From Chloroflexota bacterium (GTDB lineage Bacteria; Chloroflexota; Anaerolineae; Anaerolineales; Villigracilaceae), in NCBI GenBank assembly GCA_026390015.1, contig JAPLGS010000137.1:1-57287 (forward strand): a DNA stretch of 57,287 nt, in the 5' to 3' direction. Below the pieces are notes generated by a model, which did no database searches, was not told the DNA's origin, and was given only the letters and a program-made list of their open reading frames with translations. This document shows, piece after piece, positions 1-57,287 of the stretch; the stretch's first letter is position 1, and every line of letters begins with the position of its first letter. The position numbers and the translations under genes were made by a program.

Positions 1-138
1 AATATTTAGATGAAATGTATTTGTTAAGGTTTTTCATTATACACTAAATCTTAACAAACTGTTTTTATTCAATGGTACGATTTCATTAAGGTTTACAGTA
101 ATACAGGTTGTCGTTAATTTGACAGTATTCAACATTGC

Positions 139-168
139 TTGACTATTCAGTAATTATTATGGTAATAT
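139..168 (+). promoter_or_regulatory. Sigma70-type promoter of the initiator tRNA
   Basis: A -35 box TTGACT (139-144) and a -10 box TAATAT (163-168) are separated by 18 bases. This predicts transcription starting near 175, a few bases before the mature tRNA 5' end at 183. A second TTGACA lies at 119-124 with a poorer partner. The assignment rests on consensus match and position only. Confidence 0.6.
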
Positions 169-182
169 CTGCGTCCATCCGA

Positions 183-254
183 TGCGGGGTGGAGCAGTGG
201 CAGCTCGTCGGGCTCATAACCCGAAGGTCGCAGGTTCAAGTCCTGCCCCCGCTA
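183..254 (+). tRNA. Initiator tRNA-fMet (anticodon CAU)
   Basis: The sequence folds as a cloverleaf. The acceptor stem pairs 184-189 with 247-252, the D-stem is GAGC/GCTC, the anticodon CAT is at 215-217, and the T-arm is GCAGG-TTCAAGT-CCTGC at 230-246. The anticodon stem has three consecutive G-C pairs (GGG/CCC), the classical initiator feature. Position 1 against 72 is a U-U mismatch (T183, T253) where E. coli initiator tRNA has C-A; an unpaired 1-72 position is what allows formylation of Met-tRNA. The 3' CCA is not encoded (A254 is followed by CCT), so CCA addition is needed. The body closely resembles E. coli tRNA-fMet. Confidence 0.95.
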
Positions 255-260
255 CCTAAT

Positions 261-290
261 AAAAAAGAGGCCTTTGAGGTCTCTTTTTTT
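261..290 (+). terminator. Rho-independent terminator of the tRNA gene
   Basis: The stem AGAGGCC (266-272) pairs with GGTCTCT (278-284) with one G-U pair around a 5-base loop. It is preceded by an A-run and followed by a T-run to 290. It lies four bases after the last tRNA-proximal base. Confidence 0.8.
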
Positions 291-370
291 GTTTTATTTT
301 TTTATCGCGTTAGACCTTTTGCGAAAGTCTCTTCTGCCACAAAGATCACTGAGAAAAAAACGAGGTTTAG

Positions 371-505
371 GAACTTAGAAATTAAATGCTTGCTTTTTGT
401 ACAAGAATTTTTGAACCGCAGAGACGCTGAGTTCGCGGAGAAAACCTCTTAAACTCTGCGCTCTCTGCGACTCTGCGGTAAATCTTTTTCGGCTTGTCCG
501 AGTTA
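371..505 (+). repeat. Interspersed repeat, copy 1
   Basis: This non-coding stretch begins GAACTTAGAAATTAAATGCT and ends CGGCTTGTCCGAGTTA. It is nearly identical to 19461-19601, and its 3' two thirds match the reverse complement of 21834-21934. Inside are outward arms ACCGCAGAG and CTCTGCGGT that can pair into a long imperfect hairpin. The rest of the gap between the tRNA terminator and the gene ending at 559 holds no other recognisable feature, apart from a short echo of the same CTCTGTG/CACAAAG-type sequence at 330-350 and 520-545. Confidence 0.85.
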
Positions 506-558
506 AGCCTAATCTCAAAGGTCTCTGTGCGCTTTGTGGCTTCTTATGCAAGAGCCTA

Positions 559-1341
559 TTACCATTTGCAATTTGGCGAGGTGTTGATACCTGCTGAAAC
601 CCCAACGCGTTTGTACATGGTTACTTTTGTGAATGGTTCGCCGAGAATGCCATCATGGATCGCCCATGACCGTCTGCGGATAGCATCTGCTACTTCTGGC
701 TGGCGAAATGGATTTGACCCACCCAGCTGCGCTTTCAGATCTCCGTTGATTTGAAAACCATTATGGATACTCTCCATTAGGCGTTTGCCCATTTGGTAAC
801 TAAAACCATATCGTTCAAAAATGACTGCGTTGTGATAATACAACGGCTCGACAAAATACATCTCGTGCCCAAGCGCGGAGACGAAAACTTCAAAGGCTTC
901 GATTGCCTGGCCGAGTAACCTTAATCCGCGCCGTACCTGACCTGGAGCGAGCCCGGCTTCGAGAGCTGATCTTTCAGCTTCGATGTTTCTTTGCAATGTC
1001 CCAAATTTTGTCGGCGAGCCGTTTGGCATTTTGTCCACATCAAAACGCGGTGACGATGGATCGTTGAGGATGTATAGTAAAACGTGGATCTGTCCATTGA
1101 GCGTATCAGTCAGGTGGGCATAGAGGATCGGGTCAGGAAAATCCATTTCGTGGAAGAGGCGCATTTCCACGTCACTTGAGCCGCCAGCGAAACGGAATTG
1201 CAGAAGGTTGTAACCCGTTGCGGAGGTTAGTGGGGGAATATGATATTTTTCCAGAAGTACTGCAGGGATGTAACCCGCATAGATCGCGCGTTTTTCTGCT
1301 TCAGGAAGCAGGTTGATCCCGCCAATGGTTGAAGGGGGCAA
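559..1341 (-). CDS. Conserved-looking protein of unknown function
   Basis: I do not recognise this 260-residue protein. It has no signal peptide or membrane segment and no familiar catalytic motif. It is predicted soluble and mostly helical, with a charged centre (residues 110-150) and an aromatic-rich segment around 155-185. The TTG start at 1341 is chosen because AAGGAG lies about 7 bases upstream, and there is no nearer ATG. It lies 50 bases downstream of smpB on the same strand, so the two are probably co-transcribed, but this gives no functional clue. Codon use is like that of its neighbours. Confidence 0.75.
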   Translation of the reverse strand: MPPSTIGGINLLPEAEKRAIYAGYIPAVLLEKYHIPPLTSATGYNLLQFRFAGGSSDVEMRLFHEMDFPDPILYAHLTDTLNGQIHVLLYILNDPSSPRFDVDKMPNGSPTKFGTLQRNIEAERSALEAGLAPGQVRRGLRLLGQAIEAFEVFVSALGHEMYFVEPLYYHNAVIFERYGFSYQMGKRLMESIHNGFQINGDLKAQLGGSNPFRQPEVADAIRRRSWAIHDGILGEPFTKVTMYKRVGVSAGINTSPNCKW

Positions 1342-1391
1342 TTTAGTCTCCTTTTTTTTGCCGATAGTCTTTTGGAGCTATCTGACAAATT

Positions 1392-1853
1392 CTATCTAAC
1401 TCTTGATGCTCTTTCGTTATCCCGCGCTTCATCTCTTTTGGCAATCGTGGCGCGTTTGTCGTAGGCCTTCTTTCCTTTTGCCAAAGCGATCTCGATCTTG
1501 GCGCGGCCATCCTTGAGATAGACTCGCGTTGGCACAACCGTCATGCCTTTGATGCGGATCTCATTCCACATCTCGCGGATCTGTTTTTTATGCAGGAGCA
1601 AGCGCCTTTTACGTTTGGGTTCGTGATTGAAGTGAGTTCCCGCCTGTTCGTATGGCGCAATATGTGCTTCGACGAGCCAGGCTTCGCTTTCATTTGGAAC
1701 ATCTACATAAGATTCCTGGATGCTGATCTGCCCCGCGCGGATGGATTTGATCTCCGATCCCTGCAGAACGAGGCCCGCCTCGAATTTTTCCATCAGGAAG
1801 TATTCAAAACTTGCTTTACGGTTGGTTGCGATTATTTTTATATTTTCTGTCAC
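1392..1853 (-). CDS. smpB: SsrA-binding protein SmpB
   Basis: The 153-residue protein is full length for SmpB, the tmRNA partner that delivers SsrA to stalled ribosomes in trans-translation. Family signatures are visible: the N-terminal IATNRKASFEYFL, then GLVLQGSEIKSIRAGQISI, the LLLHKKQI segment, and TVVPTRVYLKDGRAKIEIAL. The basic C-terminal tail (KGKKAYDKRATIAKRD) normally enters the decoding centre. The start is GTG at 1853 with no Shine-Dalgarno sequence; a TAAAAT box ends 6 bases upstream, suggesting a leaderless mRNA. No ssrA gene is seen in the window. Confidence 0.95.
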   Translation of the reverse strand: MTENIKIIATNRKASFEYFLMEKFEAGLVLQGSEIKSIRAGQISIQESYVDVPNESEAWLVEAHIAPYEQAGTHFNHEPKRKRRLLLHKKQIREMWNEIRIKGMTVVPTRVYLKDGRAKIEIALAKGKKAYDKRATIAKRDEARDNERASRVR

Positions 1854-1859
1854 GAGTTG

Positions 1860-1888
1860 ATTTTACCGCTTATTGCATAAAATGCTAA
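1860..1888 (-). promoter_or_regulatory. Promoter of smpB, placing +1 at the start codon
   Basis: On the minus strand, TTAGCA (1888-1883) and TAAAAT (1865-1860) are separated by 17 bases. The -10 box is followed by exactly 6 bases and then the GTG of smpB, so predicted +1 coincides with the first base of the start codon. Confidence 0.45.
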
Positions 1889-2009
1889 ACTCGCGAGCCT
1901 TGGTTCCATGAATATGAAAGGTTGAGTAGATAGCAAATTATTTTTCTTTTGTGCTTCGCGAACTCAACAAGCCTTGCATTGGCAACTTACTGCGGTTGTC
2001 AGCTTTTCG

Positions 2010-2018
2010 TGCTAGAAT
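2010..2018 (+). promoter_or_regulatory. Extended -10 promoter of the MoaD/AOR operon
   Basis: TGCTAGAAT is an extended -10 element (TG-n-TAGAAT). Six bases separate it from the ATG at 2025, which again puts predicted +1 on the start codon. No Shine-Dalgarno sequence precedes this gene and no convincing -35 box is present. Confidence 0.4.
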
Positions 2019-2024
2019 CTACAA

Positions 2025-2264
2025 ATGATGATCCACGTTAAGCTGATCGCCAACTATCGTGAGCAACTTCCGCCCGAGGCGATTAATGGCGTGGTGGAAT
2101 TGGATGTGCCAGATGGCACGACAGTTTATCAAGCCATTTCAAGATTTGACATTCCGCTCGATGACACAAGCGTGATCGTATTGAACGGACTCACCGTTGA
2201 AATGTCCACTCCGCTCAAAGCAGGTGATATGGTCACGGCTTTCTCAGCCATCGCTGGCGGATAA
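2025..2264 (+). CDS. MoaD/ThiS-family sulfur-carrier protein
   Basis: This 79-residue protein of beta-grasp size ends in the C-terminal AIAGG. The terminal Gly-Gly is the residue pair that is adenylated and thiocarboxylated in MoaD and ThiS. The internal pattern (a TTVYQAI-type helix start, VLNG, AGDMVTAFSA before the tail) fits the family. It sits 45 bases upstream of an AOR-family gene in the same orientation. This is a recurrent pairing in which the carrier probably supplies dithiolene sulfur for the tungsten or molybdenum pterin cofactor (inference). Either of two tandem ATGs could be the start; 2025 fits the -10 position. Confidence 0.85.
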   Translation: MMIHVKLIANYREQLPPEAINGVVELDVPDGTTVYQAISRFDIPLDDTSVIVLNGLTVEMSTPLKAGDMVTAFSAIAGG

Positions 2265-2309
2265 ATAACGAAAACGTTCGAACGTTCAAACCTTTCCAAG
2301 GAGATTCTT

Positions 2310-4136
2310 ATGTACGGCTGGCACCTAAAAATTCTACGAGTAAATCTCACTACAAAAAAAATAACCCAGGAAGATGTAGACCCCAAGATCGCACGCGATT
2401 ATCTCGGTGGGCGCGGATGGGCGATCCATTATTTATACAAAGAAATGGACCCGATGGCTGATGCACTCTCGCCTGAAAATATTTTGATTTTCGCAACCGG
2501 TCCGCTGACCGCGACTCCTGCGCCGACGGGGAATCGTTACATGGTGGTGACCAAGTCGCCGCTGACGGGGGCGCTGGCGCATTCCAATTCGGGTGGCGAA
2601 TTCCCAACGTGGATGAAGCGCACGGGATTCGATATGTTCATCTTTGAGGGCAAATCCCCAGAGCCGGTATATCTCTTCGTTAACGAGGATCAAATCGAGT
2701 TGCGTTCCGCTGCACATCTTTGGGGCAAAGATGCGCATGAGACCACGGATATCCTAAAGGCAGAAACATCCGCCGAAGCGCGAGTTGCATGTATCGGACA
2801 GGCTGGAGAAAATCTCACGTTGATGGGGGCGATCATGAATGACAAACATCGCGCGGCGGCCCGTTCTGGAGTTGGCGCGGTGATGGGCAGTAAAAATCTT
2901 AAGGCGGTTGTGGCGATGGGAAATAAAAATCCGCCATTGTATGACCCCGAAGGAATGCGCACGTTGAGCGTGAACACTTCGAAAGAGGTGGGCGCGGATG
3001 TTAAGAAAGGCTCGAACATGCGCATTTACGGCACCTCGTATGTACCGCAGGTGACCAACACGCTTGGCATTTTACCGACGCGAAATTTCCTGCAAGGCAC
3101 ATTTGAACATGTTAATAACATTGACGGCGATGCGCTCAAGAATCAATATTTGATCCGTCATACGCCTTGTTATCGCTGCCCGCTTTCTTGTGGACGACTG
3201 ACCGAGGTTCCCGACGGTCCGTATAAAGGCAAGGGTGAAGGACCTGAATACGAAACGATTTCGTCTTTGGGAACGGGCTGTGGAGTCAGCAATCTCGCCG
3301 CGTTGGTCAAGGCAAATTATCTGTGCAACGAATACGGCATGGACACCATCACTACCGGCATGACGATCGCCGCCGCGATGGAAATGTATGAGAAGGGTTA
3401 CATCTCTGAAGAAATAATTGGCATGCCGTTGAAGTTCGGCGACCACGATGCGATGATCGAGATGATCAGAAAGATGGCATATCGTGAAGGTTTTGGAAAT
3501 GATCTCGCGCAGGGCAGTTATCGGCTTGCGGAAAAATATGGTCACCCTGAAATTGCGGTGACCACACGCAAGCAGGAATTCCCCGGCTACGATCCGCGCG
3601 GATCACAGGGCATGGGCTTGCTGTATGCCACGTCGAATAAAGGCGCGTCACATATGGAAGGAGATGTTGCCTACGAAGAAGTCTTTGGCGTGCCTGTCAA
3701 AGAGAATCCGCTCACGACTGAAGGCAAACCAGAACTCGTTAAACACTTTGAAGATTCCTTCGCGTTGATGGATAGCTCGGGCTTGTGTGTCTTCGTCGCC
3801 ATCCGTTACGCCTTCAACAAAGATCGCATGATCCTGCCGCTGCGTCTGGCCGAGATGATGAACCTCTCCACTGGGGCGCAATACTCTCCTGAAGAAGTGA
3901 TGATCGCCGCCGAGCGTGTCTATAATCTCGAGCGCATGTTCCTGATCAAAGCCGGCTCAACAGAAGATACACTTCCATACCGTATGTTACACGAGCCGCT
4001 GCCTGACGGCCCCGCAAAAGGCAAAGTCGTTGAACTTGATAAGATGCTGCCAGAGTTTTACGCGCTCCGCGGCTGGGATGAGAAGGGCGTGCCGACCAAA
4101 CAAAAATTGATGGAATTGGGATTACCGTTGAATTAA
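2310..4136 (+). CDS. Aldehyde ferredoxin oxidoreductase (AOR) family protein
   Basis: The 608-residue protein is full length for the tungsten/molybdenum-pterin AOR family, which oxidises aldehydes to acids (or reduces acids) with ferredoxin. The N-terminal domain has the family features YLGGRGW (residues 31-37), FATGPLTATPAPTGNRY (61-77) and SNSGGEFP. The [4Fe-4S] ligands are C287-x2-C290-x3-C294 and C493 in DSSGLC. The segment RAAARSGVGAVMGSKNLKA (181-199) contributes to cofactor binding in relatives. AAGGAG lies 7 bases before ATG. The substrate cannot be read from sequence; the length is typical of AOR/FOR rather than the longer GOR or XOR forms. A strong terminator follows. Confidence 0.93.
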   Translation: MYGWHLKILRVNLTTKKITQEDVDPKIARDYLGGRGWAIHYLYKEMDPMADALSPENILIFATGPLTATPAPTGNRYMVVTKSPLTGALAHSNSGGEFPTWMKRTGFDMFIFEGKSPEPVYLFVNEDQIELRSAAHLWGKDAHETTDILKAETSAEARVACIGQAGENLTLMGAIMNDKHRAAARSGVGAVMGSKNLKAVVAMGNKNPPLYDPEGMRTLSVNTSKEVGADVKKGSNMRIYGTSYVPQVTNTLGILPTRNFLQGTFEHVNNIDGDALKNQYLIRHTPCYRCPLSCGRLTEVPDGPYKGKGEGPEYETISSLGTGCGVSNLAALVKANYLCNEYGMDTITTGMTIAAAMEMYEKGYISEEIIGMPLKFGDHDAMIEMIRKMAYREGFGNDLAQGSYRLAEKYGHPEIAVTTRKQEFPGYDPRGSQGMGLLYATSNKGASHMEGDVAYEEVFGVPVKENPLTTEGKPELVKHFEDSFALMDSSGLCVFVAIRYAFNKDRMILPLRLAEMMNLSTGAQYSPEEVMIAAERVYNLERMFLIKAGSTEDTLPYRMLHEPLPDGPAKGKVVELDKMLPEFYALRGWDEKGVPTKQKLMELGLPLN

Positions 4137-4141
4137 AAAAG

Positions 4142-4192
4142 CAGGTCGCGCTTCTCTTGCGGAGATTTCGGTAGCGCGACCTGTATTTTTTT
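4142..4192 (+). terminator. Rho-independent terminator after the AOR gene
   Basis: A perfect 10-bp stem CAGGTCGCGC (4142-4151) pairs with GCGCGACCTG (4174-4183), followed by TATTTTTTT. It closes the MoaD/AOR operon. Confidence 0.9.
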
Positions 4193-4201
4193 AACTACGG
4201 G

Positions 4202-4207
4202 TATTAT
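4202..4207 (+). promoter_or_regulatory. Probable -10 box of the Cys-cluster/two-component operon
   Basis: TATTAT lies 7 bases before the ATG at 4215, with no Shine-Dalgarno sequence between. No clear -35 box is seen because the upstream bases belong to the terminator stem. It fits the leaderless arrangement seen elsewhere in the window. Confidence 0.35.
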
Positions 4208-4214
4208 TTATTTT

Positions 4215-4775
4215 ATGATCAATACTAGCAATACAAACGAATCTCCTTCCAATATTCTCTGTAAATCCTGCGGACTATGCTGTTCAGGTCATCTTTTTGC
4301 GTGGGTGAGACTCAACGCTCCTGAATTAGACTCTGCTCAATCTCTCGGTTTGAATGTTATTCGAAATGATCCACGTCAGCGCGGCTTCACCCAACCTTGT
4401 CCGCTTTGGGATGGGGTGTGTACTGTATATAGTTCCCCGGACTACCCGCGCACTTGCAGAACATATAAGTGCATAGTGCTCAGGCGGCTTCTGGATAAAG
4501 ATATTACATTGCCCGACGCATTATCCAGTATTCAGGAAACCCTGTCTTTGATCGGCGAGATCGAGCCGCTATTACCCGCTTCGTCCGCGGTCAGTTTTCG
4601 TGAGCGGTTGATCACCCATAAGGAGTTTCTTGAGTCAAATGGAAAAAAAACAATAGCGCTTGAGTTTCTGCGCAAAACTGAAACCTTGTTGACCTACTAC
4701 GAAGATCGTTTCGGTGTGCGAAGTATAATTTTCCATTATGAGCGAAAGCCAACTTACACTATTGCTTGTCGATGA
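4215..4775 (+). CDS. YkgJ-type cysteine-cluster protein
   Basis: The 186-residue soluble protein has the CxxCxxCC signature of the YkgJ/UPF0153 family: CKSCGLCCSGH at residues 16-26, then PCPLWDGVCTVY, and a third group RTCRTYKC. These cysteines are thought to bind zinc or an Fe-S cluster; the biochemical role is not established. The C-terminal third is helical and charged. Its last 38 bases overlap the next gene in a different frame, and a TATAAT box for that gene lies inside its 3' end. It may be co-transcribed with the two-component pair, but no functional link is known. Confidence 0.85.
   Translation: MINTSNTNESPSNILCKSCGLCCSGHLFAWVRLNAPELDSAQSLGLNVIRNDPRQRGFTQPCPLWDGVCTVYSSPDYPRTCRTYKCIVLRRLLDKDITLPDALSSIQETLSLIGEIEPLLPASSAVSFRERLITHKEFLESNGKKTIALEFLRKTETLLTYYEDRFGVRSIIFHYERKPTYTIACR
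4724..4729 (+). promoter_or_regulatory. Internal -10 box before the response regulator
   Basis: A consensus TATAAT lies within the 3' end of the Cys-cluster gene, 8 bases before the ATG at 4738. No good -35 box is found. It could give a short-leader or leaderless transcript of the two-component pair. Confidence 0.4.
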
Positions 4776-5457
4776 TGATCCGATGATCGTTGAAAGTCTT
4801 GCTCCCTTATTGGAGCGTTCGGGTTTTCATGTATTGCTTGCTTCCAATGGCGACGAAGCTTTGAGTAAAATCCAATCCCATCATCCCGATGTGATCGTAA
4901 TGGACGTCTTGATGCCACGCATGAACGGGCGCGAAACTTTGCGGCGAATGCGCAAGTCCAATATTTGGACTCCAACCATTTTGTTGACCCAGGTTGGAGA
5001 AGCTGCCGAGCGCGCCACTGCTTTGGAAGAAGGCGCGGATGATTATCTCAACAAGCCTTTTCATTCGCAGGAATTATTGGCACGCATTCATGCTGTACTG
5101 CGTCGTGCGCGCTCGGCTGGACAATCGCTTTCCTCTGCGCGACGCCTCGCTTCAGTTGACCTGATTCTTGATCGCCAGTCTAGAAGAGTTTTCCTCGCTG
5201 ATGAATCTCTCAACCTCACGCCGAAAGCATTTTCCGTTCTTGAATATTTGATGACCCATCCCGATGAAGCTGTCAGTCGTGAAGAGTTGCTTCGTTCCGT
5301 GTGGGGCTGGGAATATCCCACCGGCACGCGCACTGTGGACACGCGTATCAATGAATTGCGACGCGCCTTGAACGATGATGCGGCTTCTCCACGCTTTATC
5401 CAGACCCTGACAGGTGAAGGATATATTTTCATCGCGCCTGTGAAGCCTGCTCCATGA
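4738..5457 (+). CDS. OmpR/PhoB-family response regulator
   Basis: This 239-residue transcription factor has a receiver domain (residues 6-120) with acidic pocket D12-D13-D14, phospho-acceptor D56 in VIVMDVLMP and K106 in NKPF. A winged-helix DNA-binding domain (about 140-235) carries the family motifs LTPKAFSVLEYL, VSREELLRSVWGW and TVDTRINELRR. It overlaps the following histidine kinase by 4 bases (ATGA), so the two form a cognate pair that are translationally coupled. Targets are unknown; the exported-protein genes just downstream (6451-9793) are candidates by position only. Confidence 0.96.
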   Translation: MSESQLTLLLVDDDPMIVESLAPLLERSGFHVLLASNGDEALSKIQSHHPDVIVMDVLMPRMNGRETLRRMRKSNIWTPTILLTQVGEAAERATALEEGADDYLNKPFHSQELLARIHAVLRRARSAGQSLSSARRLASVDLILDRQSRRVFLADESLNLTPKAFSVLEYLMTHPDEAVSREELLRSVWGWEYPTGTRTVDTRINELRRALNDDAASPRFIQTLTGEGYIFIAPVKPAP

Positions 5458-6377
5458 AAAGACTTAAATTCATTTATCCTTTTGTACCGCTCATGATCGG
5501 CGCGCTTGCGTTGATATTTTTACCTATTCTGATCAAACCCGAGATCGTGATCTCTTTTCGGCTGGGATTGGGCGCGATCCTGTTTTTTGCTGGCTTGTTC
5601 ATTACGTTATGGATCGAGGCCCTGGCTGTCGTGGACGCCGTCCGCGAGAGAAAGGCGCGCGCGGAAATTGATTCCGCCATTCGCAATTACGAAGAGGGAC
5701 ACCGTCGCTTCATTCGCCGCCTTGACCATGAACTCAAGAATCCGCTGATGAGTCTGCAGGCTTCCTTGGAGAATCTACAAGTCGCAACCGAAATGGACGC
5801 GCGCCGCAAAGCGGAGACGAATATTCAACGCGTGCTGGAGCGGCTTGCTCATCTATTGCGCGACCTGCGCAAACTTTCTGAACTCGAAGAGAACATGCTC
5901 GAACGCGAGCCTGTGGATATTCCCGAACTGCTTGAGGAACTGCTTGAAGTGGTGCGTTCCACACCTGGACGTGAAAAGCGCCAGATCAATTTGCTCGTGA
6001 CGCAAGTCCCCATGCCTCCGCCGCCGGTAATCGGGGATCGTGATCTGCTTGGCCTCAGCTTGTACAATCTCCTTGATAACGCACTCAAGTTCACGGTCCA
6101 GAATGAAGCGGTTGAAATTCGTGTGCGTGATAATAGCCGCTCAGTGGTCATCGAAGTGGCAGATGGCGGTGCGGGTATTCATCCAGAAGAGCAGCAGAAA
6201 GTTTTTGAAGAGTTATATCGCGGCGAGAATGCGCGCGCCGTGGAAGGCAGCGGCCTGGGGCTTTCATTCGTACAGCGAATTATCGCATTGCATCACGGGG
6301 AGTTGACTTTGCGAAGCCGTCAGGATGAACAGCATGGCACGATATTTACCATCCGCCTGCCTGTTACCAAATTGTGA
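5454..6377 (+). CDS. Membrane sensor histidine kinase
   Basis: The 307-residue kinase has two membrane segments (about 8-27 and 36-60) with only a few residues between them, so it has almost no external sensing loop. It is an intramembrane-sensing type. A HisKA domain carries H92 in DHELKNP. The HATPase domain (about 190-305) has the N-box NLLDNALKF, the G1 box DGGAGI and the G2 box GSGLGLSF. The ATGA overlap with the response regulator gene supports a dedicated pair. No HAMP or PAS domain is present. Confidence 0.95.
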   Translation: MKRLKFIYPFVPLMIGALALIFLPILIKPEIVISFRLGLGAILFFAGLFITLWIEALAVVDAVRERKARAEIDSAIRNYEEGHRRFIRRLDHELKNPLMSLQASLENLQVATEMDARRKAETNIQRVLERLAHLLRDLRKLSELEENMLEREPVDIPELLEELLEVVRSTPGREKRQINLLVTQVPMPPPPVIGDRDLLGLSLYNLLDNALKFTVQNEAVEIRVRDNSRSVVIEVADGGAGIHPEEQQKVFEELYRGENARAVEGSGLGLSFVQRIIALHHGELTLRSRQDEQHGTIFTIRLPVTKL

Positions 6378-6450
6378 CATGGTTGTGTCCCGCCTGTGAC
6401 AGTCATTCGATATAAATGCTTCTATATCAAAAAATAAAAAAGGAGCAAAC

Positions 6451-7764
6451 ATGAAACGAATACTGTCTACAATTCTCGCGGCGGGGGTAATACTTGTGGG
6501 GAATTATTTTTTCTCCAATGGCACATTGGAAGTGAAGGTGGAAACTCCCACGTCTATTGGGACCTCAACCCCGCAAGTTCTACTGGTAACAATCCCTGCT
6601 TCCGGCAGCGCGGATGTTTCTTATTTGGGGACATCCTTTACCATCCCGCTTGGTTTGGCGAATGGAACGCAAAATGAGACTGTGCCTCAAACTTCTCCAG
6701 ATGAGCCCATGCTGGTATGGCCTGCACATACAAAGATCGTTTTGCAGGGGTATCCCTTGCTGGACACACTGTACAAACCTCAAATTTTGATCTTCCCGGC
6801 AGACGAATACCAAAAAATAAGTAATGACCCCGCATCATCAGAGTATGATGCCAGGACGATGATCAGTTCCCTTCAATCTATTTTGAGTACACAAAATTTC
6901 CCGTTGCAAGGATATTATCTTCCAGCTTTGCCAGATCAGCATGCCCGGCAGATCTTTCACGCACAGGAAACCATTCTCCCGTTCAAGAACGGGAACGGCA
7001 TCCGCTATATCACAGAATACAGTCAGGCGGCATTCCCTGCTTTTGGCGGCGGAGATATGCTTTATACCTTCCAGGGGCTTACCAATGATGGAAAGTATTA
7101 TGTGTCTGTGATGATGCCCATCGATCTCGCTGATTTGGAACCTATGCCTGAGAGTGCGGCTAATCCAGCTCAATATCCGGATTATTTGATGAAAACGATC
7201 AGTCAGATCAATCAGGCTGGCAACCCGTTCAATCCATCCATAGAATCTTTGGATGCGTTGGCGGAATCCTTGCTGGTGGGATTGCCTGCAACTTCCGATA
7301 TGACACCTTCAACTGCTACTCAGGTTGCGCCGCCTATTCAACCTACTGCGTCTCTTTCTGCGCGTGATTTTATTCCGCCGCTGGGAACGGTGACTGGAAA
7401 TTTATCCTTTCCGTCTTCGTTTATCCCTGCCATGCGCGTCGTCTTTTTTAGCCTTACAGATGGAAGTGTGAGTTATACCGATACAGGCATGAATCAAGGC
7501 ACATATTCTATGGACCTGCCCGCAGGAACTTATCATGTAGTTGCTTATCCTTATAGTGCGGGAATGGGAACGCCCCCAGTTGGTTCTCCCATAGCAGGCG
7601 GAGCTGGCGGATATACACAATTTGTTCCATGCGGTTTATCAGCGGATTGCACAGACCATTCGCTCATTCCAATTACTGTAGTAGTAGGTCAAAATATCAT
7701 AGTTAACCCTGGAGATTGGTACGCTCCCGAAGGTACCTTCCCGCCCATGCCAACCGATCAATAA
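6451..7764 (+). CDS. Exported protein with C-terminal beta-sandwich segment, function unknown
   Basis: The 437-residue protein starts with a signal-peptide-like segment (MKRILSTILAAGVILVGNYF) lacking a lipobox. It is preceded by AAGGAG 6 bases upstream of ATG. Residues 30-260 form an unrecognised domain rich in Pro, Gln and aromatic residues. A Pro/Thr-rich linker at about 285-305 leads to a C-terminal segment (315-425) with the pattern TYSMDLPAGTYHVVAYP, typical of carboxypeptidase-regulatory-like or Cna-B-like beta-sandwiches. It lies 73 bases after the histidine kinase gene and may depend on it (positional inference). Confidence 0.8.
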   Translation: MKRILSTILAAGVILVGNYFFSNGTLEVKVETPTSIGTSTPQVLLVTIPASGSADVSYLGTSFTIPLGLANGTQNETVPQTSPDEPMLVWPAHTKIVLQGYPLLDTLYKPQILIFPADEYQKISNDPASSEYDARTMISSLQSILSTQNFPLQGYYLPALPDQHARQIFHAQETILPFKNGNGIRYITEYSQAAFPAFGGGDMLYTFQGLTNDGKYYVSVMMPIDLADLEPMPESAANPAQYPDYLMKTISQINQAGNPFNPSIESLDALAESLLVGLPATSDMTPSTATQVAPPIQPTASLSARDFIPPLGTVTGNLSFPSSFIPAMRVVFFSLTDGSVSYTDTGMNQGTYSMDLPAGTYHVVAYPYSAGMGTPPVGSPIAGGAGGYTQFVPCGLSADCTDHSLIPITVVVGQNIIVNPGDWYAPEGTFPPMPTDQ

Positions 7765-7840
7765 CATAGTTTGCTACGATGGCTGAAAGTGTCTGTGCGA
7801 GTTTCAGATATTTTTAAACATCAAGTTTTGCTGGAGAAAA

Positions 7841-8530
7841 ATGAAAAAAATACTATATTTGCTTCCTTTACTTATTATTATTCTCGCCTGCGGAGCGCAG
7901 CCCGCACCAACTCAGGATGTGACTAGCATTGTGAATGCGACTTTAACCGCGATCGCTCAAAGTAATTCGCAAGTTATTGCGCCGCAACCGACCTTTACAC
8001 CAATCGCAATTCAGGCACAGCCAGTTATTGTTCAAGCACAACCAACTACCATACAACAAGTTGAGTCGCAAGTTAGTAACTTAACTCTTCCGTTGGATAT
8101 TCTCCGCAACGCTACATATCACTCTCCCGATTGGGGTGAGTTTCAATTATCTAATGGCATATACTACCGCACCCCTCCAACTTCGCAGGAGTCTCCCGAA
8201 ATTTATACGACTCGCTTGCTGGATACTATCCTTTACGGTGATATTAATTTAAACGGGTTTCAAGACGCGGTTGTATTTCTTAGCACCGAAAACGGCGGGA
8301 CTGGCCATTTCGTTGAAATGGCAGCGGTTCTTAACTTGAATGGAAATCCCAGCAACATTTCAACTTTGTATTTAGGAGATAGGGTAGTCATTGAGTCTGG
8401 GGCGATTCAGAATGGGGTAATCACGCTGAATTTACGCGTACAAGGACCGAATGATGGTCTTTGCTGTCCTAGTCAACTTGTCACATGGAATTTTCATTTA
8501 GATAGTGGTCAACTGGTTAAAGCACCTTGA
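7841..8530 (+). CDS. Lipoprotein of unknown function (paired with the next gene)
   Basis: The 229-residue protein begins with a lipoprotein signal peptide with lipobox ILAC (Cys at residue 17). A short helical motif, QDVTSIVNATLTAIAQ, and a Gln/Pro-rich linker to about residue 80 follow. The C-terminal domain (90-229) contains GDINLNGFQDAVVFL, a DxNxNG-type loop resembling calcium-binding or FG-GAP-like surface repeats, suggesting a dry-exterior beta domain. The first 46 codons are nearly the same as those of the gene at 8675, after which the two diverge completely. GGAG precedes the ATG. No specific function is inferred. Confidence 0.85.
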   Translation: MKKILYLLPLLIIILACGAQPAPTQDVTSIVNATLTAIAQSNSQVIAPQPTFTPIAIQAQPVIVQAQPTTIQQVESQVSNLTLPLDILRNATYHSPDWGEFQLSNGIYYRTPPTSQESPEIYTTRLLDTILYGDINLNGFQDAVVFLSTENGGTGHFVEMAAVLNLNGNPSNISTLYLGDRVVIESGAIQNGVITLNLRVQGPNDGLCCPSQLVTWNFHLDSGQLVKAP

Positions 8531-8674
8531 ACGCGGTTGATCTTTTTGTGGCAACCTATTAAAAGGATTGAACAGCGCCGACTTTGGAAATTTCACCTGT
8601 AGTTTATAAACAGGAAATCATGAAATGAATACTTTGTAAACTCGTTTTATAAGCGAGTCTGTCACGGAGAAAAA

Positions 8675-9793
8675 ATGAAAAAAATACTATATTTGTTGCC
8701 TTTACTGTTTATGATTCTCGCCTGTGGAGCGCAACCTGCGCCAACTCAGGATGTGAGCAACATCGTTAATGCAACTTTAACCGCGATTGCCCAAAACAAT
8801 CCGCAACCGTTTGCCACTCAAGTTGTGCCGCCTACCCAGCCCGTTGTCACACTTGAACCTACAACTTTGCCAGCGCCATCGGCAACGAGCAGTGATCAAA
8901 GTATCAGTGTACAAATTCAGCATCCTACTGAAATGCAACAGGGTTCGCGAGCATGTACAACCGACGCCATATACATGGTATCGGCAAAGATTACTGGTGC
9001 TGCCAATGCCGAGGTGAGTTACACCGTCAGTGGTGGCAACAACGGCTCTGCTGGTCCCGACGCAGGAATAATAAAAATAATGCTTGATAATACCGGCGGA
9101 TATGATGTCCACACTGGTCTTAGCGGTCCTTTTTCCGACCCGGGAAATGTACAAATCACCATCACCTTGTTTGTAAATGGTCAGGCGGTTAATTATGCGT
9201 CCGATTTTATTTGCCAAGGCGGCGAATATAAACCAACGGCTACATATGTTCTTCCACCGACACATGTATCAACAACATGTTCTGCAAGTTGGTTTTTTAC
9301 TTTTGATAATAAACACCTTCCGCTTGGTTCTTTTTGTCCTGAGCCAGTCAAAATTCTGGAAGCTATCGGAGAAGACTTTGAAGGCGGCCGGGTACTTCGC
9401 TATGCGCCTGATCCCGCCTATACCGCCGACCAAAGAGGAACTGTATACGTAATTTATAATGATGGAGAGTGGCTTACTTTCCCCGACGGCTGGGATGCGA
9501 GTCAACCTGCCAGCGACCCAAGCCTTGTAGTTCCCAATGGGCGTTATCAGCCTGTTGAAAGTATAGGCAAAGTTTGGCGTGAAGTTGCAGATGTCCGCAA
9601 CCGCTTAGGATGGGCATATGGGCCGCAAAGTAAATTCACAGGCAGGATGCAGCTTTATTTGGTGCAATCAGGTATGCCAAGTGGGGATTATTCGCATTTT
9701 TTCTTTATCGATCACGGCAAGTGGGGAGTAGCGTTAATGCTCAACTCAGTAGATATGGGTCCTAACAAATGGGAAGTAGCCGGGACTTATTAA
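8675..9793 (+). CDS. Lipoprotein with LGFP-like C-terminal domain
   Basis: The 372-residue lipoprotein has lipobox ILAC and the same N-terminal module (AQPAPTQDV, IVNATLTAIAQ) as the upstream gene. A Thr/Pro linker leads to an Ig-like middle domain (about 75-175) and a second linker ending TYVLPPTHVS. The C-terminal domain (about 200-372) contains VRNRLGWAYGPQSKFTGRMQ, which resembles LGFP-type extracellular repeats common in secreted proteins of this bacterial group. It has a GGAG Shine-Dalgarno site. It is probably a cell-surface protein; ligand unknown. The 129 bases after it, up to the convergent gene, hold no clear terminator. Confidence 0.85.
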   Translation: MKKILYLLPLLFMILACGAQPAPTQDVSNIVNATLTAIAQNNPQPFATQVVPPTQPVVTLEPTTLPAPSATSSDQSISVQIQHPTEMQQGSRACTTDAIYMVSAKITGAANAEVSYTVSGGNNGSAGPDAGIIKIMLDNTGGYDVHTGLSGPFSDPGNVQITITLFVNGQAVNYASDFICQGGEYKPTATYVLPPTHVSTTCSASWFFTFDNKHLPLGSFCPEPVKILEAIGEDFEGGRVLRYAPDPAYTADQRGTVYVIYNDGEWLTFPDGWDASQPASDPSLVVPNGRYQPVESIGKVWREVADVRNRLGWAYGPQSKFTGRMQLYLVQSGMPSGDYSHFFFIDHGKWGVALMLNSVDMGPNKWEVAGTY

Positions 9794-9922
9794 GCGGCAT
9801 TTTCTATAACCCTTCTACCTACCGATACATGCCCTATCGAAAACACAGATTTGAAACTTCTAATGAATGCAGAGGATGGCTACAGCTAGCGCATTGATGC
9901 TGACCAATTTAGCTTGCAACTA

Positions 9923-10855
9923 TTAAGACTGCCTATTCCACCAATTCAATATCCGCAATGCCCTTAGTGTATTCCACCTGCTGGGTTGACCGGCTTTTTC
10001 CAGATCAAAATATTTTAATCCAGACATGCCGCTGTTCATCGGCCACAGTCCATCCTTCCTTTGTTTTTGCAACAGAAGGTCAATTGCATCTGACATGCGT
10101 TCATCACGCGGAGCATCACAGGAGCGGAAATAATCCAGTGCACGGATGAAATCATATTTCCAGCGCGGAGGGAAGGGCATGGTTGTCATCTTTGCGTCGA
10201 ATACTTTTCCCGTTGTGTGGGATTTATATAAGCGATGCGCCAGCAGGAATTCATGCCCACGCTCGCGGATTTGGCTAATCTGCTTTTTCTTTTCAGGAAA
10301 GAGACACTCATATTCGTACAATCCCTCCAGCACGGAAAGTGTGGTGTGAAAGGATGAATGCGTTGCGCCCTTGTATGATTCACAGTTCCAACCGCCATCG
10401 GGCATTTGCTGGATCATCAAATAGGAAGCGATGGAATGCATATACTCATCAGGATAACGAAAATAAGCTAGCAAAGCGAGGATCATTCCAGTGACACAGG
10501 TCTCGCTGTATTTCAAGGAATATGAAAAGAAATTGATGCCCCCGTCTGTGTAAACGCCTTTGTCAAGAAATAATTTGCAGACCCGTTTTGCCTGCGGATG
10601 ATTCGTCTGCAACCCGAGCAATCTCAAGGTCAGCATGGTGTACGTGGTGGATATCCACTTTGGGCCATAGATCCCGCCGCCCCATGTTCCGCTTGAATCT
10701 TGCAAGGCAAGCAATCGTGCGCCCCAGCCTTCCTTTGCAATTTTCCTGCGTTCCGCTTCATATTTTGACGGGGATGAATTCAACAAATCCCGTTGAACCT
10801 GCCAGCGTATGGACGGGTCGCCTTCGAGTAACCAGGAAATGACTTCAGGTTTCAT
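9923..10855 (-). CDS. Prenyltransferase/squalene-cyclase-fold (alpha/alpha-barrel) protein
   Basis: The 310-residue soluble protein contains repeated QW-like motifs: LQDSSGTWGGG (residues 52-62), QQMPDGGWNCES (about 148-159) and QKQRKDGLWPM (near 275). These mark the alpha-alpha6 barrel shared by protein prenyltransferases, squalene/hopene cyclases and many uncharacterised bacterial proteins. The catalytic DxDD of class II cyclases is not seen, and the protein is about half the length of a hopene cyclase, so it is unlikely to be a true triterpene cyclase. Its ATG directly abuts the recJ stop codon, so the genes are co-transcribed. Its role is unknown. Confidence 0.85.
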   Translation of the reverse strand: MKPEVISWLLEGDPSIRWQVQRDLLNSSPSKYEAERRKIAKEGWGARLLALQDSSGTWGGGIYGPKWISTTYTMLTLRLLGLQTNHPQAKRVCKLFLDKGVYTDGGINFFSYSLKYSETCVTGMILALLAYFRYPDEYMHSIASYLMIQQMPDGGWNCESYKGATHSSFHTTLSVLEGLYEYECLFPEKKKQISQIRERGHEFLLAHRLYKSHTTGKVFDAKMTTMPFPPRWKYDFIRALDYFRSCDAPRDERMSDAIDLLLQKQRKDGLWPMNSGMSGLKYFDLEKAGQPSRWNTLRALRILNWWNRQS

Positions 10856-13144
10856 TTAGAAAAGAGTTTTCAGATCAACGGTCGCAAAGTATTTTCGATA
10901 AGCGGATGTTTCGTTGATTATGCCTTTCAGTGCAATGAATAATTCCGCTTGCAGGTATGGATTTTTTTCCTGCCTTACCGCTGATAAAATAATTATATCT
11001 TCTTCAACGCTGACCGAGAGTTGACCTCCCGCCGCGAGCCATTGCAACCCAAATTCAATTGCACTCTCACCTGAAGCCATCGCCGCCGCCAACTCGTGGA
11101 CAGTTGCGCTGCCGCCGCGTTGATTGATCGCATATTTGCATAAACCCGCGAGTCGGTTCAGAAAATCTTCGGGTCTTTCCTCGGCAGGCGGAATTGCAAA
11201 TATGGAGATCATCTTCGGTTTGACGATCTCCAACGCTTTTCGTAATTCAACCGGCGATGGGGGAGTTGTGTATATCGCGAAATCATCGGCTTGATGTAGA
11301 TCGAAACGTGATCTGCCTTTTGCTTTCTCAGCGCCTTCAGCCCAAACTAAAGTCGAAGGTTGAATGTCAAAAGTCGCGGACTGCAAACGAAAATCTTTGA
11401 TCTCAAGTTTCGCTTTCCTGATCTCGATAGGATTTTCTTCTGTGATCCTAAATTCTTCAAATTGCAGCGTGGCCTGCTTCTGTCCGCGATAGGAACTGGC
11501 GCGTAAGGAATAGGCGATATCGAATCGGGAACCTTCTTCAGGAAGTTCTTCGCCTGCGCTGTTCCACCATAATATGTTTTGTGTGTTTCCGCTTACATCT
11601 TCAATATGCAGGCGGCGATGTTCTTTTGTTTTCCCAAGTGTCGAAACGGATTTCATCGTCACGTCACGCGATGCCAATACCAATGACGGATTTCCCGCTC
11701 CGAAAGGCGCGAGTCTTTCGAGGGAATTTGCCAGTTCAAGGTTCAGCTCATTTAATTCCAACCACGCATCAATTTGTAAGCTGGGTTCTTCGCGTATGAC
11801 TCCGCCAAGTTGTTTTTCGATCGCCTTGCCAAGCCCACGGCGAAACTCCGCTAATTTATCTACATTCAGTGACATGCCGGCCGCCATGGGATGCCCGCCA
11901 TAGTTGCGCAGAATACCCTTTTGAGTGGCAATCGCTTCGGTGATATGCAGCCCCTCGATCGAACGGGCTGAGCCGCGCAGCACGCCATCTTCTGATTCGT
12001 TCAACAGGATGGCGGGTTTGTGATAACGGTCCACGAGTTTGTTTGCGACAATTCCCACCACGCCGCCAGGCCAGCCCGGGTGTGACAGCAAGATGGCAGG
12101 TTCGGTCAGCAAGTCGAGGTTTGCGCGCAGTTGAGCTTCTGCAGCTTCATAAACTTGACTCGTCAATAATCTGCGCTGGGCGTTCAAACCTTCGATTTGT
12201 GCGGCCAATACACGCGCGCGTGCCGGGTCTTGGGTCAGCAATAATTCAACAGCGGGATTCGCGTCACTCAAACGGCCGAGCGCGTTCAAGCGCGGCGCAA
12301 ATGTAAAGCCGATGGTTTCTTCTGTCAGTGTTTCAAGTTTCGTGCCCGAGTATTCTGCAATGATCTTCAAGCCGAGTCGATCGGTGTTTCGTAAGGCTTT
12401 AATCCCCTTTTGCGCGAGAGAACGGGTCTCACCTTTTAGCAGGGCAACATCCGCGATGAGACCGAGAGCGACAAGGTCGAGCAAATTTACAGATCGTAGA
12501 CCGTTGACGGTTGACCGTGCTTCACCGTCCAACAACGCTTCGGCTAATTTATATGCGACTCCCACGCCCGCTAAATTTGAAAGCAAATGATCCTTTGGTA
12601 GTAATTTTGGGTTGACAATTGCAAACGCGTTTGGAAGCGTTTCGCCGAGATCGTGATGGTCAGTAATAATTACGTCAACCCCACGGGAGTTTGCATAATC
12701 AACGGCTTCGTGCGCGCTGATGCCTGTGTCGCAGGTGACTATTAATTTTGCGCCGTTATCAAGGATGGGACTAAGCGATTCAATATGAACGCCATGACTT
12801 TCCTTGCCGCGAATGGGAATGTAATAAACCACATTTGCGCCAAGAGATCTCAAGGTCTGCACCAGCACCGCCGTCGAAGTCTGGCCGTCTACATCAAAAT
12901 CTCCCCAAACACAGATCCTCTCTTCGCTGCGGATTGCCAATAAGATGCGATCCACGCTTGATCCAATATTTGGAAACGGAGTCGCTGGCAGTTTATCTGG
13001 ATGTAAGAACGCTTCGGCTTCTTCGGGTGTGCTGATTCCCCGCCGCAGCAGAATCTGCTTGATGAATGGAGGCAGGTTGAGGGTCGAGAATGAAGCGGGT
13101 ATTTCTACGGGATGAGGATCAAGCCAGCGTGTCATGATCGTCAT
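10856..13144 (-). CDS. recJ: Single-stranded-DNA-specific exonuclease RecJ
   Basis: The 762-residue protein is a DHH-superfamily 5'-3' ssDNA exonuclease used in RecF-pathway recombination and mismatch or base-excision repair. Metal-binding motifs are CVWGDFDVDGQTS (near residue 80), ITCDTG-type (VTCDTGISAHE) and ITDHHDLGE, the last carrying the DHH. The DHHA1 motif NYGGHPMAAGMS lies near residue 415. The OB-fold and an extra C-terminal region of about 200 residues follow, longer than E. coli RecJ (577). It overlaps the upstream histidine kinase gene by 26 bases. An alternative ATG at 13135 is equally possible; neither has a good Shine-Dalgarno site. Confidence 0.95.
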   Translation of the reverse strand: MTIMTRWLDPHPVEIPASFSTLNLPPFIKQILLRRGISTPEEAEAFLHPDKLPATPFPNIGSSVDRILLAIRSEERICVWGDFDVDGQTSTAVLVQTLRSLGANVVYYIPIRGKESHGVHIESLSPILDNGAKLIVTCDTGISAHEAVDYANSRGVDVIITDHHDLGETLPNAFAIVNPKLLPKDHLLSNLAGVGVAYKLAEALLDGEARSTVNGLRSVNLLDLVALGLIADVALLKGETRSLAQKGIKALRNTDRLGLKIIAEYSGTKLETLTEETIGFTFAPRLNALGRLSDANPAVELLLTQDPARARVLAAQIEGLNAQRRLLTSQVYEAAEAQLRANLDLLTEPAILLSHPGWPGGVVGIVANKLVDRYHKPAILLNESEDGVLRGSARSIEGLHITEAIATQKGILRNYGGHPMAAGMSLNVDKLAEFRRGLGKAIEKQLGGVIREEPSLQIDAWLELNELNLELANSLERLAPFGAGNPSLVLASRDVTMKSVSTLGKTKEHRRLHIEDVSGNTQNILWWNSAGEELPEEGSRFDIAYSLRASSYRGQKQATLQFEEFRITEENPIEIRKAKLEIKDFRLQSATFDIQPSTLVWAEGAEKAKGRSRFDLHQADDFAIYTTPPSPVELRKALEIVKPKMISIFAIPPAEERPEDFLNRLAGLCKYAINQRGGSATVHELAAAMASGESAIEFGLQWLAAGGQLSVSVEEDIIILSAVRQEKNPYLQAELFIALKGIINETSAYRKYFATVDLKTLF

Positions 13145-15839
13145 TTGGAATTAATGGAAGAAAAATGGTAACTGTCGTCCCTTCGGTTTCCACACTCTCG
13201 ATTTTCATATCACCGCCCAGGCTTTGCAATATTTCCTTGACGATATAGAGACCAATGCCAGATCCTTGTATCTCCATTTGAGTGGCATTTTTTGCGCGAT
13301 AGAAACGGGTTGCGATGTGCGGCAGATCCTGTGCGGGTATTCCCATTCCGTGGTCTCTTACTGCGATCTCGATGGACTTTTCCCTTTGACGCGCGCTGAC
13401 TTCAATACTTGTTTGTGGATTGGAGTACTTGATGGCGTTCGAGAGTAGATTCAAGAGGATCTGGATCAGCGATTGGCGGTCTGTATATGCCATTGACGGC
13501 ATTTCAGAAACTTCTAGTTGGATCGTGATCTCACGCACGTCGGCCTGCGGTTTTACACTTGAAACGGCTTCTTCAATGAGCGGAGCGATATCTGCCGGGG
13601 CGAGGTGGACTTCGAAGCGTTTGTTTTCGATGCGTCCGGCGATCAATAGATCATTCAGTAACATTCGCTGGCGATTGAGTTCCTCTTTCAAGACGGTTAG
13701 GAATTCCTGTTTGTCTTCAGTCAATCCATCGTCTTCCAAAAGTTCCGCCATCAGAATGGCTGTGGTCAGGGGGGTGCGAAGTTCATGCGAGGCGCGGTTG
13801 ATGAAATCGGTCTTCATCTCTTCGAGGCGCACTCTTTCTGTAATATCGTGCGCAACCACAATGACTTCCCTGGCGGTGGACGAAACCACGCGCGCATCGT
13901 AGGTAAGCGGCCCGGCTTCATTTTGAATTATGTATTCAAATTGCTGCGGTTTTTTTGTTTCCAATGCAGTTTTGATGGCGGCCATGGTTACCTTGGAAAT
14001 GTCGCCCGGCAGAATCGTCTCAACTTTTTGCCCGATGATGGCTTCGGGGCGAGCTAATAACCTATTCCCGGCTCCAGATTGGAAATCCAAAAATGTTCCG
14101 TCTTCAGATATTCGGAAGATCAGATCGGGAACCGCATTCAGGAAGGCGCGGTTGCGTGATTCAGAACGGGTGAGATTTTCCTCAGCGCGTTGACGGGTGA
14201 TGGTATTCATGACAATACCCATCAGCACCTGCAGGAATTGAATTTCATCCTTTGTCCACCTGCGCTCCGATACAACCGAATCCAGACCCAGGAATCCGAA
14301 TAAACCATTTTCGGATGAGATGGGCGTGACCAGCACCGATTGAATGCCTTGATCCGCGAGAATTTCCTTTTCTGTTGAGGCCTCAGGCGGCATTTCAGAA
14401 ACTCGCGGAACGTTGATGGTCTCGCCTTTTTTTAACAAATTCACCCACCAGGGCAGAATCTCAGCGGGAAGGTTCTGCAAGTTTTCGATCTGCGGGCTGA
14501 TATTTTCGGCGCACCATTCGTGGGTAATGTTTATGAATGCCTGGTCTGCGGTGAATTCGAAGATGTAGGTGCGATCCACTTGAAATAGTTCGCCCAGCTG
14601 TCGCAGTGTTTCCTGAATTGCATTGTGCATTTCACTGGCAGGCAGGATCATGAATGTTGCCGCAAGATGCGATGTTAACTCTTCAAAGATCAATTTTCGC
14701 TGCAGGCTTGCGCTCATCTCTTCGATGTGGGCACGCTCGCTGATGTTCGTGACCACCGCAATGCTTCCGATATTTTCACCATTCACAACGCGCGGCACGG
14801 CTGAGATCAATACAGGCACTTCTCTGCCATCTTTGGCAAGCAGGATGGTTTCGTAGATGGATGATTTCCCCTGTTTGCGGATTTCCCCTTCCTTAATTTG
14901 CTTCTCAATTTCCTGTGGGTGTGAAAATTCTTTGGGAGCCCTGCCCTCGACTTCCCTTGGAGTAAGCCCAACTAAACCGGCATACGCGGAGTTCACATAG
15001 TCAAAGAGTCCTTGAGGATTTGTGATCGTGAGGCCTTCTCCCATGCTGTCCATGACTTGCAGGCCGAAATCCCGTTCGTTTTGAAGTTTCCTGATCGCGT
15101 CTCGCCATGAGGTGATCAGGTAGTTGTATGCCTGTGCCAGTTCATTGATCTCGTCCTCGCTGCCGAATGACTGGCTGATCAGAATGGCGGTTGATTCGCC
15201 GCTCTTCATGTATTTTGCTATTCCCGTTTGCACTCCCTGCAGGCGCCGGACTACAATGCGGTTGACGGTAATAATTTGTGTGCTGAAAAATAACAGCAGG
15301 ATGACTATGACCCCGATCGCTACGAATTCAAAGGCTTTTTGTTGTTGAATGACAGAGTCAGAGACACCCATTCCGATCCATAATACGCCAATCACATTGT
15401 GGAATTCATCGGTGTAGGCTTGCCCGTGCAAAGGGCGAACGAATATGATCTGTTGACCGATCGTCTGGCTGGTCGTGGTCCCGTTGTTAAGAACACCGTC
15501 TATCAGAGTTGAATTGAGTAATTGGCCGACCCGTTGTTTATTTGAATGAGCCAGGATGGTTTTCTTGGTATCCACCACGATGATCTCGGTGACGCCTTCC
15601 AATGTGGATGATTTTTCAACCAGCCTTTGAATAGAGAACAATTCATCCTTCGAATCCTGCTGCTCGCTTAGGATCTCAAGACTGTAGGTGATTTCGTCAG
15701 ATAGAATTTCGGCGCGTTTTTCCATCCCCTCGTATATTCCCCGTGTGGATGCGTAATAAAAGAAGGCCACCGCCGTCAACATTCCGACCAGGCCGATCAC
15801 GCTAAAAGCGAGGGTTAATTTGAATCTTAGCGAATTCAT
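13119..15839 (-). CDS. Membrane sensor histidine kinase with Cache-like, PAS, GAF and PAS domains
   Basis: The 906-residue kinase has TM1 (8-29), an external sensor region (30-170, double-Cache-like, with VTEIIVVDTKKTILAHSN) and TM2 (171-191). A HAMP-like linker (190-245) is followed by PAS1 (260-370), GAF (about 385-550) and PAS2 (565-670). The HisKA domain carries H685 in SHELRTP. The ATPase domain has N-box LLSNAIKYSNP, G1 DHGMGIP and G2 GSGIGLYIV. There is no receiver domain, so the output partner is elsewhere; the four receiver proteins at 17072-21775 are candidates. I chose ATG 15839, with AGGA upstream, over a TTG seven codons earlier. It lies 91 bases downstream of a solitary binding lipoprotein that might deliver its ligand. 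Confidence 0.95.
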   Translation of the reverse strand: MNSLRFKLTLAFSVIGLVGMLTAVAFFYYASTRGIYEGMEKRAEILSDEITYSLEILSEQQDSKDELFSIQRLVEKSSTLEGVTEIIVVDTKKTILAHSNKQRVGQLLNSTLIDGVLNNGTTTSQTIGQQIIFVRPLHGQAYTDEFHNVIGVLWIGMGVSDSVIQQQKAFEFVAIGVIVILLLFFSTQIITVNRIVVRRLQGVQTGIAKYMKSGESTAILISQSFGSEDEINELAQAYNYLITSWRDAIRKLQNERDFGLQVMDSMGEGLTITNPQGLFDYVNSAYAGLVGLTPREVEGRAPKEFSHPQEIEKQIKEGEIRKQGKSSIYETILLAKDGREVPVLISAVPRVVNGENIGSIAVVTNISERAHIEEMSASLQRKLIFEELTSHLAATFMILPASEMHNAIQETLRQLGELFQVDRTYIFEFTADQAFINITHEWCAENISPQIENLQNLPAEILPWWVNLLKKGETINVPRVSEMPPEASTEKEILADQGIQSVLVTPISSENGLFGFLGLDSVVSERRWTKDEIQFLQVLMGIVMNTITRQRAEENLTRSESRNRAFLNAVPDLIFRISEDGTFLDFQSGAGNRLLARPEAIIGQKVETILPGDISKVTMAAIKTALETKKPQQFEYIIQNEAGPLTYDARVVSSTAREVIVVAHDITERVRLEEMKTDFINRASHELRTPLTTAILMAELLEDDGLTEDKQEFLTVLKEELNRQRMLLNDLLIAGRIENKRFEVHLAPADIAPLIEEAVSSVKPQADVREITIQLEVSEMPSMAYTDRQSLIQILLNLLSNAIKYSNPQTSIEVSARQREKSIEIAVRDHGMGIPAQDLPHIATRFYRAKNATQMEIQGSGIGLYIVKEILQSLGGDMKIESVETEGTTVTIFLPLIPNDDHDTLA

Positions 15840-15930
15840 ATTTTCTTGCTTCCTGGGCAATCTACTGATCCAGATTTACCTGGTGAATACAGCACCGACG
15901 ACAGTTGGGGCATCCTGAGCCCGCAATATC

Positions 15931-16917
15931 TTATTTACTCAACTCGCGGACGAAGGCTGGCGCAAGCAATTGGCTGATGTCGGGTAATGAAGTGATCACT
16001 CTCTGATCCAAGAGAAATTGCGCGATGACGCCGGCCTGGGTGTGGGCGCATCCGTTGCCTTCTTTTCCAAAAAGTTCGGCGTTGGCGGCCAGGTCTAGAT
16101 ACTGGATTCCCGCGACATGTGATTCGAATACAGCAGCGCTGATCTCCTCGGCTTTTCCCATCCGTTCATAGGCGTCCTGCGGATTTTTTTTGATGTACTC
16201 CACCGCGTCAAAATAAGCCGCGACGATATTTTTTACATCGTCAGGGCGGTCTGCGGCAACGGCGGCGTCAAAGGTCATGGTTGTAATAATGGTTTCTGGA
16301 TATTCGCGGCTTGTGATGAGCACTTTACCGCCCATTTTATTGGCTGTATCGGTTAGGTAGGGTTCCCAGGTCACGCCCGCATCGATCTTGCCGTCAATCA
16401 TGGCTTGCTGGATTTCCCAGGCGGGGATGCTTACGATAGAGATGTCGTTTGTAGTCAATCCGCTGATCTCCAAAATCTTAAGCAGGGATAAATGCCCAAC
16501 GGTTCCGATCTCGACGCCAACTTTTTTGCCGCGCAGGTCGGCCAGTGATTCGATGCCGGGGCGGGCTACCAATCCGTCGCCGCCGAAGGAGTAGTCAGTT
16601 AAGAGTACAACGCGCACATCTTTTCCCGCCGAATTGTAGCGAATAGCATCATCCAGGGTGTGCATGCCCGCGTCTACTTTTCCGTCCACCAGAGCATCGA
16701 TCGAGTCACTGTATGCTGAGAAACGGACGATTTCAACGGCCACGCCGTGTTTTTCAAAATACCCGAGTTGGGCCGCCAATTCTGCAGGCTCCACGCCCGC
16801 CCAGGCTGAAATGGCGATTCGGATGGGAGGTTTCTGTTGTGGCGCGCAGGCTGTGTTTTGGATCCCTGAAATTAAGAGGATCATCAATAGAATAAAAGTG
16901 CGAATGTTTTTTTTCAT
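15931..16917 (-). CDS. NMT1/THI5-like (SsuA/TauA/NrtA-type) substrate-binding lipoprotein
   Basis: The 328-residue protein has a lipoprotein signal ending NTAC (Cys24). Features typical of nitrate/sulfonate/pyrimidine-precursor binding proteins follow: AISAWAGVEPAELAAQLGYF, VDGKVDAGMHTLDDAI, the LADLRGKKVGVEIGTVGHL segment and DAGVTWEPYLTD. Such proteins normally feed an ABC importer, but no permease or ATPase gene is adjacent. The next gene on this strand is instead a transmembrane histidine kinase, so a sensory role is possible (inference). The ligand is not predictable. AAGGGA precedes the ATG by 5 bases. Confidence 0.9.
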   Translation of the reverse strand: MKKNIRTFILLMILLISGIQNTACAPQQKPPIRIAISAWAGVEPAELAAQLGYFEKHGVAVEIVRFSAYSDSIDALVDGKVDAGMHTLDDAIRYNSAGKDVRVVLLTDYSFGGDGLVARPGIESLADLRGKKVGVEIGTVGHLSLLKILEISGLTTNDISIVSIPAWEIQQAMIDGKIDAGVTWEPYLTDTANKMGGKVLITSREYPETIITTMTFDAAVAADRPDDVKNIVAAYFDAVEYIKKNPQDAYERMGKAEEISAAVFESHVAGIQYLDLAANAELFGKEGNGCAHTQAGVIAQFLLDQRVITSLPDISQLLAPAFVRELSK

Positions 16918-17071
16918 GCCGTTCCCTTGGTTTGATGAATTTTTCTAACGCCTAAAACGACTTTACTGCAAAAAGGTTATTTACCCACAGAGGGCACAGA
17001 GTTTTTGAATTTTTTCTCTCTTGTTTTCTCTGTGGCAGAACTGGTTTGGGTGCGTTTCAATTTTGCTGAAC

Positions 17072-18190
17072 CTATGGAATATCCACTGCGGCTGGCGGCA
17101 GTGTCATTTGAACGCAGAAGCCGCGAACCGTTGGCAGGAAGACCACGTCACCGCCCAGTGAACGGCTGATGATTCGCGCGATCGTCAGCCCAACCCCGAT
17201 CCCGCCAAATTGACGGGCATCTCCCTGGCTGACCTGATAATAGCGCTCAAATACTTTTTCCTGGAGGTTTGTAGGAATCCCCGGGCCATCATCCGTGACA
17301 GTGAATATACAGCCGCCATCGCCGTTGGGGGCAAGTTCGATCTTGACGGATACGCCGTGCGGCCCAAATTTCATAGCGTTGTCAGCGAGATGAGAAACCA
17401 CCATGGAGAATTCGTGGCGCGGCGCGTGGATCAGTACGCCTTCTGCGATCGTAAGCTCCACTTTGGGCTTTTTATTGGAATACATGTCTTTTCTTAAAGT
17501 GACAGGCAGGATGACATCATTCCTGAAATCAACGATGCGCCTCAAGTGCGCTAACGGACTCATATCAAAATTGCTTAGGAATGTCATGTCGTCGATCAGG
17601 GAGTGCAGGCGGTTAGCTTGTAAAAGAGCCGAGTCGACATAAGTTTTTATTTCCTCGGGAAGCTCAAAATTGTCTTGTTTAATTACATCAAGCGTTAACA
17701 AGATAATCGCCATCGGCGTACGCAGTTCGTGCGAAATATTTTTCGATACCTCATCCTGGATATTCTCGTTCTGCACCTTGACCTCTTCCAGGGCGAGGTG
17801 CCGGGTCTTATTGATACGGGAAAATAACGAGTCGACGCGAATCAGAAGTTCCTTTGGGTCAAAGGGTTTTACAATGTAATCATCTGCTCCAAGCTCAAAC
17901 CCCTTTAGCTTATCGGCAGCTGCAGCGCGGGCGCTCAGAAACATAAAGGGGATGTCGCGGGTCAGCGGATTTGCGAGCATTATGTTCTTGATTTTAAATC
18001 CATCTAAAATCGGCAGCATGATGTCGCAAATGATCAGATCTGGCAGGCTCTGTCTGGAAATTTTTATTCCATCAGGGCTGTTATCAGATGTGAGTACTTT
18101 GTAACCGCCGCGCTCAAGCAGGGCTCTCAGCCCGAGCAGTATTTTTATTTCATCGTCAATGATTAGTATGCTGTTGATTTTAGGATCCAT
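17072..18190 (-). CDS. Receiver-histidine kinase hybrid 1 (soluble)
   Basis: The 372-residue protein has an N-terminal receiver (residues 5-125, phospho-acceptor D56, K108 in VKPF). A coiled linker and a HisKA domain with H154 in SHELRTPM follow, then an ATPase domain (about 255-370) with N-box ADNAMKF, G1 DDGPGIP and G2 GIGVGLTI. It has no membrane segment, so it must receive phosphate from another kinase or respond to an internal signal. ATG 18190 aligns with the starts of the two paralogues; a GTG 13 codons earlier is also open. It is the third-most downstream of a tandem family. About 150 bases follow before the binding-protein gene; they contain a CACAGAG...CTCTGTGG hairpin. Confidence 0.93.
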   Translation of the reverse strand: MDPKINSILIIDDEIKILLGLRALLERGGYKVLTSDNSPDGIKISRQSLPDLIICDIMLPILDGFKIKNIMLANPLTRDIPFMFLSARAAAADKLKGFELGADDYIVKPFDPKELLIRVDSLFSRINKTRHLALEEVKVQNENIQDEVSKNISHELRTPMAIILLTLDVIKQDNFELPEEIKTYVDSALLQANRLHSLIDDMTFLSNFDMSPLAHLRRIVDFRNDVILPVTLRKDMYSNKKPKVELTIAEGVLIHAPRHEFSMVVSHLADNAMKFGPHGVSVKIELAPNGDGGCIFTVTDDGPGIPTNLQEKVFERYYQVSQGDARQFGGIGVGLTIARIISRSLGGDVVFLPTVRGFCVQMTLPPAAVDIP

Positions 18191-18254
18191 TGGTTTCTCA
18201 CTAGGGGACAGCGTTTTTTGAAGTACCACTAAATTAGTTGAATGACTGACAGTG

Positions 18255-19370
18255 TTACGGCAAATCCAGCCGGGCTGCGGGCAGGATCATTTGAACCCGG
18301 CAGCCGTGTTCGCTTGGTAGGAAAGTCACGTCACCATCCAAAGAGCGTGCGATGATGCGGCAAATAGAAAGGCCAACACCCAGACCGCCGTAATCACGTA
18401 TGATGCCCTGGCTGATCTGGAAATAGCGCTCGAATACTTTTTCCTGCATATCAATGGGAATTCCCGGGCCCTGATCGGTGACGGTCAACACACAGCCGCC
18501 TTCACCATTTGGCTCCAGTTGAATATGGACGACCGAGTTGGGCGGCGAAAATTTCATTGCGTTATCCACAAGGTGAATAACGGCCTGCCTGAATTCGTTG
18601 GGCATTGCGTGCACAACAACATTCTCATCGAAGTCAAGTTCCACTTGAAGGTTTTTATCTATATACAGATCCTTGCGTACTGCTATGCGGTTTGCCAGCG
18701 AGCTTTCGATATCCACATTTTGCCTGAATATCATCGATGGGCCGGAGTCGTGATTGTTCAGGAAGATCATATCGTCGATCAGCGTGTTGAGCCGGTGCGA
18801 TTGGGTAAGGGCGGTTTCCACAAACCATTTCAGGTCTTCCGGGGAGGAAAACTTTTGGCGTAATATCATTTCAAGCGAAAGCAGGATCTGCGTCATGGGC
18901 GTCCGCAGTTCGTGAGAAACATTTTGCGAGACCTCGCTTTGAAATCGCTCGATCTGGCGGCTCATCTCTACCGTGTTGGCCTGACGGGTGATCTCCTGCC
19001 GGCGGAAGACTGCCTGAATATGTGCCGCGAGTTCCTTCGGCTCGAACGGTTTTGTGATGTATTCGTCCGCGCCTTCTTCGTAGCCTTTTAATTTATCAGC
19101 CAGTGAGACACGCGCGGTCAGGAATATAAACGGGATGTCGCGGGTGACGGGGTTGACTGATATGGCCTCCCTGAATTTATAACCATTCATGGCCGGCATC
19201 ATGATGTCGCAAAGGATTAGATCAAATTTGTTTTCTTTTACAAGCTCCAACGCTTTCAGGCTGCTCTCACAAGTAATTACCTTATAGCCACTGCGCTGGA
19301 GTAATGCCTTCAACCCGAGCAGTATCTTGGTTTCATCGTCAATTACAAGTATGGAGTAAGGATTTGTCAT
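18255..19370 (-). CDS. Receiver-histidine kinase hybrid 2 (soluble)
   Basis: The 371-residue paralogue of the neighbouring genes has the same receiver, HisKA and ATPase order. The phospho-acceptor is D55 (LILCDIMMP), K108 lies in TKPF, and the kinase histidine is H153 in SHELRTPM. ATPase boxes VDNAMKF, DQGPGIP and GLGVGLSI are intact. No membrane segment and no clear Shine-Dalgarno site are seen. Both a receiver and a kinase site are present, so it could act as an intermediate in an internal relay or as an autonomous regulator of its own receiver. Confidence 0.93.
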   Translation of the reverse strand: MTNPYSILVIDDETKILLGLKALLQRSGYKVITCESSLKALELVKENKFDLILCDIMMPAMNGYKFREAISVNPVTRDIPFIFLTARVSLADKLKGYEEGADEYITKPFEPKELAAHIQAVFRRQEITRQANTVEMSRQIERFQSEVSQNVSHELRTPMTQILLSLEMILRQKFSSPEDLKWFVETALTQSHRLNTLIDDMIFLNNHDSGPSMIFRQNVDIESSLANRIAVRKDLYIDKNLQVELDFDENVVVHAMPNEFRQAVIHLVDNAMKFSPPNSVVHIQLEPNGEGGCVLTVTDQGPGIPIDMQEKVFERYFQISQGIIRDYGGLGVGLSICRIIARSLDGDVTFLPSEHGCRVQMILPAARLDLP

Positions 19371-19460
19371 GCTGTTTCTGTGGTTTCATTTACGAAGCTG
19401 GAGATGATTTTTTGCCTGAATTCAAGAGCTGTGTATCTTCCGATATTGTAAAGATATTAA

Positions 19461-19601
19461 GAACTTAGAAATTAAATGCTTGCTTTTCGCAGAGCGACAA
19501 GAATTTTTGAACCGCAGAGACGCTGAGTTCGCGGAGAAAACCTCTTAAACTCTGTGCTCTCTGCGACTCTGCGGTAAATCTTTTTCGGCTTGTCCGAGTT
19601 A
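19461..19601 (+). repeat. Interspersed repeat, copy 2
   Basis: This copy is nearly identical to 371-505 over its whole length; the main difference is a short insertion (CGCAGAGCG in place of TGT) near 19488. It fills the gap between two hybrid kinase genes. Its last bases, GTTA, provide on the minus strand the TAA stop codon of the gene at 19599. Confidence 0.9.
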
Positions 19602-20735
19602 GGGCATATCCAAATGCGCAGGAGGAAGGGTCAATTGAATCTTGCAGTCGCGATCGGTCGGCAGGATGACGAGATCACCTCCAAGAGAGCGTGTGATCGG
19701 GCGGGAAATGGTCAACCCAAGCCCGAGGCCTTCGAATTTATTTGAGTTATCCTGGTCTATCTGATAATACCGCTCAAAAACTTTTTCATGCAATTCAACG
19801 GGAATGCCATGGCCGTGGTCTAGCACGGTTAGCACGCAGCCGCCTTCGCCGTTGGCAAGCAGTTCGATTTGGACCGAGGTCCTGGGTGGCGCAAATTTCA
19901 TGGCGTTGTCTGCGATATGCCCAATCACCTGGCTGAATTCACGGCGGGGGGCGTAAATTACCACATCTTCCGCAACGTGAATATTGATCTGTAGTTTTTT
20001 TTCGAGGTACAGTTCCTGCCGTTGGGCGATCGGGAGCATAAAGTCGTTCTTGATATCAACCAGCTGTCTCAGGTAAATGGCGTCGCCTTTATCGAAGGAG
20101 TTTAAAAACATCAGATCATTGACTAGAAAATTAAGTCTTTGGAATTGTGAAATTGACTTTTCTGTGAACTTTTCGATATCATCGGGGTCTGTGAACTTCT
20201 CGGCCAAAACAACCTTAAGCGCTGTCAGGATCTGCTTCGCAGACATTTGTACTTCTTTCGGATTGTTCTTTAATTTTTCCGCTTCGATCAACTCGAGTCG
20301 GCGGCTAATTTCCTGCATGGCCGATTGTTTATCCCGATTCTGCCTGCGAAAGATCGCGTCAACGCGGGCGACTAATTCGAGCGGGTCAAAAGGCTTCGTG
20401 ATGTAATCATCTGCGCCTTCCTGTAATCCTTTTACTTTATCCAGCTGTGACGTACGGGCAGATAAGAAAATAAATGGAATGTCTTTGGTGAGAGGGTTGG
20501 CAGCTATGGCTTCCCGCGTCGTGAAGCCGTCCAGGTATGGCATCATAATATCGCAGATGATCAAGTCCGGAAGAGTCTCCTCAGCAATTTTGATACTGGC
20601 GAGGCCGTCATCGCAGGTGGTCACTTTGTATCCACTGCGTTCCAACAGGCGTTTTACGCCGAGCAATATATTGTGCTCATCATCAATGATAAGGATCGAG
20701 CGGGGTTCTTTTGATGGTTCAGTGATGGTTGACAT
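19599..20735 (-). CDS. Receiver-histidine kinase hybrid 3 with degenerate H-box
   Basis: The 378-residue paralogue of hybrids 1 and 2 has an intact receiver (D62 in LIICDIMMP, K114 in TKPF) and an intact ATPase domain (N-box ADNAMKF, G1 DHGHGIP, G2 GLGLGLTI). The dimerisation helix that should read SHELRTPM instead reads PKEVQMSAK (about 159-167); by alignment Lys160 replaces the phospho-accepting histidine. Autophosphorylation at the usual site is therefore not possible. The reading frame is clean and the flanking helix residues (QILTALKVVL) are conserved, so this looks like a maintained pseudokinase rather than a decaying gene. Its TAA stop lies in the repeat at 19461-19601. It follows the HD-GYP gene by 14 bases. 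Confidence 0.92.
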   Translation of the reverse strand: MSTITEPSKEPRSILIIDDEHNILLGVKRLLERSGYKVTTCDDGLASIKIAEETLPDLIICDIMMPYLDGFTTREAIAANPLTKDIPFIFLSARTSQLDKVKGLQEGADDYITKPFDPLELVARVDAIFRRQNRDKQSAMQEISRRLELIEAEKLKNNPKEVQMSAKQILTALKVVLAEKFTDPDDIEKFTEKSISQFQRLNFLVNDLMFLNSFDKGDAIYLRQLVDIKNDFMLPIAQRQELYLEKKLQINIHVAEDVVIYAPRREFSQVIGHIADNAMKFAPPRTSVQIELLANGEGGCVLTVLDHGHGIPVELHEKVFERYYQIDQDNSNKFEGLGLGLTISRPITRSLGGDLVILPTDRDCKIQLTLPPAHLDMP

Positions 20736-20749
20736 AGGTTTGCATTTCC

Positions 20750-21775
20750 TTAGTTTTCATTCGATACTATGGAGAGAAATATTTTGACAATGGCCGGGTC
20801 AAAATGTTTTCCGGATTGCTCTTTGATGTAATCGATCGTTCTTTCCAGCGGCCAGGCCTTTCGATAAGCCCGTTCATTGGCTAGCGCATCCCAAACATCC
20901 ACAATGGAAAAGAGGCGTGCAGGCAGCGGAATATCTGTGCCGCTCAGTCCTTGCGGATACCCGCCGCCATCCCAGCGTTCATGATGACCGCCAGCGATCT
21001 GGAGAGTTTCCAACGGCAGGCCTAAAGTCTCGAGGATTTCCCTGCCCAGCGCCGCGTGGGTTTTCATTACAGTGTATTCCTCGTCGGTCAGGCGGGACGG
21101 TTTAAGAAGAATGGCGTCAGGGATCGCAATTTTTCCAACATCATGTAGAAGCGCGCCAGTCACGACATTGGCGATTATTTTCTCATCCTGATAGAGGATC
21201 TTCGCCATTTCTTTAGCTACCAAAACCACTCGTTGTGAATGTTCGTCCGATTCCTTGTCCCGCAATCTAAGCACACGCGACATCCCTGCCGCGAAACCTT
21301 CATGAGAAACGGCGTACATCTCAGACATTTCAATAAGGTTTTGATTTAGCTGATTGACAACATCCTCCTGCTTGTATCGTTCGGCGTTTTCAGTGATCCC
21401 TTTGCGGCGAAGGATGGAGTTTACCCGTCCGAGCAATTCATCCTTGCTAAACGGTTTTGTGATGTAATCATCAGCGCCATTTTTTAGGCTGGTTACCTTG
21501 TCTCGTTCATCCGTGCGGGCAGTCAGGAAGATGAAGGGGATGTGGATCGTGGACTCATGCGTGGACAGAATTCGCAAAACCTCTGGACCGTCAGGAGGCG
21601 GCATCATCATGTCTGAAATAATCAGGCTTGGAGGGTTCTCCAATGCCAGTTGAATTCCATCAGTTCCATTGTTGGCTGTTATAACTTCATAACCTCCACG
21701 CTTTAGGATTTCAGAAATCCCCATTAGAAGTTTACTGTCATCATCAATCACCAGAATCAGTGATGGTTTATCCAT
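20750..21775 (-). CDS. Receiver/HD-GYP protein, probable cyclic-di-GMP phosphodiesterase
   Basis: The 341-residue protein has a receiver (residues 5-125, D55 in LIISDMMMP, K108). A helical linker and an HD-GYP domain (about 160-335) follow: HD at 211-212 in LLHDVGKIAIPD, H240 in KTHAALG, HH at 264-265, and the GYP motif G272-Y273-P274. HD-GYP enzymes hydrolyse cyclic-di-GMP, so this gene would be the output of the adjacent phosphorelay. It is the promoter-proximal gene of the array. A TATAAT lies 6 bases before its ATG, and a GGGAGG-like stretch is too far upstream (about 15 bases) to be a usual ribosome site. Confidence 0.95.
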   Translation of the reverse strand: MDKPSLILVIDDDSKLLMGISEILKRGGYEVITANNGTDGIQLALENPPSLIISDMMMPPPDGPEVLRILSTHESTIHIPFIFLTARTDERDKVTSLKNGADDYITKPFSKDELLGRVNSILRRKGITENAERYKQEDVVNQLNQNLIEMSEMYAVSHEGFAAGMSRVLRLRDKESDEHSQRVVLVAKEMAKILYQDEKIIANVVTGALLHDVGKIAIPDAILLKPSRLTDEEYTVMKTHAALGREILETLGLPLETLQIAGGHHERWDGGGYPQGLSGTDIPLPARLFSIVDVWDALANERAYRKAWPLERTIDYIKEQSGKHFDPAIVKIFLSIVSNEN

Positions 21776-21781
21776 AAGATT

Positions 21782-21787
21782 ATTATA
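21782..21787 (-). promoter_or_regulatory. -10 box of the receiver array operon
   Basis: A perfect TATAAT on the minus strand is followed by six bases (AATCTT) and then the ATG of the HD-GYP gene, placing predicted +1 on the start codon. No good -35 hexamer is found 16-18 bases upstream. Confidence 0.5.
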
Positions 21788-21833
21788 TGCCCTCCCTTGG
21801 GAATAAAGCTATCAAAGTTGTAAGGTATTATCC

Positions 21834-21934
21834 TTAACTCGGACAAGCCGAAATAGATTTACCGCAGAGTCGAAGAGAACGCAGAGTTTAAAAGATCTTC
21901 TCCGCGAGCTCAGCGTCTTTGCGGTTCGCGAACC
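21834..21934 (-). repeat. Interspersed repeat, copy 3 (shortened)
   Basis: Read on the minus strand this matches the 3' two thirds of the repeats at 371-505 and 19461-19601, from the GAACCGCA-type start to CGGCTTGTCCGAGTTAA, with several substitutions. The AT-rich first third is absent. It lies between the array promoter and an IS200/IS605-type remnant. Confidence 0.8.
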
Positions 21935-21939
21935 ATCCT

Positions 21940-22087
21940 TACCAAATGTTCCGTAAAGCTCCCTGCTTTAGCAGTGGAGATGTAAGGAACGGTTTTGCTT
22001 GTAGTAAAATAAACATAGAAGCTCTCGGACTAGAGAGCCTGGGCTTTGCCCTAGAAGCCCCCGCCTTTAGGCGTGGGGAGTAGTCAC
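21940..22087 (+). mobile_element. Remnant right end of an IS200/IS605-family element (tnpB tail plus omega-RNA-like region)
   Basis: An open stretch read from ATG 21948 ends in LEAPAFRRGE and a stop at 22081, a tail typical of TnpB proteins whose 3' end overlaps the omega RNA. The nucleotide end AGAAGCCCCCGCC-TTTA-GGCGTGGGGAGTAGTCAC is the hairpin-plus-tail form of IS605-group right ends. The catalytic part of tnpB and the left end are absent, so only a fragment remains. It abuts the 3' end of the lyase gene; the GTGAC end read on the minus strand includes that gene's TGA stop. Recognition is from memory of the family. Confidence 0.5.
22015..22087 (+). ncRNA. Omega-RNA-like 3' scaffold (relic)
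   Basis: Three consecutive hairpins are visible: GCTCTC/GAGAGC (22021-22038), GGGC-TTT-GCCC (22041-22051), and CCCCGCC-TTTA-GGCGTGGGG (about 22059-22079). The tail AGTAGTCAC follows. This order resembles the 3' part of guide RNAs produced from the end of tnpB genes. No tnpB nuclease remains here, so any RNA would act only with a TnpB elsewhere, or not at all. Confidence 0.35.
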
Positions 22088-23412
22088 AACGGTTCAAACC
22101 TTGCGGTGAAATGTCTGAGCAATTCGGGCGCGTATGTGAATTTATATCCGTGAATGGAAGCGGCTCGCGTTTTGATATTCGCCAGCGAATTGGCTACATA
22201 ATCCATGTGACTCTGCGTGTACGTTCTGCGCGGAATGGCGAGGCGCATTAGTTCAAGTTTGGGGTAGATCATGCTGCCTGTGTCAGGGTCGGGGTGGGCA
22301 AACATCACCGAACCAATTTCACCGCCGCGGATGGCGCCTTCACGATACAACTCAACCGCCAAGGCAACATAGACGGCATGACCGCCCGTGGGTTGGATGG
22401 TGGGGATTCCCGCGTCGTTGATGCGTTGGGCCAAATAAGCGGTTTGACCCAAACGATGGGCGAGATAATTTTCATCGAGTCCTTCATAAAGGCCGACGGC
22501 CATCGCGTCGAGGTCGCGTCCCGCGAGTCCGCCGTAGGTGGGGAATCCTTCGCGCAGGATCAGCTCGTTCTTGATATCCATGAATAATTTTTCATCATTT
22601 AAGCACAGCAGCCCGCCCATGTTGACGATGGCATCTTTCTTGGCAGACATGGTCATGCCGTCGGCGAGGCTGAACATTTCATGCGCGATCTCTTTTACAG
22701 ATTTATCCTTGTAGGCTGATTCACGCTGTTTGATGAAGAAGCTATTTTCAGCATAGCGCGCCGCGTCTATAAAGAAGGGGATCTTGTATTCGCGATAGAC
22801 AGCCGCCACCGCCTTGAGATTTTCCATCGAGATGGGCTGACCGCCCCCCGCATTATTGGTAACGGTCATCATACCGAAGGGAATGTTCGCCACGCCGGTT
22901 TTTTCGATAAAGTCCCTGAGTTTGGCGATATCCATATTCCCCTTGAATGGATGCTGATTCTCGGGGTCGAAAGCCTCGTCAATGACCAGGTTGGTCGGGC
23001 GCCCGCCGCGCGCGCGGATGTTGGCATCGGTGGTGTCGAAGTGCATATTGCTGGGGATATATTGTCCCGGCTTGACAACGCACGCCGCTAAAATGTTCTC
23101 GGCGGCGCGTCCCTGATGGGTGGGGACGAAAAACTTGAAGCCAAAAATATCCTCGACAGCCGCTTTGAGACGAACGAACGAGCGCGCGCCGGCGTAGGAT
23201 TCGTCGCCGCGCATGATGGCTGCCCATTGTTCGGAACTCATCGCGCCCGTGCCTGAGTCAGTTAGCAGGTCAATGAAGATGTCTTCGGCTTTCAAGGTGA
23301 AGGTGTTGTAGCCTGCTTCCTTCAGCGCGGATTCACGTTCTGCCGGTGTGATCAGGCGAATGGTCTCGACCATTTTTATACGAAAGGGTTCGGGGGTGTA
23401 GGGGTGTGTCAT
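22084..23412 (-). CDS. tnaA: Tryptophanase / tyrosine phenol-lyase family beta-eliminating lyase
   Basis: The 442-residue PLP-dependent lyase cleaves an aromatic amino acid (Trp to indole, or Tyr to phenol) into pyruvate and ammonia. Family signatures are EPFRIKMVE, MRGDESYAGARSF, the VPTHQGRAAEN segment, FFIDAARYAENSFFIKQRE, and the PLP lysine K259 in MSAKKDAIVNMGG. SAKKDA matches TnaA better than the SGKKD of tyrosine phenol-lyase, but VNMGG and the FTARFEPL end are mixed, so the substrate is open. Compared with remembered E. coli TnaA, about 17 residues are missing after GGHAVYV (near residue 340). ATG 23412 with AGGAG upstream is preferred over a TTG ten codons earlier. Confidence 0.9.
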   Translation of the reverse strand: MTHPYTPEPFRIKMVETIRLITPAERESALKEAGYNTFTLKAEDIFIDLLTDSGTGAMSSEQWAAIMRGDESYAGARSFVRLKAAVEDIFGFKFFVPTHQGRAAENILAACVVKPGQYIPSNMHFDTTDANIRARGGRPTNLVIDEAFDPENQHPFKGNMDIAKLRDFIEKTGVANIPFGMMTVTNNAGGGQPISMENLKAVAAVYREYKIPFFIDAARYAENSFFIKQRESAYKDKSVKEIAHEMFSLADGMTMSAKKDAIVNMGGLLCLNDEKLFMDIKNELILREGFPTYGGLAGRDLDAMAVGLYEGLDENYLAHRLGQTAYLAQRINDAGIPTIQPTGGHAVYVALAVELYREGAIRGGEIGSVMFAHPDPDTGSMIYPKLELMRLAIPRRTYTQSHMDYVANSLANIKTRAASIHGYKFTYAPELLRHFTARFEPL

Positions 23413-23519
23413 TTGGTCTCCTGTGATTTGAGTATGCGTCAAATTTTGGGTAGCGATCCTGATGCGCGTCGCGCGTCATTCGGTCTCCAATGACAGGGCT
23501 ATTCTACAACCAAAAGCAA

Positions 23520-23552
23520 AAACCTCCGAAGTCTTTAAGACTTCGGAGGTTT
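23520..23552 (-). terminator. Rho-independent terminator of the GIY-YIG gene
   Basis: A near-perfect inverted repeat (arm AAACCTCCGAAGTCT, 23520-23534, pairing with 23538-23552) has a 3-base loop. On the minus strand it is followed by TTTGCTTTTGG. It separates the GIY-YIG gene from the lyase gene. Confidence 0.7.
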
Positions 23553-23563
23553 GGGAAAATATT

Positions 23564-23690
23564 GGTGGTCGAGTAGCCGCGCTCTTGTTCCTTGCGGCAT
23601 ACCGAGACTGTCACTGACCTAGAATACTCTTGTCACATGTTGGTCTCGATACGGGGCGGAACGAACACCGCCCCTACTCGACCAACGGGT
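23564..23690 (+). repeat. Palindromic repeat pair A1-B1
   Basis: Unit A1 (23564-23619) runs GGTGGTCGAGTAGCCGCG to CCGAGAC...CACTGACC with internal GCCGC/GCGGC arms. Unit B1 (23639-23690) runs GTTGGTCTCGATACG to TACTCGACCAACGG and can fold on GTTGGTC/GACCAAC. The right arm of B1 encodes, on the minus strand, the last residues NPLVE and the TAG stop of the GIY-YIG gene. The same units recur at 23995-24392. Confidence 0.85.
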
Positions 23691-23973
23691 TTTTCTTAAA
23701 CTTCTTCTTCGCCAATGCGGGAAGTAACTCGGTCTTGTTGTTTATCAATGCTTCGCGTTTTGCCCTGCTCCAATTTTGCACTTGCTTCTCGCGGTTGAAG
23801 GCCTCTACGACACGGTTATATTCTTCACTATAGACAAGTTCGACAGGCAATCTTTTTGAAGTGTATTTTGCGCCGACACCTTTCTGATGTTGAGACAGAC
23901 GAATTTCAAGGTTTTTTGTCGAGCCGACATAATACGAGTCGTCCACGCATTTAAGAATATACATCCATGCCAT
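23674..23973 (-). CDS. Small GIY-YIG nuclease-domain protein
   Basis: This 99-residue single-domain protein has the GIY-YIG pattern MYILKC (residues 4-9) and YYVGSTKNLEIRL (14-26), with R25 and the metal-binding E58 in VEAFNREKQVQNW. It is of the UPF0213/YhbQ-like type, with no extra DNA-binding domain. ATG 23973 is chosen because the alignable domain begins here; the 27 upstream codons that stay open lie in repeat B2. Its own last five codons and stop lie in repeat B1, so repeats bracket it on both sides. It may be a cellular repair-type nuclease or part of a repeat-spreading element (inference). Confidence 0.88.
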   Translation of the reverse strand: MAWMYILKCVDDSYYVGSTKNLEIRLSQHQKGVGAKYTSKRLPVELVYSEEYNRVVEAFNREKQVQNWSRAKREALINNKTELLPALAKKKFKKNPLVE

Positions 23974-23994
23974 ATATTTTATTCCTTGCTCACT

Positions 23995-24392
23995 GTTGGT
24001 CTCGGTACGGGCTTCGCTATCGCTCAACCCTACATCTCGACAGGCTCGATGCAACGCTCGACCAACGGGTTCCTTTTGTAATTTAGATTTTCACCATATC
24101 CCGGTGGTCGAGTAGCCGCGTTCTTGTTCTTTGCGGCATACCGAGACTACCACTGACCACCATACTCCTGTTGGTCTCGATACGGCGGACGAACATCGCC
24201 TACTCGACCAACAGATTGCTTTTGTAATTTAAATTTCACCATACCCCGGTGGTCGAGTAGCCGCGCTTTTGTTCCTTGCGGCATACCGAGACTACCACTG
24301 ACCGAGAGTACTCTTGTCAAATGTTGGTCTCGATACGCCCCGAAGTTCACGGGACTACATCTCGACAGGCTCGATGCAACGCTCGACCAACG
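23995..24392 (+). repeat. Cluster of palindromic repeat units B2, A2, B3, A3, B4
   Basis: The units are B2 23995-24069, A2 24103-24158, B3 24170-24213, A3 24248-24303 and B4 24323-24391. A units share GGTGGTCGAGTAGCCGCG...GCGGCATACCGAGACTACCACTGACC. B units share GTTGGTCTCG(A/G)TACG...CTCGACCAAC. B2 and B4 are long forms with an extra ACATCTCGACAGGCTCGATGC insert; B1 and B3 are short forms. The spacer TGTAATTTA(A/G)ATTTTCACCATA-CCC also recurs. No gene lies in 24055-24494. Confidence 0.85.
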
Positions 24393-24494
24393 ATTTCTCA
24401 AATTCCTGTAGGCACTCGGTTGTGGAATCTTCGGAGCGCGCGTCAAAGGCTTCCATCCAAATCACATGCAAATCTAATTATTTCAGCGCATCAT

Positions 24495-24549
24495 GCGCGG
24501 TTTAGCGGTGTTCGACCAGGTCAATGGAAGTGGAGGAGAGAAAGACTTA
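24495..24549 (+). repeat. Direct repeat left of the toxin-antitoxin pair
   Basis: This 55-base block matches 25080-25134 at 49 of 55 positions in the same orientation. Read on the minus strand it is a decayed form of the VFLPSTYIDLVKHR coding segment seen in the other copy, here interrupted by stop codons. It ends 7 bases before the toxin stop. Confidence 0.8.
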
Positions 24550-24555
24550 CAAGAA

Positions 24556-24807
24556 TTACCTATATGCCTCGCGACGATGTTTGATGCGATAAATGGTTAC
24601 AGTTTTCGCTTTATCGTCAATGTCATAGAGGATACGATATGTGCCAACTCGCAAAGAATAACCCGCGTCACCTTTTAATTTCTTGGAATCAATTGGGCGT
24701 GAGTTCTGTTCGAGTAAGTCAATATGTTTAGAGATCAAACGCGCATACTCAGCGGGAATGCCGCCCAAGTCTTTGAAGGCCGGTTTGCGCAGGCCAACTT
24801 GATACAT
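24556..24807 (-). CDS. RelE/ParE-superfamily toxin
   Basis: The 83-residue basic protein has the RelE-fold pattern: QVGLRKPAFKDLGGIP at the N-terminus, then KKLKGDAGYSLRVGTYRILYDI and VTIYRIKHRREAYR. RelE-type toxins cleave mRNA on the ribosome; the C-terminal RIKHRREAY pattern is the usual catalytic and RNA-contact strand. It is separated from the upstream antitoxin gene by a single base and has a GGGGAA ribosome site. The order antitoxin-toxin and the spacing are typical of type II modules. Confidence 0.92.
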   Translation of the reverse strand: MYQVGLRKPAFKDLGGIPAEYARLISKHIDLLEQNSRPIDSKKLKGDAGYSLRVGTYRILYDIDDKAKTVTIYRIKHRREAYR

Positions 24808-24808
24808 G

Positions 24809-25021
24809 CTATTCCCCTAGTTGCAAATCTTTCTTCGCGGTTTTCCACGAAATTACCTCTTCGTTCACCGTGCGCACCTGCTTCAGCTCTTCCGCATCCT
24901 CGGCATCCTCAAGAAGAATGATGATTTGCTCCCAAACCTCCAAGTCCACAACCACGGCAGATTGACGCCCATCAGGATTGACGACGAATTTCACTGAGCT
25001 AAGAATATCGGTAATTGTCAT
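24809..25021 (-). CDS. Type II antitoxin (Phd/YefM-like)
   Basis: The 70-residue acidic protein has the N-terminal pattern TDILSSVKFVVNPDGRQSAVVVDLEVWEQI, as in Phd/YefM-type or related prevent-host-death antitoxins. An acidic Leu/Glu-rich tail should wrap the RelE toxin. ATG 25021 with AAGGTG upstream is preferred over an earlier in-frame start 17 codons upstream. Antitoxins of this kind usually repress their own operon; no operator was identified. Confidence 0.85.
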   Translation of the reverse strand: MTITDILSSVKFVVNPDGRQSAVVVDLEVWEQIIILLEDAEDAEELKQVRTVNEEVISWKTAKKDLQLGE

Positions 25022-25047
25022 ATTGCACCTTTCTTCCTTACGTGTAA

Positions 25048-25137
25048 TTATACACCGCGCAGAAACGCCCATTGTAAATGCGCGGCTTTGCGGTGTTTGA
25101 CCAGGTCAATGTAAGTGGAGGGGAGAAAGACTTTCAT
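25048..25137 (-). pseudogene. Tiny ORF or gene relic containing the flanking repeat
   Basis: An ATG at 25137 with AAGGAC about 9 bases upstream opens a 29-codon frame (starting MKVFLPSTYIDLVKHRKAAH). A decayed version lies at 24495-24549, with stop codons in the corresponding frame. It could be a real micro-protein or the C-terminal piece of a lost gene. The surrounding 25140-25390 contains no other gene, only a TATAAT at 25324-25329 without a good -35 box that may serve the phosphoesterase gene. Confidence 0.3.
25080..25134 (+). repeat. Direct repeat right of the toxin-antitoxin pair
   Basis: This is the partner of 24495-24549, with 6 mismatches in 55 bases. Together they bracket the toxin-antitoxin genes as if the module had been inserted into, or transferred together with, a duplicated segment. 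Confidence 0.8.
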
Positions 25138-25390
25138 AATTGTTGTCCTTAGTTTCTTCAACACGTACTCTGCGTACAAATCCGAGTGAACCAATTCTAC
25201 AACCAAACCGATCTTCCTTTGAATAAGAATTGTTATGAAAATAAAAAGCGATACCCTGTGGAAGTAAAAAAATAGCACGCTTCTTCCCATGTCAAATTCC
25301 GGCTAAAATCTTTCCTCACGGGGTATAATCGACAAAATTAATCGCACTCCTCACCAAAAACTCGTCAAAATTTAGCTAAAGGATAAGCAT

Positions 25391-26332
25391 GTGACAACTC
25401 TTTTCTTTGCAACAGACGTTCACGGGTCGGATATTTGCTGGAGTAAGTTTCTAAACGCGGGGAAATTCTATGGCGCCGATCAGTTAATCCTCGGCGGCGA
25501 TATGACGGGCAAGGCAGTTATCCCGTTTATTCATCAGGGTGGAAAAAATTACCGCATCACTTTGCTTGAACAGGTGTTTGATGTAACAGATGAAGTGGAA
25601 CTCGCAGATCTCACCAAGCGCGTTCGCAGCCGCGGCTATTATCCCTACCTGACCAATCCAGATGAAATTGCCGAACTTGAAAAAAATCCAGAACGCATCA
25701 GTGAAATATTTATGGTGGAAGTTTTGAAGGTCGTTCAGCAGTGGATGGATCTTGCGGATAAAAAACTCGAAGGCACCGATATGAAAGTCTACTGCTCGCC
25801 GGGCAATGATGATGCGGATGAGGTGGATGCGATCATTCGCTCAAGCCGACGTGTGATGCTGGTCGAAGGGCTGGTGACTCAACTGGATGAGCATCATGAA
25901 ATGATCACCTCGGGTTGGAGCAACCGCACTCCCTGGGACACGCACCGTGAAGAGGATGAGAATCAGCTTGCAGTCAGGTACGAGGCGATGAGCTCCCAGT
26001 TGAAGAATCCGCACAATGCCATCTTTAATATCCATGTGCCTCCGTACAAATCCCAATTGGATGAAGCACCGGAGTTGGATAAAGACATGCGCCCGGTGCT
26101 GGCCGGTAATTCAATGAAACCCGTTGGGTCGACAGCGTTGCGCGCAGCGATCGAGAAGGTTCAGCCATTGCTTGGCCTGCATGGACACATCCACGAAGGC
26201 CGCGGTTCTTCACGTATTGGAAAGACATTGTGCATAAATCCAGGTTCGATGTATGAGCAAGGAACTTTATTAGGCGCGATCGTAAAATTAGGAAAGAACA
26301 AGATCGAGAATTACGTATTGACAACAGGTTAA
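25391..26332 (+). CDS. Calcineurin-like metallophosphoesterase
   Basis: The 313-residue soluble protein shows the dimetal phosphoesterase motif series: D-x-H in TDVHG (residues 8-12), GGD in LILGGDMTG, GND in SPGNDDADE, a histidine in IHVPPY and G-H-x-H in LHGHIHEGRG. CINPGSMYEQG closes the domain. The substrate (phosphoester, nucleotide or phospholipid-type) cannot be read from the sequence. The start is GTG with AAAGGA upstream. It lies 51 bases before the APC permease gene in the same orientation. Confidence 0.92.
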   Translation: MTTLFFATDVHGSDICWSKFLNAGKFYGADQLILGGDMTGKAVIPFIHQGGKNYRITLLEQVFDVTDEVELADLTKRVRSRGYYPYLTNPDEIAELEKNPERISEIFMVEVLKVVQQWMDLADKKLEGTDMKVYCSPGNDDADEVDAIIRSSRRVMLVEGLVTQLDEHHEMITSGWSNRTPWDTHREEDENQLAVRYEAMSSQLKNPHNAIFNIHVPPYKSQLDEAPELDKDMRPVLAGNSMKPVGSTALRAAIEKVQPLLGLHGHIHEGRGSSRIGKTLCINPGSMYEQGTLLGAIVKLGKNKIENYVLTTG

Positions 26333-26383
26333 ACGCAGGAAGCCAAATCCTGCTTAAAAAACTTAAGCTAAGAGGAGAGAGTT

Positions 26384-28051
26384 ATGAGCAACTTGTTTGT
26401 CCGTAAGGCAACTGGTCTGGTACGGTCCTGGTCAGTCTTCGACGCATTCGTCTATGCGTTCTTTTCAATCAATTTTGTGACGTTGGGATTTTACGCCTTT
26501 AGCCAGATGTATTTCTTTGGCGGCGGTATGATCAATGCGCTGCTGCTTAGCGCTGTCTTTTTGATCTTTGAGATCATCGTTTACGCTTCCCTGATATCGG
26601 TCATGCCGCGGTCTGGCGGTGACTATGTCTGGATGACGCGCATCTTTGGCGGCGGTATTGGATTCATCCTTGCCATTACCGGCTGGTGGTTCACATTATG
26701 GCTGTGGACTCCTGCGTACGGTGATATGTTCCGCCAGGTTGTGCTGGTCCCGATCCTTGGTGTGTTTGGCTTCAAAGACCTTGCGGTCTGGTTTGCGGGC
26801 AAAGGCACACCTTTGTTCGTTAGCACGTTGATCGCGATCGCTTTTGTGTCCGTTGTGATCATTCTTGGCATGAAGACTTATGCCCGTATTCAAAAATGGT
26901 CTTTTTACGCGGGCGTGTTTGGTTTGGCGATCGTGATCATCTTATTGTTTACCGGTTCTCCAGAGAAATTCAAAGCTGGTTTCGAAGCGAATTCCGCGAC
27001 CCTCTTTGGCACTCAGCCCGGCTTGTACGATGCGACAGTTCAAGCAGGAACAGATGCCGGCGCTGGGACTCCGCTCACGGGTGGTTCGATCAATTTAGTC
27101 TTCCTCACTCTTCCCTGGCTGGTGTTCTTCAATTTATGGCCTAACTGGGGCGCGACCCTGTATGGTGAAGTGCGCGGCGCGACAGATTACAAACGCAACT
27201 TTGCCGGCATGGCTTGGGCGCTTGGAACGGTCACCGTTTTGGGAATTGTCTTCTTTATCGGCGTTTCAAGAAGCATCGGATGGGATTTCTATATGCAAGC
27301 CAATGGCGCCTGGTGGAACTATTACTGGGGTTATGTACCTGACGTTCCTCCATTGCCTGTATGGCCTTACCCTGCCATGTTGGCAGTCTTCCTTACCAAC
27401 AGTCGAATTCTTCAGATCATTGTGATGCTTTTGATGAGCTTCTGGTGGTTTGGCTGGGCTGGGACATTGTTCCTCTCATCCACGCGCGTGGTGTTTGCGG
27501 CCGCGTTTGACCGCTTGCTGCCCGAGAAGGTTGCCGAGTTGAACAGCAAAGGCGTGCCCGTCAACGCGATGTTATTGATGGTCGTACCCGCGATATTTGT
27601 TTCCTATCTCTATGCATATAATGTAGGCGCGGCTGCCGATGGTACGGGCGGCTTCTATACCGCCACACTCGCCGCTACACAGGGCATCGCGATCATGTAT
27701 TTTGGCACAGCCATCGCCGCGATCATTCTTCCATATAAGAAGAAGGAACTTTTCGAAGCTTCACCGATTGCCCAAATGAAAGTGTTTGGCATTCCGCTCA
27801 TCACTGTTGCGGGCGTGATCTTTGCAAGTTTCCTCGGCTTCCTGCTTGTTGAATGGATGTTTGATCCGTGGCTCAATACAGGCGGCGAAGGCGCCGGCTT
27901 ATATGGCATCAGCTTCAAGAATACAAATTCCATGCTCTTCCTGCTGGTATGTTATTGTTTGTCGGCCAGCATCTATTACGGATTCAAATCCTACCGCAAG
28001 AAGGGCGGCATCGACATAGACAAGGTTCAAACCGAAATCCCTGTTGAATAA
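26384..28051 (+). CDS. APC-superfamily amino acid/polyamine permease
   Basis: The 555-residue membrane protein has about 12-14 hydrophobic helices. The APC hallmark is in helix 1 (the FDAFVYAFFSINFVTLGFYA region) and in the MPRSGGDYVWMTRIFGG motif between helices 2 and 3. It is longer than typical APC permeases because of a hydrophilic insert around residues 205-235 (PGLYDATVQAGTDAG) and a Trp-rich stretch near 300-330. AGGAGAG precedes the ATG. Substrate is unknown; the choline-kinase-like gene downstream makes an amino alcohol or amine plausible (inference). Confidence 0.9.
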   Translation: MSNLFVRKATGLVRSWSVFDAFVYAFFSINFVTLGFYAFSQMYFFGGGMINALLLSAVFLIFEIIVYASLISVMPRSGGDYVWMTRIFGGGIGFILAITGWWFTLWLWTPAYGDMFRQVVLVPILGVFGFKDLAVWFAGKGTPLFVSTLIAIAFVSVVIILGMKTYARIQKWSFYAGVFGLAIVIILLFTGSPEKFKAGFEANSATLFGTQPGLYDATVQAGTDAGAGTPLTGGSINLVFLTLPWLVFFNLWPNWGATLYGEVRGATDYKRNFAGMAWALGTVTVLGIVFFIGVSRSIGWDFYMQANGAWWNYYWGYVPDVPPLPVWPYPAMLAVFLTNSRILQIIVMLLMSFWWFGWAGTLFLSSTRVVFAAAFDRLLPEKVAELNSKGVPVNAMLLMVVPAIFVSYLYAYNVGAAADGTGGFYTATLAATQGIAIMYFGTAIAAIILPYKKKELFEASPIAQMKVFGIPLITVAGVIFASFLGFLLVEWMFDPWLNTGGEGAGLYGISFKNTNSMLFLLVCYCLSASIYYGFKSYRKKGGIDIDKVQTEIPVE

Positions 28052-28063
28052 TTAAATTTGCAC

Positions 28064-28105
28064 AGACCTGACAGGCCTCTAAAGACCTGTCAGGTCTTCT
28101 TTTTT
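28064..28105 (+). terminator. Rho-independent terminator after the permease
   Basis: A perfect 12-bp stem AGACCTGACAGG/CCTGTCAGGTCT with a 10-base loop is followed by TCTTCTTTTTT. The Shine-Dalgarno site of the next gene begins right after it, so part of the transcription may read through. Confidence 0.8.
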
Positions 28106-28114
28106 GGAGCGTGT

Positions 28115-29014
28115 ATGTCCATCATTGAAGAAGTGGTTACAAAGCTGGATGATTGGAAGGGCAGGGATGTATCCATTCAGCATCTTTCAGGCGGGTTGAC
28201 CAACACAAATTATAAAGTCATTGTTGATGGAATACCTTTTTTTATCCGCGTGCCGGGGGAAGGCACCGAACTACTTGCAATAGACCGCGACAACGAATAT
28301 CACAGCGCGCAAGCTGCCGCGCAAGCCGGAGTTGGCCCAAAAGTATTATTTCATTTTCCTGAATATCATGTCATGATTTTGGAATTCCTAAACGGCATTA
28401 CCATGTCTAAGGATTCATTGAATGCGCCCGGAATGCCAAAACGGATGGCTGACTCGATCAAGAGACTCCACGCTGGAGAACGCTCCTTGCGTGACTTCAA
28501 TATGTTCCGCCTCACGGAATATTATTTCAGCCTGTGCAAAGAACGGAGTATCAAGATTCCGGATGGTTATCTTGAACGAATGAATGTAGTTAATGAAATC
28601 GAAAAAGCCATGTCTGTCAAACCGCTGGCAACTGTCCCGTGCAACAATGATCTGCTCGCAGAAAATTATATTGATGACGGAAATCAACTCTGGTTAATAG
28701 ATTACGAATACAGCGGAAACAACGACCCGACCTTTGAGTTGGGAAATACCTGTCAGGAAATGCAATTCAACGATGAACAGATCGCGCAAGTCTGCACGTC
28801 CTACTTTGGCGCAGCCTTTGCCGATAAAATATCACGCATGAAATTAAACATGATCATGTCGGATGTGGGCTGGGGATTGTGGGCTGCAATTCAAGCCAAT
28901 ATCTCCACCATCGAATTTGACTTCTGGGGTTGGGCTATTGAGCGTTGGGGCAGGGCTGTTGAAAAAATGGATTCAGCCGAATTTACCGTATGGATGAAGG
29001 ATGTGCAGGTGTAA
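28115..29014 (+). CDS. Choline/ethanolamine kinase-like phosphotransferase
   Basis: The 299-residue protein is of the APH/choline kinase fold. The nucleotide loop is LSGGLTNTNYKV (residues 24-35) and the catalytic Brenner-type loop is CNNDLLAENYI, with its Asp as the base and Asn as a metal ligand. LWLIDYEYSGNNDPTFELGN carries the second metal-binding Asp. This matches LicA/choline kinase relatives more than antibiotic kinases. ATG 28115 with GGAG upstream is chosen, since the longer open frame would start inside the terminator. It probably phosphorylates an amino alcohol imported by the preceding permease (inference). Confidence 0.88.
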   Translation: MSIIEEVVTKLDDWKGRDVSIQHLSGGLTNTNYKVIVDGIPFFIRVPGEGTELLAIDRDNEYHSAQAAAQAGVGPKVLFHFPEYHVMILEFLNGITMSKDSLNAPGMPKRMADSIKRLHAGERSLRDFNMFRLTEYYFSLCKERSIKIPDGYLERMNVVNEIEKAMSVKPLATVPCNNDLLAENYIDDGNQLWLIDYEYSGNNDPTFELGNTCQEMQFNDEQIAQVCTSYFGAAFADKISRMKLNMIMSDVGWGLWAAIQANISTIEFDFWGWAIERWGRAVEKMDSAEFTVWMKDVQV

Positions 29015-29017
29015 TTA

Positions 29018-29773
29018 ATGGAATCGAATGAGTTTGATATTGTGAAGGAAATGTACCGCCTGATCGACGCGGCGAACGCGAAGAATATTCAACTGCGCGC
29101 CATTGGCGGTTTGGCGGTTGAAGCTCATAACAGGAAGAACCATCCGCTTTTTAAACGCGAGTTTGGCGACCTTGATTTTGTCATCGCCAAAAAACAGCGT
29201 AAGGATTTTGAAACATTTATGCCCACGGTGGGTTATTCCCCGCATAAACAGTTTAACATCCTGAACGGCGATCAACGACAAATTTATTATCACAACGGCA
29301 ACGACATGAAGATCGATATCTTTGTCGGCGATTTTGAGATGTGTCATAAAATTCCGCTGGAAAACCGTCTTACCTTCGACCCCGTTACCATTCCACTGGT
29401 TGAACTGCTTTTGTCGAAGGCGCAGATCGTGGAACTGAATCGCAAGGACGCGCTTGATCTTACTTCTTTATTGTTCAATAATGAAACGGGGAACGGCGAT
29501 AAGGATATGATCAATTTACAGGTCCTTGCTCAATTGGGCAGTTTGGATTGGGGGTTGTATAAAACAACCAGCATCAATTTAAAACGAGTGGAAGACCTGA
29601 TGGAAGAAAAGGAATTACCTCTTACTAAAGAAGAACGCGAACTGGTATTGAGTCGCGTGCGTGAGATCCGAAGGACGTTTGAAGAAATGCCGAAGCCGTT
29701 ATCCTGGCAGATCCGTGAGCGGGTGGGCACAAGAGTCAAGTGGTATATCGAAGTGGAAGAAGTACGCAGGTAA
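29018..29773 (+). CDS. Nucleotidyltransferase-fold protein
   Basis: This 251-residue soluble protein starts 3 bases after the kinase stop. The segment RAIGGLAVEAHNR followed by EFGDLDFVI gives the GG...D-x-D pattern of minimal nucleotidyltransferases (MNT/AbiEii-like). KIDIFVGDF supplies a third acidic residue. The C-terminal half is helical and charged. The group transferred and the target are unknown. It may be a partner of the kinase gene, because the two are tightly spaced, or an antitoxin/toxin-type nucleotidyltransferase, although no HEPN partner is seen. Confidence 0.75.
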   Translation: MESNEFDIVKEMYRLIDAANAKNIQLRAIGGLAVEAHNRKNHPLFKREFGDLDFVIAKKQRKDFETFMPTVGYSPHKQFNILNGDQRQIYYHNGNDMKIDIFVGDFEMCHKIPLENRLTFDPVTIPLVELLLSKAQIVELNRKDALDLTSLLFNNETGNGDKDMINLQVLAQLGSLDWGLYKTTSINLKRVEDLMEEKELPLTKEERELVLSRVREIRRTFEEMPKPLSWQIRERVGTRVKWYIEVEEVRR

Positions 29774-29775
29774 TT

Positions 29776-29913
29776 ATGAATAGGAAGGCCAGACTCTTTC
29801 TTGCAATTATTATTCTTGCCATTTCAGTTTCGCTATTGATCTGGGCATACTCTCCTAATCCGCGTGAAACCCGGGTTCAGCCGATCGCACCATCGGAAAT
29901 GCAATTGCCATAA
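29776..29913 (+). CDS. Small single-pass membrane protein (45 residues)
   Basis: An ATG two bases after the previous stop opens a 45-codon frame. A basic N-terminus (MNRKAR) precedes a hydrophobic helix (about residues 7-24, LFLAIIILAISVSLLIWAY) and a short Pro-rich tail ending MQLP. The tight spacing and the positive-inside pattern support a real gene, but there is no strong Shine-Dalgarno site. Function is unknown; it could be a membrane-anchored small protein or an uncleaved exported peptide. Confidence 0.5.
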   Translation: MNRKARLFLAIIILAISVSLLIWAYSPNPRETRVQPIAPSEMQLP

Positions 29914-29949
29914 GATTGATGGAGCGCGGAATGCAATCTGAATCGTATT

Positions 29950-30681
29950 ATGGATAAACATAATTATTTCCCCCGCAATATTTCCATAACTGCTTGTGCG
30001 TTGATGTTGATCCTTGCATCCATTTCATGTGCAGGGAGTGTGGAGTCATCTGCTCCAAGGCCAGCTTCGACACAACTTGTTGTTGAGGCAACAACTCAAC
30101 CGTCCCAGCCTACTCAAATTTCTGCGCCGCCCGCCATCCCTGAAACCCGCCGCCTCACTTTGGAATTCCCATCCAAAATGCGCGCAGGCGTGGAAGGGGA
30201 TATTATCCGCTTAACTTTGGAAGTGGATGATCTGGGCAATATCACGCCGACCGCCCAAATTAATGGAAATGTAGTGGTGGGACAGACGATCGAGATCCCT
30301 GATCTATATGAAACACATAATGTCATCGCCGAGGCGCGGCTTGATATGGCGGGCATGGAAGTTTCGCCGCCAGAAGCGACCCTTGAGCCGCTCACCCGCG
30401 GCCGCTCTGTTACATTTTATTGGAGTATCCGTCCGCAGGAGACTGGCACATATCGTGGCACGGTCTGGCTGCATTTGAACTTTGCGGATAAATCAACGGG
30501 AGAGCAAAGCCGAATTGCTGTATCAGCTCAAATCATCGAGATCGAAGCAGTGGATTTCTTTGGGCTTTCAGTTAATGTGGCGCGTACGTCCGGGGTGATA
30601 GGTTCGCTCGTTGGCGGAGTCTTCGGATTTCCATTCATTGAAGATATTATCAAGTTTTTGTTTAGGCGGAGGAAAAAGTAG
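29950..30681 (+). CDS. Lipoprotein of unknown function with C-terminal membrane helix
   Basis: The 243-residue protein begins with a lipoprotein-type signal ending ASISC (Cys about residue 27). A Thr/Pro/Gln linker and a beta-rich domain (60-195) follow, with an LTLEVDDLGNI pattern like Ig-type or immune-adhesion folds. The C-terminus has a hydrophobic Gly-rich helix (about 207-237) and ends FLFRRRKK, a stop-transfer signature. A protein carrying both a lipid anchor and a C-terminal helix would span the periplasm or wall space. No function is assigned. Confidence 0.8.
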   Translation: MDKHNYFPRNISITACALMLILASISCAGSVESSAPRPASTQLVVEATTQPSQPTQISAPPAIPETRRLTLEFPSKMRAGVEGDIIRLTLEVDDLGNITPTAQINGNVVVGQTIEIPDLYETHNVIAEARLDMAGMEVSPPEATLEPLTRGRSVTFYWSIRPQETGTYRGTVWLHLNFADKSTGEQSRIAVSAQIIEIEAVDFFGLSVNVARTSGVIGSLVGGVFGFPFIEDIIKFLFRRRKK

Positions 30682-30771
30682 CGCGGTATTTATGACGCGG
30701 CATGGGGTGAAATATATGACGAATATCACCCCAAATATTGACATGCTATCATGTGTTCGGTTTGTTCATTA

Positions 30772-30780
30772 TGGTACAAT
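30772..30780 (+). promoter_or_regulatory. Extended -10 promoter of the nuo cluster
   Basis: TGGTACAAT (TG-n-TACAAT) lies 37 bases before the nuoA ATG, which gives a conventional leader of about 30 bases. The leader contains a CGGAG ribosome site. A TTGACA at 30738-30743 is too far away to be its -35 box. Confidence 0.45.
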
Positions 30781-30817
30781 TTTGCCGCTTACAAGACTTT
30801 TAAGACGGAGTATGTAG

Positions 30818-31171
30818 ATGAACGAGTGGCTTTACGTCGGTTTATTTTTTATTGTCGGCTTGATCATCCCTGTTGGTGCGATCGGTGTTGGCTGGTTGCT
30901 TGGGCCCAAGAAACCTAATCCCATTAAACAATCAACTTATGAATGCGGTATCGAACCTGTTGGTGAAGGATGGGTACAATTCAAGGCGCAGTATTATATT
31001 TTTGCGCTGGTCTTTCTTGTGTTTGACGTGGAAACTGTTTTTCTTTTTCCCTGGGCGGTAAAACTCGGTCAACTTGGCATGTTCGCTGTTGTGGAAGGTA
31101 TCGTTTTTATTCTCATCCTGGTCGCTGGGCTTGTTTACACTTGGCGCAAGGGGATGTTGGAATGGGCGTAA
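30818..31171 (+). CDS. nuoA: NADH-quinone oxidoreductase subunit A
   Basis: The 117-residue, three-helix subunit of complex I lies at the junction between peripheral and membrane arms. The conserved loop STYECGIEPVG (about residues 38-48) carries the Cys that is exposed in the deactive state of relatives. VFLVFDVETVFLFPWA holds the conserved acidic residues of helix 2. It is first in the cluster. The genes that normally follow (nuoB, C, D and further E, F, G, I) are not here; the next gene is nuoH. Confidence 0.96.
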   Translation: MNEWLYVGLFFIVGLIIPVGAIGVGWLLGPKKPNPIKQSTYECGIEPVGEGWVQFKAQYYIFALVFLVFDVETVFLFPWAVKLGQLGMFAVVEGIVFILILVAGLVYTWRKGMLEWA

Positions 31172-31186
31172 TTTAGTTTGAAAATC

Positions 31187-31225
31187 GAGAAGGCTGATTG
31201 GATCTTTCCATTCAGCCTTCTCTTT
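31187..31225 (+). terminator. Hairpin between nuoA and nuoH (attenuator-like)
   Basis: An 11-bp perfect stem GAGAAGGCTGA (31187-31197) / TCAGCCTTCTC (31212-31222) is followed by only three T residues. It could act as a weak terminator, an attenuator or an mRNA-end stabiliser separating nuoA from the rest. Confidence 0.5.
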
Positions 31226-31295
31226 GTGTAACGGCTCTCGCCGACTCCCTTCCCTATCGGGGGAAGAGTTGGGAATGAGGGAAACAGGAGTAACT

Positions 31296-32489
31296 ATGAC
31301 ATTTTGGAATGACCCTCTTAAAGTAGCCGCAGATTGGCTAACGGGTATTTTCACCGGCTGGGGCATGCCCAGCGTCGGTGCGAATGTGCTCGTGGCCTTC
31401 CTCGGCGTGCTGATGCTTATCACCATTTTGATGGTGATCGACATCTTCCTGGTGTGGATCGAGCGCAAGGTGGTGGCTCGTTTTCAAGACCGCATCGGCC
31501 CGAATCGAGTTGGTCCTTTCGGCTTGATCCAGCCATTCGCAGACATCATCAAGCTGATGATCAAAGAAGACACCACCCCTGATGGCGCTGATAAAGTAGT
31601 CTACAACCTCGCGCCGATACTTTCGATGATGTCTGTGTTGATCCTGTGGGCGGTGGTGCCTTTGGCGCCCGTCATGCTCGGCGTGGATTTGAACGCGGGT
31701 GCGTTATTCATTATCGCGGCAGGTTCGATCGGCACACTCTCCATCATTATGGCGGGTTGGTCATCGAACAATAAATTCTCAGTGATCGGCGCGTTCCGTC
31801 AAGTGGCTGTCATGATCTCCTTTGAAGTTCCCATGCTTGCCGTGTTACTCATTCCGACCATCTTCTCAGGGTCAATGGGTATGAACGCCATCATTCAAAG
31901 CCAGAGTATTTGGTTCGTCTTCCTTTCTCCATTAGCCGCGTTGATCTTCCTGATCGCGGCCATTGCAGAGTTGGGACGCGCACCTTTCGACCTTGCTGAA
32001 GGTGAATCTGAATTGGTCTCCGGCTACAACATCGAATATTCAGGGATGAAGTTCGGCATGTTCTACGCGGGCGAACTTTTGCACGCCTTCACATTTGGCG
32101 GCTTCTGGTCGATCTTCTTCTTCGGCGGTTATCGCTTCTTCGGCTTGGAATTGGTCAGTCCTTTCCTCGCGATCGCGATCATTTTGTTTAAGGCGCTGGT
32201 CGGTTACTGGGTCATCATGTGGGTTAAATACACTGTGATGCGTATCCGTATCGATCAGATGCTTGCCTTCAACTGGAAATTCCTGACGCCTGTGGCCTTC
32301 GTGCTTGTGATGGTGACCGCGTTGATGAATACACTTCTGCGCGGCGCTGACAGCTGGCTCTTCATCACAGGCATGATCCTCTCGAATATTATTGTCGCGT
32401 GGGTCTCGATGGAAATTGTCCGTTCCGTGAGCAAACAGGAACGTGAACGAGTTGAGGGTGTGCAGCAGGTTGCAGAGGCTCATCATTAA
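31296..32489 (+). CDS. nuoH: NADH-quinone oxidoreductase subunit H
   Basis: The 397-residue, eight-helix subunit forms the quinone-access channel. Conserved loop segments are WIERKVVARFQDRIGPNRVG (about 49-68) and ELGRAPFDLAEGESELVSGY, which carries the acidic residues of the E-channel. ATG 31296 with AGGAG upstream is chosen; the longer open frame begins in the intergenic hairpin region and lacks family sequence. The length is somewhat above the usual 325-350, with a C-terminal extension ending in a charged tail. Confidence 0.96.
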   Translation: MTFWNDPLKVAADWLTGIFTGWGMPSVGANVLVAFLGVLMLITILMVIDIFLVWIERKVVARFQDRIGPNRVGPFGLIQPFADIIKLMIKEDTTPDGADKVVYNLAPILSMMSVLILWAVVPLAPVMLGVDLNAGALFIIAAGSIGTLSIIMAGWSSNNKFSVIGAFRQVAVMISFEVPMLAVLLIPTIFSGSMGMNAIIQSQSIWFVFLSPLAALIFLIAAIAELGRAPFDLAEGESELVSGYNIEYSGMKFGMFYAGELLHAFTFGGFWSIFFFGGYRFFGLELVSPFLAIAIILFKALVGYWVIMWVKYTVMRIRIDQMLAFNWKFLTPVAFVLVMVTALMNTLLRGADSWLFITGMILSNIIVAWVSMEIVRSVSKQERERVEGVQQVAEAHH

Positions 32490-32548
32490 TAAATAATAAT
32501 TGGCAATGAAATCTTCAATTACTATTTACGAATTACAAAGGATTTTAT

Positions 32549-33058
32549 ATGACTGGTGAACAAGTAATTTTCCTGATCGTTGGCGCTGTCACGCTCATTG
32601 CCGCATTAATGGTTGTGACCGTTCGTGATCTCGTCCATGCCGCGTTGTGGCTGGTGGCGACTCTCTTCGGCGTGGCGATCATCTACACTTTGCTTAATGC
32701 CGGCTTTCTGGCGGTTGTGCAGGTTGTGGTCTATATTGGCGCGATTGCCATTCTTTTCATCTTCGCGGTCATGTTGACTCGCCGTCAGGCGGCGGACACA
32801 GGCGCAGCGCTGAATAAAAATTGGTGGGCGGGCGCGCTCCTGGCAGTGTTGACTTTCACAGGATTGTTTTTTATGCTCCAGAGTTGGAGCGGCTTTCAGA
32901 AACAGGCAGCAGCCATCCCGTCGGGGTTTGATGCGATCAATCAACTGGGTGATGCTTTGACCTCGCCCGCGGGATTTGTCCTGCCGTTCGAAGTCGCGTC
33001 AGTCCTGCTTCTGGCAGCGTTAGTTGGCGCGGTTTATCTCGCGTTCAATAAAAAATAG
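32549..33058 (+). CDS. nuoJ: NADH-quinone oxidoreductase subunit J
   Basis: The 169-residue protein has five hydrophobic helices. The YIGAIAILFIFAVML segment in helix 3 carries the pi-bulge region characteristic of NuoJ. AAAGGA precedes the ATG. It is 8 bases before nuoK, and the tandem J-K-L order is canonical. nuoI, which usually lies between H and J, is absent. Confidence 0.95.
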   Translation: MTGEQVIFLIVGAVTLIAALMVVTVRDLVHAALWLVATLFGVAIIYTLLNAGFLAVVQVVVYIGAIAILFIFAVMLTRRQAADTGAALNKNWWAGALLAVLTFTGLFFMLQSWSGFQKQAAAIPSGFDAINQLGDALTSPAGFVLPFEVASVLLLAALVGAVYLAFNKK

Positions 33059-33066
33059 GAGGTTAA

Positions 33067-33375
33067 ATGATTCCCCTCTCATGGTTTCTCATTCTCGCGG
33101 CTGGGTTGTTCAGCATTGGCTTGTTTGGCGTGCTGGCGCGCAGGAACGCAGTTGCGATCTTGCTCGGCGTTGAGTTAATGCTTAACGCGGTCAATATTAA
33201 TCTCGTGGCGTTTTGGCGCTATGGTGATATTTTGCTGATGACTGGGCAGGTCTTCGCGATCATTGTCTTCGCGGTTGCCGCGGCGGAAGTAGCTGTCGGT
33301 CTGGCTTTGGTAATCTCTGTGTATCGTCGTCGCAGTACGGTGGTGGCGGAAGAACTTGATTTGTTGAAATGGTAG
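33067..33375 (+). CDS. nuoK: NADH-quinone oxidoreductase subunit K
   Basis: The 102-residue, three-helix MnhC-like subunit has the conserved glutamates in LLGVELMLNAVNINLVAF (helix 2) and AAAEVAVGLALV (helix 3), both needed for the proton path. AGGAGG lies just upstream of the ATG. Length and sequence are typical. Confidence 0.96.
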   Translation: MIPLSWFLILAAGLFSIGLFGVLARRNAVAILLGVELMLNAVNINLVAFWRYGDILLMTGQVFAIIVFAVAAAEVAVGLALVISVYRRRSTVVAEELDLLKW

Positions 33376-33442
33376 GAAAAGGAATTAGGTAATTAGGAAT
33401 AATACATCCTAATCCCTAAGCGCCTATTTTTTCGGAGGCTTC

Positions 33443-35593
33443 ATGGCGACTGAAACATTAATTTGGTTAATTCCATTACCGCCTGTGCTGGCTTTCTTTT
33501 TGATCGTGTTATTCACGAATAAAAATAAAGCCTTGAGTCACAGCGTGGCAATTGGCGCGGCGTTCCTTTCATGGCTGGGGAGCATGATCGTTTTTGTGCG
33601 CGCGATTGGCGTGGAACATTTAGGCAAGCAACCGTTTGCATCTTCGATCAACTGGCTGCCGACTGGTGACACGTGGTTGAAGATCGGCGTGTTGATCGAT
33701 CCGCTTTCCGCGGCGGTTTTGTTCTTTGTAGCGTGGACCGTGTTGATGATCTTCATCTACAGCGTTGGCTATCATAATTATGGTCAGCCCGCTGGCGATC
33801 ATGACCAGGCAGGTTTGCCTCCGCATGGCGCGACTGCGCACGGACATACTGTGCCTTCGATAGAGCCGATGTACTCGCGCTTCTTTGCGTTCATTGGTTT
33901 ATTCGCTTTCGGCATGTACACACTGGTTGTCTCTGATAACCTACTTACGCTATTTGTGGGCTGGGAGATCATGGGCTTATGCTCCTACTTGTTGATCGGT
34001 TTCTGGTATGGCAAGCCATCCGCGCGTAATGCGGCAGTGAAAGCTTTCATGACCACCCGCATCGGCGATGTATTCATGCTTCTTGGCATTTCCTTCCTTT
34101 ACTATGCAACGGGCACGCTTACTTATCGCGAGATCTTCACTGAAGAGACTCTGCACGTGCTCTCATCAGTTCCAAGCGGTGTATTCGGTTTATCGGCTGC
34201 GGGGCTGATCGCGATATTACTCTTCATAGGCACGATCGGAAAATCGGCGCAATTCCCATTGCATGTCTGGCTTCCAGATGCGATGGAAGGTCCGACCCCT
34301 GTTAGTGCAATGATCCATGCAGCGACCATGGTTTCGGCGGGTGTGTATGCAGTCATCCGCATGTTCCCGTTGCTCAGCGCTGGCTGGCATGAAGGCGCGG
34401 CTTTGACTCCCGCAATGACTTTCGTCGCGTTCATCGGCGCGTTCACGGCTATCTTCGCCGCGACCATTGCCGTTGCGCAAAATGACATCAAGCGCGTGCT
34501 GGCTTACTCCACTATTTCACAACTCGGTTTCATGATCGCTGCGATCGGCATGGGCGCGTATGTTGCCGCTGTCTTTCATCTCATCACACATGCTTTCTTC
34601 AAAGCTTTGCTCTTCCTCGGTTCTGGTTCCGTTATTCACGGCATGGAACATGGCGTGCTTCACACTGGCAATCACAAAGTTGATCCGCAGGATATGTTCA
34701 ACATGGGCGGCCTTCGCAAGAAGATGCCTGTTACTTTCTGGACCTTCCTCATCGGGGGATTTGCTCTTTCAGGTTTCCCGCTCGTGACTGCAGGTTTCTG
34801 GTCGAAGGATGAAATCCTCGCTGATGCTTTCATCAACGGCCACTTGACGATTTTCATCACGCTGGCAATCGCCGCGTTCATGACCGCCTTCTACACCATG
34901 CGCCAGATCACACTCACGTTCCTCGGCGAAGCCCGCACGAAAGAAGCGGAACACGCGCAGGAGAATAAATGGACGATGACCGCTCCGCTCGTTGTACTTT
35001 CGGTCTTTGCCATCGGGTATGGCTGGGTCGGTATTCCCGAGCATTTCCCGCTCCTCGGTGGACTCGCGCCCAACTGGTTCCACGAATTCGTTGGAGGCAC
35101 TCTAGCTGAACTTCCGCCTGTTTTGGCATTCAACTGGATCCCGCTCTTAACATCGCTTGTCGTGGCTCTTGGTGGTCTGTCGCTTGGCTGGTATGTTTAT
35201 AAAGATATTAAATCTCCTGCTGAAGATAAATTCCAAATTCCTTTGCTCAAGAATAAATATTATTTCGATGAAGCTTATGAATATCTCTTCATCAAACCGT
35301 TGACCTGGTTCTCCGAAGTCTTCGTTAGCAAGTGGATGGACAAAGGCATCATCGACAGCATTCTGCACATCTTTGGTCCTGCCACCGGCGGAATTGGTTC
35401 CACCATCCGCAATTACTTTGACATCCCCGTAGTCAATCAATTCTTCGGCGACGGTTCAGCAGATGTCACTTACTGGATCGGCAAGAATCTCCGTCCCATT
35501 CAAACGGGCCACATCCAACAATATCTCATTCTTTCAATAGTCGTCCTTTCTGTTGTCGGCGGCTTAGTCTACTTTTTTCTGCTGGCAGCATAG
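33443..35593 (+). CDS. nuoL: NADH-quinone oxidoreductase subunit L (long form)
   Basis: This antiporter-like proton-pumping subunit has 716 residues, about 100 more than E. coli NuoL. Canonical charged residues are present: Glu in LFVGWEIMGLCSYLL, Lys in GTIGKSAQFPLHVWLPDA and the histidine-rich HAFFKALLFLGSGSVIHGME. The C-terminal region includes the lateral amphipathic helix (NKYYFDEAYEYLFIK onward) and extra sequence (IRNYFDIPVVNQFFGDG) before the anchoring helix. A longer lateral arm would be needed if an additional NuoM module is present, as the two nuoM genes suggest (inference). Confidence 0.96.
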   Translation: MATETLIWLIPLPPVLAFFLIVLFTNKNKALSHSVAIGAAFLSWLGSMIVFVRAIGVEHLGKQPFASSINWLPTGDTWLKIGVLIDPLSAAVLFFVAWTVLMIFIYSVGYHNYGQPAGDHDQAGLPPHGATAHGHTVPSIEPMYSRFFAFIGLFAFGMYTLVVSDNLLTLFVGWEIMGLCSYLLIGFWYGKPSARNAAVKAFMTTRIGDVFMLLGISFLYYATGTLTYREIFTEETLHVLSSVPSGVFGLSAAGLIAILLFIGTIGKSAQFPLHVWLPDAMEGPTPVSAMIHAATMVSAGVYAVIRMFPLLSAGWHEGAALTPAMTFVAFIGAFTAIFAATIAVAQNDIKRVLAYSTISQLGFMIAAIGMGAYVAAVFHLITHAFFKALLFLGSGSVIHGMEHGVLHTGNHKVDPQDMFNMGGLRKKMPVTFWTFLIGGFALSGFPLVTAGFWSKDEILADAFINGHLTIFITLAIAAFMTAFYTMRQITLTFLGEARTKEAEHAQENKWTMTAPLVVLSVFAIGYGWVGIPEHFPLLGGLAPNWFHEFVGGTLAELPPVLAFNWIPLLTSLVVALGGLSLGWYVYKDIKSPAEDKFQIPLLKNKYYFDEAYEYLFIKPLTWFSEVFVSKWMDKGIIDSILHIFGPATGGIGSTIRNYFDIPVVNQFFGDGSADVTYWIGKNLRPIQTGHIQQYLILSIVVLSVVGGLVYFFLLAA

Positions 35594-35599
35594 GAGCGC

Positions 35600-37126
35600 A
35601 TGATGGATTTCCTCAATACTCATCTCCTTAGCCTGATCTTATTCGTGCCGACGATCTCGGCGCTGGTCATGCTCTTTCTGCCAAGCGGCGAGACGAAACT
35701 TCTGCGCTGGTTTGCTTTCTGCGCCAGCTTGATCCCATTCGTTCTCACCCTTGTGTTATGGAGCAATTTCGATCCCAACAAGACAGGTTTTCAATTCCAG
35801 GAAATTTACCCCTGGTACGAAGCATTACACTCATCACTTCATTTGGGCGTGGACGGTATTTCTGTTTCAATGGTTTTGCTCACCACATTGCTGACGCCGC
35901 TCGCCATCCTCGCTTCTTTCAGCGTAACAGACCGCGTCAAGCCGTACATGATGCTCTTCCTATTTTTGGAAACAGGCATGCTCGGCGTCTTCATGTCCCT
36001 CGACCTGTTGGTCTTCTTCGTCTTTTGGGAAATTGGTCTCGTCCCGATGTATTTCCTCATCAATCAGTGGGGCAGTGCCAATAAGGATTACGCTTCGCTC
36101 AAGTTCATGATCTACACCATGGGCGGATCGCTCGGACTGTTGCTTGGGATTCAAATGCTCGGAGTTCTCTTCGGGACGTATGATCTGGTCACCCTCTATG
36201 AGCGTTGGAATTCACTGAATGCTGGTTCCATTCTCCTCGGTATGCCTGTGCATACCGTCAAGACCATCGCCTTCTGGGCATTCACCATTGCATTCGCCAT
36301 CAAAGTGCCGATCTGGCCATTCCACACCTGGCTGCCTGACGCGCATACCGAAGCCCCGACCGCCGGCTCCATGCTCCTCGCGGGTGTTCTTCTTAAACTA
36401 GGCGCCTACGGTTTCCTGCGACTCGTGCTCCCGTTCTATCCGCTGGAAGCGAAGATATTTGCGGGCGCGCTGGCTTTTCTCGCAGTCGCCGCGATTGTCT
36501 TTGGCGCATTCGCCGCGTATGGTCAGACGGATTTCAAACGACTTGTCGCTTATTCGTCGATCAATCACATGGGATTTGTGGTGCTCGGTATCGCCGCAGC
36601 AGCTGCCGCAGCAGGAACCGCCGACGCTCGTATCGCCATGAATGGCGCTGTCTTGCAGATGTTCAATCACGGATTATCCGCAGCTGGTATGTTCTTCCTA
36701 GTGGGTGTGATCTACGAACGCACGCACACACGCAACCTCGAAGAGTTCGGCGGATTGTTCCCTCTCGTGCCTGTCTACGGCGGCATTCTGATCTTCATGA
36801 GCATGGCATCGCTTGGCCTGCCCGGACTTAACGGCTTTGTCTCCGAGTTTATGGTGGTGCGGGGTGCGTTCCCGGTGTTGAAAATTTACACCGCAATTTC
36901 CATGATCGGTTTGTTTTTTACAGGTGCTTATATTTTGAAAGGCATCGCGAAAGTTTTGCATGGCCCCATGAATGAACATTGGGCGCATGGTGAACACAAA
37001 CTGACCGAGATCAACACCCGTGAAATTTTTGTGGTGGTCCCGCTCATGATCCTGATCCTTGTCATCGGCATCTGGCCGATGTGGATACTTGAAGTGATCA
37101 ATAAAGCTGTGGTTGCGCTTTTCTAA
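35600..37126 (+). CDS. nuoM: NADH-quinone oxidoreductase subunit M, first copy
   Basis: The 508-residue antiporter-like subunit has 14 helices. Key pumping residues are in place: E144 in FWEIGLVPMY, K235 in FAIKVPIWPFH and K266 in LLKLGAYG, near the E. coli positions (144, 234, 265). The ribosome site AGGAG overlaps the nuoL stop codon; either of two tandem ATGs (35600, 35603) may start it. It is followed by a second, divergent nuoM. Confidence 0.95.
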   Translation: MMDFLNTHLLSLILFVPTISALVMLFLPSGETKLLRWFAFCASLIPFVLTLVLWSNFDPNKTGFQFQEIYPWYEALHSSLHLGVDGISVSMVLLTTLLTPLAILASFSVTDRVKPYMMLFLFLETGMLGVFMSLDLLVFFVFWEIGLVPMYFLINQWGSANKDYASLKFMIYTMGGSLGLLLGIQMLGVLFGTYDLVTLYERWNSLNAGSILLGMPVHTVKTIAFWAFTIAFAIKVPIWPFHTWLPDAHTEAPTAGSMLLAGVLLKLGAYGFLRLVLPFYPLEAKIFAGALAFLAVAAIVFGAFAAYGQTDFKRLVAYSSINHMGFVVLGIAAAAAAAGTADARIAMNGAVLQMFNHGLSAAGMFFLVGVIYERTHTRNLEEFGGLFPLVPVYGGILIFMSMASLGLPGLNGFVSEFMVVRGAFPVLKIYTAISMIGLFFTGAYILKGIAKVLHGPMNEHWAHGEHKLTEINTREIFVVVPLMILILVIGIWPMWILEVINKAVVALF

Positions 37127-37130
37127 AACG

Positions 37131-37180
37131 TTCTCCTTCATCAGGAGTTCCCTCTCCAACGGGAGAGGGCTAGGATGAGG
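37131..37180 (+). repeat. REP-like palindrome in the nuoM-nuoM spacer
   Basis: CCCTCTCC-AAC-GGGAGAGGG forms a 7-8 bp hairpin followed by CTAGGATGAGGG, a form frequent in bacterial intergenic REP sequences. A related but decayed block lies before nuoH (31235-31285). It may stabilise or separate mRNA segments. Confidence 0.45.
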
Positions 37181-37193
37181 GTACGAGGTGATT

Positions 37194-38714
37194 ATGAATT
37201 TTCCGATCCTAAGTGTTATTACATTCCTTCCCTTTGCTGCGGCAATTATCATGTTGATGATGCCTGCCAACCGCAAGACGGAAGTTCGTGGTGTTGCGCT
37301 CGCAACCGCAGCGCTCGACCTTCTGCTGGCTGGCTGGGTGTATCTACAATATTTGCTTGGCCACCTGACAGGTTATCAGTTCATTGAAACATACAACTGG
37401 CTCCCCGCGCTTGGCATCAGCCTGAAATTCGGTGTGGACGGTATGAGCGCTCCGCTGGTACTTTTGACAGGTATCGTAATGTTCACGGGTGTACTCATCT
37501 CGTGGGGCGATTTTGATGAAGAGAGACATCTCTCTGCGGGCATTCAAGACAGACCGCGCGAATTCTTCGCCTTCCTCTTCCTACTGGCGGGCGGTGTGTT
37601 TGGCGTTTTCGTTTCGCTAGATCTTTTCATGTTGTTCTTCTTCTATGAAATTGCAGTGTTCCCGATGTACTTACTCATCTCGATCTGGGGCTGGGTCAAG
37701 ACCCGCGAATATGCGGCCATGAAGTTGACCCTGTATTTGTTCATCGGCTCAGTGGTGGCCTTGGTTGGTGCGCTTGTCATGTACTGGACACAATATCAAA
37801 ACACAGGCATCCTCTCTTTTGACATGATCCAGATGGAAAGCGCGGGTTTCTCTGCATCCTTCCAATATATCTGGTTCCTGCCAGTCTTCCTTGGTTTTGC
37901 GGTTTTAGGCGGCATCTGGCCGTTTCACAATTGGTCACCTGATGGCCACGTGGCCGCGCCGACAGCCGTCTCCATGTTCCATGCGGGCGTTTTGATGAAA
38001 CTCGGCGCATTCGCTGCTTTGCGTGTAGGTATTATGCTTTTACCTGAAGGCGCGAAACAATGGGCCTGGCTGATCATGATCTTTGCAGGCGTAGCGGTTG
38101 TGTACGGCGCGTTCATTGCCTTCGTCCAAACAGACTTGAAATACATGATCGGCTTCTCTTCTGTTTCCCACATGGGACTTGTTGTTCTGGGCGTCTCGAC
38201 GCTCAATCATGATGGTCTCGTTGGGGCGGGGGTGCAAATGTTCTCGCACGGTGTGATGACGGCTCTCTTCTTTGCAATCACAGGCATGATCTACGACCGC
38301 TCTCACACACGTCAGATCCCTGAACTCGGCGGTATGATGAAAGCACTGCCATTTGCAGGCTTCGGTTTTATTATCGGCGGCCTTGTTTCGATGGGCATGC
38401 CCGGCTTCTCCGGATTTGTTGCTGAGTTCCCAATTTTCATGGGCGTGTGGGGACGGCAGTGGCTCGTGGCAGTCATCGCAAGTATTTCCATCATCATCAC
38501 CGCGACTTATATCATGATCGCCATTCGCCGCGTGTTCTTTGGTCCAATGCCTGAGAAACTCGAAGGCCATATTTCACCCATTACCGCGCTGGATAAGATC
38601 GCCATCTTCACCCTTTGTTCCTGCATGGTCCTCATCGGCATTTTCCCGGCTGTGATGGTTCCCATGGTCGAAACAGGCGTTGAAAATATCCTGCGCCTCC
38701 TGGGAGGTGCATAA
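37194..38714 (+). CDS. nuoM: NADH-quinone oxidoreductase subunit M, second copy (variant lacking helix-7 Lys)
   Basis: This 506-residue NuoM homologue differs from the first copy throughout. E152 (FFYEIAVFPMY) and K269 (LMKLGAFA) are kept, but the motif FAIKVPIWPFH of the first copy reads FAVLGGIWPFHNWSPDGH here. Leu238 thus stands where the essential helix-7 lysine should be. ATG 37194 has a GAGG site 5 bases upstream; a GTG two codons earlier is possible. Two NuoM modules between NuoL and NuoN match the described 2M-type complex I, predicted to pump more ions per electron pair. Confidence 0.93.
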   Translation: MNFPILSVITFLPFAAAIIMLMMPANRKTEVRGVALATAALDLLLAGWVYLQYLLGHLTGYQFIETYNWLPALGISLKFGVDGMSAPLVLLTGIVMFTGVLISWGDFDEERHLSAGIQDRPREFFAFLFLLAGGVFGVFVSLDLFMLFFFYEIAVFPMYLLISIWGWVKTREYAAMKLTLYLFIGSVVALVGALVMYWTQYQNTGILSFDMIQMESAGFSASFQYIWFLPVFLGFAVLGGIWPFHNWSPDGHVAAPTAVSMFHAGVLMKLGAFAALRVGIMLLPEGAKQWAWLIMIFAGVAVVYGAFIAFVQTDLKYMIGFSSVSHMGLVVLGVSTLNHDGLVGAGVQMFSHGVMTALFFAITGMIYDRSHTRQIPELGGMMKALPFAGFGFIIGGLVSMGMPGFSGFVAEFPIFMGVWGRQWLVAVIASISIIITATYIMIAIRRVFFGPMPEKLEGHISPITALDKIAIFTLCSCMVLIGIFPAVMVPMVETGVENILRLLGGA

Positions 38715-40163
38715 ATGTTTACTCCCATCATGTTCGCTTCCATTCTCCCTGAAATTTTGATCCTCACTCTCGCTGTGATCCTGCTATGCGTTGAGCCATT
38801 CTGGAAAGAAGACCAACGCCGCAATGCGGGCTGGCTCACCTCAGGCGGATTATTCCTGATCATCATCGTCAGCCTGCTCTTCGGTCAACCCGGCGAGCCG
38901 ACTTCTGTCTTCGGCAACATGATCCGCTTTGACTGGCTGGGTTTCTTCTTCAAGATCTTATTCATGTTTGCAGCCGCTGTGACAGCCTTGTTTTTGATGG
39001 ACCACGAGAAAGCGGGACAGCGTGGAGAAGCATATCTTCTACTATTAGCCTCGCTTCTCGGCATGAACCTGATGGCTGTTTCTGCTGACTTGATCATGCT
39101 CTACCTTGCAATTGAAACCGCCTCCATTCCACTGTACATTCTCGCAGGCTTTTTACTCGCTGACGATCGCTCCACTGAAGCTGGCTTCAAGTATTTGCTG
39201 TTCGGTACAGTGACTTCCACTGTCATGCTCTACGGCTTCAGCCTAATTTTCGGCTTTGCTGGCACAACGAATATTTACCTGCTTTCTAACTTGTTCGCCA
39301 GCGGACAAATTTCAGTTGCACTCGCATTCAGTATCTTTGCCCTTGTGCTCGTTGGAATTGGATTCAAGATCGCCATTGTTCCTTTCCAATTTTGGGCGCC
39401 TGATGTATATCAAGGTTCGCCGACTCCTGTGGCGGGCTTCCTCTCCACCGCTTCCAAAGCTGCGGGCTTCGCAGTCATCGTTCGCTTTTTCTTTGTCGCA
39501 TTCCCCGATTACGCCCCGTCATGGACCGTGATCCTTGCAGCGCTTTCAGCCATCACCATGACAGTTGGCAACTTACTCGCGATGTCACAGACGAATATCA
39601 AGCGCCTACTTGCGTACTCATCCATTGCACATGCCGGCTATGCATTGATCGGCGTGGTTGCGTTTAGTCAACTTGGAGCGGCGAGTGTGGTCTTTTATCT
39701 CGCGGCATATATCGCCACGAACCTGCTCGCCTTCGGAGTAGTCATGGCGTTCAGCCGTGTGACTGGTCTCGAAGACATCACAGACTACGCGGGCATGAGC
39801 CGCCGCAGTCCATGGTTGGGGTTGATGATGCTGGCCGCGTTCCTTTCGCTTGCAGGTATGCCTCCGTTCGGTGGCTTCGTGGCGAAGGTCTTTGTCTTTG
39901 CTGCAGGTGTGCAAGCAGGTTATACGTGGTTGATCATAGTCGGTATTCTCAACTCGATCCTCGGCGTATACTACTATCTCAATACGATGAAATACATTTA
40001 TCTTTATCGTATGCCCAATGAAGATGAAGAGAATCATCCCATCCCATTGACCCGCCCGTATGCCATCGCGTTAGTCGTGTTGGTGCTTGGAGTGATTTTG
40101 GTCGGCACAGTATTCGCTCCGTGGTTCAGCTGGTCAAATGCCGCGGCGTTGAATTTGTTCTAG
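38715..40163 (+). CDS. nuoN: NADH-quinone oxidoreductase subunit N
   Basis: The 482-residue antiporter-like subunit has 14 helices. Its conserved residues include Glu in LYLAIETASIPLYIL, Lys in GFKIAIVPFQFWAPDVY and Lys in STASKAAGFA. The ATG directly follows the stop of the second nuoM. It is the last complex I gene here. A partial inverted repeat ATGATGT/ACATCAT (40190-40220) lies before the atp promoter. Confidence 0.96.
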   Translation: MFTPIMFASILPEILILTLAVILLCVEPFWKEDQRRNAGWLTSGGLFLIIIVSLLFGQPGEPTSVFGNMIRFDWLGFFFKILFMFAAAVTALFLMDHEKAGQRGEAYLLLLASLLGMNLMAVSADLIMLYLAIETASIPLYILAGFLLADDRSTEAGFKYLLFGTVTSTVMLYGFSLIFGFAGTTNIYLLSNLFASGQISVALAFSIFALVLVGIGFKIAIVPFQFWAPDVYQGSPTPVAGFLSTASKAAGFAVIVRFFFVAFPDYAPSWTVILAALSAITMTVGNLLAMSQTNIKRLLAYSSIAHAGYALIGVVAFSQLGAASVVFYLAAYIATNLLAFGVVMAFSRVTGLEDITDYAGMSRRSPWLGLMMLAAFLSLAGMPPFGGFVAKVFVFAAGVQAGYTWLIIVGILNSILGVYYYLNTMKYIYLYRMPNEDEENHPIPLTRPYAIALVVLVLGVILVGTVFAPWFSWSNAAALNLF

Positions 40164-40210
40164 TTTAGAACCAGCCTACAGATCAGGAATGATGTGAAAT
40201 GGATTTCCGT

Positions 40211-40240
40211 TTGACATCATCTTGACCTGTCAGTTATAAT
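40211..40240 (+). promoter_or_regulatory. Consensus promoter of the Fo gene cluster
   Basis: A perfect TTGACA (40211-40216), 18 bases and a perfect TATAAT (40235-40240) lie 8 bases before the ATG of the first gene. Transcription would begin at or within two bases of the start codon, giving a leaderless or nearly leaderless mRNA. It is the best sigma70-type promoter in the window. Confidence 0.75.
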
Positions 40241-40248
40241 CGTGCGAC

Positions 40249-40527
40249 ATGGCACAATCTGAGCAGAACCGTCGCAATAGCATGATTAGTACTCTGCTGA
40301 TCGTTGTGATCGGCCAGGTGGGTTGTTTGACCCTGGCGGTCATTCTGGCTTCTGTGTTTGGCGGATTGTGGCTGGATAAGACGTTTGATACGAAACCAGT
40401 TTTTACTCTGGTGTTGCTGTTTGCTGGAATTCCTCTCTCGGTGTTCCTGATGCTGTACGTCTCGCGGAAATCGCTGGCTCGGCTGAAGGAAAAATACGAA
40501 ACCGAAGAGAAAGAAAAAACTGTTTAG
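40249..40527 (+). CDS. AtpZ/AtpI-like F-ATPase accessory membrane protein
   Basis: The 92-residue protein has two hydrophobic helices (about 14-40 and 47-70) around a short charged turn (LDKTFDTKP), with a lysine/glutamate-rich C-terminus. This is the usual form of AtpZ/AtpI proteins at the head of F-ATPase operons, where they help c-ring assembly or Mg2+ entry. No Shine-Dalgarno site precedes it; see the promoter entry. Its TAG stop is part of the AGGAGG ribosome site of atpB. Confidence 0.82.
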   Translation: MAQSEQNRRNSMISTLLIVVIGQVGCLTLAVILASVFGGLWLDKTFDTKPVFTLVLLFAGIPLSVFLMLYVSRKSLARLKEKYETEEKEKTV

Positions 40528-40537
40528 GAGGCGGACT

Positions 40538-41551
40538 TTGGAACAAGAGAAACGAAGACCCTGGCGCCGATGGGTCGTGCTGGTGCTGATGATCGCAGGT
40601 TTTATTTTGGGCGGTATCTTTGCCCCTGTTCAACCTGAGATCACAGTGGCCGCCGAAAAATTAATTGAGGAACCTATCGCAGAGAATTTCCTCGGATTGG
40701 GTCCGTTGTATTTGGTAAATACAATGCCGACGCTGGCTGTGACGATTGTCCTGCTGGTCGTTATCGCATTCTTTACCAATCGTTCATTGAAGAAAAGCCA
40801 AAACACAGATCTTGTGCCACGCGGCATTGGTAATGTGATGGAGGCCATTCTTGAGATGCTCTATAACCTTACTGAAGGTTCTGCGGGCACAAAGTGGGCG
40901 AGGACAATATTCCCCTGGTTTGCAACGATCATGATCTATGTTTTGTTCGCAAATTTGCTTAAGTTGATTCCCGGCTTTGAGTCGATCGGTGTTTTGCACC
41001 ACGCTCCCGGCGAAGGCTATCAGATCGCTCCACTCTTCGGCAATTGGTCGAGCCTCGTGCCTGGCAAGGTGGAGGAAGGCGGTTACATTCTCGCGCCATT
41101 CTTCCGCGGCATTTCAGTCGATTTGAACTTCACCGCTGCGCTGGCAATTATTGCAGTTGTGGCAATTCAATACATCGGCTTTCGCGCGCAGGGATTTGGC
41201 TATTTGAGCAAGTTCTTCAACACCCGCCGAATGTTCAAAGTACCGTTCTTCGGCGCGATGGACTTTTTGGTTGGCCTGCTTGAGTTGATCTCGGAACTCT
41301 CGAAGATCCTCTCGTTTGCCTTCCGTCTTTTCGGTAATATGTTCGCAGGCATCGTGTTGGTAGCCATCGTCGCAGGCTTGTTGGGACGTATCTCCATTTT
41401 GCCCGCGATGATCATGATGTTTGAATTGTTCGTAGGTCTTATTCAGGCATTCGTGTTCGGCATGTTGACCATGGTCTTTATGGCGCAAGCCACGCAAGGT
41501 CACGGCGGCGAAGAGCACGCTGAAGCTCATTCGGAAGCTCACGATATTTAA
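40538..41551 (+). CDS. atpB: F-type ATP synthase subunit a
   Basis: The 337-residue membrane subunit forms the proton half-channels of Fo. The essential arginine is R263 in FAFRLFGNMFAG. The preceding LELISELSKILS and the final-helix LFVGLIQAFVFGMLTMVFM are conserved. The C-terminus is His/Glu-rich (GHGGEEHAEAHSEAH). The start is TTG with a strong AGGAGG site; no in-frame ATG lies near. It is longer than E. coli AtpB (271) mainly in the N-terminal region and in an insert after the second helix. Confidence 0.95.
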   Translation: MEQEKRRPWRRWVVLVLMIAGFILGGIFAPVQPEITVAAEKLIEEPIAENFLGLGPLYLVNTMPTLAVTIVLLVVIAFFTNRSLKKSQNTDLVPRGIGNVMEAILEMLYNLTEGSAGTKWARTIFPWFATIMIYVLFANLLKLIPGFESIGVLHHAPGEGYQIAPLFGNWSSLVPGKVEEGGYILAPFFRGISVDLNFTAALAIIAVVAIQYIGFRAQGFGYLSKFFNTRRMFKVPFFGAMDFLVGLLELISELSKILSFAFRLFGNMFAGIVLVAIVAGLLGRISILPAMIMMFELFVGLIQAFVFGMLTMVFMAQATQGHGGEEHAEAHSEAHDI

Positions 41552-41583
41552 TTAACCCAATCATTATTAAGGAGAATTACAAC

Positions 41584-41823
41584 ATGGAAGGAAATATTTT
41601 AGATGCAATGCGCTACGTTGGCGCAGGTTTGGCAATGATCGGCGCCGCAGGTGCTGGTATCGGTATCGGATTGAGCGTACAGGGCGCACTTACGGGAATG
41701 GCTCGCAATCCTGATACCTATGGTAACTTGTTAACCAATATGATCCTGGGCATCGCGTTTTCAGAAGCTATCGCTATTTACTGCCTGGTAATCGCGTTCC
41801 TCATGCTCTTCAAAGTTGTGTAA
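41584..41823 (+). CDS. atpE: F-type ATP synthase subunit c
   Basis: The 79-residue hairpin protein forms the c-ring. Helix 1 is Gly-rich (GAAGAGIGIGLSVQGALTG) with the polar loop RNPD; helix 2 carries the ion-binding E61 in IAFSEAIAIY. The helix-1 position that is Gln in Na+-binding c subunits is Ile here, and no Ser/Thr follows E61, so a proton-specific ring is predicted (inference from the Na+ motif). AAGGAG lies 9 bases before ATG. Confidence 0.96.
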   Translation: MEGNILDAMRYVGAGLAMIGAAGAGIGIGLSVQGALTGMARNPDTYGNLLTNMILGIAFSEAIAIYCLVIAFLMLFKVV

Positions 41824-41842
41824 ATCATAGGAGCATAGAAAC

Positions 41843-42577
41843 ATGGCCGCACTTGGAATTAGTCCTGGTTTTCTCATTGTTCAGATCATCGCGTTCATTA
41901 TTGTCTTGCTGACGTTGAACGCGTGGGTCTACAAGCCCATGCTGGATATGATGGAGTCTCGTAAACAGAAGATCGCGCAAGGTTTGGAAGATGCCCGCGT
42001 CGCAGCTGAAGCCCGTAAGGATGCGGAGAAAGAAGCCGCAAAAATCCTTACTGCCGCGCAAACCGAAGCTGGCAAGATCGTTCGGGAAGCAACTGAACGC
42101 GCCTTATCAGCTGGTAAAGATGTAAAAGTTGCTGCAGAAGCCGAAGCTGCCAAAGCTCGTGTAGTCGCAATGGCCGAGGCCGACCTCGAACGTAATCGTA
42201 TTCTTGGTGATTTGCGCGGGCAAGTTGCCGCTCTTGCACTTGCTGCAGCCAACAAACTTGTTGGCGAAGCATTGGATGAGAAAAAGCAACATGTATTGAT
42301 TGATGAATTCTTTTCCGGTGTTAAATCTGGAAAAGTGGTTGTTCTTGATGATGCTGACTTCAAGGGTGATTCTGCTGAAGTCACCAGCGCCTTGCCACTC
42401 AACGATAAAGAACAGAGTACCGTTAAAAAGAGTGTTCTCCAAAAAATTGGCGCGAAAGATGTTGCCTTCCGCGTAGATCCATCCATACTTGGCGGCTTGG
42501 TCATTAAGGTCGGTGATAAGGTGGTTGATGGTTCTGTGGCCGGTAAACTCGAAGGCCTAAGACAGAGTTTAAAGTAA
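41843..42577 (+). CDS. atpF: F-type ATP synthase b-delta fusion protein
   Basis: The 244-residue protein begins like subunit b: a membrane helix (8-27), KPMLDMMESRKQKI and a long Ala/Glu/Lys coiled coil to about residue 160. From about 164 to the end it matches the C-terminal domain of subunit delta/OSCP: VTSALPLNDKEQ, then FRVDPSILGGLVIKVGDKV and the ending DGSVAGKLEGLRQSLK. The helical N-terminal domain of delta, which caps F1 by binding the alpha N-termini, has no counterpart. b-delta fusions are known in mycobacteria but keep a whole delta. It is the last F-type gene here; no alpha, gamma, beta or epsilon gene follows. Confidence 0.9.
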   Translation: MAALGISPGFLIVQIIAFIIVLLTLNAWVYKPMLDMMESRKQKIAQGLEDARVAAEARKDAEKEAAKILTAAQTEAGKIVREATERALSAGKDVKVAAEAEAAKARVVAMAEADLERNRILGDLRGQVAALALAAANKLVGEALDEKKQHVLIDEFFSGVKSGKVVVLDDADFKGDSAEVTSALPLNDKEQSTVKKSVLQKIGAKDVAFRVDPSILGGLVIKVGDKVVDGSVAGKLEGLRQSLK

Positions 42578-42600
42578 GCAGTCAAAAAATAAATGTTTGT

Positions 42601-42645
42601 AAATTAAAGATCCTGGCAATTATTGTCAGGATCTTTAATTTATTT
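42601..42645 (+). terminator. Strong terminator ending the Fo cluster
   Basis: A stem of about 18 bp (AAATTAAAGATCCTGGCAA pairing with its complement up to 42641, one G-U pair) with a tight loop is followed by an AT-rich tail (TTATTTAT). It separates the F-type genes from the V/A-type operon. Confidence 0.85.
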
Positions 42646-42719
42646 ATCCCATCCGTATAAAATAATTCCACGAAAAAATGTTGGATTATAGGGAGTTTTT
42701 ATTAATTCCAATTTAGACC

Positions 42720-42748
42720 TTGTTTGTCTGGTGTTTCTCATTTACAAT
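42720..42748 (+). promoter_or_regulatory. Promoter of the V/A-type ATPase operon
   Basis: TTGTTT (42720-42725), 17 bases, TACAAT (42743-42748). This gives a leader of about 35 bases before the ATG at 42790, which carries a GAGG ribosome site. It supports independent transcription of the second ATPase. Confidence 0.5.
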
Positions 42749-42789
42749 AGCGCACATTAATCATCAATTCTTGGCGAGGCGAAATTCGT

Positions 42790-43101
42790 ATGAACGAGAA
42801 TCGGATCCAGCAAGTTCTTGAAATCGAAAAGCAAGCGCAGGAAATACATGAAGCAGCAATTCGGGAAGCCCAACAACTGCCGATTTTAGCAGAACAGGAA
42901 TCTCAGGCTGTAATAGAAAAGGCTCGGGTTGCAGCGCAACAAGAAGCCCGTGAACTTATCGCTAATGCTCAGGCGACGGAAGAAACAGCCCGCATTCTGG
43001 CGGCGGCTGAGGGAAAAAATAATCAGGTCGAAGCGCTGGCCATGAGCAATTTTGACCGCGCCGTCAACTACATTTTGGATCGTGTAACTGGTATAGAATA
43101 A
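42790..43101 (+). CDS. ntpH: V/A-type ATPase subunit G/H (peripheral stalk)
   Basis: The 103-residue protein is almost wholly a Glu/Ala/Gln-rich coiled coil (residues 5-75), with a short hydrophobic C-terminal helix (AMSNFDRAVNYILDRVTG). This is the form of peripheral-stalk subunits AhaH/NtpF/VatH that pair with subunit E. It is the first gene of the operon, 3 bases before subunit C. Confidence 0.8.
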   Translation: MNENRIQQVLEIEKQAQEIHEAAIREAQQLPILAEQESQAVIEKARVAAQQEARELIANAQATEETARILAAAEGKNNQVEALAMSNFDRAVNYILDRVTGIE

Positions 43102-43104
43102 CTC

Positions 43105-44175
43105 ATGGCGGCAAGCGGCGTTTCAGGATATGCGGCTATTAGTGCGCGGGTGCGCGCTATGTACTCGTCTCTATTAAGTCCGCAGGAAATGGCTCGATTG
43201 AGTGACTCTCCTGATTTTCAATCCCTACTAGCACAACTTAAACCCACAATTTATGGTTCTTACATCGAAGAATTAAAAGAAAAAGAGCTTACGCCTCGCA
43301 GGGTGGTATTTCAGATTAAAGGGCGCCTTGCAGATGTCTATGATAGCGTCATCCATATGGCACCTGAACATACCCGTCCGCTGCTTACTCAGCTTTATCG
43401 TTATTTCGAAGTGGAAAATCTAAAAGCTGTGTTGCGAGGTATTGTAACTGACCCAACCTGGGAGCGCGTGCGTGATGTACTTTTCCCCTATGGCTCGATG
43501 AGCGTATTGCCTTTGCAGGCGATGGTGGAGGCAGGAAACGTATCCGCCGCAGTCGAATTGCTGCGTGGTACAGTTTACGAGGAAACGCTTTCATTTGCCA
43601 TGAAGCGTTACAGCGCCGAACAAAATCTTTTTCCGCTGGAAGTGGCGTTGGACTTAAATTATTGGCGAAAACTATGGCAGGAAACCAAGCGCCTGCCAAG
43701 TAAAGATCAACAGCAGGCATTGCGCGTTGTGGGGTCATTAATCGATATGAACAACCTGATGTGGGCCATTCGTTATCGGGTCTACCATGAACTCTCTGAA
43801 GAAGAATTAATTAACTACACACTACCATTTGGCTATCACCTCCGTGATGATGATATTCGTTCAATCGCCGCTGGAGCGGATATTGCTTCTGTGGTGCAGC
43901 GAGTCTACCCTGGCATCCCGGACTTGAATATCCTGCTTGAAGAACCACGCAGCGGATTGCCGTTGTTGGAATTACAGCTAAAGCAAAACCTCATGAGACA
44001 GTGTATGGCTGCTTTTGTTGGAGATCCCTTTCATATTGGCATACCGCTTGCATATCTTGTATTATGCGAACTTGAAATACAGGATATGACCGTGTTGCTT
44101 GAAGCAATGTTTTCGCGAGTATCAGAAGAGAAGTATCGACCCTACCTCTTAAAAACAGCGTTAGTTAAAGCGTAG
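43105..44175 (+). CDS. ntpC: V/A-type ATPase subunit C (d-type connector)
   Basis: The 356-residue helical protein of the AC39 family forms the socket between the central shaft and the membrane ring. Family patterns include the N-terminal GYAAISARVRAMYSSLLS, YFEVENLKAVLRG near residue 100 and RYRVYHELSEEELINYTLPFGY near 225. The length is close to that of Thermus subunit C. It has no obvious Shine-Dalgarno site, so it is probably coupled to translation of the preceding gene. Confidence 0.9.
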   Translation: MAASGVSGYAAISARVRAMYSSLLSPQEMARLSDSPDFQSLLAQLKPTIYGSYIEELKEKELTPRRVVFQIKGRLADVYDSVIHMAPEHTRPLLTQLYRYFEVENLKAVLRGIVTDPTWERVRDVLFPYGSMSVLPLQAMVEAGNVSAAVELLRGTVYEETLSFAMKRYSAEQNLFPLEVALDLNYWRKLWQETKRLPSKDQQQALRVVGSLIDMNNLMWAIRYRVYHELSEEELINYTLPFGYHLRDDDIRSIAAGADIASVVQRVYPGIPDLNILLEEPRSGLPLLELQLKQNLMRQCMAAFVGDPFHIGIPLAYLVLCELEIQDMTVLLEAMFSRVSEEKYRPYLLKTALVKA

Positions 44176-44249
44176 AAACTTGAATGATCGTCGGTTCGCC
44201 GAAACGCAAGTGGTAGAAAAATAAAAACGTTAGAGAGACCGGAGAAGCC

Positions 44250-46223
44250 ATGTTCTTTCCAAAAGAGATGATGGAAATTGAGTTGATTGTTCCTGCAAAA
44301 GACCTGCTTGCAGTGACAAAGGTATTAAGCGGGCATGGTGTTTTCCACCAGGCAGATAGTAGTTATCCCAGCCTCGGAAGCGGCAATACCTGGCAGGAAA
44401 GCGCGGCTGGATACGCCGGACTTGAACGTCGAATCCAGGTTATTATGCAGACCTTATCCATTGATGAAGGCCAGCCTCAAGCAAATAAAGAATTTGAAAC
44501 GATGGGTGACCTTGACGTGATCCGTTCCGCGGTTGAAGGAATGGAAGACGAAGTTAAACAGGCGACAGATCAACGTATCGCTGAAAAGAAACGGCTTGAA
44601 CAACTCGAAAGCACTCTTCATCAACTTCAACCTGTTGCTGACATCGATCTCGACATTAGTTCCATGCGAAACTCACGCTATTTATTTTCGATGCTTGGAC
44701 AGATCCCGGCGGCAAATGTAGAGCGATTGCAGACCAGCCTTGCGCGCGTCCCAAATGTTTTTCTAACTTTGCGTTCAGACATATCCAAGCCTGTTGTCTG
44801 GCTGGCTGGAACACAAGCCAACGCTGATGTTTTAGAACGCGCCGCCCGCAGCGCGTATTTGAGTCCTTTAACCCTGCCGGAAGAATATCAGGGCACACCC
44901 GCAAAGATCATCGCCGCGCTTCAAACTACGATCGAGAGTACAAATCGTAAGATCGCTGATCTGGAGGTAACATTAGCTCAAATTGGAAAAACTCGCATCG
45001 AACAATTACGTGCCTTGTTGTGGGATGTGCATGCGAGCCGAGTCATGGCTGAAGCAATCGTCCGATTTGGACAACTTCGTTATACCTATGTGGTCACAGG
45101 TTGGGTGCAAAGCGACGATATGGAAAGTTTGACTCAAAGACTCAAAACAGCATCCAAAGAAATTCTAATTGAAACATTGCCAACTACGCGTAGCGGGTTT
45201 AACTCAAATGTGCCTGTTGCCATGCAAAACTCGAAATTTTTGAAACCCTTCCAAATGCTGGTTAATACATATTCACGGCCCCGCTACGGTGAATTAGATC
45301 CAACATGGTTTATCGTATTCATGTTCCCGTTTCTGTTCGGTGCGATGTTTGGAGACATAGGGCAGGGCTTGGTCCTGGCTTTGCTCGGATACCTTATGGC
45401 AAGCAAAAAAGTAAAGGCTCTAAGCGGATTATCAGGATTGGGAGGGGTTGTTGCCTTGTGTGGAGCATCTGCTACTTTGTTTGGATTCCTCTATGGGAGT
45501 ATTTTTGGCTTTGAAGAGGATGTCCATATTTTTGGTATGAAATTGGAGCCGCTCTGGATAAGCCCGATCCACCATATTATGGATGTTCTCATGGTTGCCG
45601 TTGGCGCAGGTGTGGTACTGCTGATCCTTGCCTATTTGATCGGCATTTTCAACTACACGGTATCAAAAGAACGAGGGCATTTATTATTTGGGCACAACGG
45701 AATCGCCGGGTTCGTTTTATATTTATCGCTTTTGGGATTTGGCGGCGCATCTTTCGGTGTATTGCCTGTTTCGCCAACTGTGTTTTTAGCGCTGGCAATT
45801 TTCGCTGGGATAGGGGTTTTATTCTCTGAGGTATTCATCCATCTTGTGGAGGGTCACAGACCCTTGATAGACGGCGGGATCGGCACTTATTTAATCCAGG
45901 CTGGCGTTGAACTGTTTGAAGTCATCATCAGTATGTTAAGCAACACCCTTTCCTATGTGCGCGTGGGCGCCTTTGCTGTGGCGCATGGCGGTCTGAGTCA
46001 GGCGATTTTCATTCTGGCTAGATTGGCAGGCGGGGGTGAGGATGGCGGGTTTGGTTACTGGATTACGATCATCCTAGGCAATCTGTTCATCATTGGCTTT
46101 GAAGGATTGATCGTCGGCATTCAAACCATGCGCCTCTCGTATTATGAATTCTTTAGCAAGTTCTTTACAGGCGGTGGAATGCGCTTTGAACCGTTGACGT
46201 TGAAGCCTGTGCAGGAAGAGTAA
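44250..46223 (+). CDS. ntpI: V/A-type ATPase subunit I (a-type)
   Basis: The 657-residue stator subunit has a cytoplasmic N-terminal half (1-345) with long coiled-coil arms and a C-terminal half of about eight membrane helices beginning at WFIVFMFPFLFGAMFGDIGQG. The essential arginine that faces the c-ring lies in TLSYVRVGAFAVAHGGLSQ. Length and topology match the bacterial NtpI/archaeal AtpI family. GGAG precedes the ATG. Confidence 0.95.
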   Translation: MFFPKEMMEIELIVPAKDLLAVTKVLSGHGVFHQADSSYPSLGSGNTWQESAAGYAGLERRIQVIMQTLSIDEGQPQANKEFETMGDLDVIRSAVEGMEDEVKQATDQRIAEKKRLEQLESTLHQLQPVADIDLDISSMRNSRYLFSMLGQIPAANVERLQTSLARVPNVFLTLRSDISKPVVWLAGTQANADVLERAARSAYLSPLTLPEEYQGTPAKIIAALQTTIESTNRKIADLEVTLAQIGKTRIEQLRALLWDVHASRVMAEAIVRFGQLRYTYVVTGWVQSDDMESLTQRLKTASKEILIETLPTTRSGFNSNVPVAMQNSKFLKPFQMLVNTYSRPRYGELDPTWFIVFMFPFLFGAMFGDIGQGLVLALLGYLMASKKVKALSGLSGLGGVVALCGASATLFGFLYGSIFGFEEDVHIFGMKLEPLWISPIHHIMDVLMVAVGAGVVLLILAYLIGIFNYTVSKERGHLLFGHNGIAGFVLYLSLLGFGGASFGVLPVSPTVFLALAIFAGIGVLFSEVFIHLVEGHRPLIDGGIGTYLIQAGVELFEVIISMLSNTLSYVRVGAFAVAHGGLSQAIFILARLAGGGEDGGFGYWITIILGNLFIIGFEGLIVGIQTMRLSYYEFFSKFFTGGGMRFEPLTLKPVQEE

Positions 46224-46292
46224 TTGAAAATATTATTCAGATTTTGAAAAAAATAATTATACAAGAATATAAAATCATATTTCAAGGAGTAA

Positions 46293-46733
<441 letters not shown>

Positions 46734-46739
46734 CACGCA

Positions 46740-47045
46740 ATGAAAGTTTTGGTGATCGGCCATCCAGAAGCAGTCTTAGGTTTTTCCTTGGCCGGCGTAA
46801 ACGGTCAGGCGGCTTCGACTGCTGATGAAGCTAATCAGGCGCTTGATAATGCTTTTGCAACGAAAGATATCGGCATTATTCTGGTCACTCAGGATATAGC
46901 CGGAATGATCCAATCTAGAGTCGAAGACCTCAAATTGCACAGCACAATTCCGCTGGTTGTGGAGATCCCATCTCCAGCCGGTGTATCAGCGGACCAACCC
47001 TCCCTTAGCCAGATCGTGCTTCGCGCCATCGGAATTAAGTTATAG
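46740..47045 (+). CDS. ntpG: V/A-type ATPase subunit F
   Basis: The 101-residue Rossmann-like protein of the central shaft shows the family pattern VIGHPEAVLGFSLAGV at the start and GIILVTQDIAGMIQ in the middle. PLVVEIPSPAG follows near the end. It starts 6 bases after subunit K. Gene letters for this family differ between species. Confidence 0.9.
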   Translation: MKVLVIGHPEAVLGFSLAGVNGQAASTADEANQALDNAFATKDIGIILVTQDIAGMIQSRVEDLKLHSTIPLVVEIPSPAGVSADQPSLSQIVLRAIGIKL

Positions 47046-47104
47046 AAATCCTGCCTGCTTCACGTGTATGTTGAGTGAGGCAGAAATCAATTGGTGGTTT
47101 ACTT

Positions 47105-47725
47105 ATGAAACCTGAAGAAGAGAATATCGAAAATCTTTCACGCGCCATCCTGTTTGAAGCGAAGTCAGACGCAGAGCAAATTCAAACAGACGCCAAAGAG
47201 AAAGCTGATGCGATTCGACAGCAGGCGCAGCAACGGGCAGAGTCTGAGCGCAAAGAAATCATGGAGCGCGCCAAGCAGGACGCGGAGCGCATCCGCAGCC
47301 AGGTCGTTGCCACGGCTCAAATGAAGGCGCGTACTTTGCAGTTGGAACATCGCGAAAAACTACTGGACAAAGTATTTAATGCCGCAAAAGAAAAATTAGC
47401 CAGTCTGCAAAAGCGGCCTGATTATGACAAAGTTGTGGCCGAACTTCTTAGAGAAGCAGTTACCCAATTGAAAGTTGATCAGGCTGAGGTGCGGGTTGAC
47501 GCGGCGACTCAAAAAGTTTTGAAAGAACAAACACTGAGCGAACTGTCCAAAGAATTGAAGACCCAACTCTCCATTGGGAAAGCGCTTGAGGATGGATTGG
47601 GTATCGTTATTAATGCAGACCACGGACGATTACATTATGATAATACACTGGAGACTCGCTTGAACCGATTGCAGAGTGCGCTTCGTTCGGCGGTATATCA
47701 CGTGCTGATGGGAGAAAAACTATGA
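47105..47725 (+). CDS. ntpE: V/A-type ATPase subunit E (peripheral stalk)
   Basis: The 206-residue protein has an N-terminal coiled coil rich in Ala, Glu, Lys and Arg (residues 5-85), then a globular C-terminal domain with KVVAELLREAVTQL and GLGIVINADHGRLHYDNTLE typical of subunit E. It should pair with the G/H subunit to tie A3B3 to subunit I. ATG 47105 is chosen over a GTG ten codons upstream because family sequence begins here. It overlaps the subunit A gene by 4 bases. Confidence 0.92.
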   Translation: MKPEEENIENLSRAILFEAKSDAEQIQTDAKEKADAIRQQAQQRAESERKEIMERAKQDAERIRSQVVATAQMKARTLQLEHREKLLDKVFNAAKEKLASLQKRPDYDKVVAELLREAVTQLKVDQAEVRVDAATQKVLKEQTLSELSKELKTQLSIGKALEDGLGIVINADHGRLHYDNTLETRLNRLQSALRSAVYHVLMGEKL

Positions 47726-49488
47726 GCGAGCAGGTCGGCGTAGTAACCTGGATCAGCGGGCCCGTTGTCAGAGCGCGTGGTTCGCGTTATGTTGGTATGC
47801 TTGAATTGGTCGAAGTTGGAGAGGATCGGCTCGTCGGTGAAGTGATCGGTTTAAATGGTGACATCATCACGGTCCAAGTATATGAAGAAACCTCGGGCAT
47901 GAAGCCTGGCGCACCTGTGTATGGTACCGGCTTGCCCCTTTCTGTTGAGCTTGGCCCCGGCTTATTGAAGAGTATTTTTGATGGAGTTCAGCGTCCATTA
48001 CCATTGATCGAAATAGAATCGGGTTCATTCATTGGACGCGGCATGCGCCTCGACCCGCTTTATCGAAAAGACCGCTGGAAGTTCAACCCGACTGCAAAAG
48101 TTGGAGATGTAGTTTCGCGCAGCGCGATCATCGGCACAGTGATGGAGACGGAAACTTTCGAACATCGCATCATGGTGCCTGCGGATCTTTCCGGCACTTT
48201 GACTTGGGTCGCGCCTGCCGGTGACTATACAATCGAAGACCCAATCGCAAAATTAAAAGTTGGCAATGAAGAAAAAGTGTTGACCATGCTTCAGCGTTGG
48301 CCTGTTCGTAGACCGCGCCCATACATGACTCGTATGCGCGGTACCACGCCTTTGATCACGGGTCAGCGCGTATTGGATACATTCTTCCCCGTTTCAAAAG
48401 GCGGCGCGGCGGGCATCCCCGGGCCGTTTGGTTCGGGAAAAACTGTCACCCAGCATAGCATCGCGAAATGGGCTGACGCGCAAGTCATTGTTTATATTGG
48501 ATGCGGTGAACGCGGCAACGAAATGACCGAAGTGCTGCAGGAATTCCCGCATCTTGTAGATCCACGCAGCGGCCGCCCACTAATGGAACGCACTGTATTG
48601 ATCGCGAACACATCCAACATGCCGGTTGCGGCGCGTGAAGCCAGTATTTATACAGGAATTACCATCGCCGAATATTATCGTGATATGGGATATCACGTGG
48701 CGTTGATGGCTGATTCAACCTCCCGGTGGGCTGAAGCTTTGCGCGAGGTCTCTGGTCGTCTGGAAGAAATGCCCGCCGAAGAAGGCTACCCCGCTTATCT
48801 GGCTGGGCGTTTGGCTGAATTTTATGAACGCGCCGGTTATGTCGAAACCATGAACGATCATATCGGTTCCGTTACCATCGTTGGCGCGGTATCTCCGCCT
48901 GGCGGTGACTTCTCCGAGCCGGTCACCCAGCATACCAAACGTTTTATCCGCTGCTTCTGGGCTTTGGATAAATCATTGTCATCGGCGCGTCACTTCCCAT
49001 CCATCAACTGGCTGGATAGTTATAGCGAATATTTGGATGATGTGGCAGACTGGTGGCAGGAAAAAGTTGGCAAAGATTGGTTGAAAATGCGCAACCATGC
49101 CATGGAACTTCTAAGTGAAGAGAGCCGCCTTTCACAGATCGTGAAACTGGTCGGCCCGGATGCCCTTCCTGACGAGGAACGTTTGGTTTTGGAAACATCA
49201 CGCCTGCTTCGTGAAGGATTCCTTCAGCAGAATGCAATGGATAAAGTGGATGCTTTTTCCACGATCCAAAAACAGATTCGCATGTTGGAGCTCATCTTGT
49301 ATTTCCATGAACGCGGGTTGCGAATTGTCAAACACGGTGCGCCTATTTCCTTGATCCATAACCTGCCAATCGTGGATACACTCATTCGTATGAAGAGCAT
49401 TGTGCCAAATGAAGAGCTGGAAAAGATGGACGATATTCAAAAACAAATTGACGACCAAATGAGTCAATTGGATGTGGAGTACCGATGA
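47722..49488 (+). CDS. ntpA: V/A-type ATPase catalytic subunit A
   Basis: The 588-residue catalytic subunit has the P-loop GPFGSGKT (residues 234-241, K240). The catalytic glutamate region is in [14 protein letters not shown], and the non-homologous insert typical of A/V-type subunits lies between about 115 and 200. [23 protein letters not shown] is canonical. ATGA overlaps link it to both neighbours (subunits E and B), so translation is probably coupled. Full length, with no missing residues. Confidence 0.97.
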
Positions 49489-50912
49489 GTGACGTAATTG
49501 TACAAAGCGGCCAGGAAGTTGTTGGCGTTAGCCGAATTACCGGCCCAATTATGATTGTTGAAGGCGCTGCGAATGTTAGCTATGATGAAGTAGTGGAGAT
49601 TCGCGATGGGCGTGGCAATCTGCGCCGCGGACGTGTGCTGGAAGTGGGCGAGAAAACATGCGTGGTTCAGGTGTTTGCCGGTTCAACCGGCCTGTCCATT
49701 GATGGCACGCGCGTCCGTTTTCTGGGTGATACTTTGCGCATCCCCGTTGCGGAAGAAATGCTAGGACGGGTCTTTGACGGTTTGGGCAATCCACTCGATG
49801 GCGGCCCCCAGCCTTTAACCGATCATTTCGCAGATGTTAATGGCCAGCCGATTAATCCGACTGCGCGTATTTATCCACGTGACTATATTCAAACCGGCGT
49901 TTCTGCCATCGATGGCTTGAATACACTTTTACGCGGACAGAAATTGCCCATTTTTTCCGGCGCAGGCATGCCTCACGATCAACTCGCTGCTCAAATCGTA
50001 CGTCAGGCGACCCTGGGTGCGCCTACAGATGCGCCATCCGCTGAAGCCGAACAGTTTGCGATCGTGTTTGCCGCCATGGGTGTTAAACATGATGTGGCTA
50101 ATTTCTTCCGCCGTTCTTTTACAGACAGCGGCGCCCTTACTCGTGTGGCAATGTTCCTCAATCTGGCAGATGACCCCCCAGTCGAACGTCTTGTGACTCC
50201 GCGCGCGGCGCTGACTCTTGCTGAATATCTTGCCTACGAAAAAGGAATGCATGTGTTGGTCGTCCTGACAGATATGACTAACTATTGCGAAGCCCTTCGT
50301 CAGATCTCCAACATTCGCGGAGAAGTGCCCAGCCGAAAAGGTTATCCGGGTTATCTTTATAGCGACCTTGCTTCCTTGTATGAACGCACTGGCCGTATTC
50401 GTACCAGCGAGGGCTCCATCACACAGATCCCAATTTTGACCATGCCCAGTGATGACATTACACACCCGGTTCCAGACTTGACAGGGTATATTACTGAAGG
50501 TCAGATCACACTTGGCCGTGAGTTGGATCACTCCGGCATATATCCGCCCATCGCTGTGTTACCCAGCCTTTCCCGTTTGATGAAGGACGGCATAGGTCAG
50601 GGGCGCACTCGCGGGGATCATCCACGTTGGGGTGCACAACTCTATGCCGCATATGCTCACATGCAGGATGTGCGCTCGTTGGCCTCCGTCATCGGCGAAG
50701 AGGAATTGGGTGAGGTGGATCAGAAATACCTGAAGTTTGGCCGTGCGTTTGAAAAAGAATTTATCAATCAATCTCCAACCGAAAATCGCACCATTGAACA
50801 AACCTTAAGTATTGGCTGGCGTTTGCTTTCGATGCTGCCGAAAGATGAGCTGACGCGCGTAAGTCTGGATGAGTTAAAACAATACTACCAGGGCGAAGAT
50901 GCCAAACATTAA
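49485..50912 (+). CDS. ntpB: V/A-type ATPase regulatory subunit B
   Basis: The 475-residue non-catalytic subunit carries the degenerate P-loop [19 protein letters not shown], as usual for B subunits. Further conserved segments are FNTLLRGQ-type ([11 protein letters not shown]), [16 protein letters not shown] and [22 protein letters not shown]. It overlaps subunit A by 4 bases and subunit D by 14 bases. Confidence 0.97.
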
Positions 50913-51543
50913 TGTTGCGCCAACTCGCACAAACCTGATCCGCATCAAAAAAGACTTGCGCTTTGCACGCGAGGGTTACGAGATTTTGGATCGCAAGCGA
51001 GAAGTGCTGACTACTGAACTGGTTCGCGTGGCACATGAAGCAGACGTCATCCAAAAGGAAGTGTGGAAACTTTTGGAAACTGCTTACGGCGCATTGGAAA
51101 AAGCCCGGCTGACCCTCGGTAGTGACCGTGTGGAATGGGCCGCACTTGCCGCAAATAAAACAGTCGATATTCACATCAAGCTGCGTGGCATTATGGGCGT
51201 TGCAATACCCATGATCGAAGCAAGAGGCGAACCCCAGAAAATGCTTTATAGTTTGAGCGGTACAAATGCGGCCTTGGATGAAGCGGCTGCGGCTTTTCGT
51301 GAAGTCCTGATAAAAACCCCCCAACTATCCATGCTGGTGACAACTGTCTGGAGATTGGCTGGTGAACTTCGTAAAACCCAGCGCCGCGTGAATGCCCTGC
51401 AGCATATTTTTATCCCTGAATATGAGCAAACCGTAACTTTTATTGTTAGTTCACTTGAAGAACGCGAACGTGAAGAAATATTCCGTCTCAAATGGCTAAA
51501 GACAAAAATGAATAAACAAGCCGCAGATGCGTCTACCCGCTGA
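50899..51543 (+). CDS. ntpD: V/A-type ATPase subunit D (central shaft)
   Basis: The 214-residue protein folds as two long helices forming the rotating shaft. The N-terminal [18 protein letters not shown] and the C-terminal [20 protein letters not shown] with [14 protein letters not shown] are family signatures. It is the last gene of the nine-gene operon (H-C-I-K-F-E-A-B-D). No obvious hairpin terminator is found in the 160 bases after it. Confidence 0.96.
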
Positions 51544-51704
51544 ATTTATTGGTAAAATAAGAAGATAATTGCGGCTTTGCGATTAATAAATTTTGCCAAA
51601 GATCACAATTATAAAAAACACACTAACCTTAGAATATGACCATTCATTTTAAATGAGTTTGTGTTTTGCAATGCAAAAATTATGATGCGGATAAAGGAGT
51701 TTAT

Positions 51705-52346
51705 ATGAATATTGGCGTATTAGGTACGGGGGTGGTTGGGCAAACCATCGGGTCCAAATTGGTCCAATTGGGGCATACTGTGATGATGGGTTCCCGCGAC
51801 GAGGCAAACTCGAAGGCGGTTACCTGGGCAAAACAGGAAGGTAGCAAGGCGCTTTTTGGTAATTTTGCCGGTGCTGCTGCATTTGGTGAGATTATTTTCA
51901 ATTGCACATTGGGAACCGCTTCCCTGGAAGCCTTGAAACAGGCTGGGGCTGAAAATATGAAAGGTAAAATTTTGATAGATACAGCCAATCCAATTGACTA
52001 CGAGGGCGATTGGTCACTAACTGTTTGCAACACAGATTCTTTGGGTGAACAGATTCAACGCGCATTCCCAGATACACATGTGGTAAAGAGTTTGAATATA
52101 ATAAATTATAGTGTCATTGTTAATCCAGAGAAACTTCTTGAACGGACTGATATTTTTGTAAACGGTAATAGCGCCGATGCAAAGGCTGCCGTCTCGTCCA
52201 TTCTGAGATCATTCGGATGGACATCAATCATTGACCTCGGCGATATCACCAGCTCGCGCGCAGTTGAAATGTATATGGCTTTGTGGCATGTATTGCGTGT
52301 CGCTACTTCCTCACGTCGATTCAATATTAAAGTTGTGCAGTCCTGA
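51705..52346 (+). CDS. NADPH-dependent F420 reductase-like dehydrogenase
   Basis: The 213-residue protein opens with the Rossmann motif GVLGTGVVGQTIGSKL and GHTVMMGSRD, where the Arg suggests NADP preference. LIDTANPIDYEG and VVKSLNIINYSV follow. It belongs to the family of NADPH:F420 oxidoreductases and relatives found in many bacteria without F420, so the actual electron partner is uncertain. ATG 51705 with AAAGGAG upstream is chosen over an earlier in-frame start. A strong terminator follows. Confidence 0.85.
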   Translation: MNIGVLGTGVVGQTIGSKLVQLGHTVMMGSRDEANSKAVTWAKQEGSKALFGNFAGAAAFGEIIFNCTLGTASLEALKQAGAENMKGKILIDTANPIDYEGDWSLTVCNTDSLGEQIQRAFPDTHVVKSLNIINYSVIVNPEKLLERTDIFVNGNSADAKAAVSSILRSFGWTSIIDLGDITSSRAVEMYMALWHVLRVATSSRRFNIKVVQS

Positions 52347-52362
52347 TCTGTTAGGTAAAATC

Positions 52363-52397
52363 AAAGGGCTTTGGTAAAATTACCAAAGCCCTTTTTT
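52363..52397 (+). terminator. Rho-independent terminator before murE
   Basis: A perfect 14-bp stem AAAGGGCTTTGGTA/TACCAAAGCCCTTT with loop AAAT is followed by a T-run. It ends the dehydrogenase transcript. Confidence 0.92.
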
Positions 52398-52451
52398 ATT
52401 TTAAACAATGATCTTCTTGGGCTGATCTGTAAATGGAGTATAGCGAGAGAG

Positions 52452-54011
52452 ATGTTATTGAGTAAATTGTTTGTTAACTTTCCGCAGTCTTATTCTGCAA
52501 ACACTCCTAATGTTGATATTAATGGGATCGCCATCGACAGCCGCGCGGTAAAGCCTGGTCATCTTTTTGTTGCCATGCAAGGCGGCGCAGTCGATGGGCA
52601 TGACTATATTCAAAAGGCGATCGATAACGGCGCTGTAGCTGTCATCGGAGATAGAAATTTAAGCGGATTCAGCGTCCCCTATGTTCAGCTCGAAGATTCG
52701 CGTCAAGCACTCACTTTTTTAGCTGCTGCGTTTTACAACTGGCCTGCCCGCAAGCTGACAGTGATCGGCGTAACCGGCACAGATGGCAAAACCACAACCT
52801 GCAATCTTATCTATAAAATACTCGTTGCCGCAGGCATCAAGGCTGGCATGATCTCGACTGTCAACGCGGTCATTGGAAATGAAATATTGGACACCGGTTT
52901 CCATGTCACCACGCCTGACGCGCATGATGTCCAAGACTATCTGGCGAAAATGGTTGAAGCTGGATTGACGCATGTCGTACTTGAAACCACATCCCACGGC
53001 TGGGCACAGCATCGCGTGGATGCGTGCGAGTTTGACGTAGGCGTAGTCACGAATATCACTCATGAACATTTTGACGAACATGGCACGTATGAAAATTATA
53101 GGGCTGCAAAAGCGCGTTTATTCAGCAGCCTGGAGCAGACAAAAGAAAAACCAACGGGCAATCTGCGTTTGGGAGTCATCAATCGCGATGACCGCTCGTT
53201 TGATTTTTTGAATGAATTTATCAAAACAAAGAAATTGAGTTACGGCTTGGAAGACTCAGCCGATGTTCGCGCGGAAGATATGCGCTACAGTTCATCCGGG
53301 ATCGAGTTCACCGCCAGCTCGAAAGACTTTCAGTTGAGCGTCAAGAGTCACCTGCTTGGCTTATATAATATCTCAAATTGTCTCGCCGCGTTGACCGCTG
53401 CTGTTTACGGCCTCGGCATTGCTCCAGATGTCGCCGCGCGCGGTATCTCCTCGTTAGACGGTATCCCTGGCCGCATGGAGCAAATTGATCTGGGACAGAA
53501 TTTTATGGCAATCGTGGATTTTGCGCATACGCCCAATGCGTTGAAAGTTACATTGGAAGCTGGCAGGAAAATGACAAAAGGCAGAGTCATTTCTGTTTTT
53601 GGTTCCGCAGGTTTACGCGATAAAGAGAAACGCCGTATGATGGCAGAGACTTCAATTGAGCTGGCTGATCTATCGGTGTTGACTGCCGAAGATCCACGCA
53701 CTGAATCACTGGATGAAATTCTTGAGGAAATGGCTGTGGGTGCGAGAGCCAAAGGTGGGCGTGAAGGAGTGACATTCTGGAGGATCGCAGATCGCGGCGA
53801 AGCCATCAAATTTGCCATCCAACTTGCGCGGGATGGAGATATCGTTCTTTCATGCGGAAAGGGTCACGAACAATCGATGTGCTTTGGAAAGACGGAATAT
53901 CCCTGGGATGACCGCATCGCGATGCGCGCCGCGCTTGCGGAATTTTTGAGAAAGGACGGTCCGCAAATGCCTTATCTTCCTTCGCAGGATAAAATTGAAC
54001 CTGATCTTTGA
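52452..54011 (+). CDS. murE: UDP-N-acetylmuramyl-tripeptide synthetase MurE
   Basis: The 519-residue ligase adds the third (diamino) acid to UDP-MurNAc-L-Ala-D-Glu in peptidoglycan synthesis. It shows DSRAVKPGHLFVAMQG in domain 1, the ATP loop TGTDGKTT (108-115), ITHEHFDEHGTYENYRAAK with the carbamylatable K220, and DFAHTPNALKV. The specificity motif that reads DNPR in meso-DAP-adding enzymes is EDPR (413-416), so the Arg is kept but the diamino acid is not certain. ATG 52452 follows a GGAG about 14 bases and a GAGAGA stretch just upstream; a longer open frame would start inside the terminator. Confidence 0.93.
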   Translation: MLLSKLFVNFPQSYSANTPNVDINGIAIDSRAVKPGHLFVAMQGGAVDGHDYIQKAIDNGAVAVIGDRNLSGFSVPYVQLEDSRQALTFLAAAFYNWPARKLTVIGVTGTDGKTTTCNLIYKILVAAGIKAGMISTVNAVIGNEILDTGFHVTTPDAHDVQDYLAKMVEAGLTHVVLETTSHGWAQHRVDACEFDVGVVTNITHEHFDEHGTYENYRAAKARLFSSLEQTKEKPTGNLRLGVINRDDRSFDFLNEFIKTKKLSYGLEDSADVRAEDMRYSSSGIEFTASSKDFQLSVKSHLLGLYNISNCLAALTAAVYGLGIAPDVAARGISSLDGIPGRMEQIDLGQNFMAIVDFAHTPNALKVTLEAGRKMTKGRVISVFGSAGLRDKEKRRMMAETSIELADLSVLTAEDPRTESLDEILEEMAVGARAKGGREGVTFWRIADRGEAIKFAIQLARDGDIVLSCGKGHEQSMCFGKTEYPWDDRIAMRAALAEFLRKDGPQMPYLPSQDKIEPDL

Positions 54012-54053
54012 TTTACATTATTAAAAATCATCAGAAATATTTGGGAGTGTGAA

Positions 54054-54650
54054 ATGACAAAATTCTGGATAGCCCCCGTCACTTTGAAAGGCGCACATGT
54101 GCGTTTGGAACCACTTAATAAATCTCATGTCTCTGGTTTGGCCGAGATCGGAGTAGGTCAAAATTTTTGGGATTTCATGGTGTATGGCCGCATGGAAACA
54201 GAAGATGATATGCGCGGCTGGGTATCGGATATTATGAACCGCGCTGAAAAAGGAACCGACCTGCCTTTTGCAGTCATTCATTTGGAATCAGGAAAGGTGG
54301 TGGGCGCAACTCGCTATTTGAATATCATGCCCAATGATCGCGGAATTGAAATCGGCGGCACCTGGTACGGGATAGAATACCAGCGCAGCTCCGTTAATAC
54401 AGAATGTAAATTATTATTGCTAAGTTATGCTTTCGAAAAACTGGGATGCATCCGAGTCCAGTTGAAAACCGACCTGAGGAATCTGCGCTCACAAAAAGCC
54501 ATCGAACGAATTGGCGCCAAGAAGGAAGGCATTCTTCGCAATCACATGATCCTGCCCGATGGACGTTTTCGTGATTCGGTTTATTACAGCATACTGGATA
54601 GAGAATGGCCGCAGGTAAAGAAAAACTTGGAAGAGATGCTGAAGAGATAG
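54054..54650 (+). CDS. GNAT-family N-acetyltransferase (RimJ/RimL-like)
   Basis: The 198-residue protein has the RimJ/RimL-type layout: VRLEPLNKSHVSGLAEI at the start and the IEIGGTWYGIEYQRSSVN segment near residue 103. KTDLRNLRSQKAIERIGAKKEGILR is the acetyl-CoA-binding and substrate-loop region of this subgroup. The acceptor (ribosomal protein N-terminus, amino acid or antibiotic) cannot be told. GGGAGTG precedes the ATG. It starts 42 bases after murE. Confidence 0.9.
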   Translation: MTKFWIAPVTLKGAHVRLEPLNKSHVSGLAEIGVGQNFWDFMVYGRMETEDDMRGWVSDIMNRAEKGTDLPFAVIHLESGKVVGATRYLNIMPNDRGIEIGGTWYGIEYQRSSVNTECKLLLLSYAFEKLGCIRVQLKTDLRNLRSQKAIERIGAKKEGILRNHMILPDGRFRDSVYYSILDREWPQVKKNLEEMLKR

Positions 54651-54667
54651 AGATAGAGATAAAAATA

Positions 54668-54698
54668 AAAAGAGTACTTGAGAAAGTACTCTTTTTTC
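54668..54698 (+). terminator. Rho-independent terminator (possibly bidirectional)
   Basis: A 12-bp stem AAAAGAGTACTT/AAGTACTCTTTT with loop GAGA is flanked by A- and T-runs, between convergent genes. It could serve both strands. Confidence 0.85.
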
Positions 54699-54738
54699 TT
54701 GAGCAGATAAAAACCATCGCGGGCGATTCAGATAAAAG

Positions 54739-55974
54739 TTAAGTGCGAAGCGTCGCTTGGGAGTTAGTGATGCTGTTGAGTATGATCAACCCAAAGACGC
54801 TGGTCAGTCCGATCAGCAGGCCTCCGATCCAAATGGCTTGCGGAAATAATCCATCGTTTAAGGCTCCGCCGATGAGCGGCGCGAGCGTACGCGCAAGACC
54901 CCAACCCAGCCAATAAATTGACATGTATCTGCCGCGCATATCTGCGGGCGCAATATCGGCCACGTATTTGCTGGCGGTGGGGATGAGCGTTAATTCACCG
55001 AACGTCAGCACGACCATGCTCAGCCAAAAGCCCGAGAAGCCCGTCATGAGCGCCACCGACCCCGCGCCGATGGCGTAGATCAACATGCCAACAGCCGTGA
55101 CAGTTAGCGTTTCATATTTACGAGTGATCTGCGTCACTGGATATTGCGCGAAAACACACAGCAACGCGTTGGTGGTGGGAATCCAGCCATACATCGCTTC
55201 AGGTACGCCGAAATTTGTTTTTGCGTAAACAGCCATTAGGATCCAGACCATGCTGGGCGCGATCAAGCCGATGGCGATAAGAGAGACGAATGCCATATAG
55301 CCTTTATCTTGGAAGACACGCGCGTAGGATCCGTTTTTCGTGCCTGATACCTGCTCGGCTAAAGAATCGGCTTTTGTTTCGTTGATTGGTTTTTCGAGCG
55401 TTTCGCGCGCGAGAAAAAATAACAGCAGACTATAAATAATAAAGCCCGCTGATGCGCCATAGAATGCAAGGTTATAGGAAGATGATGCGAGAAATCCACC
55501 GACCGCCGGACCGAGCGCGAAAGCCGCGTTGTTGGCGATGCGGTTGATAGCGTACGCATCGGTACGTTTTTCGGTGGGGATCATATCTGCCAGCATCGCG
55601 TCTGCGCCAACCTGGTACAGCGGATTCGATAAGCCGATGAATATCATCAAAACTACAAATTGTGGATAAGTCTCGGCGCGCATCAGGAAGAAGTAGGCAA
55701 CTCCCATCAAAGCGAGGCTGAAGACCATCACGGCTTTGCGTCCGATCTTATCAGTGAGTGTGCCTGCCAAAAACGATGCGAACAATCCCGTGCCCGCGTT
55801 GATGGAAATTAACAGCGCTACCGTGCTGAGCGGGAGATGCAGTTTTCCGCTGGCGTAGATGAGCAGGAACGGCCAGATCATACTTCCGCCCGCGGTGCTG
55901 ATTACGATGCCTGCGATCATCAGCCAGTATTGGCGTGGATATTCGTTGTAGAGGGATTTGATTCTTAGTAACAC
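54739..55974 (-). CDS. MFS (DHA1-type) transporter
   Basis: The 411-residue protein has 12 predicted helices. The MFS signature between helices 2 and 3 is present as AGTLTDKIGRKAVMV. A later charged loop (APADMRGRYMSIYWLGWGLAR) is typical of drug:proton antiporters of the DHA1 group. The start is GTG with AGGTAA upstream, 4 bases after the preceding acetyltransferase gene, so both are one transcript. Substrate is unknown; a drug or metabolite exporter is likely. Confidence 0.92.
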   Translation of the reverse strand: MLLRIKSLYNEYPRQYWLMIAGIVISTAGGSMIWPFLLIYASGKLHLPLSTVALLISINAGTGLFASFLAGTLTDKIGRKAVMVFSLALMGVAYFFLMRAETYPQFVVLMIFIGLSNPLYQVGADAMLADMIPTEKRTDAYAINRIANNAAFALGPAVGGFLASSSYNLAFYGASAGFIIYSLLLFFLARETLEKPINETKADSLAEQVSGTKNGSYARVFQDKGYMAFVSLIAIGLIAPSMVWILMAVYAKTNFGVPEAMYGWIPTTNALLCVFAQYPVTQITRKYETLTVTAVGMLIYAIGAGSVALMTGFSGFWLSMVVLTFGELTLIPTASKYVADIAPADMRGRYMSIYWLGWGLARTLAPLIGGALNDGLFPQAIWIGGLLIGLTSVFGLIILNSITNSQATLRT

Positions 55975-55978
55975 AAAT

Positions 55979-56707
55979 TTACCTAAAGGAGATGTCTTCT
56001 GACTTGAAATACATCTGGAAATTTAAACTTCCAGCTACTTTCTGCGAGCCTGTGTTGGTGATGTTGTGGCGATATTGTGCAATGATGTTGTGCTGGTTTC
56101 CCCAATCGCATAAACCACCAACGACGCTTTTGCCTAGTCCTCTTTTACGGAACTCAGGATGAGTTAGCACGCCAATATCCAGAAACCCAGTTCGTTCATA
56201 GCCGCTTGCGGCTGCGACAAGTGACTGGTTAAGAAAACAGCCAAAGGCCACCAGGTGAGTCACTTCCACGTAGCCTTCATCCACATCTTCTAGAGTATTT
56301 GCGGCATGCAAAGCGGACATGACTCCTGCGTCTGCTTCGGTCAATGGCCGCAAAATAAATGGATAGGGTGGAAGGTAATCCGGCAGATCTGGAGGGAATA
56401 GGTAGTATGTTAATCCAACATCACGCGAGAGAATTGCTTCACCTCCCCAGATTTCTTGAATATGTTCACCCGTTAAGGATATGTTTGTGGGAAGATTCTT
56501 TACCAGTTTATCAAGCGCAGAAAAATATGCTGGATCAAGTTGTACAAAGGTATGTTTTCCGATGTGCCAGAGAGCGATGATCTTATCCCCGTCATATTTG
56601 CTTTCTGGGAGCAGGGTTGTTCCATTTTGCAGCGCGGTTTCTACTGAACACCCAAAATAATTTGTCCAGTTTTGATAAACGATCTTTTCAAAAGTAATTT
56701 TTTCCAT
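55979..56707 (-). CDS. GNAT-family N-acetyltransferase
   Basis: The 242-residue protein has a poorly conserved N-terminal half (1-110) and a C-terminal GNAT domain (about 115-235). The acetyl-CoA loop is HPEFRKRGLGKSVVGGL; LDIGVLTHPEFR precedes it and ITNTGSQKVAGSLNFQ follows, as in GNAT alpha-4. The length and the N-terminal extension resemble acetyltransferases of the GNAT_acetyltran (GNA1162-like) group. It is transcribed with the MFS exporter, a pairing sometimes seen in resistance loci (inference only). Confidence 0.85.
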   Translation of the reverse strand: MEKITFEKIVYQNWTNYFGCSVETALQNGTTLLPESKYDGDKIIALWHIGKHTFVQLDPAYFSALDKLVKNLPTNISLTGEHIQEIWGGEAILSRDVGLTYYLFPPDLPDYLPPYPFILRPLTEADAGVMSALHAANTLEDVDEGYVEVTHLVAFGCFLNQSLVAAASGYERTGFLDIGVLTHPEFRKRGLGKSVVGGLCDWGNQHNIIAQYRHNITNTGSQKVAGSLNFQMYFKSEDISFR

Positions 56708-56759
56708 GGGAGAGAGAGTTTAACATAAAAGCTAGACACAGGTCAGTAGATCCACGCCA

Positions 56760-57287
56760 TTAAGTGAATTTCTCAGCCAGCTTGTCCACTGTATTGATGC
56801 CGCGCAATGTTGATTTTATTCCCAGCGTTTTTTCAATGGCCACATTTGAAATTTTAGAATCGCTTTGCTTTATTTTGCACAGCCAGTAAATCTCCCGTCC
56901 GTGAACGTGGAATTCGTCAATGTCAGTTTGCATGGACATCAACTTTTGTTTTGCGGAGTTGTCGAGTGCATCAGCCAGGAAGCCGATATTAAGCGCTTTT
57001 GCTGTATCCAGTTGAGATTGTGGGAATGGCTTATATTTTGCGATCTCGACTACTTCCGCAATGGTTCGGATAAAGGTCGCAACTTCATAGCCGAGGGATT
57101 CGTGCAGTAACGCCTCAATTTTCTTTTCAAGAGTTTTGACATTCCCCGCTTTCACGTCAAAGATGACATTTCCGCTGGCGATAAAAGTTTCCACATTGGA
57201 AAACCCAATCGACTCAAATAGCTGGCGCAGATACTCCATCTTGACGTTGTGACCGCCCACGTTAATGGCGCGCAGGAATGCGATATA
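56760..57287 (-). CDS. DUF1697 protein (5' end beyond the window)
   Basis: The reading frame continues through the window edge: the visible start is YIAFLRAINVGGHN, which matches the beginning of DUF1697 proteins within two or three residues of the initiator Met. About 175 residues are visible, close to the usual 175-180. Conserved features include FIASGNVIFD near the start and a CKIKQSDSK-type strand with SNVAIEKTLGIKSTLR near the end. The function of the family is not established. It is 52 bases upstream of the acetyltransferase gene on the same strand. Confidence 0.88.
   Translation of the reverse strand, partial: YIAFLRAINVGGHNVKMEYLRQLFESIGFSNVETFIASGNVIFDVKAGNVKTLEKKIEALLHESLGYEVATFIRTIAEVVEIAKYKPFPQSQLDTAKALNIGFLADALDNSAKQKLMSMQTDIDEFHVHGREIYWLCKIKQSDSKISNVAIEKTLGIKSTLRGINTVDKLAEKFT

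Follow-up and report, generated by a model that had tools for sequence, protein, structure and literature searches.

The genes atpZ-atpB-atpE-atpF in the window (the 57,287-nucleotide stretch of DNA analysed here) very probably encode the Fo half of the only F-type ATP synthase in the cell, one whose genes are split between two loci and whose peripheral stalk carries the C-terminal domain of delta on b (b-deltaC). The original puzzle, an Fo gene set with no F1 genes behind it, has an ordinary answer: a split operon, lineage-wide. What is new is the split with Fo placed behind complex I genes, together with loss of the domain thought to set stalk number. The features concerned are:

30818..40163, forward strand: complex I membrane-arm genes nuoA-H-J-K-L-M-M-N, directly upstream of Fo (NCBIfam matches)
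40211..40240, forward strand: predicted sigma-70 promoter TTGACA-18-TATAAT, 12/12 matches, ending 8 nt before the atpZ ATG
40249..40527, forward strand: atpZ (AtpZ-like, PF09527, 8.2e-10, above cut-off)
40538..41551, forward strand: atpB, Fo subunit a, 337 aa, with Arg263 (PF00119, 2.5e-40)
41584..41823, forward strand: atpE, Fo subunit c, 79 aa, with Glu61 (PF00137, 6.4e-18)
41843..42577, forward strand: atpF, b-deltaC fusion, 244 aa (PF00430 and PF00213)
42599..42643, no strand assigned: 21-bp terminator-like hairpin with a weak T tail (fold -26.2 kcal/mol)
42790..51543, forward strand: nine-gene V/A-type ATPase (H/G, C, I, K, F, E, A, B, D; profile matches)

Pfam searches bore out the initial annotation of a four-gene Fo set with no F1 genes downstream: atpZ, a, c and b-delta were all recognised, and the a subunit with its essential Arg, the c subunit with its ion-binding Glu (both residues intact, as had been claimed) and b are all encoded. 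The closest PDB match of the a subunit is that of Chloroflexus aurantiacus (4.3e-46). After the b-delta gene come the hairpin and then the V/A-type set; no F1 gene follows in the window. Two of the annotation's descriptions stood only in part. Firstly, its 'strong terminator' is indeed a 21-bp hairpin, but it lacks a clean T-run and a terminator scan made no call there; secondly, its 'b-delta fusion' does join b to delta, but all of delta in the fusion is OSCP profile positions 103-172, the C-terminal domain.

To find the F1 half, the annotation had proposed a search of the full genome for atpA, atpG, atpD and atpC. A genome-wide profile search of the window's own genome (G000), a 177-contig MAG of 4.31 Mb (95.2% complete, 3.93% contamination) in which the window is contig C177, turned up a single match each for gamma, a and OSCP. 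The alpha, gamma, beta and epsilon subunits are encoded on contig C3 by a complete, Pfam-supported atpA-G-D-C cluster, flanked by a divergent D-Ala-D-Ala-ligase-like (ddl-like) gene and by mreB. Because G000 has this one complete F1 set, we rejected an orphan Fo, a proton channel and a V1 partner; the annotation's suggestions of a 'different partner' or a 'proton channel' thus find no support, and its 'split operon' is upheld by the lone F1 set on C3 and by the separation of the halves in single-contig relatives. The separately encoded Fo and F1 proteins should meet in the membrane and assemble into a coupled F1Fo, presumably driven by H+.

Comparison of synteny across related genomes, also proposed at the outset, showed that separate Fo and F1 sites recur. 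In single-contig relatives the two are non-adjacent, with a-to-gamma distances of 831 kb (G025), 430 kb (G243), 757 kb (G299, which also has an N-type-like a/gamma pair, the pairing of its non-N-type copies being judged from scores) and 20 kb (G009); in the fragmented G000 they lie on different contigs, and in the three-contig G061 a and gamma are ~1 Mb apart on one contig. All eight genomes of family f1 that we mapped have nuoN-atpZ-B-E-FdC at one site and ddl/atpAGDC/mreB at the other, and the F1 tree places the F1 of G000 within the same family. Shorter separations occur in family f10, with the halves ~20 kb apart in five of the six genomes with both placed, and in family f9, where Fo and F1 are convergent neighbours in two genomes.

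Across genomes with both genes placed, a and gamma are contiguous in 55/67 with full-length delta versus 9/56 with reduced delta, a count that leaves out G137, G116 and G141 (full) and G140 and G097 (reduced), in which a or gamma is missing or unlisted, uses one listed pair where a genome has several matches (e.g. G024, G054, G067) and takes the odd cases G054 and G024 as full. The other 12 full-length-delta genomes have a and gamma on different contigs, which may reflect fragmentation or real splits. Contiguous families have the order a-c-b-delta-alpha-gamma-beta-epsilon. According to the available text of a 2014 survey, this is the usual bacterial order (PMC4154653), so a relocation of Fo to a place after the last complex I gene is the simplest explanation. 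The gene mreB follows epsilon in 10 of 11 full-delta loci mapped (it was not detected in L096) and adjoins F1 in 21 of 23 split loci. The exceptions are L080, whose contig ends just past gamma, and L082 of the split genome G003, where no beta, epsilon or mreB was recognised downstream of gamma (beta and mreB within 6 kb). In family f4, ~2 kb separates gamma from beta in three of the four genomes mapped.

Including the window, nuoN lies upstream of Fo in 22 of the 23 split loci mapped; G003, though split, has no nuoN ahead of its Fo genes (L081). In the window the complex I genes are those of the membrane arm, and nine further upstream frames between 18255 and 30678 gave no recognisable nuoB, C, D, E, F, G or I. 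We also scanned named genomes with the b-deltaC alignment and kept the best 80 of 341 loci; the record titles of these best 80 are Chloroflexota, Anaerolineae or genera of the phylum. Every named-relative locus with enough upstream sequence (65/65) has nuoN before Fo, and the nuoN-to-atpZ gap has a median of 95 nt over 71 loci, with one of 3.3 kb (L178). Leptolinea, Ca. Desulfolinea and Ca. Villigracilaceae belong to Anaerolineales in the NCBI taxonomy, and on the strength of these relatives we assign the window to that order. Leptolinea tardivitalis YMTK-2 (L171) is a cultured isolate with a b-deltaC gene. One kept record is titled Herpetosiphon (class Chloroflexia), its protein being 80% identical to the window's; 'Brevefilum fermentans', another record name, is absent from the NCBI taxonomy. 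In the open-licence PMC literature we recognised no paper dealing with a fusion of b to delta-C, or with an Fo linked to nuo genes, in Anaerolineae.

The promoter ahead of atpZ also recurs. A site with at least 10/12 matches, its -10 box ending no more than 11 nt ahead of the start codon (taken as the first in frame), is present in 58 of 70 named relatives, which are not independent of one another, versus 0 of 350 shuffles; 12 of the 70 loci lack such a site, as do families f4, f9, f10, f19, f21, f31, f32 and f44 at that place. Two f1 genomes, G101 and G131, also fall short, once through the start codon chosen and once through a poor -35 box. The promoter is so close that the transcript would start at or next to the ATG, and the Fo mRNA would therefore be leaderless; judged from sequence, close relatives probably make Fo from such an mRNA of its own. 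By comparison, atpA in the eight f1 genomes has a GGAGG-like site upstream, and its best promoter match (10/12) places the -10 box 110-208 nt upstream.

We next consider delta. A full delta/OSCP with N- and C-domains was not found, and we file the enzyme as an F-type variant. A profile of the delta N-domain, built from nine other genomes, matched 8/8 full-length controls at E<=3.2e-15 and found nothing in G000 at E<=10; the same held for 15 of 16 reduced genomes, the sixteenth (G061) giving a chance-level 0.52. This search thus turned up no separate gene for a compensating N-domain, though a strongly diverged N-domain could have been missed, as could a second b. The reduction is widespread. 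An OSCP match is present in at least 143 of 150 genomes of the class. Sorting these 143 by hand on frame length, gamma score and listed range gave 70 with a full-length delta, 58 with a reduced one and 15 that are N-ATPase-like only, the last class resting on low gamma score and short a and not on gene order. Ten of the reduced cases match from profile position 12 to 71; G003, G138, G061, G115 and G034 were judged by sequence and G067, G130, G104, G032 and G084 by frame length. In a phylum sample of 201 genomes, most of the matches listed outside the class cover the full length, and shortened delta among them starts at position 38 in f89 and at 48 and 55 in f56.

Within the class, delta forms a series: full; 167 aa with an unrecognised N-part (f18); 118-120 aa (f27, f34); and finally an 84-residue lone C-domain (f5) and the b-deltaC fusions. 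In the F1 tree f5, f27 and f18 each stand beside full-delta families (local support 0.995, 0.939 and 0.999), so delta seems to have been shortened several times, apparently with more than one loss of its N-domain. Given the weak basal support and the midpoint rooting of the tree, we claim no single origin of the fusion; nor did we rely on G043 (f12), which stands apart in the tree, has 8% contamination and gives two OSCP matches.

With the N-domain gone and the C-domain fused to b, b-deltaC must hold F1. It would most likely do so via the N-terminal segments of alpha, which, going by their sequences, are retained in all groups. Against solved enzymes, the b-deltaC profile matches b and then the delta C-domain, and also the V/A-type subunit E over residues 65-240. 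An AF2 model of b-deltaC (mean pLDDT 70.9, pTM 0.26) was too poor at the C-domain to strengthen the case from sequence; a Foldseek search with it placed delta/OSCP chains top (1.5e-5), and VIA gave Z values <=7.2, none of them decisive. In 17 of 22 fused genomes, the HSRLLER helix of alpha is followed by an insert of 47-53 residues (52 in G000), which is seen in 0/11 full-delta and 0/6 separate-delta-C genomes. Five of the 22 fused genomes lack the insert, so the fused state can do without it and we dropped it as a required new stalk contact; it may touch the stalk, or it may just mark a lineage.

Comparison with known enzymes places this arrangement more precisely. The closest solved relative for the a and b part is the ATP synthase of Chloroflexus aurantiacus (PDB 9itj and related, released March 2025), from the same phylum. 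Its delta, at 157 aa, is shorter than usual but is a separate protein with ~83 residues before the C-domain; in the window those residues are gone and the C-domain sits on b. The window lineage is thus reduced further than Chloroflexus, no N-domain having been found. The mycobacterial b-delta fusion (7jg5 chain d) likewise joins b to delta in a single chain, but at 445 versus 244 aa it is ~200 residues longer than the window's, leaving room for the full delta that it presumably has. In alpha-proteobacteria and Nitrospirae, according to the available text of the 2014 survey (PMC4154653), Fo and F1 of one enzyme are likewise encoded in two places, but the cut falls between b and delta and a separate delta stays with F1, whereas in the window the delta C-domain went with Fo, on b, and the N-domain was lost; the same text lists chloroflexi among the non-split groups. 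A delta without its N-domain and with the C-domain fused to a partner is also described, in the portion of PMC12229609 available, for an engineered Bacillus PS3 enzyme and for the predicted natural version in Acidaminococcus fermentans; there the partner is alpha, in the window it is b.

These comparisons bear on the number of stalks. According to the accessible part of PMC12229609, the delta N-domain, lying on the pseudo-three-fold axis, limits the enzyme to one stalk; an engineered delta-deltaN-alpha fusion yields as many as three stalks and a subunits, at an H+/ATP of 5.8; and a natural deltaC-alpha fusion is predicted in Acidaminococcus fermentans. There the engineered multi-stalk enzymes were presented, in 2025, as unlike nature's approach, with Acidaminococcus as a likely natural case. 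The window lineage has the combination that such a design presupposes: the N-domain is absent and the C-domain kept. Loss of the N-domain would free the three-fold axis of F1, each b-deltaC dimer would bring its own a subunit to give two or three proton channels per c-ring, and these would raise H+/ATP well above usual values. The Chloroflexus aurantiacus entries point the same way: the PDB holds 18 alpha chains in 6 entries, 12 delta in 6, 36 a in 18 and 72 b in 18, an average per entry of 3 alpha, 2 delta, 2 a and 4 b, and these counts imply two stalks and two a subunits on one F1. The paper behind 9itj was not found in the open-licence PMC literature. We give slightly less than an even chance to the window lineage's F1Fo having more than one stalk, and hold just as tentatively that many members of the class run a natural multi-stalk ATP synthase with two to three proton channels and a raised H+/ATP.

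A single stalk is also conceivable, if a somewhat doubtful reading: a b-deltaC homodimer whose second C-domain grips the alpha N-termini, with one a subunit and an ordinary H+/ATP. Such a dimer would carry two C-domains, since the Fo unit has one b gene; subunit E, which b-deltaC matches, does its work in the stalk with no delta N-domain present; and the N-ATPase-like loci of the class have the same OSCP region in ~260 aa frames. Set against this are the engineered enzyme, which forms up to three stalks once the N-domain is removed, and the two stalks implied for Chloroflexus.

Might the operon instead be an N-ATPase, an accessory Na+ pump, broken in two? The likeness is real in part: the fusion matches the alt_F1F0_F0_B model over residues 11-242 (71.5 bits), and N-ATPases, as described in the available part of PMC5706428 (citing Dibrova 2010), also have no delta subunit and have a long b said to resemble subunit E. 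They are accessory enzymes of another gene order and sequence family, whereas the window's is the only F-type enzyme in its genome, no second, canonical F1Fo having been found in G000. Moreover, all three alt_F1F0 models fall well short of their cut-offs (a 71.4 vs 302.1, b 71.5 vs 224.7, c 42 vs 130.85 bits), and the gamma of G000 scores 311 bits versus 123-194 for the listed gammas of N-ATPase-like genomes. The N-ATPase order given in the available text of PMC5709465, beta-epsilon first and then a-c-b-alpha-gamma, is seen neither in the window Fo nor in the F1 of C3, which runs alpha-gamma-beta-epsilon. On model scores and gene order we ruled this identity out, and consider it very improbable.

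It is just as improbable that these Fo genes work for the neighbouring V/A-type ATPase or form a regulated proton channel without F1. The neighbour's set is present much as first described ('complete nine-gene'), but its first gene, H/G, is weakly supported (26 bits vs a cut-off of 107), and the promoter claimed for it was not borne out, no sigma-70-like site appearing between the Fo unit and the V-type set at the scan threshold. Fo is followed within 3.5 kb by a V-type gene in the window and in 15 of the 62 named relatives whose downstream sequence is long enough, and we accordingly dropped the idea of a neighbour unique to G000; the remaining 47 have no V-type C or I gene within that distance. 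The V-type marker AC39 occurs in just 20 of 150 class genomes, among which only G000 has the V-type set beside Fo (in this comparison G137 has its a position unlisted and G085 is without an a match); in G080 and G131, the other two AC39-bearing f1 genomes of this sample, the set is on another contig. Since the V-type set owns I and K membrane subunits and G000 has a complete F1 set, the V-type set is probably a separate enzyme, and its place beside Fo looks incidental.

Least probable of all is an assembly or binning artefact, with the window contig misjoined or the F1 contig foreign: G000 is a fragmented MAG with some contamination, but the same gene order is found on both sides in seven other f1 genomes, Fo and F1 are apart in single-contig genomes too, the F1 of G000 branches within f1, and the nuo-Fo-V order is seen again in named relatives (e.g. 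L104, L106).

With the window's genes read as the Fo half of a split F-type ATP synthase, in this lineage Fo follows the membrane-arm genes of complex I and F1 is flanked by a ddl-like gene and mreB, an arrangement that offers a natural case for how F1/Fo balance is kept across separate loci. The progression from full delta to shortened delta, lone delta-C and b-deltaC likewise provides a natural series for testing what determines stalk number. If the multi-stalk reading is true, these stalks would represent a third natural route to that design, with delta-C on b and not on alpha or separate, and energy-limited anaerobes could make ATP at low proton-motive force. Should many Anaerolineae use stalks without the delta N-domain, their H+/ATP ratios and growth limits would need revision.

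The complex I membrane-arm genes directly upstream of the Fo genes include two consecutive NuoM-type genes, which share 34% identity:

35600-37126 (+), NuoM-type gene, first of the tandem pair
37188-38714 (+), NuoM-type gene, second of the tandem pair

Because NuoM/NuoN-like matches also run in series upstream of Fo in many relatives, these data suggest that the nuoL-M-M-N order is common to them, as read from NuoM and NuoN queries with none for NuoL itself. A second NuoM in complex I variants has been proposed to provide extra proton pumping. Among genomes with Fo and F1 sets at separate sites, G003 is an exception at both of its loci: no nuoN was found within 6 kb upstream of the Fo genes (L081), and no recognised beta gene within 6 kb after gamma (L082).

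The alpha subunit encoded with the F1 set on contig C3 carries an insertion:

L009 (mapped locus), 8746-10410, alpha with a 52-residue insertion

Insertions of 47-53 residues were present in 17 of 22 genomes in which the delta C-domain is joined to b, versus 0 of 17 others. In G025, a single-contig relative, two adjoining short frames apparently represent a decayed second gamma copy:

C1:2348998-2349539, two adjoining gamma-subunit fragments

Four genomes, G033 and G085 (family f33), G010 (f11) and G128 (f42), had no gamma, a or OSCP among the matches listed; their completeness is 87 to 99%, and only G085 had a match to the V/A-type marker AC39. In these genomes an F-type ATP synthase may be absent, or the searches may have overlooked one.

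Downstream of Fo, the V/A-type c subunit has a single recognisable c domain (83-142); by eye, the ~80 residues N-terminal to it resemble two extra transmembrane segments:

46296-46733, V/A-type c subunit

Immediately 5' of nuoA lies a frame for which neither Pfam nor NCBIfam gave a hit at the cut-offs applied:

29950-30681, 243-aa frame

All recognised complex I genes at 30818-40163 (+) belong to the membrane arm, and a scan of nine frames upstream found no peripheral-arm genes; thus, the genes for the membrane components of complex I seem to cluster with those of Fo, separately from the soluble components.
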